Shown here: positions 1 through 64,000 of the stretch, one piece after another | How positions within the stretch are numbered: position 1 is the first letter of the stretch | Layout of the letters: each line of letters starts with the position of its first letter | From: Chrysaora quinquecirrha | Lineage: Eukaryota; Cnidaria; Scyphozoa; Semaeostomeae; Pelagiidae | Length of the DNA stretch: 64,000 bases | Assembly (NCBI GenBank): GCA_014526335.1 | Contig: JACTAT010000052.1 | Location: forward strand, 5,325,221-5,389,220 | Reading direction: 5' to 3' | Made by a program: the position numbers and the translations under genes | The notes under the pieces: model-generated | Database searches by the model: none | What the model saw: the letters and a program-made list of their open reading frames with translations, nothing else | Told to the model about the DNA's origin: nothing

Positions 1-1204
1 AAAGTTTCTCGCCTCTACATATACAAAAAGAACGCAAAACGCTAAATAAAACCTGTAACTGCAAGGATAAACTTTAAACTAGCAAAACAAATGCAACAAA
101 TTTGATATCGCACGAACGATTGAAAATTGCAAAATCAAACCTTTGGTTCTCGTTGAGGCAACTTGTGCTCAGAATCAGGGCTTGGGATTTCACCACCAGA
201 ACAATTCGAATCGAAAAATCCACTATCAGCGTGTCTTCGTCTCAAAGTTCTTTTCTTAGAATGCCCATCTCGCGAAGCCATCTTTCATTTGTGATGAAAA
301 AACATCGATTCTAAACTTTAGAATCCAAATCAATATATCTCTTCACACTGGACAGGAAAATATGGTGCTAGAATCTAAAACTTCGATTTCCAAGCCTGCT
401 GAGAAACTATGTTTCGCAGGATTCTACGATATTAGTTATGTGCTGTGATTTTTCTTTGTAAACATTGACAGTAAACACCAATAAAAATCTCTTTCACACG
501 ATAGGCCGTGATATTTTATTCCAAATAAGAAATCAACACGTCTGAGAGTCTCATATATTTTGTAATGTTTAAAAGTCCCCTTATGATATGTTTCTCTATG
601 ATTTGTAAACACTAACTTTCCCTTTGACTAATTTACGTTATTTATGTATATTTCAACTGTGGGAGTGACAATGGACTTATCTTTTAAGGACCCTAATCTT
701 CTTAGTAAATCTTTAGCACACACCTTTTGTCCATAGTTTGACGTATAAGAACCATCTGGGCACTACAGAAATGTTGCTACATTTTTCTGAATTATGAACA
801 CGAATCTACTCTAAATAAAACAACAAACTATAAAATAAACAGCCAACTTTGGTATTTATGGATCAAGGCATTGCTAATCTGACGATTTTAGAAATTTCTT
901 CTCGACATCTAAATTGGTTTTCAAGGTTGGTGTTTAATCACGACAAGGCTTAGCTAATCTGCTTTAGGACAATGATAAAACCAAAAGAATTCTCCGTCGT
1001 CTCCAGAAAATTACGACTTATGGGGCTATTTAAATTGGGTTTTACGAGGAAAGATAGACGGAGAGATATTCTACAAAGGGTTTGATTAGTTGGGCTTAAT
1101 TCGCTCCCAGGCCCTTTAAATCTGTTAACAGACATAAGCTTTTTACAAGAGCTCTTTTCTAAATAAGAAATAGCTTTTCTTAACTAAGCGCCGCATAGGG
1201 TTAC
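1..1204. other. Intergenic DNA, nothing recognised
   Basis: AT-rich sequence with only short chance ORFs (70 and 61 codons) that show no domain, no splice-bounded homology and no codon bias. I see no RNA gene or repeat with clear boundaries. Confidence 0.5.
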
Positions 1205-1289
1205 TATAGTGCCGCTCCTACTATCTGTTGGTTAGTTAGATGGTTGGTTAGTAAGTTTGTTGCAGTTAGCCAAGTAACTAAGTAACTAT

Positions 1290-1362
<73 letters not shown>

Positions 1363-2046
1363 CAACTACGTAACTATTTAACTAATTAACTAACTAAATA
1401 ACTAACTAACTAATTTACTAATTAACTAATTGGCTAACTAACTAACTAACCAGGGACGACGGAGCGATGGTAGAGCAAGGGGGGCGATCAGGAACGTTAA
1501 GGCAATTGAGATAAAAATTTAGGGGTTTGGTGGTACTCCCCCAGGAAATTTTTTAAAACGCCCTTAAAATTGGCTTAAAATGCAACAAAAGTATTTCAAC
1601 GAATATTAATTATGTTTTTATACGATATTTTTAGGCTTTGTCTCCATATGTACGCATTTCGAAGTGCATAATAATGGCTAAATATCGTATTTAACGTTGT
1701 TAAAGTCAATTATCATTTTAAATTGAAAGGGCACTTTCGCCCCCCTTGCCCCCCTTAAAGAAGAGCAAGAGTGGCGCTTGCCCCCCGCCCCCCTCTCCGG
1801 CGTCCCTGTAACTAACTAAGTAACTAACTAATTAACTAACTCACTAACTAACTAACTAACTAAGTGACTAGTTAGTCAGTTAGTTGTTTAGTTAGTTAGT
1901 TGTTCAGTTGGTTGGCTACCTATTAAGTTAGTTAGTTAGATATTTAGTTAGTTAGTCAATTCATTGATTAGCCAATTTATTAATAAGTTAGTTTGTTAGT
2001 GAGTTAGTTAAACACTTCCTAAGTTTGTTAGTCCGTTAGCTAGATA
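1205..2046. repeat. ACTA/TAGT tetranucleotide arrays around a 350-bp insert
   Basis: A TTAG-rich start (about 1225-1260) passes into a long (AACT)n run to about 1452. A non-repetitive C-rich stretch at about 1453-1805 follows, and the array then resumes, first as AACT and from about 1866 as TTAG on the same strand. The orientation switch means the array is partly inverted. The middle stretch may be an insertion into the array; its G/C runs and 'accccc' borders have no clear duplicated target. Confidence 0.8.
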
Positions 2047-2356
2047 GAGCCTAGAGCCTCATTTTGACGAGGAGATCAGGTGCTAGTGCATGTTATTTGA
2101 CCGAAACCTCATTTCATTCAGAATTTTGTCTTCAGCGTTTGGCGTCGGCGTTGTTTGTGCAGAAGCGATTTTCTCTCAGACTTTTGGAATATTCTAATAA
2201 TCAAAATAGAGATTTAAGCAACCTAACTAAATTTATTTGTTCGCTCAACAAGTTTACCAAGTATTTCAACCTGAAGGGTTTGCTTCATTCACGTTATCCA
2301 TCTCGGGCCTAGGCTGAAAAGTTTCCTCAGAGAGAAGCAAAAGCAAAACCGAAAAT

Positions 2357-5300
2357 ATGGTCGAGCAACATCACTTGGATTTGGTCGCAGAAGGACAAAA
2401 AGTTTTGGTTCTTTGGGCCTCTGCAAATCCTCCTACTAACATCGAAAGTGTAGTAACGCAACTGAGAGAGAAAACTGGAGCAAGTGGAAAAGTTCAAGTT
2501 GAACATGTTGATATTCTTTCACAATGTAAGAAAAGCCCTACTTTACACTACACAAACTAACCCATGTTTACCCGAGTTTTAGCTATCCAGGGTTAGTTTT
2601 TTGTAGTGTAAATGCCCAGGTGGGCACTTGATCAAATTTTGAGTTGTTAGGGATGGATGACATGCTGCCCAGGAACTCAAAAACATACCCAACCTGATAT
2701 ACCAATTTTTCGAAAATGTATACCCAACCTTATACCCTATTTTCCATTCTTAAAAAATAAAAATCATGAAAGTGGAGAGTGTTCCTTGACCAACATCTTG
2801 AAAATCTACACCTTTCCTTATACCAATACACCCAAATCATAAAAACGGACGCAGTTCCTTATACCAAAATCGTGAAAATGGAGGCTAGTTAGTACACATA
2901 ATTTTTTTTATAAGAAACCAGTTTATAAGAAAAAAAGTGTGTTTTGCGTTCGGTACAGCACAATGTAGAACAAACAAGAATAAAAATAGATTTTGTACCA
3001 TTTGAAATTTTCTTATATTAGATAAAAACGACGTTTCGAGTCTTGATAACAAGTTCATGCTTGAAACGTTGTTTTTATCTAATATAAGAAAATTTCAAAT
3101 GGTACAAAATCTATTTTTATTTTTGTTCGGTTTATAAGAAACCTAGACACCCCAAAAGTTAAGAGGCTTTTAGAACTAGGAAATTAAGAAACTTTTAGAA
3201 CTAGGCCCCAAGCCAGGTTTCTTATAAAAAAAAAATGTGTAAGTAGAAAATTAGGGAAGGTTCACAATTTTTGTGTGTTTTTGAAAAATCAATTTTAGGG
3301 GTTGATGTCTTATGAAAAGGGGGAATGGAGGGGTCCAACAAGATGCTCAAAGAGAAATTGACCTTAAAAATTCACATTTATATTTCTATGTGTCTTTCTA
3401 TTTCAGCCAAGCATAGCAAATCATTTTTGACATCGCAATATCCGGACTCCTTTCACCTTCAACATACATACACAACACAGAAATATTGGCAGAAATAGCT
3501 AGAATATTGAAACCAAATGCTAAGTTACTGGTCAGAGAGCCTACAGGTAATTGCATTTCCACGTGCACCTATATTTTCATTGGTTTCCCTTTGTTCTTGT
3601 AATAACAAGCCTTTGTTTTAATACACCTTTTCAACTAAGAGCCTCGTTCTCAAAATTTACGAAAATTTGTTCGTACGAAAATTTTGACCCCAACTCAAAT
3701 TCAGCACCTTTATTTTAGTGTTGACGCCAAATTTTACGCTTCTAGTCCTTACGATGTTGATTTTATAGCGGCAGAAAGTTTGAAATTTTATAAAGGATTT
3801 GACCGTGAAAAATCGCTTGGGGTGAAATTTTACACCCTCAGTCATTTTTCACGGTCAAATCCCTTATAACTTTTCAAACTTTCAATCGCTGTAAAATCAA
3901 CATCGTAAGGACTAGAAGCTTAAAAATTTGCCCAAACACTAAAAAGAAGATGCTGAATTCGAATCGAAGGTCGAAATTTCTCTATGGCCCATATTTCAAT
4001 TTTTTTGAAAACGAGGCCCTTAGTTGAAATGGTCTATTGCTTTTCTGTACCTGCACCAGTTTGGCCATTGTCATCTTGTTAAGAGATGGTTTGCACTTTG
4101 TAGACTGGGGTGTTCTGTTACTCAAGGGTTGTTTGTAGGATCAAGCAGTACATATACAAATAAGAGGTCCAGAGAGACAGGTAGAGCTCCAAAAATGCAA
4201 TTTTCATTGTTAAAGGATGCCACCCTTGACTGATAGAAAATCCCCTTCTCCTTAGACAGGAAGAAAGAAAGCAATCTTTATTTGTTGACACAAGTCAAGT
4301 TTTTTGGCACTTACAACACTGATGGGGACCTTTAGTTTGAGCCCCCTAGACCAGGGCATATTTTAACATATGTACTGTTGGGCCATTTGGCCCACCAGGC
4401 CCCACAAGCTGGCCCACCACTGACGACAATTTTTGCCAAATTGGCCCACCACTGTGTGGGCCCTTTGCCCAATCTAGTAAATGACCTGGAGTTGTTTCGA
4501 TACAATAAAACTGAAACACGTTTTATTTTTACTACAAAATTGTATTGAAAGCATAAAAAAGTTGTTCACTTCTCCAAAAGAAATAATTGATGCCACCAGG
4601 GAATTGGTCTGTGATGTTTTGTAGGGCCCCACAATGACCTAAAATAGACGTTTTAGAGGGTCTAGCAACCAAAATTTTCTTCGCCGCCCAACCATGGTGG
4701 GCGGCAGATTTAGTCTTCCGACTTGAGGTTTGCAGACGTTGAAACTGGAAAAAGCGAAAAAAGTGCAAAAGTATGTTTCTCAAATTGAAATACAAGCATA
4801 GTACCCTCAGCACATCTATCAATAATATCGACTAAGCGTATTTAAGATGAATTCTTTATTAGTGGGTGTGGTTCATAAACTTTATCTGCCACACCCTGAA
4901 CCTGGCCCTTTTGATTTGCTAGCTACCCTGCAATTGTGATGCCAGACCGCCCCTGCATCTCTGTGGACTTTCTCCGGGCTGGCAGTTAAAAAAAAATTAT
5001 AAGAATTTATTGGGCCCCATGTCACCTTTGGCCCACCACTGAAAATTTCTTAAAATATGCATTGCCCTAGACATCTATAGAACAACTACCGTTGGTACTC
5101 ATTTGCCTACCATGTATGGATGGAAAGTTGAGTTGACTGTAGACTATGGTCCTAGTGGGATTTGATTTTTGAACCTATAAGATCTACTGTCAGCGAGCTA
5201 AAACCTTGATCATTTGGCTACACCACCACTACATTGAGAATGTTGTCTCTAATGAACTATTGCTTCATCTCCACCAATCTTGAGATTGATGACCAAATAC

Positions 5301-8300
5301 TTCCTGAGAAAAACTTGAGGATTGTCCCCTCTTAGCCACTTTAGTCCCACTACTGGTACCATTAGACATGCAAGTGGTTGGGTGTGAATGAAATGGAAGA
5401 CAAGACAGTTTATTCCATTGCATTTCAAAGCAAAACCAAATCTAAATCCCAAAAATCATCATTAAAATAACAAGTTTATTTTTTCTGAAGGTGGCAGATC
5501 AGCTGATAAGTTAATATCAACATTAAAACTCTCTGGACTTGTAAAACCATCAGAAGTATGTATATCTTTAATTGTTTCCTTTATCATTTTCAAGTAGATC
5601 ATTTGGCCCCCTTTAGGTTTGCCCATTGCGTCAATCAGGTTGAAAATCAGGATCAAAATAGAAAAATTAAATAAAAGCTCTGGGTAGGCAAAACTCTGAT
5701 GAAATAAAGGGGGTATTTTTTTGGCAACCTCCTGATTTTAACAGACCTTCCTAATTCTGAAAACGATAGACTTAGCAGAAAAAGTTTCATGAACCAAAAA
5801 AACACAGCTGCCGAAAACGGTAGGCTAATCAGCATAAACTCTAACTAAACCATTCATTTTAAAGCGTGAACGAGCTTCCTTGCAATGTCTGCGAAACCTT
5901 CCAACTTCAGGGACAGGAGGTTTCGGAGGCCTACCAAACCTGCCGTTTTCAGAAGACGGTACCAAAAAAATACGTTCCAATGGTTACCAAAAAGAGAAGG
6001 CATCTGCTGAAAACAGAATGTGACCAAGAAAATACGCCCAAAGAATCAGCATTAATTTGCAAAGCCTCTCTGTACTGTTTCAAAGAAATTTCCACTTTGG
6101 AAACCAGAGTCAAATTGGATGTTTTGATAAAAAAATCAGGTTTTACTTAATGTTCTGCTCTGAAGCAAACTAGGACAGGTGCAGTTTGGTAACCCATGAA
6201 AATACGTATACACAAGAGATATTCATACAAATATTCTTGAAATATGTGTATACAGTAGTAGATACTTAGTTATAACCGAATAATTATCTATTTTCAGCCA
6301 AAAATATCCCAACTCACAAATGAATCAATTCAAATGGTAGAGGTGAGATGATCTATTTTATTTCTTTTTTAGTAGATTTTTGAATTCTCTCAGTCCGATG
6401 AAGTTTTTCAAAGCTTCAGTAGAGCTGTCAAAACTTTTTGATTTTTCGATACAAAATTCGTATTAAGCAGCCAAACTCTTATCTACGTGTAAAGTTTTAG
6501 TGTCTTAGTGCTTGTATTATTGATTTTATTTGAAATGTTTCATCCCTAGTCGCTTTTCGGGGTCAAATCTTTAGATAGGATCGGTAACTTTGAATGCTCA
6601 TAAAATCAATATCACAAGCGATAGGACGGTGAGACTTTGTACCTACACTTGTTTTTAATAAGCAACACTCAATAAGCAACTAGGGCTGAACTGACCTTAA
6701 CATTAAGCAACTTGAGGGCTCAATTGAATTACTATAAGCAACTAAGACATCAAACAACCAAACTTTCTTGTGTTAGGAAATTGTTCTTCGTTCTTATTTT
6801 TTGCATGTTGAAGTTCGTAAGCTAGCGTTTTTCCACTTACTGTCTCCCAAACGTCATGTTGTAGGCCTAACAGATGACGATTTTGACCTGCGAAGTCAGG
6901 GGTGGTTAGTTGGTACAAAAAATGTTAAGCAACGTTTAAGCAACTTTGAGGGCTGAAATGTTTAAAATTTTAAGCAACTTTGAGGGCTGGACGAAAGTCA
7001 AGTTGCTTATTAAAAAAAAAGTGTAGACTAAGTCTGAGATGCTTTATACGATTTTGTCATCGAAAACTCGATATCTTGAAGTTTTGGAAAAGTTCCATCC
7101 CAGCGCCCGGCTTATTAAATGGGTCTGTAGTCTTTTCATGCAGTAAAATTTCCCAGAATATCTGACCTACAAGTTTCTCTAAGTTTTGAAATACAGATAT
7201 AAAACACCGCTAAAGCAAAAATAGCTCTTTTCTTTCATTCGCCGTGTTTCTTAAGCTTAACTCCGTTATCTTCAGATTATGGAATTCGATTTCCCGGGTT
7301 TAAGCGACCTAGCGGTGTGTTTTCGGTGTGTTTTCGGAAACTCGAAAAGCACCATACGACATTAATATTAACATCAGTAAAAGAAAAGGATATTAAGGCT
7401 GGAGTTGTGGCTAGCAAACTAAAGTATGGATTTATATTTGTAACATTTGAAACACTCGATTTGGTTTATTCAAAACTAGTCAACATAAAAGAACAGGACT
7501 TTTTTATATTTCTCAAACTTTAGAGCGCACTGAAAACCCCAAGTAAAAAGTTAACCCTATTGAACTAACTTAACTCACATAACTGACTACATCTCTTCAT
7601 TAACGTAGAAAATTTTTTACAAAAACTCGTAACCTTGTTAACACCAAAAACTGCCTACTTCCCTTGATTCTGATCACCAAAGAAATCTTCATCGACGATA
7701 ACTCAATTGTTAACTCGAACAACTGTGTACTTGTCTTGATTCTGATCAACATAGAAAACTCCCTCGATAACTCGTAACCTTTTTAACCAATTGCCTCATT
7801 TGCTTGATTCCGAACATCATAGAACCAACCCTCTCCATAACTCTAGCACTCGGTAACTCAAGCCCTTGCTAATTAAAACAATGGTCTATTTCCCTTGATT
7901 CACAAGTCTAACGCGAACAAAAATCCATTCACTTTTTCCTGACATTTTTTCTAAGTACTAAGCTACTAACACTTTTTCAACAACTCAAAACTTTGTTTTC
8001 CCAAACCACTGTCTACTTCTGATCAATAGAGAAAACTCTCTAGATAGCTTTAACCTTAATAATGCAAACAAGTGTATTCTTATCTTGATTCGTTCAACAC
8101 AGAAACCCCCTCATCAACTCTAAACATTTATGCCAAAGTATAGCCGGGTATAGCCAAATAGGGCTAGCCTGAGGGCATGCTGTGGTGACGATTTCTCCAC
8201 TGGAATATGCATTTAAACAATGGTCATTTAAACAATGTTGCAAAAACCAACTGCTGTACTTATAAGATGCTCAGACCGAAAAAAGTGACAATTATATGTA

Positions 8301-11300
8301 TCTCATTTCAATAACTTTCTTTTCTTTCAGGTGATATGTCAAAAACCAGAATTTGAAGTGGGAGCTGGCGCAAGAATATCATTGAAAAATAGTAAAATTT
8401 TCTTTTGGGTAGTTTCATCAAAACATTTCGATAAAATTAATCGACGAGGGAATAAAATGTTTTTTTTTGTTTGTAGCTCAAAAGAAAACAGTTGACCCAA
8501 ATGTTGCGAAAGTCTGGACACTTTCAGCTCATGACGTCAACGAAGATGATATGGTAAAGCGATTTTTGATTGTAATAAATCAATGAACAAATAAACAAAC
8601 AAATAAGCAGATGGATACGTCTACACGCTTCCCTCGCAAGAGGCACCGGTTCGAATATCGCACCCGTCACCGATTTTTTTCAATCAACGAGGTAAAACGA
8701 AAAGCTAGAGGGCAACTTCTGACCGAATCTTGAAGCCACTTGTGGGTCATTTGCAGGGCAACACGCGAGGAAAAACACGATGAGACAAGTAAATTTAATA
8801 ATCAGTAAGGGTATTTGAAAATATGCAATATTAATACGCAGTAAACTGAAAAAGTTTGATTTTAAAGCCCGTAGTTTTGCTTGCAAAACCTGCCAGGAAA
8901 AAGTTTTTGCCATGCAAATTTAGTGGCTTCAAATTTCACTAAGGGAGCCTCAAGCTGACCCTCTAGCTTTCCTTTTTACCTCTTTGGGTCACATACACCT
9001 GATTCAGATTGAGCACTTTTTCTTTGGTGCTAAGGCAAATATTCTTGCTTTTAGCAAACAATGTCGATTTAATAGCCCGCAGTGAAATTTCACCATTTTT
9101 CGCGGTCAAATCCCTCATAACTTTTCAAACTTTTAATCGCTATTAAATCTACATCGTAAGGACTAGAGGTGTAAAAATTTGCCTCCACATTAAAATTAAG
9201 GTACTGAATTCGAATGTGAAGGGGTGTGAAGTCAAAACGTGTCGGTAAAGCAATTTTCAAATTTTGAAAATTAGGCCCTAAGTTGAGTGGGCGTATAAGA
9301 GCAGAATGCCTGTGGCATTTGAGAACAGGTCAGGTCGTGATATTTTTCAATTTGATCTTGATAATTATTCTGTTTTGCAGGATATAATCGACTCTGACGC
9401 CCTTTTGGAACAAGAAGATCTCGTAAAGCCGGATCCTGCAACTTTGAAGAGTAAGTGAATAAAATATGACCCCCGTGGCCATCTTTTGTAGATCACTGAG
9501 GCTGGAAAGGTTAATACATCTTTACAGGGGGGAGGCAAAGTATCCTTCCTTTAACTTTCTTTTCAAATCCTCACTCTAGAAACACGAGAATTTTCTGTAA
9601 TCTTAGAATCAGTCTGCAAGCTTAAAGCACCTGTCTAAACGTACTTAAAGCACTTATCTGAATGCACTTAAAGCACTTGTCTAAACGTAACGTGTCTCTG
9701 AGAAGGATTGGGAATGGTGCGATAGTGCATGCAAACGCAGTCAAAACAAGCATTTTCGTGATGAGAACAAGCTACAGTGCCTGTGCCTGCCAAAAAGCTT
9801 GGAACGCATGATTGGATTTTCTACTCAAGGCAACATCTTCCCTCCCCCTTCTGTGAACAATGATGTTTTATTGAACGATACTACGTTTCCAGGTAGAAAT
9901 GAACATTCAGGTCACCCTGAAGCCCTCTTCAACATTACAAAACAGGATTGTTTCGGGGGAAGGGGGGGATTGAGTCACTGAGTGTTGCCTAGTGAAAAAG
10001 CCTGGAAATATAATGGATGTTCCAAGTAATTCTGGCTGGCATTGTGGGTATTCTCGGATATTCTAAAAAAGTATAAACAATAGAAGGAACCTGCTGTTCT
10101 TGACTAGACTTAATAAATAGTCTTTAGAGCCTGGCCAAACGATCAATCATTGTTGGTCAAACATTTGAGATTTGCTTCACCAGCCATGTTTGACCGTTTG
10201 GCGACGTGATAAAGAAGACCAAGAAGAATATACTCAGCAATGTTTTTGAAATTCTTCAAAAACAATTTGTTTGTTTGACGCAATGTTGGGATAGAGTGAT
10301 CGTTTGGCCAGGGTCTGGATTTCATTGATTTTGTTCTATTCTAAGTTTTCATGTGTTATTTTTTGCGATTATAGGTGGCTGCGGACCAAAGTCAGGCAAG
10401 AAAAAAGCATGCAAAAATTGGTAAGTTTCTCTCTTAAGTCGTGTAAAGTACAACAGCAGAGAGTGCAGTATAAAATAAAAAAAAGTTCTCTCGCCAACTC
10501 CGAATGAATTTATTTAAGGACCGGTCGTTATTTAAGACCTGGGTGGGGGTTGATAAGAAATAATAAAAATTTTTCATACTTGAAGAATAAAAATTTTCAT
10601 ACTTGCTTCAGCCTCCACCGGGCTACAAATAATGACCAGTACCTTAGCCAATGATTTTCTATTTTTTTCTAGCACATGCGGCATGGCCGATGAAGAAAAT
10701 AACCCATCAAAAAACAACGGTGTGAACGTCATCAAGAAATCAGCGTGTGGAAATGTAAGAGCTTTTTTCACATTTTCTACCCTTCATTTTCTACAGGCAC
10801 AATTTCAACCCTTCTTGTAAAGCCAAACATACTTGACTACCAAACGTAATGTTTCTAAGAAGTAGCCTCTAAGAAGTAGCCTTTCTAAGAAGTAGCCTCC
10901 TGCGCAGCTGTATCTGTCTCAGCAAACTTTTAAAATACAACAACTACAAAATCTTAAACCTCTCCCGTCATTTTGGCACCAGAGTCTGACTCGGTCCAGT
11001 CCTTAATTGTCACGTTACCTTAAGAGGCACGTGACCTTAAGCGGCACGTGACCTTAAGAGGCACGTGACCTTAAGAGACACGTGACCTTAAGCGGCACCA
11101 AGAAACAACAACGAAAAACCGAGTCAGATACAAAAAGAACACAGAATTATTTTGCTTCGCTAAAAGACAGAGTTTTTTCTTGAAAAAACTGGCTCAAAGC
11201 TTAACCTCAAATTTTATTACACTTTTTGACCAAATCGACCATGGAGATTTCAAATCCGAGATGGGCCAAGAAAAACTAAAAGAACTAAAAGCGAATTGTT

Positions 11301-11915
11301 ACAAAGGCAACTCGCTTGTTCCTGTTGGGAGAAGAGAAGTAGCTTCGCTGCTGCAATGAAAAGAGCGGTACAATGTCGAATCAAACTTTTGCTTCACTCC
11401 AAAAGAACCCTCTGTAAGGCCCTTGCAAAACGATCAAACATTGTTTAATAAACATTTGAATTTTGGTAGTCCAGCAAAATGTTTGACCGTTTGACCACGT
11501 CCTAATACATTGCTCGTCCAACATTTTCTTGTTTGCGCCAAGCAAACAAATTTTTGAACTTTTTCAAAAACATCACGCTAAATTTTTTTTTCTTTTGCTT
11601 GTCAAGCAATGTTTTGAACGTGGCCAAACGGTCAAACATTTGTTGTAAAGCAAATTTAAAATGTTGGACCAACAATGTTTGATCGTTTGGCCTGGGCCTC
11701 AGAGGTAACTACGGAATTCTCAGTAAAATCAGCGACTGTCTTTAAATTATTTTACTTTGATGTTAACAATGTCTCATAATTATCACTTTTTCTCTTTCAA
11801 GTGCTATCTAGGAGATGCTTTCAGATGTGGGGGCTGCCCCTATGCAGGAATGCCCCCTTTCAAACCTGGCGAGCAAGTACTTCTACCCAAAAACATGCTA
11901 CAGGCCGACGTCTGA
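2357..11915 (+). CDS. CIAPIN1: CIAPIN1 / anamorsin (Fe-S cluster assembly), 10 coding exons, one frameshift
   Basis: Cytosolic Fe-S protein that in known systems (yeast Dre2, human CIAPIN1) accepts electrons from NDOR1/Tah18 for cytosolic Fe-S assembly. Exons read here: 2357-2525, 3407-3546, 5491-5555, 6298-6342, 8331-8391, 8477-8553, 9381-9450, 10375-10420, 10673-10754, 11802-11915. All have AG/GT borders and agree in phase except inside exon 2. Exons 1-4 give the methyltransferase-like domain ([12 protein letters not shown] in exon 2). Exon 5 carries the QKPEFEVGA linker start and exon 6 AKVWTLSA. Exon 8/9 gives the first Fe-S motif (C..CKNCTCG), and exons 9/10 the second (CGNC..CGGC). Total coding length is 869 nt, one short of a multiple of three; the expected product is about 289 aa (human about 312). 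The break lies at the T run at 3424-3428. The start is the first ATG after a purine-rich leader. Confidence 0.93.
2895..3239. mobile_element. TA-flanked MITE, 'AAGAAAC' type (copy A1), in CIAPIN1 intron 1
   Basis: The ends are CACAT..TTTTTATAAGAAACC and the matching GGTTTCTTATAAA..ATGTG, flanked by TA on both sides (2893-2894, 3240-3241). The AAGAAAC motif recurs inside (TTAAGAAACTTTTAGAACTAGG-like, partly as TTAAGAGGC). A separate palindrome is nested at about 2980-3121. It is non-coding. The TA duplication suggests a Tc1/mariner-like or similar transposase supplied in trans; this is inference. Confidence 0.75.
2980..3121. repeat. Near-perfect palindrome nested in MITE A1
   Basis: The left arm (about 2980-3038) and right arm (about 3063-3121) are reverse complements with few mismatches around a loop of about 24 bp. 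The arms contain TTTTGTACCATTTGAAATTT and its complement. The sequence would fold into a hairpin of roughly 58 bp. Confidence 0.9.
3631..4027. mobile_element. Foldback element in CIAPIN1 intron 2
   Basis: Ends TCAACTAAGAGCCTCGTT and AACGAGGCCCTTAGTTGA are inverted repeats, and most of each half is complementary to the other (for example CTAGTCCTTACGATGTTGAT against ATCAACATCGTAAGGACTAG). A half-copy lies at about 9070-9288 in intron 6, and a diverged relative seems to lie at about 50930-51190. Confidence 0.8.
5060..5229 (-). mobile_element. tRNA-derived SINE, copy 1 (degenerate)
   Basis: Reading the minus strand from 5229, a tRNA-like head (GGTGGTGTAGCCAAATGATC, then GGTTCAAAAATC at the B-box position) is followed by a body containing CTACAGTCAACTCAACTTTC and AAATGAGTACC. 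The same head-body order occurs at 14566-14736, which defines a family. The Pol III boxes are decayed here. It lies in CIAPIN1 intron 2, antisense to the gene. Confidence 0.7.
6646..7023. mobile_element. TA-flanked MITE, 'AAGCAAC' type (copy C1), in CIAPIN1 intron 4
   Basis: Ends CACTTGTTTTTAATAAGCAAC and GTTGCTTATTAAA..GTG are flanked by TA (6644-6645, 7024-7025). AAGCAAC recurs internally, paired with TTGAGGGCT. About 378 bp and non-coding. A second copy (C2) lies at 19519-19907. Confidence 0.8.
7555..8120. repeat. Diverged tandem repeat in CIAPIN1 intron 4
   Basis: About six to seven degenerate units share CTTGATTCTGATCA..ATAGAAA and AACTCGTAACCTTGTTAAC. The 'cttgatt' anchors are about 67-92 bp apart. 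No coding potential is seen. Confidence 0.6.
9065..9288. mobile_element. Half copy of the 3631-4027 foldback family
   Basis: It carries the right-half motif (GCGGTCAAATCCCTCATAAC, ACATCGTAAGGACTAGAG, ending in AGGCCCTAAGTTGA) without its mirrored left half. It sits in CIAPIN1 intron 6, about 90 bp upstream of exon 7. Confidence 0.6.
10129..10316. mobile_element. MITE of the GTTTGACC/TTTGGCCA family, copy in intron 7
   Basis: It begins GCCTGGCCAAACGATCAATC and ends GATCGTTTGGCCAGGGTC, so the termini are inverted. Internal GTCAAACATTTGAGATTTGC and TGTTTGACCGTTTGGC motifs match copies at 11418-11699, 16637-16893 and the 42.2-47.8 kb region. Confidence 0.75.
10982..11132. repeat. 17-bp tandem array with CACGTG sites inside small inverted repeats
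   Basis: Five units of CACGTGACCTTAAGMGG run from about 11011 to 11095 (the first has CACGTT). CTGACTCGGT at about 10987 and ACCGAGTCAG at about 11120 flank the array as inverted repeats. Four CACGTG E-box palindromes each overlap a TGACCTTAA nuclear-receptor-type half-site. It lies in CIAPIN1 intron 9. A regulatory role is possible but not shown. Confidence 0.7.
11418..11699. mobile_element. MITE of the GTTTGACC/TTTGGCCA family, full-length copy in intron 9
   Basis: It starts GGCCCTTGCAAAACGATCAAA and ends GATCGTTTGGCCTGGGCC. Inner motifs are TGTTTGACCGTTTGACCACG, TTTTTCAAAAACATCACG, CTTGTCAAGCAATG and GTCAAACATTTGTTGTAAAG. At about 280 bp this is the clearest full unit in the window and a good query for the rest. 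Confidence 0.8.
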
Positions 11916-12264
11916 TCAAAGTATCTGGTCATGCAATTGGAGAAATGTGTATTGTAAATCGAGACTGTTTTAGATCTAAATACTGGTACAATAACAACTG
12001 TATATTACTGCTTACTTAGCATAGGAGGATTTCGTATTTCATTCATTTATTAATCATTATTTCATTCACCGATTTGGTTTTTTTGCTTCTGGAAAGCGAA
12101 TCGACGCGCAGCGAGCTCTGGAGTCAGAGAGTTCGGAACCTCAAAGGTCTCCGATTTTCCCAAGGGTTTTCTAAAAGAACGGAACAGGCTTAAGATCCTC
12201 GGCGGGGGTGAGTTAATAGTTTTTGGGGGACGAGAACGTGCCATTATTTAGGGGTAACTTTTTT

Positions 12265-12625
12265 CTGAAAAGTGCGGAATTGTCGATATCGTTTTAAGAA
12301 GTATGTGCGGAATTATGGGCACCATTTGAGGAAACATGCAGACTTATGGGTACTGATCCGGAGAAATTTTGAAGAATTAAGGTTAGCATTTACAAAATGT
12401 GCAGTCCGAACTGATAACTCTTTGGACTATCAGTAGGGTTGCCCTTTAAACATTACTTGCTTTTCATGAGATGATTTTGTTATCTGACAATGTTCTTTGC
12501 CTTGCAGAATATTGGGCATAACATTCATCATGTTTGCGGAATTATGGGTCACAATTTTTATCAGGAATACGGAATTATGGGTCACAATTTTTCAGACGTG
12601 GGCGGAATTATGGGTCCAAATTTTG
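12265..12625. repeat. Degenerate minisatellite 'GGAATTATGGGTCACAATTTTT'
   Basis: Three close units at about 12535-12620 and two more diverged ones at about 12275-12350 share GCGGAATTATGGG followed by a C/A-rich and T-run tail. Short overlapping plus-strand ORFs here (98 and 61 codons) are products of the repetition and are not called as genes. Confidence 0.6.
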
Positions 12626-13049
12626 GACCGAAATGGCCCGTCCCTATCCAAAACTAGGCTTAGATACCCCCCGAGTTTGGATCTCTCGGACGTCCCCAGA
12701 AAAAAGAAGACACGGATGAAGGCCCCAAAAGAACGCACCCTTGAAAGAAAACGAATTGCGAAAAACGATCCGCGGCAACAAAAACGGTTTTAAGAATACG
12801 GCATGGCATATCTCGCATATATCTATTCTGAACTTTAGATCCTAGGTTCTTAAAAATGTTATATGATAATATGATGAAGCAACTTTAATTATTCTCATTG
12901 CGATTTGTCAATAAATAATACACTTGTGCTTCTAAATTCTTCCTTTAGTAAAAGACGAATTCTACCACGGTTTAGCGAAGAAAAGGTCCGGTTTTTACGG
13001 TTAATCAAGGTCCTCAGAATTCAGATATCGCTCTTTTACCTTTACCACT

Positions 13050-13350
13050 TTAACCGCTTGACCATCAACCATGTATCATACAAGGAAATGTTTGTTTTAA
13101 TTGTTGACTGCACCAATAACTCGGCCTGGCGTAGTTCAAATTGCTTAACCGGTTACATTTCCCGCATTCTTCACAGCAGCCTTTCTTGTATTATAACCTC
13201 TTCAGCTGCTTGACTATCAACCAATATCATACAAGTATCATTTGCTTTACTTGCTGAATGCACAAGTAACTTAGCTTGGACTACTTCGAACTGGTTAACC
13301 GATTACTTTTCCAGCACACGGTATTCTTCGTAGCAACCTCCGGTCGGTTC
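13050..13350. repeat. Diverged tandem duplication, about 152-bp period
   Basis: GCTTGACCATCAACCATGTATCATACAAG at about 13056 recurs as a diverged copy at about 13208, and AACTCGGCCTGGCGTAGTTC recurs as AACTTAGCTTGGACTACTTC. It lies just 3' of the minus-strand ORF ending at 13379. Confidence 0.55.
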
Positions 13351-13378
13351 AGTCAATTCAACGGTATAATTAACCGTC

Positions 13379-14431
13379 TCAAACCGCTTTTACTTTTGAC
13401 CGTATATCAGGTACGGCAGTTTTCGGTCGATTCGTTTTGCGCACGGTTTTACTTTTCTTAACCGCGGTAGCTGGTCTTCTATTATTATTACTCCTTGTCA
13501 GCGAATTACTCCGCTGCGAGAAAAAGCTTTTCCCCGGTGACAGAGAATTCCTCCGCGATCGTCTTCCGTCGACTGAGAGTTTCTCGGCGCATGGTATACT
13601 ATAGATAGCAGCGACTTCTGTAATATCGTAGAAACGAGTCGGTTTGAGTTCGCTATTTGAACTTTTATACTTCTTCCTTCCACCTTTTGATTTTGACGTT
13701 TTGTCCTCGGCTTTGCCACCGCTAAGCCTATCGAGCGACTGCGATGCATCGGACTCCAGTAAAGCATCGGAACGCTCATCAGGGTAGCCGTTCTCACGGT
13801 CCATCCAATGGTCCGAATTCCGCTCCGTGTCCCTGCTCTTATCCTTATTACTATTTTTTGATCCCGTTTTACTTCCGTCACTTCGCGAGTTCTTTATCGT
13901 GCGTGTTCGTGCTTTATAATGATGTCGCGTTCGTACTCGTGCTTGCTCATCGTTAATGTTCGTTTGTTTCCGCTCATTCGACATGGTTTTCGGCACCAAC
14001 GAGTATCGCGGAGTTTTCAACAGATTCTCGAATCTCTGTTGCCTCTCTTCCGTGCCGATAGTCTCTTTATGTAGCCTCCCAAGTACCAACAATCGCTGTA
14101 AAAATAAATCATCCGGGACAGTTGTCAGTCCTTCCTCACTTTCAAATCCGGCGCCAAGATGTTCGGGAATGGGATCTTCAAAAGAAGCGTCCGGTTCTTC
14201 TATTTCGTAACCGGGAACGAAAAGTAATTTAAAATCCGGGTTACTCTCAATAGCAGTCTTAGCCGTGAGTTCCATTTCCGCGGTTGGTCTGTGATTATCA
14301 AGTTTATCGATCAAAACCGGACTAGCATTGTCACTCTGACGGCTGTTCAGTTCTGCTGCCCGCGAATCACTGCGAGATTCTGCAACAACACGCGTTACAT
14401 CCTCGAAAGAGACCTTTCGTTTTGGATTCAT
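13379..14431 (-). CDS. Uncharacterised Ser/Arg/Lys-rich protein, 350 aa
   Basis: An uninterrupted ORF with higher GC and a richer codon set than its surroundings. I prefer the Met at 14431 (MNPKRKVSFEDV) over the upstream in-frame Met at 14611, because the first part of the longer ORF lies in a SINE. Residues about 60-150 look the most ordered (FKLLFVPGYEIEEPDASFED; LFLQRLLVLGRLHKETIGTE; RYSLVPKTM). The rest is low-complexity, with Lys/Ser/Asp-rich stretches and a basic tail (RPATAVKKSKTVRKTNRPKT). No signal peptide, membrane span or catalytic motif is seen. I do not recognise the family. It may be a single-exon gene or the last large exon of one. Partial overlap of two other frames (13498-13881 minus, 13744-14210 plus) is taken as shadow. 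Confidence 0.6.
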   Translation of the reverse strand: MNPKRKVSFEDVTRVVAESRSDSRAAELNSRQSDNASPVLIDKLDNHRPTAEMELTAKTAIESNPDFKLLFVPGYEIEEPDASFEDPIPEHLGAGFESEEGLTTVPDDLFLQRLLVLGRLHKETIGTEERQQRFENLLKTPRYSLVPKTMSNERKQTNINDEQARVRTRHHYKARTRTIKNSRSDGSKTGSKNSNKDKSRDTERNSDHWMDRENGYPDERSDALLESDASQSLDRLSGGKAEDKTSKSKGGRKKYKSSNSELKPTRFYDITEVAAIYSIPCAEKLSVDGRRSRRNSLSPGKSFFSQRSNSLTRSNNNRRPATAVKKSKTVRKTNRPKTAVPDIRSKVKAV

Positions 14432-14565
14432 ACATGAAGACGGCTTCCAGTAATCGTTGTTAGTTATCTTCAACCGAGAGACTCGCTCTGTAATCCTTAA
14501 TAACACGAGAAAAATCCGAATTGTTACAGTGTTTGAAAAGCATAGTACAGAACATTTATCGCGTC

Positions 14566-14736
14566 TTGAGCCCCAGACTGCTGCTCTAGAACGAACACCC
14601 TGGGAACTCATTTAGCAACCTCGAAAGGATGGACAGTGGAGTTGATTGTAGGCTTGTGGAAAGTGGTACCGACGAGAATCGAACCCACGAGCTCTTGATC
14701 GTGAGTAGAGCGCGTTGACCACTCGGCCACACCACC
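14566..14736 (-). mobile_element. tRNA-derived SINE, copy 2 (well preserved head)
   Basis: From 14736 on the minus strand the head reads GGTGGTGTGGCCGAGTGGTC (A box TGGCCGAGTGG), and about 30 bp on GGGTTCGATTCTC (B box GGTTCGATTC). The body contains CTACAATCAACTCCACTGTCC and AAATGAGTTCCC, shared with 5060-5229. The tRNA fold is imperfect (weak T stem, wide anticodon loop), so I call a SINE and not a working tRNA. Its 3' part overlaps the first 15 or so codons of the long minus-strand ORF. Confidence 0.75.
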
Positions 14737-15059
14737 TCCTAAACCTTAAGTATCGCATTAAAAGCCTGAAGGACGTTTTTAAATTTATTCAAGAGATCGC
14801 TATTGCATCACATAAATGCACCATTTACGTTCTCAATGCGCGAATTGGTCAAGGTTCGGGTCAGAAAAAGTGTCGAATTAAACCATGCTATAGGAACTAG
14901 CTTAGAAGTACAGAGTTTCTCGTGCTATCCTTCAAACAAGGCGATACGAAAGTCACACGAGTTCGAAACACGCTAATAAATCTTGGATGGATGTGATCAT
15001 ACGTTATAGTGTTTGGCGCAAATCGTGCCCGGGAGCGCTAGCGCTCGACCAAATCTTAT

Positions 15060-15190
15060 AAGGGACGTGCCGCCCAAGCATAAACAACATACCCGACCTT
15101 ATACCAATTTTTCGAAAATATATACCCGACCGACCCGACCTTATACCAATTTTTCGAAAATCCATACCCGACCGACACAGTAAAATGACA
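15060..15190. repeat. Dispersed repeat 'ACCCGACCTTATACCAATTTTTCG'-type
   Basis: Two tandem units contain TATACCAATTTTTCGAAAAT followed by TATACCCGACCGAC. The same phrase occurs near 2690-2880 (ATACCAATTTTTCGAAAATG, TATACCCAACC), so both are pieces of one dispersed family. No gene is seen between 14737 and 15210. Confidence 0.5.
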
Positions 15191-15211
15191 CAATGTAAAA
15201 TCCAAATCGTT

Positions 15212-15494
15212 CCTTAAGCTATGGCTAAACACGGAGACTTATCGCGCACGACACTGTATTCGGTATGTCTCCCAGGGTGGCTAAACATGCGAGTGACAAG
15301 CGAGCCACATGTCCCCCGAGTAATTTGCATGTTGTGGAGACAAGAAATGTTTCTGTTGTCTCCCATAAACTTTTGTGTGTCTCTTGCTACAAATTTTGTC
15401 ACTCGCTACCAAGTTTCCGAGGTGGCTAAACTGGGAGACATCCAGGGGACATCAATGTCGCGCACGACATGTCCCCTAGTTTAGCCAGGCCTTT
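15212..15494. mobile_element. Inverted-repeat element with GGCTAAAC ends
   Basis: The left end has CTATGGCTAAACACGGAGAC and the right end CCCCTAGTTTAGCCAGGCC. Subterminal CGCGCACGACA occurs on both sides in inverted arrangement, as do GTGGCTAAAC and TCTCCCA phrases. Two opposite short ORFs (62 and 87 codons) come from this symmetry and are not called. Confidence 0.6.
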
Positions 15495-15858
15495 ATAGAA
15501 AAATCGTGATGATGGAGACTGTTCCGTTCCGATTTGCAAACTGCTGTATATGTTGGCTCAGATTTTATGAGTGGAAACTACAAGGCCCTGTTTTAAGTCA
15601 ACTGAAAATCATTTAAAGAAACAAAATAAGACTTACTCATCAAGTTTAACATTATTCGACTTCCCCTGCATCCTTGCACCTAATTTCGCCATTAAATCTA
15701 TCTCCGGTCGTTTTCCAATGATATATGCCCGAGCTAGGCCAAGTCGATGGACGTTCAAGGAGGCCAACGGTTTTCCATTCTAAAAAGCAAAACGGTTAGT
15801 TGTTAAAGATTTGAACACTTGTACGACCATACACGCTTTCTATTTTATAAAGAACTTA

Positions 15859-16090
15859 CAATCTTGGACAAAATATTTGGAACAAGGCATTTTCTCCAAG
15901 GAATAAGGCCTATTCCATTGATTTTCTACTTCCATAACTCCAATTCTTCCCCCCTTTTACCCCCAAAACAATGTTGGTAGTAGAGCAAAACAACTTTTGT
16001 ACGAAACAACATTGTAACAGGGGGGAGAAGGGGAATCAATAGATAGTAGAAAACTATTTAGGCCGTTCCAATATATTTTGTCCAAGATTG
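15859..16090. mobile_element. TA-flanked MITE, CAATCTTGGACAAAAT ends
   Basis: The left terminus CAATCTTGGACAAAATATTT and right terminus AATATATTTTGTCCAAGATTG form an inverted repeat of about 25 bp, flanked by TA (15857-15858, 16091-16092). Inner parts are also mirrored (GATTTTCTACTTCC against AGATAGTAGAAAACT) around C/G-rich runs. 232 bp and non-coding. Confidence 0.8.
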
Positions 16091-16636
16091 TAGCTCAAGG
16101 CGTGAAACTTTCTTATAGCTTCTCGAGGAGGTTAGTACAGGCCTAAGTACGACAAAATATTTTGTAAACTAAAGATGAAATACCAAAAGATGATCATAGA
16201 ACAAAAAAATATAACATCATAAAATTTCATTGCACCTACGGTCGACAGCGTCGATGCCACGAGATTTGACAAACAGATTCAAGTAAATTCCCAAACACTC
16301 GGAAAATTGTTATTTTCGATTCTGGAAAAAGCTGCTAGCGTGTTGCAGAGTGAGCATTTTAAAGAACTTGTGGTTTACGTTTGGGAAATTACATGATTAG
16401 GATCTCAAATAAAATAGCTTTTTCATAAAAAATTAATAATGATTAAAAGTAATAACACCAGGAGGTCGAGGGTGAATTACAAAGACAGTGAAGAACTGCA
16501 GAAATATTTTTACGTTCTCGACTCTGCAAAACAAGTATTTTTTAAACTATAGTAAAAAGTCTTTCCTCTGAATTTATTTGGTTCAGGACGCATTTCTTTG
16601 AATAGGAAAGTGGCAGATAGCAGTTTTCCATAATTA
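16091..16636. other. Intergenic, nothing recognised
   Basis: No ORF, RNA or bounded repeat that I can support. Confidence 0.4.
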
Positions 16637-16893
16637 GGCCCTAGCCAAAAGATCAAACATTTTTTATTAAATATCTGAGATTTGCTTTAAAGTTGATGTT
16701 TGACCGTTTGGCCACGTCACAGACCATTGCTAGGCAAGCAAAAAGGGCTTAACAATGTTTTTCAAAAACGTACGAACATTTTATGGTTGTGTCAAGCAAA
16801 AATGCTTGACGAGCAATTTTTAGTTATGTGGCCAAACGGTCAAACATTGTGTTCTACAAGCGAATTTCAAATGTTTGACAATGCTTAGTCGTT
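16637..16893. mobile_element. MITE of the GTTTGACC/TTTGGCCA family
   Basis: It begins AGGCCCTAGCCAAAAGATC and shows the family order: TGTTTGACCGTTTGGCCACG, TTTTTCAAAAACG, TTGACGAGCAAT, GGCCAAACGGTCAAACATTG. The right end is degenerate (TTAGTCGTTAAGCAG). Confidence 0.7.
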
Positions 16894-16954
16894 AAGCAGT
16901 CTGCGGAAGTATGCATTAACATAACAAAAAGAGAGCTAGAAGCAGCAGTCTCGA

Positions 16955-18365
16955 CTTGAAGAAGAGTTTGAAGACTTGTTGAAGAAGAGTTTGATAACTT
17001 GAAGAAGAGTTTGAATGCTGAAAAGATTTGAAGCTTAGAGAAGAATAAGAAATTAAAGAGTTTGAAGAAAAGTTTGAAGAGATACAGAAGATTTTGAAGA
17101 CTTCAAGAAGAATTTGAAGACTTCAAGAAGATTTTAAAGACTTAAAAAAGAGTTTGAAGACTTAAAGAAGAGTATAAAGAAAGGGAAGAAGTGTTTGAAA
17201 CTGCAAAAAGAGTTTGAAGACTTGAAGAAGAGTTTGAAGACTTGAAGAAATGTTTGAAAGATTAAAGAAAAGGTTCTGAACTCGAAGAAGAGTTGGAAGA
17301 ATTGAAGAAGAGTTTGGAGACTTGAAGAAGAGTTTGAAGAATCGAACAAAAATTTTCAAGATTGAAGAAGAGTTGTAGAACTACAAAGAAGAGTTTGAAG
17401 ACTTGAAGAAGAGTTTGGAGACTTGAAGAAGAGTTTGAAGAATTGAACAAATGTTTGCAAGATTGAAGAAGAGTTTTAGAACTACAAAGAAGAGTTCGGA
17501 GACTTGAAGAAGAGTTTTAGAACTACAAAGAAGAGTTTGGAGACCTTAAGAAGAGTTTGGAGACTTGAAGAAGAGTTTGAAGAATTGAACAAAAGTTTTC
17601 AAGATTGAAGAAGAGTTTTAGAACTACAAAGAAGAGTTCGGAGACTTGAAGAAGAGTTTGAAGAATCGAACAAAATTTTCAAGATTGAAGAAGAGTTGTA
17701 GAACTACAAAGAAGAGTTTGAAGACTTGAAGAAGAGTTTGGAGACTTGAAGAAGAGTTTGAAGAATTGAACAAAAGTTTGCAAGATTGAAGAAGAGTTTT
17801 AGAACTACAAAGAAGAGTTCGGAGACTTGAAGAAGAGTTTTAGAACTACAAAGAAGAGTTTGGAGACTTGAAGAAGAGTTTAAAGAATTGAACAAAAGTT
17901 TTCAAGATTGAAGAAGAGTTTTAAAACTACAAAGAAGAGTTTGGAGACCTTAAGTAGAGTTTGAAGACTTGAAGAAGAGTTTTGAGACTTGAAGAAGAGT
18001 TTTAGAACTACAAAGAAGAGTTTGAAGACCTTTAGAAGAGTTTGAAGAATCGAACAAAATTTTCAAGATTGAAGAAGAGTTGTAGAACTACAAAGAAGAG
18101 TTTGAAGACTTGAAGAAGAGTTTGGAGACTTGAAGAAGAGTTTGAAGAATTGAACAAAAGTTTGCAAGATTGAAGAAGAGTTTTAGAACTACAAAGAAGA
18201 GTTTGAAGACTTGAAGAAGAGTTGGGAGACTAAGAAGAAGAGTTTGAAGAATCGAAGAAGAGTTTGAGAACTATAAAGAAGAGTTGAATACTCGATCAAG
18301 ACAAACAATTTTAAGACACGAAGAACAGCAAAGAACAGCAAGAAGAGTAAGGAGAATTGAAAAGA
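16955..18365. repeat. 1.4-kb purine-rich minisatellite (GAAGAAGAGTTTGAAGACTT)
   Basis: Variants of GAAGAAGAGTTTGAAGACTT and GAAGAAGAGTTTGGAGACTT run without break. A higher-order unit also recurs: GAATTGAACAAAAGTTT, CAAGATTGAAGAAGAG, then TAGAACTACAAAGAAGAGTT. Strand asymmetry is extreme: almost only A and G with T on the plus strand. Several minus-strand ORFs of 60-70 codons (Ser/Leu/Phe repeats) are by-products. Confidence 0.92.
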
Positions 18366-19518
18366 CTAAGAATTAACAAAATATGGGTAAGCAGACACGA
18401 GGGTGACATTTTTACAATGATAAGTAATTTTGTAATCGAGCGCAGAAAACCACAAGTTTAGGCTCTCAGTTTTAAAGCCTCAATTTTTATATTTAGCGAC
18501 AAATCGTTTAAATATTAAAACTAAAAACCAGGAAATAACTTATTGTGAAATACCTGATGATTGATTTACTTGATTTTTGGTTTAATGATTGAAAAAGGTG
18601 GTTGAAAATTGAGTTTAAATGCACCTGGAGCAATAATCGATTCAGGTCAAGAAGATTTAAGTTTAATGGAAATTGCAATGGGATTATATAAACACTTTGA
18701 ATCCATTAACATATTCTAACCCTCTTAGTTCGTGGTTTAACCGAATACTATAAGACATAACTAATGTTAAAGTAGAATTCAATATAACAGAAGCCTCGTT
18801 TAAGCCCCCTTTAGCTTGTTAACACAAATCCTACCGAAAATTTTGATCGAACATAACTGCAGAAAGCACAGGAAGCCTCAACCTCGTCCCCAGGCCCCAA
18901 ATCGAGCTTCCTCTAATCTCAACCATCAAATCGATTTTGGCCCTGGTACCGGCCACAAAATCTGCCAAAAAACTGGCAAATTTGGTCTAGGCATAAAAAC
19001 AAGATGTAGATTCCGAAAGCAGATGTTCTTAGAAAGGAAATGCAAAGAATTTCATTGATAACTGTAAGGCAAGATACAATATTTCATGTAGCATCATTTT
19101 TTGGTTTTTATAGATGTTTTTTCCATAGTTTTCGGCCTATTTTGGTGTGAAGTTTTGAAGAAAGTGCAACGTCACTTAGTTGATTCCATTGTTTGAACAG
19201 CCAATCAAATTGCGAATGGACAAGGCCGATACCAGGGTCGAATATGGACAGCGGAGTTGGGACGAGGTTGAGAAAGCCTAACAAAACTTCAATCTTGAAC
19301 AATTCTCGGAGAATTAAATGCTTTTTATGGGAAGCATGCGATTTGCATTTTAAACCCTTTTTATGCAACACATTCCAGTCTGGGCTTCCTGTGTTGGGAG
19401 AGGGGTTTTATACCACCCTCCAGACACTTCCTTTCGTTCCTAACCTTTCACGAGACATCGCAGGTTGCTCTATCATTTCCTACCTAACGGTAATAGCATA
19501 CTACATGAGAAGCATATA
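18366..19518. other. Intergenic, no supported gene
   Basis: Contains ORFs of 80-124 codons without domain, and the longest (19193-19567) runs into a MITE. I see no exon-like island or RNA gene. Confidence 0.4.
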
Positions 19519-19907
19519 CACTTTTTTTAATAAGCAACCGCTCAATAAGCAACTAGGGCTGAACTGACTGACCTTAACATAAAGCAACTTGAGGGCTCAA
19601 TTGAATTACTGTATGCAACTAAGAAGTCAAACAATCAAGCTTATATACTCTTTCTTGTTGTAAGGAAATGTTCGTTCTTATGTTTTGCATGTTGAAGTTA
19701 GTTAGCTAACGTTTTTCCACTTACTGTCTCCCAAAAGTCGTGTTGTAGGCCTAACAGTTGAAGATTTTGACCCGCGAAGTCAGGGGTAGTTGTTAGGTAC
19801 AAAAAATGTTGAGCAACTTTTAAGCAAATTTAAGAGATAAAATGTCCAAAATTTTAAGAAACTTTGAGGGCTGGACGAAAGTCAAGTTGCTTATTAAGAA
19901 AAAAGTG
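19519..19907. mobile_element. TA-flanked MITE, 'AAGCAAC' type (copy C2)
   Basis: Ends CACTTTTTTTAATAAGCAAC and GTTGCTTATTAAGA..GTG are flanked by TA (19517-19518, 19908-19909). The interior is closely similar to C1 at 6646-7023, including AACTAGGGCTGAACTGAC and GAGGGCTGGACGAAAGTCAA. Confidence 0.85.
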
Positions 19908-20539
19908 TAAGCATAGATGAGCAACAATGTTGTGTTAAAGATAGCTGTGGGGCAATTTTTCCTAGCGTTTATTCTCTTCTCTGCAACATGTTTCGGTTTT
20001 CATACGTTTCCTTCGAAATCAACCATAAAAATTAAAAACGAACGTCAAGCAAACATCAGCAAATTTCTTGCTAGATGTCTGTACTTTGAAAAATTCAAAA
20101 AATTTCTCGCTTGCAGCCGAGGGGAATTGCGACATTCATCTCTTGATAATCTCGTAAGCTACATTTTGGCTATAAAACTGTTTGTCTTCACGGAAATCTA
20201 TCGGAAATCATTTTATTTCCATGGAAATCCCGTACGCTTTTTAAAGAGTGAAATGCCCCTCAATTGTTGCAAGCAGAATTGGTCGAAGGTCAATATTAAG
20301 CGAGGTCGCCAAACAGTCAAACATTGTTGGCTTTGGGGTTAACTGTCAATCTTCAGTTCTTCAATCTAATAATAACCCCTAACCAGGTTCTACTGCCAAA
20401 GTTTGTATTTATTTATCATCAATCGAATAGCAATCCTTAAACTCAACAATATCCCTGCGTTCGCAGACAATAAAATTGAAATACAATACGAAACCGTTTC
20501 TGTCCACTGTTCAATTTATATTTCAAAATTTCTTCGGTT

Positions 20540-20956
20540 ATCCTGGGAAATACATTGTTGTTCTGCTATTTTTGCACAAATCGTCTTGTTCTTGAAAAAA
20601 AATTATTCTTAGTTTTTCATCCAAACCAAGGCAGTTCCTCAAAGCTCGTAATTTATAAAAGTTAAATCCACCTGAACCCACCTGAACCCACCTGAACCCA
20701 ACTGAACCCAGCTGAACCCAGCAGTAACCCACCTGAACCCAGCAGTAACCTACCTGAACCCACCTGAACCCAGCAGCCAAAACCTTGGGTTCAGGTGGGT
20801 TACTGCTGGGTTCAGCCGGGTTCAGGTGGGTTCAAGTGGGTTCAGCTGGGTTCAGGTGGGTTTAACTTTTATAAATTACGCCTTAAAGTTTCCTAAATTT
20901 TTTGAGAATTTCAACCTCGAGTTCCTTATAAAGGTGTTCCTTATAAAAAAAACGTG
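20540..20956. mobile_element. TA-MITE relative (copy E2), interrupted by a foldback
   Basis: The right end TTCCTTATAAAGGTGTTCCT...ACGTG is followed by TA (20957-20958). The body (GGGAAATACATTGTTGTTCTG, TAGTTTTTCATCCA) matches 36365-36540. The left terminus is not found. A foldback at 20647-20880 splits it. Confidence 0.65.
20647..20880. mobile_element. Foldback element built of CCACCTGAAC repeats
   Basis: Exact 20-bp inverted ends, CGTAATTTATAAAAGTTAAA and its complement, enclose about ten CCACCTGAACC-type units that switch to GGGTTCAGGTG orientation near 20780. Compared with the uninterrupted relative at 36.4 kb, the flanks CCTCAAAGC (left) and CCTTAAAGT (right) look like a 9-bp target duplication. 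Confidence 0.85.
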
Positions 20957-21610
20957 TAACAGTAACTTTCAGAATCAATTTCAATAATAATCTTACCGTC
21001 TGCAATCCACAGAATTCACTTCTGGAAATTTCACAAAGAGCTGTTTTGATTTCGGAGACCATTGCCTCGGCTTTGAGCGACCAGGGCTAAAAAGATAAAC
21101 AAGTCTCTTGGATTATAAATTCCCACGGAAGTCCTCTAGGCTTGAAAAATCACTTCAAAATACATTCAAACAGCTCATATCAGCCTATTTCCTGCCTGTT
21201 TACTCCCTCCAACAATTTAAAATAAAAAATATTTCTTGTACAAGTGAAAAAAGCGAGAGATAATGGCAAAGTGTGAGTTTATAGTTTATGAAATTGACAA
21301 GAACTTGATATATATTTCTTCAAAACAATAGAATTGTACATTTAATTCAATTTCAAACAAAGCTTCTGTCTAAATGTTAATTTCAAATTTAAATTTGTAA
21401 AATTGTTTGTTTCCCGAAGGACAGAGTGAGGGATCATAGAAGTTGGAATTTGATAGAATTTCTGAAAGTGAGACCCATTGTCGCTATAGTGACGACAGAA
21501 TGGGTTTTGTAAAAATGAGTTTGGAATACATTTGCGCTAGACTCACTACAAAAGTCGTAGATTCGCTCCCAGCCCCCCACGCAACACAGCCCGCTCATAG
21601 TTTGGACTCC

Positions 21611-21732
21611 TAGACTGATTACCTGAGTTCGCTATTCAATTGAATTGCTGGACGCCACAGTTTGAGCGATCTCCTTTTAGCGCTAGCCTCGGTATCATGA
21701 GCATTAACTGGGACTCAGGTAATCAGTCTAAC
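21611..21732. repeat. Short hairpin repeat, GACTGATTACCTGAGT arms
   Basis: AGACTGATTACCTGAGT near 21613 and ACTCAGGTAATCAGTCT near 21712 are exact inverted repeats around about 85 bp. They may be the ends of a tiny MITE. The rest of 20959-21940 holds nothing I can call. Confidence 0.6.
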
Positions 21733-21945
21733 TCGGATAATCAGTCTATCTGACGCCATTAACAACAGCAACAACTATTTTTTATTTTACATTTTTTTTA
21801 ATGAAATGAATTGAGGTGAAGGCGGTGAAAACTACGACTCATGTAGTAAGTCTACATTTGCGTGGCGTACAATACAACAATACAGTAGATGTGATTCGAG
21901 CCTGGACTGCATGATCAGAGAGTCAAAGAAACTCTGCCGAGTCAG

Positions 21946-22350
21946 TGTACGATTTTTTGATTACAACGAATCAAATCAGACGAGAATTAGCGATCCAGAG
22001 ATCTGCTTCGACAGACCGTTAGGCCTTGTTTCAACAAAAAGAGGACTGTATGTTTTCTAATATTGATTTAAATCTATTTACACTATATACAATACGAATA
22101 TCACCAATATCACCTGAGAATACTTCATAGAGTAGATTCTTTAGTTCTTCTAAGAGTTATACGTTCAAGTTCAAGAGATTCTTCAAGAGTTCTAGGTTCT
22201 AAGATTCTAGTCAGCTTCATAGATCAACAATTTTCAACCAAAAAAAAAAAAAAAACTACAACGACACAACACATGACACACAAGACATCCACGTGATAAA
22301 CACTTAACATAAACGAGGTTAAAATATTCAATTCAACTAAAGTCTTTACA
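21946..22350 (-). repeat. 3' LTR of the BEL/Pao element
   Basis: 405 bp. Read on the minus strand it begins TGTAAAGACTTTAG and ends TCGTACA. It carries the 16-A run (T on the coding strand) that is 5 longer than in the other LTR. Confidence 0.95.
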
Positions 22351-22360
22351 CTCCCCCCTT
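22351..22360 (-). other. Polypurine tract of the BEL/Pao element
   Basis: Minus-strand AAGGGGGGAG abuts the start of the 3' LTR, the expected place for plus-strand DNA priming. Confidence 0.85.
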
Positions 22361-22394
22361 GATCAGTTGATCAGTTATAAGCTAAGCTATAAGT

Positions 22395-23561
22395 TTATAT
22401 GTCTTCTGAGAATAACTGATCAACTAATTGTCTTTTCGCATCAGCTACAACTGCAGCAGTTCTTCTAATGCGTCGTTCAGAGTTTGTGATTGCTTCTTCA
22501 TCTTTTCGATTACTATCTGCATCTGATACTGATTGTTTCTTCATATTCACCTCCAACGGAAACAGTTTCTGTAATGGCCTTGAGATTACATTTCGATTAG
22601 CCAGCATTACTTTCGCACCTCTTATTTCAGCATCTTTTCCAGCTATTAACGTTTCAATGCGTCCCAATTTCCACAAATTACGATTCGAAGAATTTTCATC
22701 CTTTACAGTAACAATATCTCCTTCTTTGATTAAGGGATCACGAAGTTTACTGGAAACATTTCTTTGTTGTTCTCGTAGATCTGATAAATATTCTATCTTC
22801 CATCTATTTCGAAAATGATTTAACAAGGAACTCAGGTATTTCGCTCGACGATGCATGTTCTCTCGAAGATTATAATCTGGATCTTCAGTTTCTTCAGATC
22901 TATCACAGTTATAATGTGGAACAGTTATCAATCTTTTTCCAATGACTAGATGAGAAGGTGTCAAGGGATCCTCTATGTCATCTGTATAAATATGAGTCAA
23001 AGGTCTTGAGTTTATAACTGCTTCAATCTCTACGATGGTAGTGTGTAGTTCGTCAGATGTCAGTTTCGCGTTACCAACGACCTTTTTCAAACAAGATTTT
23101 ACACTTTTTACGAGTCTTTCGTAAAATCCACCCCACCACGGGGCTCTTGCAAGTATGTATTCCCATTTTATTCGATTGTTCGCGAAGTAGTTTACAACTC
23201 CAGGTAGCTCAAATAACGAAGTTAGACGTTTAGCTGCTGATTTAAAAGTCTTGGCGTTGTCTGAGATGATTAATGTTGGCGATCCTCGACGCGCGGTAAA
23301 TCTTCTGAAGCAGCTTAGAAAGTTTGAGGTGTTCAAATCTTCTACTAACTCAAGATGTACGGCACGAGACGTTGCGCAGGTAAAAAGAGCAATGTAAACC
23401 TTGCGCATCTCTTTACAATTGCGGTTGTTATCCTTTCTCACATATAGAGGTCCTGCAAAATCAACACCAACTGATGAGAACGCTGGACGATCCTCTAAAC
23501 GAAATGTTGGTAAATCTGCAGATTTCGTATTTCCATAAGAAAGACCTTGGATTTTCGACAT
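22395..23561 (-). CDS. BEL/Pao integrase core and C-terminal region (pol part 2)
   Basis: 388-codon frame. The retroviral-type integrase core carries the expected acidic residues in order: first Asp in VGVDFAGPLYV, second in LIISDNAKTF, Glu in GGFYERLVKSVK. Downstream lies the basic C-terminal region typical of Pao pol (GDIVTVKDENSSNRNLWKLG, the DUF5641-like segment). The apparent Met at 23561 is probably not a real start: the frame continues the pol of the 23495-27976 ORF, which it overlaps by 67 nt in a different phase. The HHCC zinc-binding part of integrase is in the other frame. Confidence 0.9.
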   Translation of the reverse strand: MSKIQGLSYGNTKSADLPTFRLEDRPAFSSVGVDFAGPLYVRKDNNRNCKEMRKVYIALFTCATSRAVHLELVEDLNTSNFLSCFRRFTARRGSPTLIISDNAKTFKSAAKRLTSLFELPGVVNYFANNRIKWEYILARAPWWGGFYERLVKSVKSCLKKVVGNAKLTSDELHTTIVEIEAVINSRPLTHIYTDDIEDPLTPSHLVIGKRLITVPHYNCDRSEETEDPDYNLRENMHRRAKYLSSLLNHFRNRWKIEYLSDLREQQRNVSSKLRDPLIKEGDIVTVKDENSSNRNLWKLGRIETLIAGKDAEIRGAKVMLANRNVISRPLQKLFPLEVNMKKQSVSDADSNRKDEEAITNSERRIRRTAAVVADAKRQLVDQLFSEDI

Positions 23562-26500
23562 TCATGACAATTCCGAAGAATCTTTTTGACCTTTTGTCTT
23601 CCTTTGACGATCCAAAAACGAGACCTTAACTGCAGAAGAGTTTCTTTAACACCATTGTGATAAACCTGCGTATGGCAGTTTTTTATGATAAGTTCCGTTA
23701 AATAACTGTCACGCGGTAAGAGAATAGGATATTTCGATTTATATGGTAGATCTGCGTTTTTTAGTCTTCCTCCACAACGAATAAGTCCATCAGTATCTGT
23801 AAATATCCCCAGTTGATTCTCAAGTTGGTTTTCTTTGACATTAAGCTCTGTTTGCATGTTTTTAATCAAAAGAGTTTCTGCTATTTGGATTTCGTCAGTG
23901 GTCAAATGTCCTGCCTTTCTTTCATTCTTTTTGCAATTTGCAATAAATCTGAGGACATAACTTGTAACACGCACCAATTTGTTGAAGGAACTGAATTTAT
24001 TTAGAGGTAGAATTCTATCGATTTTAGATACCTCTGTGTTGACATGAAGACTGGAGGTTTCTACTTCTCTTTCACTTGACTTTCTCCTTTCTTCGTCCTT
24101 GCACGTTTCTGGAATTGTAGGCAGGTTTTTCATCACTGGCCATTCGTCTTCATCTCTAGCTAGCCAGTCAGGACCAGACCACCATACTTTATTTTCCTGA
24201 AGTTTTGAAGGCAATATTCCTCTCGATGGCAAGTCTGCTGGGTTGTCTGCTCCAGGGCAGTGCGACCATTGTTCAAAACGAGATAATTTTCTAATTTCCT
24301 GAACTCTGTTGTCTACAAATAATTTCCAGTCACGATCTAGACCCTTTATCCAGTAGATAGCAGTTATCGAATCTGACCAATAGCGAATGTTCTTTATTTC
24401 GACAATAGGTTTTAGACTCTTCTTTACAGTGTCCATCAATCTGGACAATACTAAACAAGACATTAGTTCGAGTCTAGGAATAGACAGTTTCTTAAGTGGT
24501 GAAACTCGAGTCTTTGACATTACCAAGTCTACTTTGGTAGAGTTTCCTGAACTGTACTTAACGTACACGGCAGCAGCGTAAGCATCCTGTGAAGCATCAC
24601 AGAATCCATGTAAATCAATCTTTGCTGGTCTTCCTTCGACTTCTTTGAAATGATATCGTGGGACTTCAATTGTTATTGTTTTCTTACAAGAATTCACCCA
24701 CTTTTTCCAGATAGTGTCAATTTCTTCTGGAAGATTGTCATCCCATCCAGACTTTGCTTCACAGATTTTTTGAAAGAGTACCTTTATCGGTGTGATTATT
24801 GGGGTAATGAGGCCAAGAGGATCGAAAACCTTTGCAATTGATTTAAGAATAGTTCTTTTGGTTTCCTCTTCTTTTGATTGTTGTACAAGTTCGGCAAGAT
24901 TAAATTTGATCGTATCTTTATGACTATCCCATGTAAGGCCTAAAACCTTCTGTTCTTCGAGAATTTTTTCTGTCTCTGTTGATTTTACATTCATTTTAGT
25001 ACTAGAAGTACCACTGCTGAATTCATCATTGTGTTTTGAATTCAAGAATTCATTTTCTTCTGCATTGATTCTTGATTGCAGATCACTTGAGTTTGTCCTC
25101 CACTTTCGTAAATTGAAACCACCTTCTGACAACAGCTTTTTAGAAACTGTATAGATTTTCATACATTCTTCTTCGTCATACGCTCCGGTGGTCACGTCAT
25201 CGACGTATAAGGCATTAAACAGCTTGTTAGTGACTTCTGGGTAGATTTCTTCGTATTTTCTAATGTGATGATCAAGTGTGGCATTTAAAAGGAAGGGAGA
25301 GCTTGAAACACCAAAGATGACTCGCTTGAAACGCATTGGGATTACTTTCGGATTGTCTTCATTGATGTCGTCAAACCATAAGAATCGAAGAGCATCTCTG
25401 TCGATTGGTTGTATAGAAATCATCAGAAATGCTTTCTCTATATCTGAAGTTAACGCTGTTTTGTAAAATCTGAGCCTTGTAAGAATCTCTGCTACATTAT
25501 GAAGTAAGCATGGTCCAGGATACAAACAATCATTTAATGAAGCTTGGCCATCTTGTTTTGCCGAAGCATCGTAGACAATTCGCAATTTTGTTGTTGTTCT
25601 GTCTTGCTTCACAACTGGTTGATGAGGTATGTAATGCGTTTTACCTATTGGCGATTCTTCTGTTGGCTCTACTTTCTCAACTATACCCCTTCGTTCTTGC
25701 TCTTGGATTATCTCATCATATTCTTTCAATATTTCAGGCTTTGTACTCAGCCTTTTCTTTAAACTATTCAGGCGTCCTAGACTCAACTTGTAGTTATCTG
25801 GTAGTGATGGATGATCTTTTTTCCACGGTAGCTTCACTTCGTACCGGCCATCAACAAAGCGCACATCTTCCACAAACTCTTCGTAGACAGAATTTTCATC
25901 AGGACATGAGACTCCTATGCTTTCTAATTCCCAGAATTTCGATAGCATGTTTTCCAAAGGCTCTTTATTATCAGAATTTAGAGTTATTTCACTGTATGTC
26001 TCAGTTCCTACACGTAAAACGTGAGTTTGTATTAGATTAGCTTGTGTTGATGCAGCTGAAGATATGCCAGGGACATTTCCTGATAGAACCCAGCCAAGTT
26101 TAGATTCTAATGCTACTGGGCCTAGCTCCCCCCTTATACATTTGCCAGTCATTATGTTCCACATGGCCTCTGCTCCAATTAAAATTTGAATCTGCATTTG
26201 ACCTTCTTCATCTGGGTTAAAGTCTGCGAGGGGCAGTCCCTGTAAATGTGGATAAATGTTCACAGCTTCTTTGATAACCTGGCTAGTAAGAGGAGCACAA
26301 ACCACAGGCACTACATGAACATTTACATAAAGTATTTCTTCAGTATAGGGACTTCTTATCGCTATTTGCGTCATATCACAAGTTTGAAAGGAGCCCTGAT
26401 CCGATCCAAATGTTTTAATGGACAATGTCTCACGGCTGAGGGTTGGAAGCCGCAATTTATCACGAAGTTCTTGTGAAATATAAGATTTCTGACTGCCATT

Positions 26501-27976
26501 GTCTAAAATCATGCGAGCTATAATTGAATTCTGTAAATTGTCTACAGCGGAAATATACCCTTTGGCAGTTTGCAAGAGCACAGAATTCTTTGCATCAACA
26601 AACATTGTTGTCGTAGAACTAATATCATTGGGGTTCTGTGGCTGTGTGAAGGCTTGAGGCCGCAGCGATTCATTTCTGTTAGATGTGTTGACAGCTGAAT
26701 GAACTTGTGTTGAATTTTGGTTTCTAGGATTGTGTTGAAATCCGGGGGTGGCATAAGGGGCTTCGCAAATGCTGTTGTGATGACGATTTTTGCAGTTAAA
26801 GCATCGCACGTTGCTTTTACATTCTCTAGATAAGTGTCCCTTTTTCAAGCATACGAAACATTGCCCTTGTTTTTTCAAGATTTCTTTTCGGGCTCCAGGT
26901 TCGGTTACAGTGGGGCATTTCGCAGATAAATGTTTGTTTCGGCAAAAGGAACAAGTGACGGAGCTAGCATTACCCCCGTTAGCCAAAAGTGCAGAAGTTG
27001 TGGTATGCGAAATAGGTCGACTCGAATTTTGGAGAGGCCTTTGCCCTAGGACGGTTTGGTTGCAACGCTCTCTGGCCTCTAATTCTGAACTAAACAATTC
27101 AAGGATTTTGTCAAGTTCCCAATTTTCTTTGTTTAAACTCTTAGAGATAGCTAATCTTATCTCTTCTGGTAACTTAGACATGACCACAGGTATCAATAGC
27201 GTGCCATATTGCTCTGACTGTACTCCTAGCGACTTTAAGCTCCTTATATTTGTTTCTATCTCATCATACAGCTTTCTTAGAGACTTTATATCCTTGATCA
27301 TGGGAGCTTGGTTTATTTTCAAGAGTGCCTCAACGTGTGCATTGATGATGACTTGTTTCTGCGCAAACCTCGCTTTTAACAAATCAACGGCCTCAGAGTA
27401 GTTTGCTGAGGTCAAGGCTAAGCCGGATATTGTTGCGGCTGCAGGGCCTTCTACAAGGGTCTTCAGATGCCGTAGTTTGTAGACAGGAGACAGGGTTTCG
27501 TTACTGTCTATGGCTGAGGCATAAACATCCCACCACTCGTTCCATTTTCTGGGATCTCCGTTGTATTTTGGCAACTCTAGCTTTGGTAACTTAGGTGTGT
27601 AACGATTCGAGTTTGTGGGTAGAGAGGATGTTTCTGTATTCGAAGCGGTAGACCCTGCATGACTACTCGTTTGACTAATTGCCTTCGATTTTTCTCTGAG
27701 TTTTACTATCGCTTTCCTAATTTCTGATCGTTTTTCTTCACTATCAAAGATTTCTGTTTCTATATCACCATCATCTACTAAAGATACTATCTCTTCATCT
27801 AGATTCTTAATGAATAATTCTTTATCCGTTAAGATTTGTATGAAATGTTCTAGTTCGACTGGGGAAGGATTGAATTTGAGCATTTCGTTTTCAGCTTCCG
27901 CAACAATTTTGTTTGCATGGCCGCGATGACCTGCGCGTATCTTTTTCTTTTTTGCAAGTTCTTGAGACATGTTCAA
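23495..27976 (-). CDS. BEL/Pao gag-pol polyprotein (gag, PR, RT, RNase H, integrase N-terminus)
   Basis: 1493 codons. Gag-like DUF1759 region at about 60-330 (LPKLELPKYNGDPRKWNEWW near 128-149). Three Cys-rich knuckles lie at about 342-404 (CSFCRNKHLSAKC, CFVCLKKGHLSREC, CFNCKNRHHNSIC). The protease active site is LDNGS at about 491-495, an Asn at the residue that is often Ser or Thr in aspartic proteases. The RT catalytic box is YVDD at about 924-927 and the RNase H start is HGFCDAS at about 1123. The integrase zinc finger (His-His-Cys-Cys, ending CHECRKSK) is near the C terminus. The frame then runs out after 14 unrelated residues. RNA use is expected to be a single gag-pol frame, as in most BEL elements. 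Confidence 0.95.
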   Translation of the reverse strand: MNMSQELAKKKKIRAGHRGHANKIVAEAENEMLKFNPSPVELEHFIQILTDKELFIKNLDEEIVSLVDDGDIETEIFDSEEKRSEIRKAIVKLREKSKAISQTSSHAGSTASNTETSSLPTNSNRYTPKLPKLELPKYNGDPRKWNEWWDVYASAIDSNETLSPVYKLRHLKTLVEGPAAATISGLALTSANYSEAVDLLKARFAQKQVIINAHVEALLKINQAPMIKDIKSLRKLYDEIETNIRSLKSLGVQSEQYGTLLIPVVMSKLPEEIRLAISKSLNKENWELDKILELFSSELEARERCNQTVLGQRPLQNSSRPISHTTTSALLANGGNASSVTCSFCRNKHLSAKCPTVTEPGARKEILKKQGQCFVCLKKGHLSRECKSNVRCFNCKNRHHNSICEAPYATPGFQHNPRNQNSTQVHSAVNTSNRNESLRPQAFTQPQNPNDISSTTTMFVDAKNSVLLQTAKGYISAVDNLQNSIIARMILDNGSQKSYISQELRDKLRLPTLSRETLSIKTFGSDQGSFQTCDMTQIAIRSPYTEEILYVNVHVVPVVCAPLTSQVIKEAVNIYPHLQGLPLADFNPDEEGQMQIQILIGAEAMWNIMTGKCIRGELGPVALESKLGWVLSGNVPGISSAASTQANLIQTHVLRVGTETYSEITLNSDNKEPLENMLSKFWELESIGVSCPDENSVYEEFVEDVRFVDGRYEVKLPWKKDHPSLPDNYKLSLGRLNSLKKRLSTKPEILKEYDEIIQEQERRGIVEKVEPTEESPIGKTHYIPHQPVVKQDRTTTKLRIVYDASAKQDGQASLNDCLYPGPCLLHNVAEILTRLRFYKTALTSDIEKAFLMISIQPIDRDALRFLWFDDINEDNPKVIPMRFKRVIFGVSSSPFLLNATLDHHIRKYEEIYPEVTNKLFNALYVDDVTTGAYDEEECMKIYTVSKKLLSEGGFNLRKWRTNSSDLQSRINAEENEFLNSKHNDEFSSGTSSTKMNVKSTETEKILEEQKVLGLTWDSHKDTIKFNLAELVQQSKEEETKRTILKSIAKVFDPLGLITPIITPIKVLFQKICEAKSGWDDNLPEEIDTIWKKWVNSCKKTITIEVPRYHFKEVEGRPAKIDLHGFCDASQDAYAAAVYVKYSSGNSTKVDLVMSKTRVSPLKKLSIPRLELMSCLVLSRLMDTVKKSLKPIVEIKNIRYWSDSITAIYWIKGLDRDWKLFVDNRVQEIRKLSRFEQWSHCPGADNPADLPSRGILPSKLQENKVWWSGPDWLARDEDEWPVMKNLPTIPETCKDEERRKSSEREVETSSLHVNTEVSKIDRILPLNKFSSFNKLVRVTSYVLRFIANCKKNERKAGHLTTDEIQIAETLLIKNMQTELNVKENQLENQLGIFTDTDGLIRCGGRLKNADLPYKSKYPILLPRDSYLTELIIKNCHTQVYHNGVKETLLQLRSRFWIVKGRQKVKKILRNCHECRKSKVFLMEIRNLQIYQHFV

Positions 27977-28037
27977 GTTTATTTTAGTTATTCAAAGTTT
28001 GACTGTTTTTATCATAGGTTATTTTATCATTCTAATC

Positions 28038-28055
28038 CGGTTCTTCGGTGGACCA
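28038..28055 (-). other. Primer-binding site of the BEL/Pao element
   Basis: Minus-strand TGGTCCACCGAAGAACCG lies two bases inside the 5' LTR and starts TGG, as expected for pairing with a tRNA 3' CCA end. I cannot assign the tRNA. Confidence 0.7.
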
Positions 28056-28057
28056 AA

Positions 28058-28457
28058 TGTACGATTTTTTGATTACAACGAATCAAATCAGACGAGAATT
28101 AGCGATCCAGAGATCTGCTTCGACAGACCGTTAGGCCTTGTTTCAACAAAAAGAGGACTGTATGTTTTCTAATATTGATTTAAATCTATTTACACTATAT
28201 ACAATACGAATATCACCAATATCACCTGAGAATACTTCATAGAGTAGATTCTTTAGTTCTTCTAAGAGTTATACGTTCAAGTTCAAGAGATTCTTCAAGA
28301 GTTCTAGGTTCTAAGATTCTAGTCAGCTTCATAGATCAACAATTTTCAACCAAAAAAAAAAACTACAACGACACAACACATGACACACAAGACATCCACG
28401 TGATAAACACTTAACATAAACGAGGTTAAAATATTCAATTCAACTAAAGTCTTTACA
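28058..28457 (-). repeat. 5' LTR of the BEL/Pao element
   Basis: 400 bp, otherwise matching the LTR at 21946-22350 apart from the shorter A run. Confidence 0.95.
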
Positions 28458-28586
28458 GTCAGTGACTACTATTACGTTCAGTCTGACTGTCTTATATATG
28501 GAATTTAGCTGATATTCTTAGGGCTTTTGAAAATGCCAGCCTCAGCTTGTTCTTATCGTGTTCCTGGTTCTTATAAAAAAAGAGTG
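28458..28586. mobile_element. Fragment of TA-MITE 'AAGAAC' type (copy D2)
   Basis: Matches the complement of D1 (35254-35611): GTCTGACTGTC, TTTAGCTGAT, CAGCCTCAGCTTGTTCTTAT, then GGTTCTTATAAAAAAAGAGTG followed by TA. The other half is missing; the BEL insertion sits at its left edge. Confidence 0.7.
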
Positions 28587-29002
28587 TATACAGGTTAGGC
28601 CCAGCTGTGGTCCGCTTTGGCCTTTATCTTCCATCATCTTACAGTCTTATCCCTGAATGAGGGACCTACCATATCCTTATACTCAATTTAAATTTCAATA
28701 TTCAATCTATGAAGCAGTAAAATGAAGCAGAAAGAACTTACCAGTCACCAAGAGACTTCAGTATTTTGGTATTTAGTTGTACAGTTCTTCTGCCAGGATA
28801 AAGTTTTTGATTAAATATGACCTGTGTGTTCTCATTGAAATGTAAATATTTGACCAGCAAGTACTTCATGTTTAAGATTTCCCGCTAAATTTTTTACCCA
28901 GAAGTGAATGGAAACGAGGCTCGATCGCTCCGCAGCCGTTTTTATGTTTGAAGAATTCAAACATTATGTAGGGGTTTTCTGCAAACCAGAAGAAATGTAC
29001 CT

Positions 29003-29005
29003 ACC

Positions 29006-29036
<31 letters not shown>
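29003..29036. repeat. (GATA)n microsatellite
   Basis: Eight uninterrupted TAGA units. The surrounding 28590-29190 holds no feature I can support, apart from a phrase (AAGTACTTCATGTTTAAGATT) shared with about 42165-42190. Confidence 0.85.
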
Positions 29037-29193
29037 GAATCAGGAATGTTGTAACAATAAGATCGGAATTTCTATTCTCTGTGCACACAATTTAAACAAT
29101 CATTGAGATGATTAATTATTTTTATTGCAATTCAAATGCATACAATCAAAACAATGGAAGAGGTTGTTCCGAGTCTTCGAAATTTGGCATGTA

Positions 29194-32035
29194 GACCGGC
29201 TTCAGGTGGGGTCAAGTGCCACTCGAGGAGGTCATTAATGTCATAGTGATTTTTCGATAGCATTTCACATGGACTTTCAAAAAATTTGGTAAACGGTCGT
29301 TTTTTGCTGCGTTCGTGAAATACGGGGGTCAGAAAACCAGGGGGGTGACATAAACAAAAGTATTGACAGAGAATTTTGGGCAACATTCTAGCAAACTGGG
29401 TAGCCGGAATTTTAAAGTAGGTTTGGACTCTTTGGTGGTGGGTGGTCATTTTAAGACTTGGGAACATTCTGGCAAATCAATTGTTGTGACGTCATCGATG
29501 ACGTAGTAAAGTTACGGTCAGTGAAAATCTGACTTTTCAATTTTGTGTTTTTAATGATATGGTCGGAAAGAACATCTCAAATGGAGCAAAAAATTATAAA
29601 ACACCAATTCGATTTGGCTTAATACTCAGAAGTTATTAGGATTTGAAGTGAGTGACGTCATCAAAACGCAAAACTGATATTTTGAGTCTTAACCGTTTCG
29701 TGCATAAATCTTTCTTTTAATGTGTTCAGCGTTACTTTTAGGATAAAAGCATCATGTTCTCGGTCATTTACGCTAATTTTTGTCATTTTAAACCTTAAAT
29801 TACGAAGAATGCTCGTAATTTCTATTGCGATGCAGCTAGGGTTCCGAATTACTATGAATGTTGAAGAAGATGAAAAAGATAAAACATTTTCTGCTTATTT
29901 TCCCTGAGAATGGTAATATGACTGAGCTGGATAGAGCGAAGTACTAAAAAGTGGATCTCAAGGTAATCATATACAAAAGATATGGATACTGCTTACAAAG
30001 GTTGAACAGCCGCATTTTGATACGTGGTTAGAGGGAACAGTCACTTGGTTAGGAAGAAATGCTAGAAGAAAGAGGGGAACAGCCATGGAGGGTTGAGTTT
30101 CATTGCATAGATGAAACTCAATAACATCAATAGATATGTCCATTTCAGTCAACAAGATTGGCGAAAGACAGGAGGAAATTGCGCGGCCACTTGCCAGCTA
30201 CTAGCTATTGCTGAAATGAACTGGAGCGAATCTTAGCGAAACCAATCGACCGATTCAGTTTGAGTTCAATATTTCGGCAGCAAACTTTGTGCCAGAATAG
30301 GAGCCACAAGTCAGATAATATCTAAATTTGCGAACTTACCCTATAAATCCTATTTAGCCTTTTTCTTGCGTTTTTTCATTATTATCATTCAGCGCTCGTC
30401 TCTGCTATTATTGGAGAACTCACAGTGGCTTGTCCCACAAAGCCGCACTTACAGAGTTATACATTTGTCAACGTAACAACTTGCGAAATGCGTCTCTCAC
30501 CTTGCTACTCTAAAAAGTTAATCAAAATTCTTTGCAAAACTCAATTCCAATAGCCTATCGGTTACTGTTATCTTGTATAAATCTCTGTATTATGCCTATT
30601 AAGACTGATGAAAAGTGGCACACTTCGTACTTTGACACGAAAGTGAACGGATTTTTCTGTGTTTAGGGTGAGCCGTAGTATTTGTATTCCTCTCCACTCC
30701 ACCACCAAGCCTTGTTTCAAACTAGCCATATCCGCTGACGATAACCGCCTTCATCTACACCTACACCTGTGCCTATGCCTTCGCCTACTCCTATGCCTTC
30801 ATCTACACCTACACCTGTGCCTATGTCATCGCTTATGCCTTTGCCTATGCCTTCACCTATAGCTGTGCCTATACCATTGCCTATGCCTACACCTTTATCT
30901 GTGCCTTAGCCTACATCTATGCCTACATCTACACCGACGCCTGTGCCTATGCCTTCGCCTACACTAATGCCTACATCTCACCTAAACCTGTACCTAAGGC
31001 TTGTCCGATGCCTATGCCGTCATCTACACACACGCCTGTGCCTATGCCTTTGCCTATGCCTTTGCCTACATCTCACCTACGCCTGTGCCTTCGCCTTCGT
31101 CTATGCCTTTGCCTACACCTATACCTATCCCTTAGCCTAGACCTATGCCTTCATCTACACCTACACTTGTTCCTATGCCTTCGCCTATGCCTTTGTCTAC
31201 AACTTATCAACATAGGTGTCTGTCGTCTTCCCGAGCATTTACGGCTACATAAATCAAATAAAAGACCATGGTCATAAAAATTTAATTCGCTCTATCTAGC
31301 TCAATCATATTACCATTCTCAGGGAAAGTAAGCAGAAAATGTTTTATCTTTTTCATCTTCTTCAACATTCATAGTAGTTCGGAACCCTAGCTGCATCGCA
31401 ATAGAAATTACGAGCATTCTTCGTAATTTAAGGTTTGAAATGACAAAAATTAGCGTAAGTGACCGAGAACATGATGCTTTTATCCTAAAAGTAACCCTGA
31501 ACACATCAAAAGAAAGATTTATGCACGAAACGGTTAAGACTCAAAATATCAGTTTTGCGTTTTGATGACGTCACTCACTTCAAATCCTAATAACTTCTGA
31601 GTATTAAGCCAAATCGAATTGGTGTTTTATAATTTTTTGCTCCATTTGAGATGTTCTTTCCGACCATATCATTAAAAACACAAAATTGAAAAGTCAGATT
31701 TTCACTGACCGTAACTTTACTACGTCATCGATGACGTCACAACAATTGATTTGCCAGAATGTTCCCAAGTCTTAAAATGACCACCCACCACCAAAGAGTC
31801 CAAACCTACTTTAAAATTCCGACTACCCAGTTTGCTAGAATGTTGCCCAAAATTCTCTGTCAATACTTTTGTTTATGTCGCCCCCCCTGGTTTTCTGACC
31901 CCCGTATTTCACGAACGCAGCAAAAAACGACCGTTTACCAAATTTTTTTTGAAAGTCCATGTGAAATGCTATCGAAAAATCACTATGACATTAATGACCT
32001 CCTCGAGTGGCACTTGACCCCACCTGAAGCCGGTC
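29194..32035. mobile_element. Large element with ~750-bp inverted arms
   Basis: The left arm at about 29194-29940 and right arm at about 31284-32035 are reverse complements with few differences; both contain TGACGTCATCGATGACGTAG and CACCTGAAGCCGGTC. TA lies directly outside both ends (29192-29193, 32036-32037), consistent with a TA target duplication. The arms encode mirrored ORFs (111 and 138 codons) without recognisable domain. The 1.34-kb spacer includes a hexamer array and no transposase, so it is probably non-autonomous. Confidence 0.85.
30745..31205. repeat. Hexamer array CCTAYR inside the large element
   Basis: Continuous variants of GCCTATGCCTTC and ACCTACACCTGT with a six-base period. 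Plus-strand ORFs of Leu/His/Cys repeats (30659-31277) are by-products. Confidence 0.9.
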
Positions 32036-32037
32036 TA

Positions 32038-32642
32038 CTCGGGTTACGAGCTCGATCCACGATGCAGGAAACTAAAAATTTGACGCCAGATTTTCTCGCA
32101 AAAAAGCCGGCTCGGTCGGGCTTCAGAAAAAGGTTTGACTACAATATTGCAAAATGTTGCTCAAATCTAATTTGATTTGATTTTTTATTTTGAAATATTT
32201 TCATACAATTTTTGATTGGGTTGTTATTCTCAGAGGTTTCTAGAAGTCCTCTTACATGTAAGATATTTTCGTGTGAAAAGAGGAGGAGATTGTGGCGTAG
32301 TAGAAATTGTTGCCAAGTTATAGACAGAAGAAATTTTTTCAAAACAGTTTGCGGCGTCGATAATCATCTGAAAATAAATGGTTCAAAGTTGGCAATCAAT
32401 TCTTCAAAGTGCTATGCTAATTATCGAATATAATCATCTGCATAGTATGCGAATTTTTATGATAGCTTTTGGAGATTCTAGAATTAAATTCATCATTTGA
32501 AGCGAAGATTACAGGTTTCGGTGCACTGAAGGGAGTTATTTATTACACAGTTTAACCTATGAGCTCAAATTTATTAGTACATATACGTTACTAGAGGTTT
32601 TCTATTTTCGATTCAAAGTTTTGGTATTCTTCCAGGAAAGAT
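32038..32642. other. Intergenic, nothing recognised
   Basis: No supported ORF, RNA or repeat boundary. Confidence 0.4.
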
Positions 32643-32870
32643 TCATCTGATCATCAATGTCATCATTCGCATTATCATCATAATGGATCACCATCATCAT
32701 CATCATCATCATCACCAGTCATCGTCTTCAACATGATCATCATTGTTTAAGAAGATGATGATCGTGTTGAAGACGATGATGATCATGTTGAAGACGGTGA
32801 TCATCATTGTCGTCTTCAACGTGATCAACGTATCATCATCATCATTATCATCATCATTATCATCATCATT

Positions 32871-32905
<35 letters not shown>

Positions 32906-33027
32906 TATCATCATCGTCATCATCACCGCCATCGCCATAAACATAATCATCATTCTCATCATCGTTGTGTTCTTCTTCGTCATTATTATCATAATCTTCA
33001 TCGTTATTATCATCATCATCAGCGTCC
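32643..33027. repeat. (ATC/TCA)n microsatellite
   Basis: Near-continuous trinucleotide repeat with some GAAGATGATGATC mirrored stretches at 32740-32830 that pair with TCATCATCTTC-like parts. No coding meaning is inferred. Confidence 0.9.
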
Positions 33028-34485
33028 TTCGGACATTGCTACAGCGTTGCTATTTTTTGATTCTCACAGCTTTTTTTTATTTTTTTTTGTACATTGTATC
33101 ATATTTTACATGTAAACCTGCGGCAACACGTGCGAATTTTCGCTTGAAATGACAACCGCGACACGCGACCATAAAAACTAAAAGTCGCACGTGTACTAGC
33201 CTTGGATAGATTTTCGAACAAAATGCTCATAGGCAGGGAATATATCAGAAAAATCTAGCAATGTTTGCTGTCAAACTTTTCTCTTCAGAAACCAGTTATT
33301 AATGACCTATGGTACAAAATGAAACCTGGCACCTTTTCAAAAATACCCCTAAGTCACGTGATCGATGACGTCATATTTAACAGTCATAAAAATCAAATTT
33401 CGTCATATACTTAATCTGAATAGCTCATTCGAAAGATATCGAGCACTGATTTGGTTGAACTTTTTGCGAAATGTTTTTGCTTGTCGAAAACAATGTCGCA
33501 GCGTGTAGCGGGTGTTGCCGCATTGGCGACGCAACACATTGCATTGTTTTTCGCGCGACTTGCTGAAAATTTTCTAGGACCCATTCTTCTTTCCGCGCAA
33601 GTTGATTGTCAGGAGATTTTCAAGGTGTCGTGTCGCTAGAACAGGTGAAAAATCGCAAGTGAAACCGCGGTCAACCCTATCAGTTAGTTCTACAAACATT
33701 AAAGATTAAAAAGTTAAAAACTAGCCGTTAACACAATTAAGGGAGTGCTGCTCCGAGGCAGAATGCAACTCGAATGCAAGTATTGCAGGAGACTGCCATG
33801 AGTATATCGAAACCTAGTCAATAGAATAAACAGTGTTTACTCTATTGACTATGATCGAAGTGAATATAAAGGGTTATGGTTGTGTACTAGCAAGTAGTTT
33901 AAATTGAACAAGAGTTGTCTTTGTATTGCATAACCAATTTTACAAACTTAACAAAAAGAGTCAGTAAAATGAAAAACAAAATATTCGATCAGGTATTTGA
34001 CAAAATTAAGTTTTCAATGATCAAAATGGCCGCTTTTGTTATTTTTTAATGGATATAACTTTATTTTCCTTGCTGATTGGTGTTAAATACCCTCTCACTA
34101 GTTATTTTGCTTCGAACTCGCAGCTTTGCCTCCACTTTGACGCCATTTTGTTGTTCGCAGGAAGAAATGGACAGACAACAACCGCAACAACAGTGCCGCA
34201 AACACAAACACACACACACACAAGTTGACAAATTTCCAGTTTGTGCAAGAATATACTGCTGCTACGCAGGCACTTCGCGCTGCTTCGAAGCAAAAAGAAA
34301 CAATTTCTTCGAGCATTCATTACAAACACAGTAACTGTTCTCCGCCCCACAAATGAGTCCCTTAGGCGAAAATATGGGAGCAGACAGAGAAAAAGAAAAC
34401 AAATCTAATCAGCGTAGCTATATGTGTAGAATGAACATATTATATTAAAGTGAAAATTATGCCGAAACTTCCACTTTCCAGTTCT
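33028..34485. other. Intergenic, no supported gene
   Basis: Contains an (AC)n run at about 34206-34222, overlapping opposite ORFs at 34077-34350 (shadows) and a TGACGTCA palindrome near 33368. Nothing else can be supported. Confidence 0.4.
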
Positions 34486-37446
34486 TTACCATCTTCTTCG
34501 TCTGCCAGTCCAACCCCAATTTTTACATCGACGACGACATCTCCAGCAAGGGTCTATACTTAAACAGCTGTGGCCTGGATCTGTTATAATAACGATAAAG
34601 GGTTTTTTCTATTAACAATATATAAGTGTACACGCTTTTTTTATAAGGAACCACTTTATAAGGAACCTACATGTAGAAGGCCCGAAAATTTAAAGAACTT
34701 ATACCATTAGAGAGAAAATAACTAAAGAAATTTTTATTGTTGAATAGTTTTATCACTGCAAATAATCAAGAATGAGAAAGCCGGTTCCATTCAATTGCAG
34801 TCAAAAATCACATAAATTGTACGTTAAGCATGTATCAAATGTTTCCATGAGTAGTCTGGAGCTTTGCTCACATGCAAGTGTCTCTCTTTTAATGTTAAGA
34901 ACACTGTATATGCAGTAAAAATTAAGGAACTATTGGACTTTTTGAACTACAATTGCCTCAAAAGAGGTCCAAAAATGAGGAACTTTAAGAACTAGGCCTT
35001 TAGGTAGGTTCCTTATAAAAAAAGCGTGTAGTTTTGAAAGAAAACCCACCAAGACTTGGGAAACACCTTTTCCATTTATGACAGATGTCTTTAAGGAAAG
35101 GGCTACAAATCGTTCTCTGAGAAATATGAAGTTCAGATTTTAATAAAACGAGAAGCAATTTATGTTGGCTCTAATTCGGATAAAAAAACTAAAAGACAAA
35201 ATGAAAAGACAATTTGAAAGGACAATTTGGTAGTTTGATAATTTGCTCACATACACTCTTTTTTTTATAAGAACAATTTTATAAGAACACGAGCCTGGAT
35301 TTTGCACAGATTTTAAGAACAAAATAAGAACAAGCTGAGGCTGGGCGTTTTCATAAGCCCTGAAAACATCAGCTAAATATGAAAGTACGACAGTCAGACA
35401 ACGTAAAAAGCAAGCAAACAATGAAATGGACAAGCATGCTCCATTTTTACACAACCCTATTACCACTAAAGACATTCACTGACAGAATCTAGATGTCTCA
35501 GTAACCAAGGAATTAAGAACAGATTAAGAACATTTCGGGCTCAAAAAGGGCAAAAACTTAAGAACAGCCAGCCTCAATCAAAATTTCCTGGTTCTTATAA
35601 AAAAAAGAGTGTAAATGGCATGCGGTTCATGCTTTCAGTTTGCCTATTCATTTTGCTGTACAAGAATGGCTTTTCATATTGTAGTATCAAAACGTCTATT
35701 AATTTTGCTATTTCATGTACTTTATCGAAATGACTTTTCATTTTGTCTGTTCAGTTTTGGTATTCGAAATGTCTATTCAAATTGTCTATTCGAAATGTCT
35801 ATTCGACGAAATGTCCTTTCGAAACGTCTAATCTTAATGTCTATTCGATTTGGTCTGAGCTGAGGCTTGAGTTCCTTAATTTTTCGACAAAATGAGGCTG
35901 AAGTTCCTTATATTTGAACGCAAGATTTTCCTTGAAAAGATTGAAAATCTATGTCCCCAATTTAAATCGATCCCAACAAATGAACAAAAATTCATATATC
36001 CAATGACATGCGAAAATGAAACTTTGATAAAAGATACAAGCGAATTCATTTCAACTATATATGATAAACGCTTACAAGCAAATTAAAAAAAAAAAAAGAA
36101 AAAAAAAACTAGAGCTTTTTAGAACCTTAATTTTTATTAACACTCAACTGTCATGTAACTTACGTATCTTTTTCTAATTAACATTGTATTTTGTTATGTT
36201 GTAGTGTAGTTGTAGACCATGTATCACATGATATAGCGTCGAATTTGAAAAAAAAAAAAAAAATTGTTCCTTGTCATGACATATGTTTGAATACTAATTT
36301 TTACAGCAAATTCATATAAATTTGCTTCATTTTCTAACTTTTAATATAAATGGAGTCTTTTTGGCAGAACGATGGGAAATATATTGTTATTCTGTTATTT
36401 TCTGTACAAATAGTCTTGCTCTTGAAAAAATTCATTCCTAGTTTTTCATCCAGCCTCGACAGTGCCTTAAAGTTCCTTAATTTTTTGGGAATTGTCAGCC
36501 TTGAGTTCCTTATAAAGGTGTTCCTTATAAAAAAAGCGTGTAGGGAGAAAAAGTGACGAAAATCAGGGGCAAAACGAACCTTGACGTTTAACATCTTTCT
36601 CACGTGTAAGGAGATCTTCTACATCATCATCGACTTCTTCCTCTTCGTTTGCGCCTAAATCAGAATTTTCGGAGTTACGGCGTTTGTATACTTTAGAAGA
36701 TTCAGTTAAAATCTCCAATACAAGGAGGGGCTTGAAGTTATGTGGAGTCAGGAGGGGCTTGAAGTTATGTGGAGAAAGGGGGTGGTGCTATCAACCTTTT
36801 ACTGCAGAGCAGAGGTATAACAATTTTCAATAGGTTCCAACATTAGTTGTTTCACGAAGTGAAAATTCGGTCGGCCATCCCTCGTTTGCAAAAAAATTAT
36901 TACAGTAATAACGGACAAACTTGAAGGGCAATTCAGTGGAATCCCGCACACCTTTTGACGGGCGCGGGATCTCTATTGTTTTCACAGAAATCTCTTTAAA
37001 AACGGTGCAGAAAGAAATAAGAATGTGGTTCTCATTCTCATATTATTAGGGTCCTCGTAGGAGTTGGGGGTTAAAGAGGGTGCAGATGGGGGTTTAAGTG
37101 TTATTGGACAATTTTCTGAACTGTCAAGTGTTAAAGAAGCAAAATTTTACAGTTAACTGTAATATTAAATTTTATAGAGATTTAAGAGTAACACAGTATG
37201 TTTCATCATTTTCTTCTTTATTATCGTCATCATCATCATCAATGATGGTAAAATCATAATCATCATTGTCATTATCACTATCATCATCAATCACCAACAC
37301 TACCACCATCATCATCATCATCATCTTCATTGTTTCGTCATCATCAACAAAATGATCAATTAATCAAGGTATCATTGTCATCGTCATAATCATGATGATC
37401 GAAACCATGATCATGATTGTCAGTATCATCATTTTCATCATAATCT

Positions 37447-37495
<49 letters not shown>

Positions 37496-37907
37496 ATATC
37501 ATCATCAATATGAAGGTAATTTATCAAAACTATCATCACGATCGTGGACGAAATCATGAAAAGTTAGTCAGCAACCTCAAAAAGAAAAAAATGTGGCAGG
37601 ATATTGTAAAACCAAGTCATTTTCCTTTCATAAATGGTGGGTTTTCTGTGCCATGGAATCACTACATGCTGCACAAATAATTAAACTGTTAGCTGTTTTT
37701 CGACTTAATTTTTAAGTGTTAAATGTTAATTCATGAATTTTTTTGAAGTTAACTGTTTGGTTGACCCCCCCCCCCATCTGGACCCTCGTTAAAGAGGCAA
37801 TGAAAAATCAACTGTACTTACTGCAAAATGCAAATGCGAACCCAAGAACAAGAACCAGAACCCAAAATGTCTTCATTTTTTGAAGTCTTTTCGCAGATCA
37901 AAAACTC
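34486..37907 (-). CDS. Secreted cationic Cys/Trp/Arg-rich peptide precursor (AMP-like), minus-strand gene
   Basis: Three coding exons: 37907-37822 (ATG at 37876; 5' part is leader after an AG acceptor), 36654-36580 and 34553-34486. The phases agree throughout and the 65-codon product is intact. Residues 1-18 are a signal peptide (MKTFWVLVLVLGFAFAFC). Next is an acidic pro-segment with a Glu-Glu-Glu-Glu-Val-Asp-Asp-Asp run, ending KDVKRQ. The mature part starts DPCWRCRRRCKNWGWTG and ends RRRRW, with three Cys and net charge of about +8. KR followed by Gln suggests dibasic cleavage and possibly an N-terminal pyroglutamate. Introns hold MITEs B1 and D1 and the E1 relative. The layout is that of antimicrobial peptide precursors; I cannot name the family. 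It is divergent to the paralogue at 40099. Confidence 0.82.
34631..35028. mobile_element. TA-flanked MITE, 'AAGGAAC' type (copy B1)
   Basis: Ends CACGCTTTTTTTATAAGGAA and TTCCTTATAAAAAAAGCGTG are flanked by TA (34629-34630, 35029-35030). The left end carries two tandem TTATAAGGAACC motifs. A second copy starts at 63924 with the same first 75 bp or so. It lies in the last intron of the minus-strand AMP-like gene. Confidence 0.85.
35254..35611. mobile_element. TA-flanked MITE, 'AAGAAC' type (copy D1)
   Basis: Ends CACTCTTTTTTTTATAAGAAC and GTTCTTATAAAAAAAAGAGTG are flanked by TA (35252-35253, 35612-35613). AAGAAC recurs at least six times inside. In the last intron of the minus-strand AMP-like gene. 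Confidence 0.85.
36350..36540. mobile_element. TA-MITE relative (copy E1)
   Basis: The right end carries two TTCCTTATAAA motifs and ends AGCGTG followed by TA. It is the complement of the B1 left end. The body matches E2 at 20540. The left boundary is unclear; GAGTTCCTTAATTTTTCG near 35870 may be its remnant. Confidence 0.6.
37205..37505. repeat. (ATC/CAT)n microsatellite in the AMP-like gene intron
   Basis: Interrupted CATCAT runs. In intron 1 of the minus-strand peptide gene. A second C/T-poor tract ends in a nine-C run near 37765. Confidence 0.85.
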
Positions 37908-37964
37908 CTGAAGTACAGAACAAAGAAGTTCAGATTTTAATAAATGGGATACAGTACACTGGTA

Positions 37965-38580
37965 TAATAGATGACACCAAGATAAAATAAGAGAACTAAG
38001 ATAGTCTAACTTGTGCATAGTTTATCCCCAGGCAAAGTGACGTTTCTAACCAGGCAATTTCTATTTTTGTAACAAGACTCCTATAGGCTACTGTTGCGGT
38101 TTGGTCCCGGATTGGTAGCCACTCAATGCTCCCCTCTTTCTCTCTTCAAACAGCCCTCTACTAAAGTTTGTTTTGTCCGCCATTACTTCTGTTCAGAATT
38201 GCAAATTTGCCGCCGTTGGAAATAGCTTCTGCGCACGCGCCCGTGCATTAAGAAACATTTTGCCGGACTTACCGAAGTTCATCTCTCCAACAAGAAATAG
38301 AAACTGAAGCACTTTACGTCGTCACATTGCTTAGGATAAACCTGTGCAAGATATCAAACTACCCGATATTAAAAGGCAGTAACTTTAGTTTCTTTTGAAC
38401 CAACTGGTGAAATTTGTGCATCGAAAGAATCATCAATGTCTGGACGAAGAAATTATACAGTTGTTTTGATATATATACTATGCTCGCAAAATCCAAAAGA
38501 AGCATGAATCAAATTGGCTAAAATGACAAGATTCAGTTGGACTATCTTGGTTCTCTTATTTTATCTTGATGACACATACA
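37965..38580. promoter_or_regulatory. Shared head-to-head upstream region of the two AMP-like genes
   Basis: About 40 bp recur in inverted orientation: minus strand at about 38012-37973 and plus strand at about 38535-38575, both carrying ACTATCTTRGTTCTCTTATT then TTATCTTG. In the minus-strand gene this block directly precedes TATACCAGTGTACTGTATCC and the splice acceptor. In the plus-strand gene the equivalent acceptor-side block (TATACCAGTATACTGTATCC, about 40058) is 1.5 kb away. This marks the pair as an inverted duplication with transcription starts or leader exons near the blocks. No binding site was identified. Confidence 0.5.
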
Positions 38581-38754
38581 TGGAAAAATACAAGAGCTTT
38601 CGGTATGTCGGAACTTAGAATAACTTGGAATAACTTACCTTCAGAAAAATACCATCCGAACACCAACTGCTCCCAACTGAATGACACGGAAAGTCTCATT
38701 TTGCCTGCTTAAATAATATAAGATCATTCTATAAATTCTTCCTCCCGTTAAACA

Positions 38755-39500
38755 GACCAGGGGGGGTACTTCAATTGTTCATTATCGCCCAAATTGGTAA
38801 ATTTCTTCCGCTGGTTCAATAGAGTCTATATTGTTCAAGGGAAGAAATGAAGGCATTTAAATTGCAATATACTGCATGTATGCAAAAAATAATGGAAATA
38901 AATAGATAAGGATAATAAAGCGGATTTTTTTTTCTTTTTTGTTTCTTTTCTTTTCTCTGGTCTTTTTGTTATTTGTTTGTTTGTATTAGAGTATACACAC
39001 ATATTATACTAAGCAGCCATGCCTGTAAAAAGGTAGTGTGGAATTGCGGATTAAAAAAAGAAAAAAAACTCAATGTTTCTTCCGCTGGTTGAAAAGAGCG
39101 GAAGATTTTCCCATAAATGCACTGTTTAGCCGGGGGGTACTTCATTGTTCAAGGGAAGAAATGAAGGCATTTAAATTGCAGTGAGAATACTGCATGTATG
39201 CAAAAAATAATGGAAATAAATAGATAAGGATATAAAATTCAATGTTTCTTCCGCTGGTTGAAAAGAGCTGAAGATTTTCCCATAAAGGCACTGTTTAGCA
39301 GGGGGGGGGGCGGGTACTTCATTGTTTAACGGAAGAAATGAAGGCATTTAAGTTGCAGTGAGAATACTGTATACAAAAAAATAACGAAAATAAATAGATA
39401 AGAATAATAAAACTCAATGTTTCTTCCGCTGGTTGAAAAGAGCGGAAGATTTTCCCATAAAGGCACTGTTTAGCCGGGGGGGGGTACTTCATTGTTCAAA
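38755..39500. repeat. Tandem repeat of ~174 bp in the 5' intron of the plus-strand AMP-like gene
   Basis: Units contain GGGGGGTACTTCATTGTTCA, GAAGAAATGAAGGCATTTAA and TTTCTTCCGCTGGTTGAAAAG. GTACTTCATTGTT starts near 39137, 39314 and 39484, with an earlier unit near 38766. A related phrase recurs at about 41485-41530 in the intron between the two alternative last exons. Confidence 0.8.
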
Positions 39501-39623
39501 TGACTAGACGTGCCGCCCCGTTTTTCCAAACCCGTCCATGTCTTCCGATAAATTATGTCATCCGTGGTACCCATAACCCATGTATAGAAAAACAACGAAA
39601 TTCTTCACCCATTTGTACCAATA

Positions 39624-40012
39624 CACGTTTTTTTATAAGAAACCGGTTTATAAGAAACGTAGAACTAGACACCCTAAAAGTTAAGAAACTTTTAGAACTA
39701 GGAGGAAGGAGTTAAGAAACTTAAGAAATTTTTGTGTCAGTTTTCCAACATACTGATTTCACATTTGTGGACGTAGTAATCAATTCTCAAGCATTTCCGT
39801 GCGATTTCTCGCACCCAGCATGGCCAATTCTTTGTAATACAATAATATTAATAATTTGCTTGCTATATTCACGTTTTTTTATCGTTTTACTGCAATTTTT
39901 TCCATTAAATTAAGAAACTGTCATGAAACTTTTAGCACTAAAATTGGGCCAAAAATTAAGAAACTTTTAGAACTAGGCCACGAGCCAGGTTTCTTATAAA
40001 AAATGAAACGTG
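39624..40012. mobile_element. TA-flanked MITE, 'AAGAAAC' type (copy A2)
   Basis: Ends CACGTTTTTTTATAAGAAACC and GGTTTCTTATAAAA..ACGTG are flanked by TA (39622-39623, 40013-40014). TTAAGAAACTTTTAGAACTA recurs inside, as in A1. It ends 86 bp before the leader/signal exon acceptor of the plus-strand AMP-like gene. Confidence 0.85.
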
Positions 40013-40098
40013 TACGAGTTCCAAAAAGATAAATACATTTTCACGCAGCTAACTTTATACCAGTATACTGTATCCCTTGTTTTTTTTTTGTATTTCAG

Positions 40099-41227
40099 GA
40101 ATTGTTGATCTTATTTTGAAGTCGAGAGAGCTTGAAAAAATGAAGACAATTTGGCTTATGGTTCTTGTTCTGGGGCTTGCATTTGCACTTTTTTGCAGTA
40201 AGTAGGATTTTCATTACATCTTTGCATTGAACATTGCGTACAGTCAGAACTAGCTGTAGCTACCCCTACTAGAGGGGGGCTTTCGGGGTAGCCAATCTAA
40301 ACCCAAAAACCCGGAAGAAAATCGGAACAAACCCAAAAAAAACCCGGATGGCCTTAGTTTCAACTACTATTTTAAAAATTTTACATATTGATATCCTTTG
40401 TGGGGTTTAAAACCCGAAAACCCGCAGATTTTTACTACAACATCTGAAACCGGAGCTAGGAAAATGGCAAAACCTGTTGCCCGTCAAATATACTTGACCC
40501 GAAAACCCGCACAATTTTTTGGAAAACCCCGAAAACCCGAGGGCGAAATCGGCCAAACCCGGAACCCGTGAAACCCCAAAGCCCCCCTCACATATGCGTT
40601 CTGGCAACTAGTTCTTTTTTGATGGGAACTTATCGACGCACAGTTAGTTGCAAAAAGTTGGGCATGTTCTATTTGTCTATTTTTGCGATTAGTTGACAAC
40701 TGATTCCCGTCAGTCGCAGTCGACATGCGCGCTCTTACGACCTGATAAATTGTATCAAAAAAGCTCTGACTAGATGTGGACATGTCGACATGAGTTAGCT
40801 AGCAGTTACGACTGGTTGGCGTTAGTTCTATCGTATCATAAGTCGACATAACCCTAGCTTTTTAGGGACCCAAAAATGGCTCTACCGAGCGTTTAAAAAA
40901 ACTCTTACTCTAAATCATGATTAATGTTCCAATTTAGGTGCAGAAGAGGAAGAAGTCGATGATGATGGAAATGATTTCGATGGGCCTTATGAGGATGAGA
41001 AAGACGTTGAACAACAAGGTTCGTTTTAGCCCGTGATTTTGGCACTTTTTCGTAGCTTTTACGTTTAATATAATAGGTGTGTACCAAATCTTGGTGGGTT
41101 TTCCACCAAAATTACATTTTGTTACATTTTTAATACAGATCCCGGCTGCGACAAAGCAAGCTCCTGCACCAGATGTCGTCGTCGATGTAACAATTGGGGA
41201 TGGCGTGGCAGAAGAAGAAGATGGTAA
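40099..41227 (+). CDS. Secreted cationic Cys/Trp/Arg-rich peptide precursor (AMP-like), plus-strand gene, isoform 1
   Basis: Exons 40099-40197 (ATG at 40140), 40938-41018 and 41139-41227, with consistent phases (1, 1) and GT/AG borders; 75 codons. The signal peptide is MKTIWLMVLVLGLAFALFC. The acidic pro-segment (about 26 residues) has five Glu/Val then three Asp and ends KDVEQQ. The C-terminal part starts DPGCDKASSCTRCRRRC, continues NNWGWRG and ends RRRRW: four Cys, net charge about +8. Unlike the minus-strand paralogue there is no KR before the Gln, so processing may differ. Secretion and microbial-membrane action are inferred from the architecture; a signalling peptide is the alternative. 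The stop lies inside what would otherwise look like a splice donor (ATGGTAAAG). Confidence 0.85.
40270..40591. mobile_element. Inverted-repeat element with AGGGGGGCTTT ends, in AMP-like intron
   Basis: Begins AGGGGGGCTTTCGGGG and ends CCCCAAAGCCCCCCT. The interior is rich in AACCCGAAAACCC. The left part recurs at about 44886-45003 and 47786-47908, each cut off by satellite. Confidence 0.75.
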
Positions 41228-41643
41228 AGAACGGAAAGGTGGAAGGGAGAACTTCAATTTCTGGCTTTTACTTGCATACTTTTCTTGAATTTTTGTTGTT
41301 TTTCATTTCATTGCTGAAGTATGCCGTACTGATCAGTTGTGTTTCTGTTTCTCTCTTCTCATATAAGTTCAGTTGATGGACCTGACCGACCAATAAGCAT
41401 TGTTTGACGTTACAACCCAAGTTACAACCCCATTAGCCAATCAGGGGCAAACACAAAAGTTTCTCATTATAAATAGTAAAATAAGTTGGGGGGGGAGGGT
41501 ACTTCCATTGTTCTTTACTAGATGTGTCGCCCAAATGGGTAACTTTCTCAGCAAAAATTTTCCTACATTTAGGTTTGTTTTTCGTAAAGAATCACTACAA
41601 ATGATTTCGATATATTGCTAACATGGTTAACCTTTTACAACAG

Positions 41644-41708
41644 ACCCCGATCAGTGCACCTATCGCCGATGTAACCGTTGGACCTGGGGCAGAAGAAGAA
41701 GATGGTAA
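41644..41708 (+). CDS. Alternative last exon of the plus-strand AMP-like gene (isoform 2)
   Basis: After an AG acceptor in the same phase as the 41139 exon it reads DPDQCTYRRCNRWTWG then RRRRW and TAA. Joined to exon 2 it gives a 67-residue precursor with only two Cys in the mature part. The first exon ends in a stop, so the two must be alternatives. The 3' flank GTAAAGAACGGAAAGGTGGA is the same after both exons, showing a local duplication with a period of about 505 bp. Confidence 0.78.
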
Positions 41709-42240
41709 AGAACGGAAAGGTGGAAGGGAGAACTTCAATTGATGTCCTATGCATACTTTTATTTTCTGTTTGTTTGTTGCTTATGTAAAATTACGAAAAT
41801 ATGCTGTGTTGATCTATTGTGTTTTTCTGTTTCTCTTCTCTTGTGTCTGTTCACCTAAGGAGCACTTTTTAGAAACGACCATTAAAGCTCTTTTTAGCCT
41901 CAGGGGGCTTATTTTGGAAGTTTGAAGAAGTTGGCCTATCTAAATCTAAATCTCATTTTCTCTCATACTGCACGTCATTTTTGCAATATAAAATAGTATA
42001 CAACTGCGGATAAACTCACCATCGTGACATCAATGTTACTTTTCATCATAATTTTACATTTTTCAATGGACTTTGAAAGGAAAGTTCGATAAACTTCGTT
42101 GTTGGTTGAAGTGCAAATATTTGATGAAGATGAAGTTGATCTGCATCTCTGTTCTCTGACATGAGGAAGTACTTCATGTTTTAATTTCCCGCTAAATCGC
42201 TAATTTTGATTGGATAAGAAGAATTTGAGTGAAAACGAGA
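41709..42240. other. Intergenic, minor repeats only
   Basis: Contains a GGGGGCTTATTTTGG phrase (about 41906) like that at 54.2-54.6 kb, and about 42110-42245 resembles 28840-28925. No gene seen. Confidence 0.45.
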
Positions 42241-42923
42241 CTTGGGCTGGGCCAAGCTGGCCAAAGAGTCAAAGGGTCAAAACATTTTTTTCAAACATAT
42301 ATTATTTGTTTACACGTATTTGGCCATCTTTCCAACATTACTTGTCAAACATTGCTTTTATTTTGACCAACTTTGACAACTTGCGATATTTCAGCACCAA
42401 GCGACATTTCTTAGAAACGTGTAAAGAAACTAAAAAATTGATCCAGTACTGAAAAAAATCTTCAGATTTTGAGTATTGAAAGTTTCTTAAGAGTTTCTTG
42501 AATATCCATATTGGCAAAATAGTTAATCTATCTGAATGATGTTCCGAACCCATTTATCCATCGTATTTGAATGCATATGGGTTTCCTGTTTGTCTGCTTG
42601 TCACAGGAATGCTTTATTGCAGACGAAACACGGAAAATAAAAGAAAATTTATTGCTGTCCGAGGTTAAACGTTTCCTACGTAAAAAATTTCCAGTACTGG
42701 AGTTTCTTAAATATTTGGCCATGCGAGAGTCTGGGTTTCTTATAAAGAGTTTCTTACGTGTATCAAGAGTACATAATGTTTGAACGTTTTGCCACATCCA
42801 AAAACTTTGCTCATCCAAATTTTTTGTTTTCGTCAAGCAGAAAATTTTTTCGAACTTTTTCAAAAACGTCGCGCCACAAATTCTGCTTACTTTTTCTGTC
42901 AAGCAATTTCAGGAGCAATTTTT
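42241..42923. mobile_element. Mixed MITE fragments: GTTTGACC family and an AAGAAAC-type remnant
   Basis: GGCCAAAGAGTCAAAGGGTC and CATTACTTGTCAAACATTGC belong to the GTTTGACC family. AAACGTGTAAAGAAAC (about 42415) to GTTTCTTATAAAGAGTTTCT...ACGTGTA (about 42765) look like a decayed TA-MITE inserted in it. Confidence 0.55.
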
Positions 42924-43468
42924 GATCATGTGGCCGCAGGGTTTTTTTAAAGTGCAGTTGTACACAAAATGTGCAGTTCTAAAAATTTTTGTCCAGTTCT
43001 TGAAGATAAATTGTGCAGTTGAGAAGCTGGCATAAAACATACAGTAGTTCCCATTATTTTAAGCATTGTTGTCCTATACTAAATAATAAATGTTATATTT
43101 TTTGCAAAATGGCCTGGTTTCATAGTTAGATTTTGCATATTCCAATCACGAAATGACCACCAGAGCGATTCTAGAGAGATTCTATTGGACTATAAGGATA
43201 GTGTGCAGTTCTAAATTTTTCTTAAAAAAAAAACCTGTGTGGCCGCCTTTCCAACATTGCTTGTCAAACATTTCTTTTACTTTTGACCAATTTTGACAAC
43301 TTGCGACATTTCAACATCTAACAACACTTTGGGCCCTGACCAAACGATCAAACATTTGCAATTTGCTAATCAAGGACAATGTTTTTCCGTTTGGCCACAT
43401 CACAAAACATTGCTCGTCCAACATTTTTTGCTTGATAAAGGCATTTGCTGAGCGAATTCTGCTTTTCC

Positions 43469-43853
43469 AAGGGGGACTCACTATGAATACATGACGGGGG
43501 GTCAGACACAGGCTCTCCCCAAAAAACCCAACAATACACATATTTCAGGAATTTCATACCCCAAAAATATACCAAACAATCTTCGTATGTCTCTCCGTAT
43601 CAGGATTTTCACCTTCAATAAGGCTCCCCTGACACCCTATTCAACTGACCCAACCCAGCAAAACACTCTCTTGTTCAGAATATCTGTACTTTGTCGTGAG
43701 TTTTCTTGATTTTTTTGTGAATTAATCCAAAATTATACCAATTTCACTAAATAGAAGACCAAAATTAAACTAAATTCCATTTTTCAGTACCTACCCAAAG
43801 TGTCTGACCCCCCACCATCACTTACCTGTAGCGATAGCAAGTCCCCCTCTGGG
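43469..43853. mobile_element. Inverted-repeat element with AGGGGGACT ends (also at about 46371-46753)
   Basis: Left AGGGGGACTCACTATGAATAC and right GTAGCGATAGCAAGTCCCCCT are inverted, as are subterminal GGGGGGTCAGACAC and GTGTCTGACCCCCC. It sits inside GTTTGACC-family sequence and occurs once in each copy of the 2.9-kb duplication. Plus-strand ORFs of 70-90 codons here are not called. Confidence 0.75.
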
Positions 43854-45003
43854 CTGCTTGTCAAGCAATGTTTTGCGACGTAGCAAAACGGTCAAATATA
43901 GCGGTCAAACACATTTTCATCGTTTGGCCCAGATTTTAGAAGCACAAGCAAGGTATTCGTGCATGCGCATTAGCAGTAACTTCGTTGTTCACAGGGTTTG
44001 ACAGCAATGTTTTTGGACAAGGCCAAATGGTGGAACATTTGTTGTAAAGCAATTTTAAATGTTAGACCGACAACGAACAAACTATTTTCATCCAACATCT
44101 GAAATCTGCTTTCAAGCGAAATGTTTGACCTCTTGGCCACTTCTAAAACCATTGCGCGTCCAATATTTTTTTTGCTTTCGTCAAGCAAATTTTTTTTGGA
44201 ATGTTTCAAAAACATCACGCCACAGATTTTTTCACTTTTGCTTGTCAAGCAATGTTTGAGCGTTTGGCCATCTGTCCAACATTACTTGTCAAACATTTTG
44301 ACCAACTTTGACAACTTGCGACATTTGAGCACCTAGCAACATTTCTTAGAAGCAAGGCGTTCTTGCTTGCGCATTAGCATAGCAATAACTTCGTTGTTCC
44401 AAAGTGTTTGACAGCAATTATTTTGGACATGGACAAACGGTCAAACATTTGTTGTAAAACAAAAAGCTATTTCAAATGTTGGACTAATCGTGTTTGATCG
44501 TTTGGCCAGGGCCTGAAGAAACAAACATTGTTTGTCAAGCATACAAAATTTGTTTATCAAGATTTATGTTTAAACGTAATTGACCACGTCACGAAACATG
44601 CTTGACAAGCAAAATTTGTTGCTTAACTCTTTCTCGTTCTTCTTTTTTGATCTCTTACTTTATGCAAGAAAACAATGTTTTTGGAGCACTGCTTCGCGAC
44701 GTGGCCAAACAGTTAACTCTTTGCATCACAAGCAACTTATAAATGTTTGACAAAAAATGTTTGATCGGCTCACACAAATAATTTTGACGTAGGCAAAATA
44801 TTTGTAACAAGTAATATTTGCGACATGGCCAAGCGGTCAAAGAGTTTGTTGGTAAAAACATTTCGAATATTTAAAAATAATTTTTGGAGGGGGCTTTGGG
44901 GGTATCAAACCCGAAAACACGGAAGAAAACTGGGACAAACCTGAAAACCTGGATGACCTTAGTTTCAACAACTGTTTTGAGAATTTTTACATTGATATCC
45001 TTT

Positions 45004-45827
45004 GTTTTTACCAGCAATGTTTGACCAACAATGTTCTCCAATGTTTGACCAACAACATTTGTGTAACAGTGTTCTACCAGCGACGGTTGATCTTGACCAA
45101 CAATGCTCACAAATGTTTGACCAACAGTGCTTGAACTTGAACCACAATCTTCTCAAATGTTTGACCAACATTTTTTATACCAGTAATGATTGACCAACAA
45201 TGTTCTCCAATGTTTGACCAACAGTGTTTGACCTTGAACCACAATCTTCTCAAATGTTTGACCAACATTTTTTATACCAGCAATGATTGACCAACAATGT
45301 TCTCCAATCTTTGACCAACAACATTTGCAGAACATTGTTTTACAAGCGACAGTTGATCTTAACCAACAATGCTTTCACATGTTTGACCAACAGTGTTTGA
45401 CCTGGAACCACAAATGTTTCAAAATGTTTGTCCAACAATGTTTGACCAACAATGTTCTCCAATGTTTCACCAACAACATTTGCGTAACAGTTATACCAGC
45501 AAAGGTTGACCTGTTTGACCAACAGTGTTTGACCTTGAACCACAAATGTTTTAAAATGTTTGTCCAATAATGTTTGACCAACAATGTTCTCCAATGTTTG
45601 ACCAACAACATTTGCATAACAGTTATACCAGCAAAGGTTGACCTGTTTGACCAACAGTGTTTGACCTTGAACCACAAATGTCTTAAACTGTTTGGCCAAC
45701 AATGTTTGACCAACAATGTTCTCCAATGTTTGACCAACAATGTTCTCCAATGTTTGACCAACAACATTTGCGTAACAGTTATACCAGCAAAGGTTGACCT
45801 GTTTGACCAACAGTGTTTGACCTTGAA
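45004..45827. repeat. TGTTTGACCAACA satellite, first block
   Basis: Imperfect units of AACAATGTTCTCCAATGTTTGACC and ACCTTGAACCACAAATG start abruptly at the truncated AGGGGGGCTTT element. The same left edge is present in the second block (47908). Confidence 0.9.
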
Positions 45828-47907
45828 GATCATGTGGCCGCAGGGTTTTTAAAGTGCAGTTGTACACAAAATGTGCAGTTCTAAAAATTTTTGTCCAGTT
45901 CTTGAAGATAAATTGTGCAGTTGAGAAGCTGGCATAAAACATACAGTAGTTCCCATTATTTTAAGCATTGTTGTCCTATACTAAATAATAAATGTTATAT
46001 TTTTTGCAAAATGGCCTGGTTTCATAGTTAGATTTTGCATATTCCAATCACGAAATGACCACCAGAGCGATTCTAGAGAGATTCTATTGGACTATAAGGA
46101 TAGTGTGCAGTTCTAAATTTTTCTTAAAAAAAAAACCTGTGTGGCTGCCTTTCCAACATTGCTTGTCAAACATTTCTTTTACTTTTGACCAATTTTGACA
46201 ACTTGCGACATTTCAACATCTAACAACACTTTGGGCCCTGACCAAACGATCAAACATTTGCAATTTGCTAATCAAGGACAATGTTTTTCCGTTTGGCCAC
46301 ATCACAAAACATTGCTCGTCCAACATTTTTTGCTTGATAAAGGCATTTGCTGAGCGAATTCTGCTTTTCCAAGGGGGGGGGGACTCACTATGAATACATG
46401 ACGGGGGGTCAGACACAGGCTCTCCCCAAAAAACCCAACAATACACATATTTCAGGAATTTCATACCCCAAAAATATACCAAACAATCTTCGTATGTCTC
46501 TCCGTATCAGGATTTTCACCTTCAATAAGGCTCCCCTGACACCCTATTCAACTGACCCAACCCAGCAAAACACTCTCTTGTTCAGAATATCTGTACTTTG
46601 TCGTGAGTTTTCTTGATTTTTGTGAATTAATCCAAAATTATACCAATTTCACTAAATAGAAGACCAAAATTAAACTAAATTCCATTTTTCAGTACCTACC
46701 CAAAGTGTCTGACCCCCCACCATCACTTACCTGTAGCGATAGCAAGTCCCCCTCTGGGCTGCTTGTCAAGCAATGTTTTGCGACGTAGCAAAACGGTCAA
46801 ATATAGCGGTCAAACACATTTTCATCGTTTGGCCCAGATTTTAGAAGCACAAGCAAGGTATTCGTGCATGCGCATTAGCAGTAACTTCGTTGTTCACAGG
46901 GTTTGACAGCAATGTTTTTGGACAAGGCCAAATGGTGGAACATTTGTTGTAAAGCAATTTTAAATGTTAGACCGACAACGAACAAACTATTTTCATCCAA
47001 CATCTGAAATCTGCTTTCAAGCGAAATGTTTGACCTCTTGGCCACTTCTAAAACCATTGCGCGTCCAATATTTTTTGCTTTCGTCAAGCAAATTTTTTGG
47101 AATGTTTCAAAACATCACGCCACAGATTTTTTCACTTTTGCTTGTCAAGCAATGTTTGAGCGTTTGGCCATCTGTCCAACATTACTTGTCAAACATTTTG
47201 ACCAACTTTGACAACTTGCGACATTTGAGCACCTAGCAACATTTCTTAGAAGCAAGGCGTTCTTGCTTGCGCATTAGCATAGCAATAACTTCGTTGTTCC
47301 AAAGTGTTTGACAGCAATTATTTTGGACATGGACAAACGGTCAAACATTTGTTGTAAAACAAAAAGCTATTTCAAATGTTGGACTAATCGTGTTTGATCG
47401 TTTGGCCAGGGCCTGAAGAAACAAACATTGTTTGTCAAGCATACAAAATTTGTTTATCAAGATTTATGTTTAAACGTAATTGACCACGTCACGAAACATG
47501 CTTGACAAGCAAAATTTGTTGCTTAACTCTTTCTCGTTCTTCTTTTTTGATCTCTTACTTTATGCAAGAAAACAATGTTTTTGGAGCACTGCTTCGCGAC
47601 GTGGCCAAACAGTTAACTCTTTGCATCACAAGCAACTTATAAATGTTTGACAAAAAATGTTTGATCGGCTCACACAAATAATTTTGACGTAGGCAAAATA
47701 TTTGTAACAAGTAATATTTGCGACATGGCCAAGCGGTCAAAGAGTTTGTTGGTAAAAACATTTCGAATATTTAAAAATAATTTTTGGAGGGGGGCTTTGG
47801 GGGGTATCAAAACCCGAAAACACGGAAGAAAACTGGGACAAACCCGAAAACCTGGATGACCTTAGTTTCAACAACTGTTTTGAGAATTTTTACATTGATA
47901 TCCTTTG

Positions 47908-49640
47908 TTTTTACCAGCAATGTTTGACCAACAATGTTCTCCAATGTTTGACCAACAACATTTGTGTAACAGTGTTCTACCAGCGACGGTTGATCTTGAC
48001 CAACAATGCTCACAAATGTTTGACCAACAGTGCTTGAACTTGAACCACAATCTTCTCAAATGTTTGACCAACATTTTTTATACCAGTAATGATTGACCAA
48101 CAATGTTCTCCAATGTTTGACCAACAGTGTTTGACCTTGAACCACAATCTTCTCAAATGTTTGACCAACATTTTTATACCAGCAATGATTGACCAACAAT
48201 GTTCTCAATCTTTGACCAACAACATTTGCAGAACATTGTTTTACAAGCGACAGTTGATCTTAACCAACAATGCTTTCACATGTTTGACCAACAGTGTTTG
48301 ACCTGGAACCACAAATGTTTCAAAATGTTTGTCCAACAATGTTTGACCAACAATGTTCTCCAATGTTTCACCAACAACATTTGCGTAACAGTTATACCAG
48401 CAAAGGTTGACCTGTTTGACCAACAGTGTTTGACCTTGAACCACAAATGTTTTAAAATGTTTGTCCAATAATGTTTGACCAACAATGTTCTCCAATGTTT
48501 GACCAACAACATTTGCATAACAGTTATACCAGCAAAGGTTGACCTGTTTGACCAACAGTGTTTGACCTTGAACCACAAATGTCTTAAACTGTTTGGCCAA
48601 CAATGTTTGACCAACAATGTTCTCCAATGTTTGACCAACAATGTTCTCCAATGTTTGACCAACAACATTTGCGTAACAGTTATACCAGCAAAGGTTGACC
48701 TGTTTGACCAACAGTGTTTGACCTTGAACCACAAATGTCTTAAACTGTTTGGCCAACAATGTTTGACCAACAATGTTCTCCAATGTTTGACCAACAACAT
48801 TTGCGTAACAGTTATACCAGCAAAGGTTGACCTGTTTGACCAACAGTGTTTGACCTTGAACCACAAATGTTTCAAAATGTTTGTCCAACAATGTTTGACC
48901 AACAATGTTCTCCAATGTTTCACCAACAACATTTGCATAACAGTTATACCAGCAAAGGTTGACCTGTTTGACCAACAGTGTTTGACCTTGAACCACAAAT
49001 GTCTTAAACTGTTTGGCCAACAATGTTTGACCAACAATGTTCTCCAATGTTTGACCAACAATGTTCTCCAATGTTTGACCAACAACATTTGCGTAACAGT
49101 TATACCAGCAAAGGTTGACCTGTTTGACCAACAGTGTTTGACCTTGAACCACAAATGTCTTAAACTGTTTGGCAAACAATGTTTGACCAACAATGTTCTC
49201 CAATGTTTGACCAACAACATTTGCGTAACAGTTATACCAGCAAAGGTTGACCTGTTTGACCAACAGTGTTTGACCTTGAACCACAAATGTCTTAAAATGT
49301 TTGGCCAACAATGTTTGACCAACAATGTTCTCCAATGTTTGACCAACAATGTTCTCCAATGTTTGACCAACAACATTTGCATAACAGTTATACCAGCAAA
49401 GGTTGACCTTAACCAACAATGCTGTCAAATGTTTGACCAACAGTGTTTGACCTTAAATCTCAATGTTCCAAAATGTTTGGGCAACAATGTTTGACCATGA
49501 ACCACAATGTTCTGCCAACAATGTTTGACCAGCAGTGTTGGACTCAACCAACATTGTTCTCGAGTTTGAACAACATTTGACCAACAATGGTGTCAAATGT
49601 TTATACAAATTTTGACAAACAAGCAACTTCGCATTGTAGA
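47908..49640. repeat. TGTTTGACCAACA satellite, second block with 132/156-bp units
   Basis: GTTATACCAGCAAAGGTTGACC occurs at 48391, 48523, 48679, 48811, 48943, 49099, 49231 and 49387, so spacings are 132, 156, 132, 132, 156, 132 and 156. The 156-bp form has one extra 24-bp module. The array degrades after about 49440. Since all lengths are multiples of 12, three frames stay open for 339-399 codons; I treat these as non-coding. Confidence 0.93.
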
Positions 49641-50188
49641 CCAATTGCCATTCAGGACGCTCTCAGGAAAACAATAGACAATTAATCAACACAACTTTCA
49701 GATTTTGAAATGCATAAAAATTTTGTATATAGCAGTTAATTTCAAACAAATGTGTGCATATTACTCAGGATTAGCTTACGCAACGGACAGGTACAAGAAA
49801 CCACACACCACTAGCAAATTCACTAAGTACAGAACATGAAAATTACAAGATTTTGCCACAGATAACACCAAAATCTTAGGCCAAAATCAAGCAAAGGAAT
49901 ATTGTCTTTTCTTTTAATTTCTCACCAAGTTTCACTAATCTGTCTTTATTTTCCACAAAATTTAGGCCTACAAGTTAAAGAGCAAGATTCCTATCGTTTC
50001 AAACACTTCTAAAATTTGGCAGATAGATCAATTACTTGACAAATTAGCCATCACAAAGCCTTTATTAAATTCAGAATTATTAAAAGCCCAAGCTAGGCCC
50101 GAATTATATTATCACGCCAGTTGTATGAAAGTTCTTTACAAAGCAAAGCAGCAAGTTTTTCTTCTGAAAGTCATTGTCTATAAATAAT
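49641..50188. other. 3' flank of PEPCK, no other gene
   Basis: A minus-strand AATAAA (50061-50066 on the plus strand as TTTATT) lies about 125 bp past the PEPCK stop and is a plausible poly(A) signal. Another AATAAA overlaps the stop codon itself. The rest shows nothing. Confidence 0.5.
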
Positions 50189-53100
50189 TTATTCTTTAAT
50201 GTTGTTGATGCGTTCCTGGAGGGCATTGTATTGGTTCCACATTTCCTGGGGAAGATCTTCATTGAACTGATCTTCAAAGTACTTCTTCAACGATACGAGT
50301 TCTTCCTTCCAGTATTTCTTTGGGATGGACATCAGTCCTTCCATATCGAGTTCACCAAGGCCATTGATGTTGATGGAATCTGGTTTTGGGACCCAACCAA
50401 TTTCGGATCTTTTGGCATTGTCAACGTGATTTGTACGATTAAAGATCCATTCAAGCACACGGCAATTCTCACCAAAACCTACAAGAAACAGGATGCAGGG
50501 ATGAGTTGTCTGCCCGAAATTTCAAATTGTGAAAAAAAGGGGAAACACCCCAACAAACTCTGCTGGATGTTCAAAGTTGGGTTGGCATTGTAGATAATTG
50601 ATGTAGACAGTCTTGCATGAAGAATAAATTAAATTTGAAAATTGTGAAAACAGCAAACACCTCTAGACACGCAAGCTTTTTTGTCTGACACTCCTCAGAG
50701 TGAAAACATCTGAAACAGACCAAAACAATTGTCTAAGGGGGAGTTTGTACCCAGATGTGGATCGAAATGCATCATTTTGAAAGTGAGTGAAAACAAATTG
50801 GCATTGTGTGCACAATACCACTAAATACAAGATAATGCCAATTCAGCTTCACTTTCTGCTCAGCTGCATTTAGATCCACCTGTCAGTATTAATTCCGTGG
50901 CCCCAAAACCATATTACTTAAGATTTGAATTCAGCACCTTATTTTGTATATGAGGCAGATTTCTTGGTCCAGCCTCTACAATGTTGTCTGTATGGATTGG
51001 AATGGAAAAGAACTGAGAGGGAAATTTCCACCCCAAGTGATTTCTCATAGTCAATCCTTATAATATCAACCATCATTAATTTTAAAATTTTTCGACAATA
51101 CAAAAGAATATTGTCTGGCGTAAAAGCAAGAAAGTTTGTCCTAGCACAAAAGTTAAAGTGCTCAATCTGAATTGGACATCACAATTTTCGTACGAACCAA
51201 TTTCTGTTTATTAAGATGTATTTGGTAAGCATTCTAGATTTTCAGATTTCCATGTAGATTGCTGAATATTCTCCTTGCAAACGATGGAATTGAATGTAAT
51301 GAAAATATTTCTTACAAACAATTTGACAATACCCATTACCTCAACTAGCCAGGGTCAAAAAAATTAGAAAGGAATGAAATCTTACCATCAATATTAATCA
51401 CAGGCTAGAAACTAGATGTATAAAAGCACTAGGAACTGACAAATTAACCAGAATGAAACAGTAGATACATACCAGGCCACATGAATTTGCCACTGGCATC
51501 TTTCCTGAACCAGTTGACATGGAAAATCTGTGGCAATTTCGCTCCTGGTCGTTTTCCAATATTCAGCCAATGTTGGATGTAATGGCCAGCATTGTAACCA
51601 AAGAATGGTCTCATTGCAAATGGATCACGCATCACAACTCTGCTTTTGTGTTCTGCAGCAGCAGTTGCCTCAGAGCACATGGATGAAGCAACAAAGACAC
51701 CATGGTTCCAATCAAAGGACTCATAGACAAGTGGGACACCTTCTGGACGTCTTCCACCAAAGATGATGGCTGAAATTGGCACACCCTTTTGGCTCTCCCA
51801 TTCTGGGTCCATAATTGGGCAGTTCTTTGCTGGGGCACAGAATCTGGAGTTGGGATGGGCAGCTTTTGTGGAGCCACCAGCCTTCCAGTTCGTCTCTCTG
51901 AGCCAAGATGTAACTTCTACCTTGCTAAGATCAACTTCTTTCTCCAAACCTTGAAAGAAAGGCCAATTGTAAAAAAAACTGTTTAATCCTCTACAACTCA
52001 AAGAGTAAGACAACAGGTCATAGTAAGCTAAGTGGTCTTTTCTTCTTTTTTCTGTTATTTTCACGTTGCTGGTGCTTGGTGACCATTTTAAATGTCGTTA
52101 GATATAAGCTTCATAGATGTCTTGATGCTTAATTGATTGTGGGGTTTTCAAGATTTACATCCACATTCATTTTGCAGACTTTGCACAAAATAAAATTCAG
52201 GGAGGTTCAATAGTGTTGTTCAGTTTTGAATTTTCATGTATTATTTCATCGAGTCCATGTCTTTAACTTTCGAAATTTGTCAGAAAAATTTTTGTGTGGC
52301 ATTCTACATTGACAACAAACTGATTCAGAATTTAAAAGTATCTTTTAACCTTACCTTCCCAGAAAAATCCCCCATCACTAGTATGTGCAGTATTAGTAAA
52401 GACACTGTCCTTCTTCAATGACTCCATGGCCATAGGGTTTGTGTCGTGGGAGGTTCCAGGGGAAACGCCAAAGAATCCAGCTTCAGGGTTAATGGCTCTC
52501 AAGTTGCCTTCTTCATCAAATTTCATCCAGGCAATATCATCACCAACGCACTCAATTTTCCATCCAGGGATTGTTGGTGTCATCATAGCTAGGTTTGTCT
52601 TTCCACATGCGCTTGGGAAAGCTGCTGTGATGTATTTCTTTTCACCATATGGATTGGTTATCCCCATAATCTAGAGAACAGTAATGAATAATCATTACTT
52701 GAAACCCTAATACAGAAAATATCAAGCTAGCGGCAATAGTCAACGTAATAATCATCTGTTAATTAAAATATTGATTTCCCAAGATCTCTAATGGAAACAT
52801 TTTATGCTTCCCTGAGAAGTAAACTGCCTAAAAAGATACATGGCATTGTGGTCTAATACAGCTGGCTTGCTGCTGGCTTCAGCAAGGTTACCTTGTTCTA
52901 AGCATCAGCAATGGTAGCATCAAGGCCAAGGTTGAGGTTTCCTTGGTTTATCTGACTTAAAAGGTCTTAGCAACTAGCATCAAATATACCATTTCACTAT
53001 CATTGCTGCCACAAAAAACCTAGAGCCTGCCAGTAGACAACCTTGACAAAAGGCTGCCATTAGGGGACGTATTTGAACTTTCAATACGCAAAATTGTTGG

Positions 53101-56100
53101 ATACCACTTTCTCTCTAACTAGCATTAGTCTTCATGCAAACCTGCAGGCTGAATTTTAACTGATTCTGAGGTTTTAAGGTGAAGATAGTAAACACAAGTT
53201 TGATGTTTGAAAACAGTTTCATTTTAAACCACAAAATGAACCTAAATCTCATAAAATTCTCCAAGTTTATAAAATGCTGAAAAGTTATCCGTAACAAAAT
53301 TCAAGGTGCTACATTTGAATGAAGCAGCATAAACTTAATATTGCAATAATGCAAGTGCAAGAGTATAAAAAAACCTACCAACATGTGTTCTGCAAGCCAT
53401 CCTTCATCTCTTGCCAAAGTTGAGGCAATACGAAGAGCAAAACACTTCTTTCCAAGCAACGAGTTGCCACCATAACCACTTCCAAATGAGATGATTTCCT
53501 TTCTCTTTGGGAAATGTGTAATGATAGTCTTCTCTGGGTTGCAAGGCCAGTTGTACGGGTCTGGTTCACAAGGCAATGGCTTGCCAACAGAGTGCATGCA
53601 TTTTACAAAGGTTTCAGAGCCATCTTTGAGCACATCAAGCACTGCTTGTCCCATGCGTGTCATGATTCTCATGCAGGTGACAACATATGGGGAATCTGTG
53701 AGCTCAATACCATATTTGGAGAGGGGTGAGCCAACTGGACCCATGCTGAATGGGATGAGGTACATGGTTCGTCCTAGAAAAAAATTTACAATTAATTGCT
53801 GCATGAAATATGTCATGAATCATAGCATAACAGCATGTTGTCTTTAACAATTTTACTATGTATGCTATCCCTCTAACACCATAAAAATTACCTCCAGCCA
53901 AGTTACTGTAAGCTTTTCACTGCCAAACATAGCTTAAAATTACCTGAAATCCTGCTACAATTTACCTTCAAAGCTCATTTGTTGGAAATGCTTTAACTCG
54001 TCAAAGAATGCAATTGATAAATGCAGCAAAAAGGTAACACTGAAGGAACAAGTGCTAAAAACTACTTTTACAATGACAATGCATAACTTTGTTCAAATGC
54101 TCTCAACATTTTAGAAATCAATATCTTCTCAAGATAGCAAATTTTTCTGCTTTCTTCAGTCAAATGCAATTTATTTGAAAATTCCATCGTTCCGGTATAC
54201 TGTAAATTCTAGAATAAGCCCCCGGGGGCTTATTTGCAAAAATGAACTTTGCTGTGAGGGCTTACTTGAGGGGAGGGCTCAAGTTCAATGGTTCAAGAGG
54301 GTTGTCCAAAGAATAGCAGAGAGAAAAATCTATACTCTTTTATCATAATCTGCTGTTTTCCAACAGCAAATGGCCGATTATTGGTTGAATTGATAGTAAA
54401 ACCTGTTGGGATTAACTTGTTAAGTATTTTAATTAGTTGAAAGATGCATTAGACAGAAACAAATTTATGAACCCTTCGAATAATCCCCCATGGGGGCTTA
54501 TTTGAGTAGAGGGTTTATTTGCAAAAATGAATGCTTAGGTGGGGGCTTATTTGAGGGGAGGGCTTATTTGATGGCGGGGGCTTATTTGAGGATTAGCAGC
54601 AGTGTCATGTTGCAAAAGCACATGTATTTTCAAGTGTTTTTGTCACCTCTTGTACTGTCATATCAGATGTTTATTTTCATGCTTTCCTGATAGCTCAAAA
54701 GTTCTTTTGAAACAATGTGATTGCAAACACAATTATGATATAAACTTGCAATTTTTGCACTGCCTTTTTATTAGTCTGATTTGCTCACAAAAATATCAAC
54801 ATTATCATACCTCTCATGCATCCATCAAAGAGATTGCCAAGTTTAGCATCCATGTCATCAATGCTCGACCAATGGCCTAGAGTTCCAACAACTCCATCCT
54901 TTGCAATTGGGATACTCTCCCTCTTGCTTTCAGTGCAAATAACAGTTTTTGATTCAACACGAGCAACATCGGCAGGATTTGTTCTTGCAATATAGCTAAA
55001 AAATTGATTTATTTAAATAGTTTATATTTCTTGTTTAGTCAGTCCTTGTGGCAAAATGTCCATTAGCCTAGTGTGTTTCCATTTACTATCCGTTACCCCC
55101 CTGTGGAAGATGTGAATCTGAGGGGTTGGCAAAAATGTAAATCCTCAGAGTGATGGTTTTTATTGATGAAAATCCGAGGGTAGAAGGTAGAAAGTAATAA
55201 TAAATCTGCGGGGCAGAAGAAAATTTCTTTTGATTTTCTGAAGGGCAAGGAAAGACATTGATGTCTTCCACACTCATTTTTGCTTTTACATATGAATTCC
55301 GGGGGTATAAAACACCTTGCAAATCCGAGGGTTAATTGAAGCTCTATTTGTCTTCCACAGGGAGGGGGGGGCTAACGGATAGTAAATGGAAACACACCTA
55401 TCAGCCAATGTCATGTGAATTCAGATTGGGAGTTTACTATTGGTGGTGCTCATTTGCCATGCAAATCTGGGGAGGTACACCTTGCAATGAAGAGCGAGTT
55501 GGTAGGGGGTTTACAGCTTCTCCATATGCTGATACAGAGCACCCCGTACACAGTACAACAGGCTTAAAACCAAACTGGTTAGGTACAAACGCCAAATGGT
55601 TCACATGAAAAATCAAAACCACAAAATGTACACGTGATAACTGGTACACAGGTGCATTGTCAGTTATACTGACTCAAACACTTGCAGAAAAGCTGATACA
55701 CTGGTACATTGAACACAGCTGTCACTTTCCTACACCAAAAAATTAACGGCCACAGTGGCAGGGAGACATTTTAGTGCTGAGAACTCAAATATAAGGAGCA
55801 CAGCATCCCTTTGTTCAAAAGCTAAATCTGAAAATTATTACTGTTATTTCAAGTTTGCTTTTAACTATTTAACATTTCAGTGGACATTATTCTAGTACTT
55901 TGCCTTGTTACTGTCTTTACAATTTCTTAAGCTGTCTTTTTATAAGGAACACCTAGGAACTTGAGGTAAAAAATTCCAAAAGAACTTAGGAACTATCAAA
56001 GCTTGGGTGAAAAATCAAGAATAACTTTTTTTAAGAACATAGAAAGTTTGTACAAATAAAATACAAAAAAAAATTGTACTTCCCAAAAAGACGAGACATC

Positions 56101-57936
56101 ATTTACATTTAAATTAGCAAGTGTAAATGAATTTGCCAATTTGCCCTAAAAATTAGTACTCACAAATATATTATGGGCCAATGCACACAAGCACTGAAAC
56201 TTTCTTAAAACAGGGGGCAACATTCCTCAAAATTCTAAATTCCTCAGTTTCCTTCTTACTTTTGAAATGAACATGTAACAGCAGATGCCAATTACAGTAA
56301 TTTCTGTTGACAGAACTGTAAATTATTCTGGAACCAAACAACTTCAAGGGAAAAATCAGTGGCCCAAAAAACTAAAGAAAATATCTATCAAAACAAAATG
56401 ATTTCCGTGAAATTTTTTATCGCATTTGCAAAAATTTCAAAGTTAGGTTAAAGACCTTACAAATCTTTGATGAATTCATTTCGATATATTTCATGGGTTT
56501 TTCATCTGTTTTCCGTCTCTGGCTTGTGACCAAACGAGAAAGAAGGCAAAAAGAGCATATTTTGTTGCTGTTTCCATTGCTTTTTACTACGTTTTTCATT
56601 TCATTTTATGACGTTCCTGACAACCTTTCATCTCCAAGAATCAGTTAAATTCTATTTTAATCAAAACGCACAATTTCCTATTGCATATTTAGAAATCTTG
56701 AATGAATTTATGCCTCCGAAGGTCCAAGATTCCAGGGAAGAAGAGAGAGTGAGGGGAGCGTTAATCCCTGATGACAGAAAACACAAAGAAAACAATCGAC
56801 TTGTGAAAATCAAGGACCTTCCAGAGGTCCTCAATTTTATTAGTCCGTCCTTTTCATCGGTTCTTGAGAAAATCTACCAAAATCGACCATGCACACAGTG
56901 CATCGAGGTGCTAACTTGTTAAATCCCTTGAAGAATGTAAGAAAGTTGCCTGTGTGCATCAGCCCTATGATTAGGTACAGTATAATGACCTTTCAGCCTC
57001 ATTTTAATGAAAAAAATTAAAGAAATCCAGGTTCAACTCAGACCAAATTTCCTTATAAAAATATGTAGCCTTAGATAAGTATGCAACCATGTACTGTTAA
57101 TTAGTCTGTAGTCATCTCTTTTTTCAAGCATAAAAATAAGAAAACACATGATTGAAATGTGTCAGTCATTTGCTATAACAATAAATAAAACAAGGTTTTC
57201 ATGTGATTAAAATGTCAAGCAGTATTCTCTAAAAAAGGCTTTTCTGCATGAATACACTTTTTAACTTAAAAAACAAGACTCAAATCCCAAAATCTTCAAG
57301 TTTTCAACAAAATCTGTCCACCATGGTCAAAAATCACATTGTTTTTTATAATTACCTTAAAAAATTTGAAATTTGGCAAAATAAAAATTTCAGGGACAGG
57401 TGAACATAATTGATGCATGTACATAGGTAAACGTCTACGAGTATTTCAAGAATTAGCGCACAGTACAGGCAAGAGCTACAATGAATGACCCAAAATTCCC
57501 TAAAACGGCATGGACAAAAAAAAGTTGAAAGGCCCTTGAGAAAAACATACCAATTCTCGTATTTTGGTAGCTTTTGTAGCATTCCTGCGAGTTCCATGTT
57601 CGAGATCAGCTTTCGCAATTCTTCGTCAGTTCCATTACAGATGTGAAGGCTGTCCGGTTTGCAAAGTGCTGCCTTCTCGGCAACAAATTTCTGTGCAACG
57701 GGAGATAAAGCCTTGAAGTCTCCACTTACAACGGTAATTCCATTTGGTAGGGAAGCCATGTTTCTTCTGAATATTTGAGAACTAAGAAAGTTCTTAAATT
57801 GGAACCTAAAAAGCGAAAAAGAAGTGAATAACTTGTAGGCGAAGGCCGATTTCAATTGACAATGGGCCTAAGAAAAACGTGTAGGAGCCGGATAAACGGC
57901 CTGCACTCACCTACAAACTTTCAAATAGAGCGACAT
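50189..57936 (-). CDS. PCK: Phosphoenolpyruvate carboxykinase (GTP), with mitochondrial-type presequence
   Basis: Converts oxaloacetate and GTP to phosphoenolpyruvate, GDP and CO2 (gluconeogenesis, cataplerosis). Seven coding exons on the minus strand: 57936-57911, 57805-57551, 54995-54811, 53773-53379, 52670-52355, 51949-51473, 50478-50189. All phases agree, totalling 1944 nt (647 aa plus stop), close to vertebrate PCK2 length. Key motifs: [20 protein letters not shown] (exon 4), the P-loop [13 protein letters not shown] and [10 protein letters not shown] (exon 5), and the lid-side [17 protein letters not shown]. Exon 6 has [14 protein letters not shown] and [13 protein letters not shown]. 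Exon 1 adds [20 protein letters not shown] and FRRN before a second Met (57759). This is basic, hydrophobic and free of acidic residues, as in matrix targeting. Initiation at 57759 would give a cytosolic 623-aa form. Confidence 0.95.
50920..51200. mobile_element. Decayed relative of the 3631-4027 foldback, in a PEPCK intron
   Basis: GAATTCAGCACCTTATTTTGT, a mid part with AAATTTCCACCCCAAGTGATT and a mirrored TAAAGTGCTCAATCTGAATT tail follow the layout of the family, but identity is low. Confidence 0.4.
54205..54600. repeat. GGGGGCTTATTTG repeat cluster in a PEPCK intron
   Basis: Palindromic TAAGCCCCCGGGGGCTTA near 54216 is followed by at least five further GGGCTTATTTG units up to 54592. It looks like the two ends of a MITE-type repeat (left 54205-54290, right 54475-54600). 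Confidence 0.65.
55071..55397. mobile_element. PIF/Harbinger-like MITE in PEPCK intron 2
   Basis: Ends GTGTGTTTCCATTTACTATC and GATAGTAAATGGAAACACAC; the inverted repeat extends through CCGTTA and the C run to about 35 bp. The flanking trinucleotide CTA is duplicated (55068-55070, 55398-55400), as in TWA-type Harbinger insertions. 327 bp, no transposase. Confidence 0.85.
55930..57068. other. Non-coding intron stretch, possible decayed AAGGAAC-type element
   Basis: CTTTTTATAAGGAACACC near 55938 and TTTCCTTATAAAAATATGTA near 57050 face each other like TA-MITE ends. The interior is 1.1 kb, far longer than the other copies, and TA flanks are not clear. The 104-codon plus-strand ORF at 56608-56922 has no recognisable domain and is not called. 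Confidence 0.3.
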
Positions 57937-58345
57937 GATGATTTTGTTGTTATTAAAAATTCTTTTGTTATTTATTATACATCGATGAGTTGGCAATTTA
58001 GGTAAAGCGAGTAGTCGTGGGTTACCATCCCCACTCAAGAAGCATGCACACGAAGGAAGATGTCCGACGATCGCATTTCAATAGGGCTTTCAGTCAAGGA
58101 GTCTGGGGAGAGTCGAAAACGTCCGAAACCATTCGAGGGTGTTGTCACTTCCGTTTTTGTTTTCATGCAAAGAAAAACGCGTTAAAATTGTTCAAAAAGT
58201 AATAAAATCACACTATAATGGTTCTGTATTATATTCTATATTCCCCAGAAACCTTGAAAATTCCACTAAAGCGTGATTTTCATCGTGGAATTATCAGCAA
58301 GACACTTATGGGACACTACGATGCACAGCCTGGCCTTTCCTGAAT
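57937..58345. other. PEPCK upstream region
   Basis: Should hold the promoter (transcription leftward). I see no convincing TATA box or CRE palindrome. Contains CCATCCCCACTCAAGAAGCATG and nothing coding. Confidence 0.35.
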
Positions 58346-59748
58346 CACCCTGGAGAACGTCTGTGCAGTACTGTGGAGGATATTCAGTACTGTGGAGGGT
58401 GTTCAGTACTGTGGGGGGATACCATCAGTACTGTGGGGGGATACCATCAGTACATTGGAGGGTGTTCAGTACTGTGGGGGGATACCATCAGTACTGTGGA
58501 GGGATACCATCAGTACAGTGGAGGGTGTTCAGTACGTGTGGAGGATACCATCAGTACTGTGGGGATACCATCAGTACTGTGGAGGATATTCAGTACTGTG
58601 GAGGGATACCATCAGTACTGTGGGGATACCATCAGTACTGTGGAGGATATTCAGTACTGTGGAGGGATACCATCAGTACTGTGGGGGGATACCATCAGTA
58701 CTGTGGGGGGATACCATCAGTACTGTGGAGGATATTCAGTACTGTGGGGGGATACCATCAGTACTGTGGAGGATATTCAGTACGGTGGAGGGATACCATC
58801 AGTACTGTGGAGGGATACCATCAGTACTGTGGGGGGATACCATCAGTACTGTGGAGGATATTCAGTACTGTGGGGGGATACAATCAGTACTGTGGAGGAT
58901 ATTCAGTACTATGGAGGGATACCATCTTTTCAGTTCTGCGGAGGGTGTTTAGCAATGTGGAGGGATAAAATCACTGTGTGGCGCTTGATCAGTACTGAAG
59001 AAAGCAAATCTACATTTAATTCCTCTCCTTTTGTTCAAGTGTTTATAGTTCCTAAAGCTTGGTTCCCACAAAACAAAAGATGCATTAAAAAGGAGTTAGA
59101 AATACGATAAGAAAATGCGTTTAAAACGTGTCAGAAAACTAAAAATCATTGCACTCATTCACACTACAGCTTAACTATGACGCATTTCAGGTTCTTTTTC
59201 TTTCTTTTGATGCATTTTTCTATCATTTTCGCAAGATGGAAAAAGATATTGTTATAGATATTAAAAAGTTGCTTTTGCTTATAATACTCGGTAATATTGC
59301 GGGGAATTCGCAGAAAAAGGAAAGTAAGGACGAAGTTGCATAGAAAGCGTAGGTTTTGGGAATAGGAGATTTACACCAAAACATTGGAAACTGAGACTTC
59401 CTTCGGCAAAAACAAACAAGTATCCAACACATTACTTATGATACCCATCCACAGTACTGAACACCCTCCACAGTACTGATGGTATCCCTCCACTGTACTG
59501 AATATCCTCCACAGTACTGATGGTATCCCCCCACAGTACTGATGGTATCCCTCCACACGTACTGAACACCCTCCACTGTACTGATGGTATCCCTCCACAG
59601 TACTGATGGTATCCCCCCACAGTACTGAACACCCTCCAATGTACTGATGGTATCCCCCCACAGTACTGATGGTATCCCCCCACAGTACTGAACACCCTCC
59701 ACAGTACTGAATATCCTCCACAGTACTGCACAGACGTTCTCCAGGGTG
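58346..59748. mobile_element. Foldback element with TACTGTGGAGGGATACCATC arms
   Basis: The outer ends are CACCCTGGAGAACGTCTGTG and its complement, followed on each side by tandem CAGTACTGTGGAGGGATACC or TATTCAGTACTGTGGAGGA units (left arm to about 58950, right arm 59445-59748). TGAAT directly flanks both ends (58341-58345, 59749-59753), a 5-bp target duplication. The middle 500 bp is unique and non-coding. Long ORFs in all three frames of the left arm (186-245 codons) result from the repeats. Confidence 0.92.
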
Positions 59749-59753
59749 TGAAT

Positions 59754-61430
59754 GCAAAAGAAGAAAGGGGCGGGACTCAGGACTACTGCAAACGCTTTTG
59801 CGAATTTCACGGAAAACGTTCAGAAATCAAGTTCTTCAACTTAAAAACTGCAATAAAACCTACCTAGTTTAGCAACTACAGTATACAAGTTAAAACATCC
59901 TAGCTAACAAAAATTGTCTTGATTTTTAACCAAAAAATTTGAACCAACAACTAGAATTTGATTCAAAACAAGATGTCGCCAACACTTGGAAAATTTTCCC
60001 AACAAGACGAGCAGAAATAAGGCTGAAAACTTTATATTTGAAGGTTTATGTGGCAACTGTATGTACTTTTACAGTTTTCGGTTGCAATCAACAGGCAAAA
60101 TATCAAAAATAGGGCAACTGAGCAAAGAAAAATCGAAAAATAGAACTCTAAAGGATTTCGATTTTTGCGCAGCTGGTCTTAGCACTAACGAAGGGTTATT
60201 CGACACTTAAAAAACTAAGCAACAATGCTAAAACATTAAATTTTAAAACTAATTGCGAAAGATGTAAGATTTTTTAAAATCCCTGTTATTTCCAACAATC
60301 GAAAGAAAAATTCCGTGGCATATCTAGCAGCAAAATTGCGGAAGGCCAAACAGAAAAGTATTCATCAACAAAATTCAAAACTATTTAATACCAAAACATT
60401 GAAAAATGCTGTTTCTTTCTGGGATTGATTAAGCTTTACTCTGCAATATGAAAATACATAACAACCACGGGAGAAGATTTAGGCTATGCTAAAACAATCT
60501 GAACACGTTGCAAAATAGCACATGCGGTGCACGGAAGCCTGCTGGTGTTGGAAGGGCAACTAGCAGCACCAGCCATGTTTTCTTTCACACAAGAGTAGAA
60601 AGAACGAGAAAATTACACAGAAATTCTAGAAAATGCAAATAAACAACACTACATACGAGAAAAATAATGAATAAAATTTTGACAGCCATTTTGAAAAGGT
60701 TGCACGGGAAGGAACAGAATGCAGAGGACACAGGCCAATTCATAGAATGAACTGCAACAGAGGGACCTTTGACACGTAGGTAAAACATTGAAAAATAAAA
60801 TAAAATACAATTTCCTTACCTACAAAATCGTGAGAAAGACGTCTTGGCAAATATAAAGTGAATTTACTCACTTTTAATAGCTGAAAACTGTCTGACTTTT
60901 GCACAACACGTGGAGCTTGGCAGGAGTTTCTTGCCACCAGAGCAATGACCCTCTTGAACCAACAACTAAGTTTCGCACGGCCTTCCTTCTTGCACTCCCC
61001 GACAGTTTATACCGCGAGACAATGAAAAACAACAACCAATCAGATCATTCGTCTTGCGTAATCTATTGTTCTGGAAGCTTTCTTCGTGCGAGAAATCACG
61101 GTGCTGGTTCCATTGCCATGGTAATTTGCACTTGTGATGTCAATCACAATCAAAGTCGTATCTTGATTGGCTACTGCTCCTGAAGGGCATGGGACGAATC
61201 AGGATGCATCGGGCACAGGGGACTTTTGACCTCTGCCTCTTCGTTTCCTTCAATCGGAATCTTCAAAAGTATATCTTTTGCTCTGCTGTTTTACGAAAAC
61301 GAAGCTCTGTGAGTGCGAAGGCATTTTGACGATGCCATCAGAATATTAGGCCCGCCTGTTAGTGAAATTTGCTCAATTTCTTTTTAGCCTGACTGCTGCC
61401 GAGCTCGAAGTATGTATCAATAAAAATCAG
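59754..61430. other. Intergenic, no supported gene
   Basis: Several 60-94 codon ORFs without domain or splice context. No repeat boundary is clear. Confidence 0.4.
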
Positions 61431-61479
61431 TGAGGAATGTGGGATTTTTGTCTTTTCATTAGGCCAAAAGTTATGGAAT

Positions 61480-62190
61480 GGAATGAAAAGTGAATGGAAA
61501 GAAGAAAGAAATGATGGAATGGAATAATTAATGGAATGATGGAATGGAATGGTGGAATGGAATTATGGAATGGAATAGAATTGTGAAATGGAGTAATGAG
61601 TGGAATGGTGGGATGGAATGATGGGATGGAATGATGGAATGGAATAGAATTGTGAAATAGAATGATGAGTGGGTTGTTTGAATGGTATGGTGGGATGGAA
61701 TGATGGAATGGAAGGAATTTTGAAATAGAATCATGAATGGAATGATGGGATGGAATGGTGGGATGGAATGATGGAATGGAATAGAATTGTGAAATAGAAC
61801 AATGAGTGGAATGGCGGAATGGAATGATGGAATATAATAATAAATGGAATGATGGAATGGAACAATAGAATGAAGTGATGGAATAGAAAATGAACAACTT
61901 ACACAGAATAAGGTATTTGGATTGATGGGACCAAAATGTGGAATGAAGAGGATGTCTGGTGAAATGATGGGATGAACCAATGAAAATGCGTATTGATGGT
62001 GGAATGGAAAATGGAATGTTGAAGCAAGAGAAGGGAATGGATTACAGGGACAAAATTTGGAAGGAGGAGATGTTATGTGGAATGATGATAGAATGAAATG
62101 ATGAAAAGGAATATTTGAATGGCATGGTGGAAGTTCCACTGTGGAACAGGAACAAAATGTGGACGGAGGATTGTAAGATGAAATGATTGA
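61480..62190. repeat. GGAAT-rich simple satellite
   Basis: Irregular GGAATGATGGAATGGAATGG and variants for 700 bp. The 224- and 156-codon minus-strand ORFs rich in Ser/Phe/His/Pro/Ile are by-products. Confidence 0.9.
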
Positions 62191-62470
62191 ATTTGGAAAC
62201 ATTTGCCAGGGCAGGGAGTTCTTTGAGATGCGATACCTTTAGTTAAAACAGAATTAAGAAAAAGAGACGTTTAAATAATCAACGTTGTATTGAATGCCAA
62301 GCACAAAGAGGATCATTAAAAACGCATTGGTTTTCAAATATATTATATCTTATATCCACATGAAACATTTCTTACCAGACACCAAAACCCCTTTCTGCTT
62401 ATAGCGAAAGAATAATAATTTTACAGTAAATGTAAACAATTTCCATCTACAACCACATAAAGTTACGAGT

Positions 62471-63905
62471 CTATTGCCAAATTTTTTGGACCTTTTTATT
62501 AGTGAAAAGAATCGAAAGTTCTTTCCTCTGAATTTTCCCATCTTTATTTTTATCAACATGTTTCATAACTTCTTTCTGCAGTTTGTTGATGCCTATTTGA
62601 GAGTCTTCCTGTAAACAATTCACAAAACAGCGTAAACAAAGTAAACATGGACAAGAAAAAAATTAAGAAATACTGGAATAACATGAGCTGGTAAGACAGT
62701 TGCTTATCTATTATTATAGAATTCTTTTTCTTATGCTAAATTTATGCGAAGCTCTTTGAAAAATCCAATGTTTATGTGGACAGGTCAGTTGCGATAAATT
62801 AGTTCCGGAAAATCGCCAATCAGCAGCCGGCAACTAGTCCTGAACGTGCGCAATGTCGAGATAAGCCTGGCTTAAGTTCTAGCAAAATGACTATGCAAAC
62901 CAGGGGCCGCGCCAGCCGCCAAAATGTGGGGTGGACTAGCGAGCGTAGCGAGCACACCCAAGGGGTCTAGGGGCTTGCCCCCTAGAAAATGTTTTGGGAC
63001 CAAACCCTTTGGAAGGCCGGAAACGCCCTTTTTGGATCGAATGAAAGATAGAATCCTAATTTTGGCAGAGATGAAACAGTCAATGAAGGGCAAAAAACTT
63101 AACGAGAACGTAATTATAAACTCAAGACACAACATAAACCCATGAAAATATTATTCACTGCTTGATTGTTTTCAGCTACTTCTTTTTCCTTCTTCAAAAA
63201 GGCAACCTCTCTTGATTCAGAAAGGAGTGTGAATTCAAGTGAAGTCTTAAGAAAGGAAAATGACTCATCACCCCCCCACTATTTTCTCATCGGGTTTGGG
63301 CAAATTACGAAATCGATCTTTGAGAAAACTGGGGTGGACACGTCCCCCCAGTCCACCCCGTGGCGCCGCCCCTGATGCAAACGATATAGAACCGAAAATT
63401 CATTAATTTTTTTTAATACCGTACAACTCTACTGTACAGTGCTAAGGTTGCCAAACAACAAGTTCACCAAACTACTGCCTTGGCTGACACGTCTTGAATG
63501 TTTAACAATAGTAGCTCCCTGGGGCATTTACTTGGGTTGGAAAAGAAAGCAATGGGTTAATACCATCAGAATCAACTATTCATTGCATGCAATGGGATTT
63601 CATGCAATGAGAAATGCCGGTCAGAGCACAGGAAACCTAAATAATGTACATCAAAAAATTATTAAATTAGAATTTGTTGGCGTCACATTATGAGCACTGA
63701 GATGAACTGCTTTAACATTGACAACTGTATGTCTGTATTTGTATTGTGTTGCATATATAAAGACTTCACAAGTAGTTTGAAATAATAAATCCAAAACAAC
63801 ATAAGATTCTAAAACTAGGCAGCAGTGATCTACCTTTCCTGCTTGAATGACTAAATCTCTCATCAAAGCTTCTAACTCCACTTCAGAAATATGTCCATCG
63901 TCATT
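62471..63905 (-). CDS. EF-hand calcium-binding protein (calbindin/secretagogin-like), two exons, partial
   Basis: Exon 63905-63834 (72 nt, phase 0, AG before and GTAGAT after) reads NDDGHISEVELEALMRDLVI and then QAGK, the second half of an EF-hand loop plus its exit helix. Exon 62608-62471 starts in phase 0 after an AG and reads EDSQIGINKLQKEVMKHV, then an EF loop DKNKDGKIQRKEL, then SILFTNKK, and reaches a TAG at 62471. The spacing (GHIS..ELEALMRDL then KDGKIQ..EL) follows the calbindin-D28k/secretagogin pattern. If the 62608 exon is not terminal it may be spliced at the weak GTCCAA after NKK. Upstream exons are beyond 64000. Calcium buffering or sensing is inferred from the family. Confidence 0.68.
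62901..63374. mobile_element. hAT-type MITE with 8-bp target duplication
   Basis: Ends CAGGGGCCGCGCCA and TGGCGCCGCCCCTG; the 8-bp ATGCAAAC is duplicated at 62893-62900 and 63375-63382. Inner GGGGTGGACTAGCGAGCG and CCCCAGTCCACCCC are also mirrored. 474 bp, no transposase. Sits in the intron between the two EF-hand exons. Confidence 0.93.
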
Positions 63906-63923
63906 CTAAAGGGAAAAATATTA

Positions 63924-64000
63924 CACTTTTTTTTGTAAGGAACCACTTTATAAGGAACCTACATGTAGAAGGCCCGAAAATTTAAAGAACTTATACTAGA
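63924..64000. mobile_element. TA-MITE 'AAGGAAC' type (copy B2), cut by the window end
   Basis: CACTTTTTTTTGTAAGGAACC after TA (63922-63923), then the same AACCTACATGTAGAAGGCCCG as B1 at 34631. The right end is outside. Confidence 0.8.

Follow-up and report, generated by a model that had tools for sequence, protein, structure and literature searches.

Genes A and B, which point away from each other in the window (the whole 64,000-nucleotide stretch of Chrysaora quinquecirrha DNA analysed here), are real-looking members of a large and apparently undescribed family of small secreted peptides rich in Arg, Trp and Cys. Judged from their sequences, these are probably, at modest confidence, host-defence (antimicrobial-like) peptides encoded by a lineage-restricted multigene family whose last exons are exchangeable. 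A PEPCK tree and a Pao search place the DNA in an early-branching animal, probably a cnidarian outside the sampled Hydrozoa and stony corals, or less probably a sponge.

Every exon proposed for the two genes in an earlier note was found at its coordinates and every intron is GT–AG and phase 1/1, which bears out the description of two divergent, paralogous, three-part precursor genes. Gene A lies on the reverse strand and consists of a signal-peptide exon (37822..37876; MKTFWVLVLVLGFAFAFCS), an acidic pro exon (36580..36654; ANEEEEVDDDVEDLLTREKDVKRQ; phase 1/1) and a last exon (34486..34580; DPGHSCLSIDPCWRCRRRCKNWGWTGRRRRW and a stop), the latter with four Cys. Gene B lies on the forward strand, with a signal-peptide exon (40140..40197; MKTIWLMVLVLGLAFALFCS), an acidic pro exon (40938..41018; AEEEEVDDDGNDFDGPYEDEKDVEQQ), the last exon 3a (Ba; 41139..41227; DPGCDKASSCTRCRRRCNNWGWRGRRRRW and a stop; four Cys) and the alternative last exon 3b (Bb; 41644..41708; DPDQCTYRRCNRWTWGRRRRW and a stop; two Cys). 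Signal peptides were judged by hydrophobicity and a CSA site. The predicted products are 74, 75 and 67 amino acids long, and the longest exon has at most 33 codons, as the note had it. Exon phases are the same in A and B and the donor sequences are kept between them (GTAAGTA; GTTCGTTTT), again as claimed; corresponding exons are 3, 6 and 6 nt apart in length, multiples of three being required if the frames are kept. The Cys counts had been given as three in gene A and four or two in gene B: those of B (Ba and Bb, respectively) hold, but A has four, spaced as in Ba (common framework C-x5-C-x2-C-x3-C).

Upstream of each ATG an acceptor-like CAG is conserved (31 nt away in A, 41 nt in B), which suggests a 5'UTR intron or a trans-splice site; the putative 5'UTR stretches behind it are at 37877..37907 (reverse strand) and 40099..40139 (forward strand). 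Further out, a block of gene A (37972..38011, reverse strand) is 90% identical to its counterpart in gene B (38535..38574, forward strand) and is, on this similarity, the outer end of an inverted duplication. The gene B block is now about 1.5 kb from the 5'UTR stretch, and the intervening DNA is repeat-rich. The 523-bp spacer between the duplicated arms (38012..38534) is a possible shared divergent promoter of A and B.

The family was gathered by similarity searches of the 328-Mb genome, with 22 stretches examined. It comprises at least 25 distinct last exons, presumed alleles left out; three of these are the last exons of A and B, so that the term ‘pair’ was an understatement. Both a signal exon and an acidic exon precede 19 of the 25; there are 15 precursors with all three exons (A and B included), plus two more on contig C224, which were located via the signal exon alone, yet carry the family C-terminal end. 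This end (Gly, four or five Arg, Trp) is found in 25/25 last exons, whereas CRRRC and four Cys are each found in 23/25. Most loci that have any last exon have at least two, and at the C134/C389 locus two intact last exons follow one pro exon. The family size is a lower bound, with the majority of signal-exon similarity matches outside this count; phase 1/1 and GT/AG were preset in the exon finder and are not independent evidence at other loci. Excluded were one spurious last-exon match (C252) and six exons on the presumed allelic contigs C203, C511 and C389, allelism having been checked by DNA for three contig pairs only. C134 and C389 share longer pieces with 90–98% identity and one 302-base piece with 79%, and the first of the last exons is not the same in the two; C389 may thus be a paralogue rather than an allele, in which case the count would rise by one. 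No recognisable last exon was found in the adjoining DNA examined for the signal-plus-pro gene on C254 or the signal exon on C201.

The precursors show a hydrophobic signal, a net-negative pro segment and a net-positive C-terminal peptide. Net charge of the last exons is +5 to +14 (mean +7.6; at least +5 in 23/23) and that of the pro segments −5 to −13 (mean −9.4; n=17). The most frequent mature residues are Arg, Cys, Ser, Gly and Trp, with two to four Trp per last exon in 23/23. At least 20/23 start with DP, an undercount, with C266c and C266f N-terminally shortened in the set (as are C252a, C266a, C266d and C103 in the alignment). Both two-Cys variants lack C1 and C3; this joint loss suggests disulfides 1-3/2-4. 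The pro exon ends without a basic residue in 3/17 cases, Ba included (the C245a pro exon was entered with an inferred RQ end), and several others have a basic end only if the downstream of two possible donors is used. Without the Arg tail several members are only mildly cationic (Bb and C219b +1; A +3).

A cationic Cys/Trp last exon proves little by itself, since such exons are common in shuffled DNA: loosely defined, they number 3.7 on average (range 1–9) in 20 Markov-shuffled windows and 16 in the real window, where several are nested or within a duplicated segment. A chance origin of A and B was ruled out by the paralogue comparison, and the genome-wide family settles the matter. In simulated neutral drift of equal amount, start, stop and frame are kept in about 5% of cases, and in 0.7–0.8% when the splice dinucleotides must be kept too. 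The dN/dS ratio is 0.31–0.52 by exon, below 1 in all three exons, and the tail shows synonymous variation in its Gly and Arg codons; on both counts, the family is by its sequences under purifying selection.

Searches with A and Ba, three precursors and 23 last exons gave nothing above cut-off in Pfam or NCBIfam, the best weak profile matches being E 0.0036 in NCBIfam (16.9 bits; cut-off 70) and E 0.012 in Pfam. Sequence and profile searches of the PDB gave no match (best E 0.3–0.4, unrelated proteins), in agreement with the earlier remark that the Cys/Trp pattern was not recognised. There was no match above cut-off in a set of 5.8 billion proteins, tblastn gave none either, and six family sequence strings were absent from the open-licence PMC literature; ‘undescribed’ therefore stands within these sources. 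Judged by title, the open-licence PMC papers with CRRRC concern no such cnidarian peptide, and among the matches listed for RRRRW most are reviews or concern designed, cell-penetrating or nullomer peptides, with one on Ciona antimicrobial peptides. AlphaFold models of the gene A mature exon, from the single sequence and from a 23-row alignment, are of low confidence (pLDDT 59 and 65; pTM about 0.2), which leaves a host-defence role without fold support.

A second contig (C203) is co-linear with the A/B locus, its main pieces being 88.6–99.7% identical, and is presumed to be the other allele. It has neither the gene B signal exon nor exon 3b (the tandem duplication is missing). These two absences would fit a gene B that is decaying as assembled, with 3b a duplicate of recent origin and without function, and with loss of the B locus under way, whatever the function of the peptides. 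We consider this unlikely, though the likeliest of the alternatives discussed here: the frame, splice sites and stops of B are all intact within the window, and C134/C389 likewise has two intact last exons after one pro exon.

Among known systems, the β-hairpin antimicrobial peptides protegrin and tachyplesin are similarly short and Arg-rich, with two disulfides and an Arg run between Cys; their disulfides pair as a 1-4/2-3 ladder, whereas the paired Cys loss here points to 1-3/2-4. Arminins are not known to contain Cys, unlike the family last exons, where Cys is present in 23/23. Hydra arminins and arminin-like placozoan peptides share with the family a signal, a highly acidic pro segment, a basic C-terminus and expanded paralogues (PMC12013895); arminin-type peptides have a C-terminal Gly that could be amidated, and here Gly precedes the Arg run in 23/23. 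The placozoan precursors are about 150–250 amino acids long (PMC12013895), those of the window 67–75, with a predicted two-disulfide core and an invariant terminal G-R4/5-W. Coral damicornin has the same succession of signal, acidic proregion, basic cleavage site and cationic Cys-rich C-terminal peptide, possibly with amidation (PMC4306955), but its 40 residues carry six Cys, an array absent from the family, where four is usual. Hydra HyCWR peptides are likewise secreted, Cys/Trp-rich and basic in their C-terminal part, with lineage-restricted paralogues in shared loci, and their antimicrobial role is proposed but unproven; compared by description, they differ in having six Cys (here four in 21/23 and two in 2/23) and no conventional cleavage site, whereas most members here have a basic residue at the exon junction (PMC10945409). 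In architecture the family resembles arminins, damicornin and HyCWR peptides, from which it differs in Cys framework and tail.

The three-part layout, the charge pattern, the Arg/Cys/Ser/Gly/Trp composition and the G-R4/5-W end argue for host defence, as do the synonymous tail codons, dN/dS below 1 and the multiple last exons per locus. The lack of homologues elsewhere matches the description of Hydra antimicrobial peptide families, which are taxonomically restricted, fast-evolving, clustered and charge-bipartite (PMC10945409). The label ‘AMP-like’ is accordingly apt for the architecture, including variable loops, while antimicrobial activity is the inferred part. As host-defence peptides, the precursors would enter the secretory pathway by the signal exon, and the acidic pro segment (−5 to −13) would mask the cationic peptide (+5 to +14) until cleaved off, in most members at the basic residue adjoining the exon 2/3 junction. 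The mature peptide would be held by two disulfides (predicted 1-3, 2-4) around the arginine cluster CRRRC, followed by a variable Trp-rich linker, and would target anionic microbial surfaces. Where two last exons follow one signal and pro exon, as in some members, a single gene could yield different mature peptides. The mild charge without the tail, the non-basic pro ends and the missing last exons of C254 and C201 weaken this interpretation.

The C-terminal G-RRRR(R)-W may be retained as a second arginine cluster or clipped, with the Gly converted to an amide as in damicornin; the invariance of the last Trp tips the balance slightly towards retention. RRRRW, given earlier as the mature end, is therefore only a possible one, since the preceding Gly could serve as an amidation site. 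The Gly is invariant too, which lowers the case for a retained tail and raises that for amidated signalling peptides, in which x-G-RRRR would be a convertase and amidation site giving -NWGWT-NH2, -NNWGWR-NH2 or -NRWTW-NH2, and Bb would be a small cyclic W-amide; we hold this to be improbable. The Gly stands immediately before the terminal Arg run in 23/23, with all four Gly codons used, and also in both C224 genes. GRR/GKR sites, acidic sites near the N-terminus and an N-terminal Gln are used by cnidarian neuropeptides (PMC9545775 and PMC6909153), and the C-x4-C ring of Bb, with its G-R-R site, is as large as that of the cyclic FRamides of Cubozoa and Scyphozoa (PMC6402141 and PMC6909153). The precursors of the latter carry several near-identical copies with a CWFRamide end (seven copies in Tripedalia), in contrast to the single copy without CWFR here (Bb: CTYRRCNRWTWG). 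Against signalling, processing would discard what follows the Arg run, yet this residue is Trp in 25/25; each precursor holds a single peptide copy, Arg runs lie within the predicted disulfide core, and the amide-bearing residue varies (G 6, S 6, W 6, T 3, N 1, R 1; n=23).

Venom or nematocyst peptides, in which a signal and a pro segment whose last residue is basic precede a short disulfide-rich peptide acting on channels or membranes of prey or predators, are also improbable, if less so than signalling peptides. The size of the family and its variable loops between fixed Cys would suit them, and two-disulfide toxins of the BBH and PHAB folds occur in sea anemones (PMC6627431); the Pfam and PDB searches gave no match, however, and two very basic fixed clusters with a Trp-rich linker resemble membrane- or polyanion-binding peptides more. 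The invariant Arg clusters and acidic pro segment would indeed suit secreted polyanion-binding or structural peptides (of mucus, capsule poly-glutamate, heparan sulfate or extracellular matrix) that are not microbicides, but variable loops and an expansion confined to one lineage point to a biotic arms race, and we judge this the least probable of these functions.

More tentatively, and with less than even confidence, the host-defence peptides may represent a new structural class in animals, in which variable loops are carried on a fixed frame of CRRRC core, 1-3/2-4 disulfides and a G-RRRR(R)-W tail that is kept. They would form a still-expanding arsenal that diversifies as genes duplicate and as a shared signal and pro exon gains interchangeable last exons, so that even alleles differ in exon content. 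If active, the peptides would offer a compact two-disulfide Arg/Trp scaffold, whose natural variants (four-Cys, two-Cys, loop swaps) would help to test which parts matter, and a case in which alternative last exons diversify defence peptides. Ordinary ORF calling misses exons this short, and a very large set of proteins holds no match to the family, which suggests that much of the secreted peptide repertoire of an early animal may still be unseen.

The window contains two divergent paralogous genes, each with a signal exon, an acidic pro exon and a cationic Cys/Trp/Arg-rich last exon. As read from the sequence, gene A lies on the minus strand (37822–37876, 36580–36654 and 34486–34580) and gene B on the plus strand (exons 1 and 2 at 40140–40197 and 40938–41018), with one of two last exons, 3a (41139–41227) or 3b (41644–41708). 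The introns read from the window are GT-AG throughout and each of phase 1; the divergent three-exon arrangement described in the earlier note is borne out at these coordinates. The three Cys it counted in gene A are in fact four, with a spacing of 5, 2, 3 like that of Ba, the gene B product with exon 3a. Exon by exon, the products are MKTFWVLVLVLGFAFAFCS/ANEEEEVDDDVEDLLTREKDVKRQ/DPGHSCLSIDPCWRCRRRCKNWGWTGRRRRW (gene A) and MKTIWLMVLVLGLAFALFCS/AEEEEVDDDGNDFDGPYEDEKDVEQQ/DPGCDKASSCTRCRRRCNNWGWRGRRRRW (Ba); Bb starts as Ba does and continues with exon 3b as DPDQCTYRRCNRWTWGRRRRW. A CAG is conserved 31 nt (gene A) and 41 nt (gene B) upstream of the ATG. A MITE-like family with ends TACACGCTTTTTTTATAAGGAAC has copies in the window at 34629–35031, 36470–36543, 39622–40014, 20921–20958 and 63928–63996; among these are whole or partial copies in gene A introns and upstream of gene B.

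A lone cationic Cys/Trp last exon is not rare by chance: shuffling the window 20 times with a first-order Markov model gave a mean of 3.7 such exons (range 1 to 9), and the real window has 16, several of them nested or within a duplicated segment. Between the coding sequences of gene A and Ba, 44 of the 216 aligned bases differ, with start, stop and frame all kept; simulated drift of this amount (3,000 simulations from each gene) kept them in about 5%, and splice dinucleotides as well in 0.7–0.8%. The NG86 dN/dS is 0.215/0.357 overall, being lowest in the signal (0.09/0.26), with higher values in the pro part (0.29/0.41) and the mature part (0.25/0.40). The identity of the exons is by itself no proof of selection, because some of the intron and upstream segments that can be aligned also show 70–90% identity. 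The upstream DNA evidently went along in the duplication, since a 40-bp block with 90% identity (38011–37972 on the gene A side, 38535–38574 on the gene B side) adjoins the 523-bp spacer on both sides.

The assembly searched comprises 328 Mb in 740 contigs, the window included. The Ba precursor gave nine exon matches at E<=0.001 and the gene A precursor 47 at E<=10, many weak. A last-exon search of 20 stretches picked from these genome matches, plus the window, let ten residue types, not W alone, stand after the Arg run; it returned 30 matches, one spurious. Contig C203 aligns co-linearly with the locus in the window (88.6–99.7% identity over the main pieces) and is read as its presumed other allele. 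C511 and C120 (longer pieces 95–99% identical) and C134 and C389 (longer pieces 90–98%, the first last exon differing) were cautiously counted as allele pairs. Leaving out six exons on presumed allelic contigs, 23 distinct last exons remain. All 23 end in Gly, an Arg run and Trp (four Arg in 20, five in three); CRRRC is present in 21/23 and four Cys in 21/23. Net charge is +5 to +14 for the 23 last exons and −5 to −13 for 17 pro exons; all three exons were found for fifteen genes.

Tail matches had contributed to the discovery of the family loci; a tail-independent check was therefore made by reading 3′ of signal exons whose detection owed nothing to the tail. Both C224 genes carry an acidic exon followed by a last exon of the form CRRRC...G-R4/5-W, bringing the distinct last exons to 25. 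C254 has signal and pro exons and no recognisable last exon within 4.4 kb; C201 has a lone signal exon, with neither pro nor last exon within 4.6 kb. Among the four genes read over >2 kb, two have the canonical last exon and an alternative tail was recognised in none. In about 1.56 kb read after the signal exon, C69 shows the pro exon ADEEEFDDMTDFIGPDEEDFERQ and contig C1 neither pro nor last exon. The two C224 genes, within the stretch 2231300–2238100, are similar and in tandem about 2.4 kb apart, their mature parts differing by one residue and one Arg; the gene A query matched further C224 signal exons at 2220130, 2231162 and 2401303.

Across the family, NG86 ratios of means, computed with dS near saturation, are 0.36 for the signal (117/120 pairs usable), 0.52 for the pro part (98/136) and 0.31 for the mature part (199/253). 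The tail Arg codons vary synonymously (AGA, CGA, AGG, CGG), as does the Gly codon (GGC 11, GGA 8, GGT 2, GGG 2), so what is maintained in the tail is its protein sequence. In CRRRC the Arg codons hardly vary (CGT 20/22, CGT 20/23, CGA 22/23) and the adjoining Cys codons vary freely; the near-fixation may reflect nucleotide-level constraint.

Since exons 3a and 3b each carry a stop codon, use of one excludes the other. An independent instance of two last exons behind one pro exon is the C134/C389 locus. C203 lacks window bases 41360–41662, leaving a single last exon, and also lacks B's signal exon; the two alleles thus probably differ in gene content, although the assembly may be in error.

Elsewhere in the window, BEL/Pao retrotransposon frames (22395–27976) lie between direct repeats, each about 405 bp long (21946–22353 and 28058–28460), whose 98.5% identity suggests a recent insertion. 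The element's best match has 55% identity over 99% of the query; the named species among its listed matches are Acropora (44%), Dendronephthya (43%) and a pseudoscorpion (36%). An inverted repeat of 756 bp, 98% identical, has arms at 29191–29943 and 31283–32038, about 1.3 kb apart. A segment of about 2.9 kb is duplicated in direct tandem (42924–45827 and 45828–48728, 99.3% identity); the duplication contains 97/132/156-bp tandem arrays reaching about 49.4 kb, and 22/41/63-bp arrays form two inverted blocks (58366–58997 and 59421–59728). A GTP-type phosphoenolpyruvate carboxykinase (PEPCK) gene of at least six exons, the outer ones read by eye, occupies 50189–57855 on the minus strand. Among the best 120 of 7,996 matches, and discounting an incomplete sturgeon record that carries a contamination flag, it is 83–84% identical to three proteins, P0001–P0003 (contigs of 2.1–3.1 kb), followed by Hydractinia (69%) and, among named ones, Hydra and Orbicella (66% each). 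A quick 58-row tree, built from 57 of these 120 plus the window and arbitrarily rooted, places the window's PEPCK with P0001–P0003 (SH-aLRT 100) and not within the hydrozoan or stony-coral groups. On these PEPCK and Pao comparisons, the source is taken to be an early-branching animal, probably a cnidarian.

The protein set includes animal sequences, fairly close relatives among them, and still the peptide search gave no match (30 candidates, none at E<=10), in a set that may under-represent very short proteins. No confident model of the peptide came from AlphaFold. The precursor layout, the pattern of charges, the restriction to one lineage and the occurrence in shared loci agree with published descriptions of Hydra AMP families (PMC10945409), damicornin (PMC4306955) and arminin-like placozoan peptides (PMC12013895). 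The HyCWR peptides, compared by description only, are closest in composition, but they carry six Cys and lack a conventional cleavage site (PMC10945409). The present family could be placed in none of these families.

The two-Cys variants are Bb and the C266 gene that ends at 584796; in alignments, both lack C1 and C3 and keep C2 and C4 of the mature part; Bb and Ba have TGCACC and CGATGTAAC in common. Random loss of two of four Cys would hit this pair in both variants with a chance of 1/36, and the shared loss suggests a predicted 1-3/2-4 disulfide pairing. Where a pro exon offered two possible donors, its end was read with the downstream one, the only donor seen at this place in B and C252b. 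Lys or Arg is among the last two residues in 12/17 (RQ, SK, RR, RK, IK, YK), three (Ba, C219a, C266b) end without a basic residue, and the junctions of C245a and C266c are ambiguous; such ends would suit release of a peptide that begins at or beside the DP of exon 3.

At the C-terminal end, the Gly before the Arg run is invariant, as would be expected of an amidation site such as those described for cnidarian neuropeptides (PMC9545775, PMC6909153) and damicornin (PMC4306955). The equally invariant Trp after the run would have no reason to be kept if discarded, which weighs against a clipped tail. Convertases also generally disfavour an aromatic residue after the cut site. We lean slightly towards a mature peptide predicted to retain the Arg-Trp tail; with the tail either retained or clipped, it can be a defence peptide.
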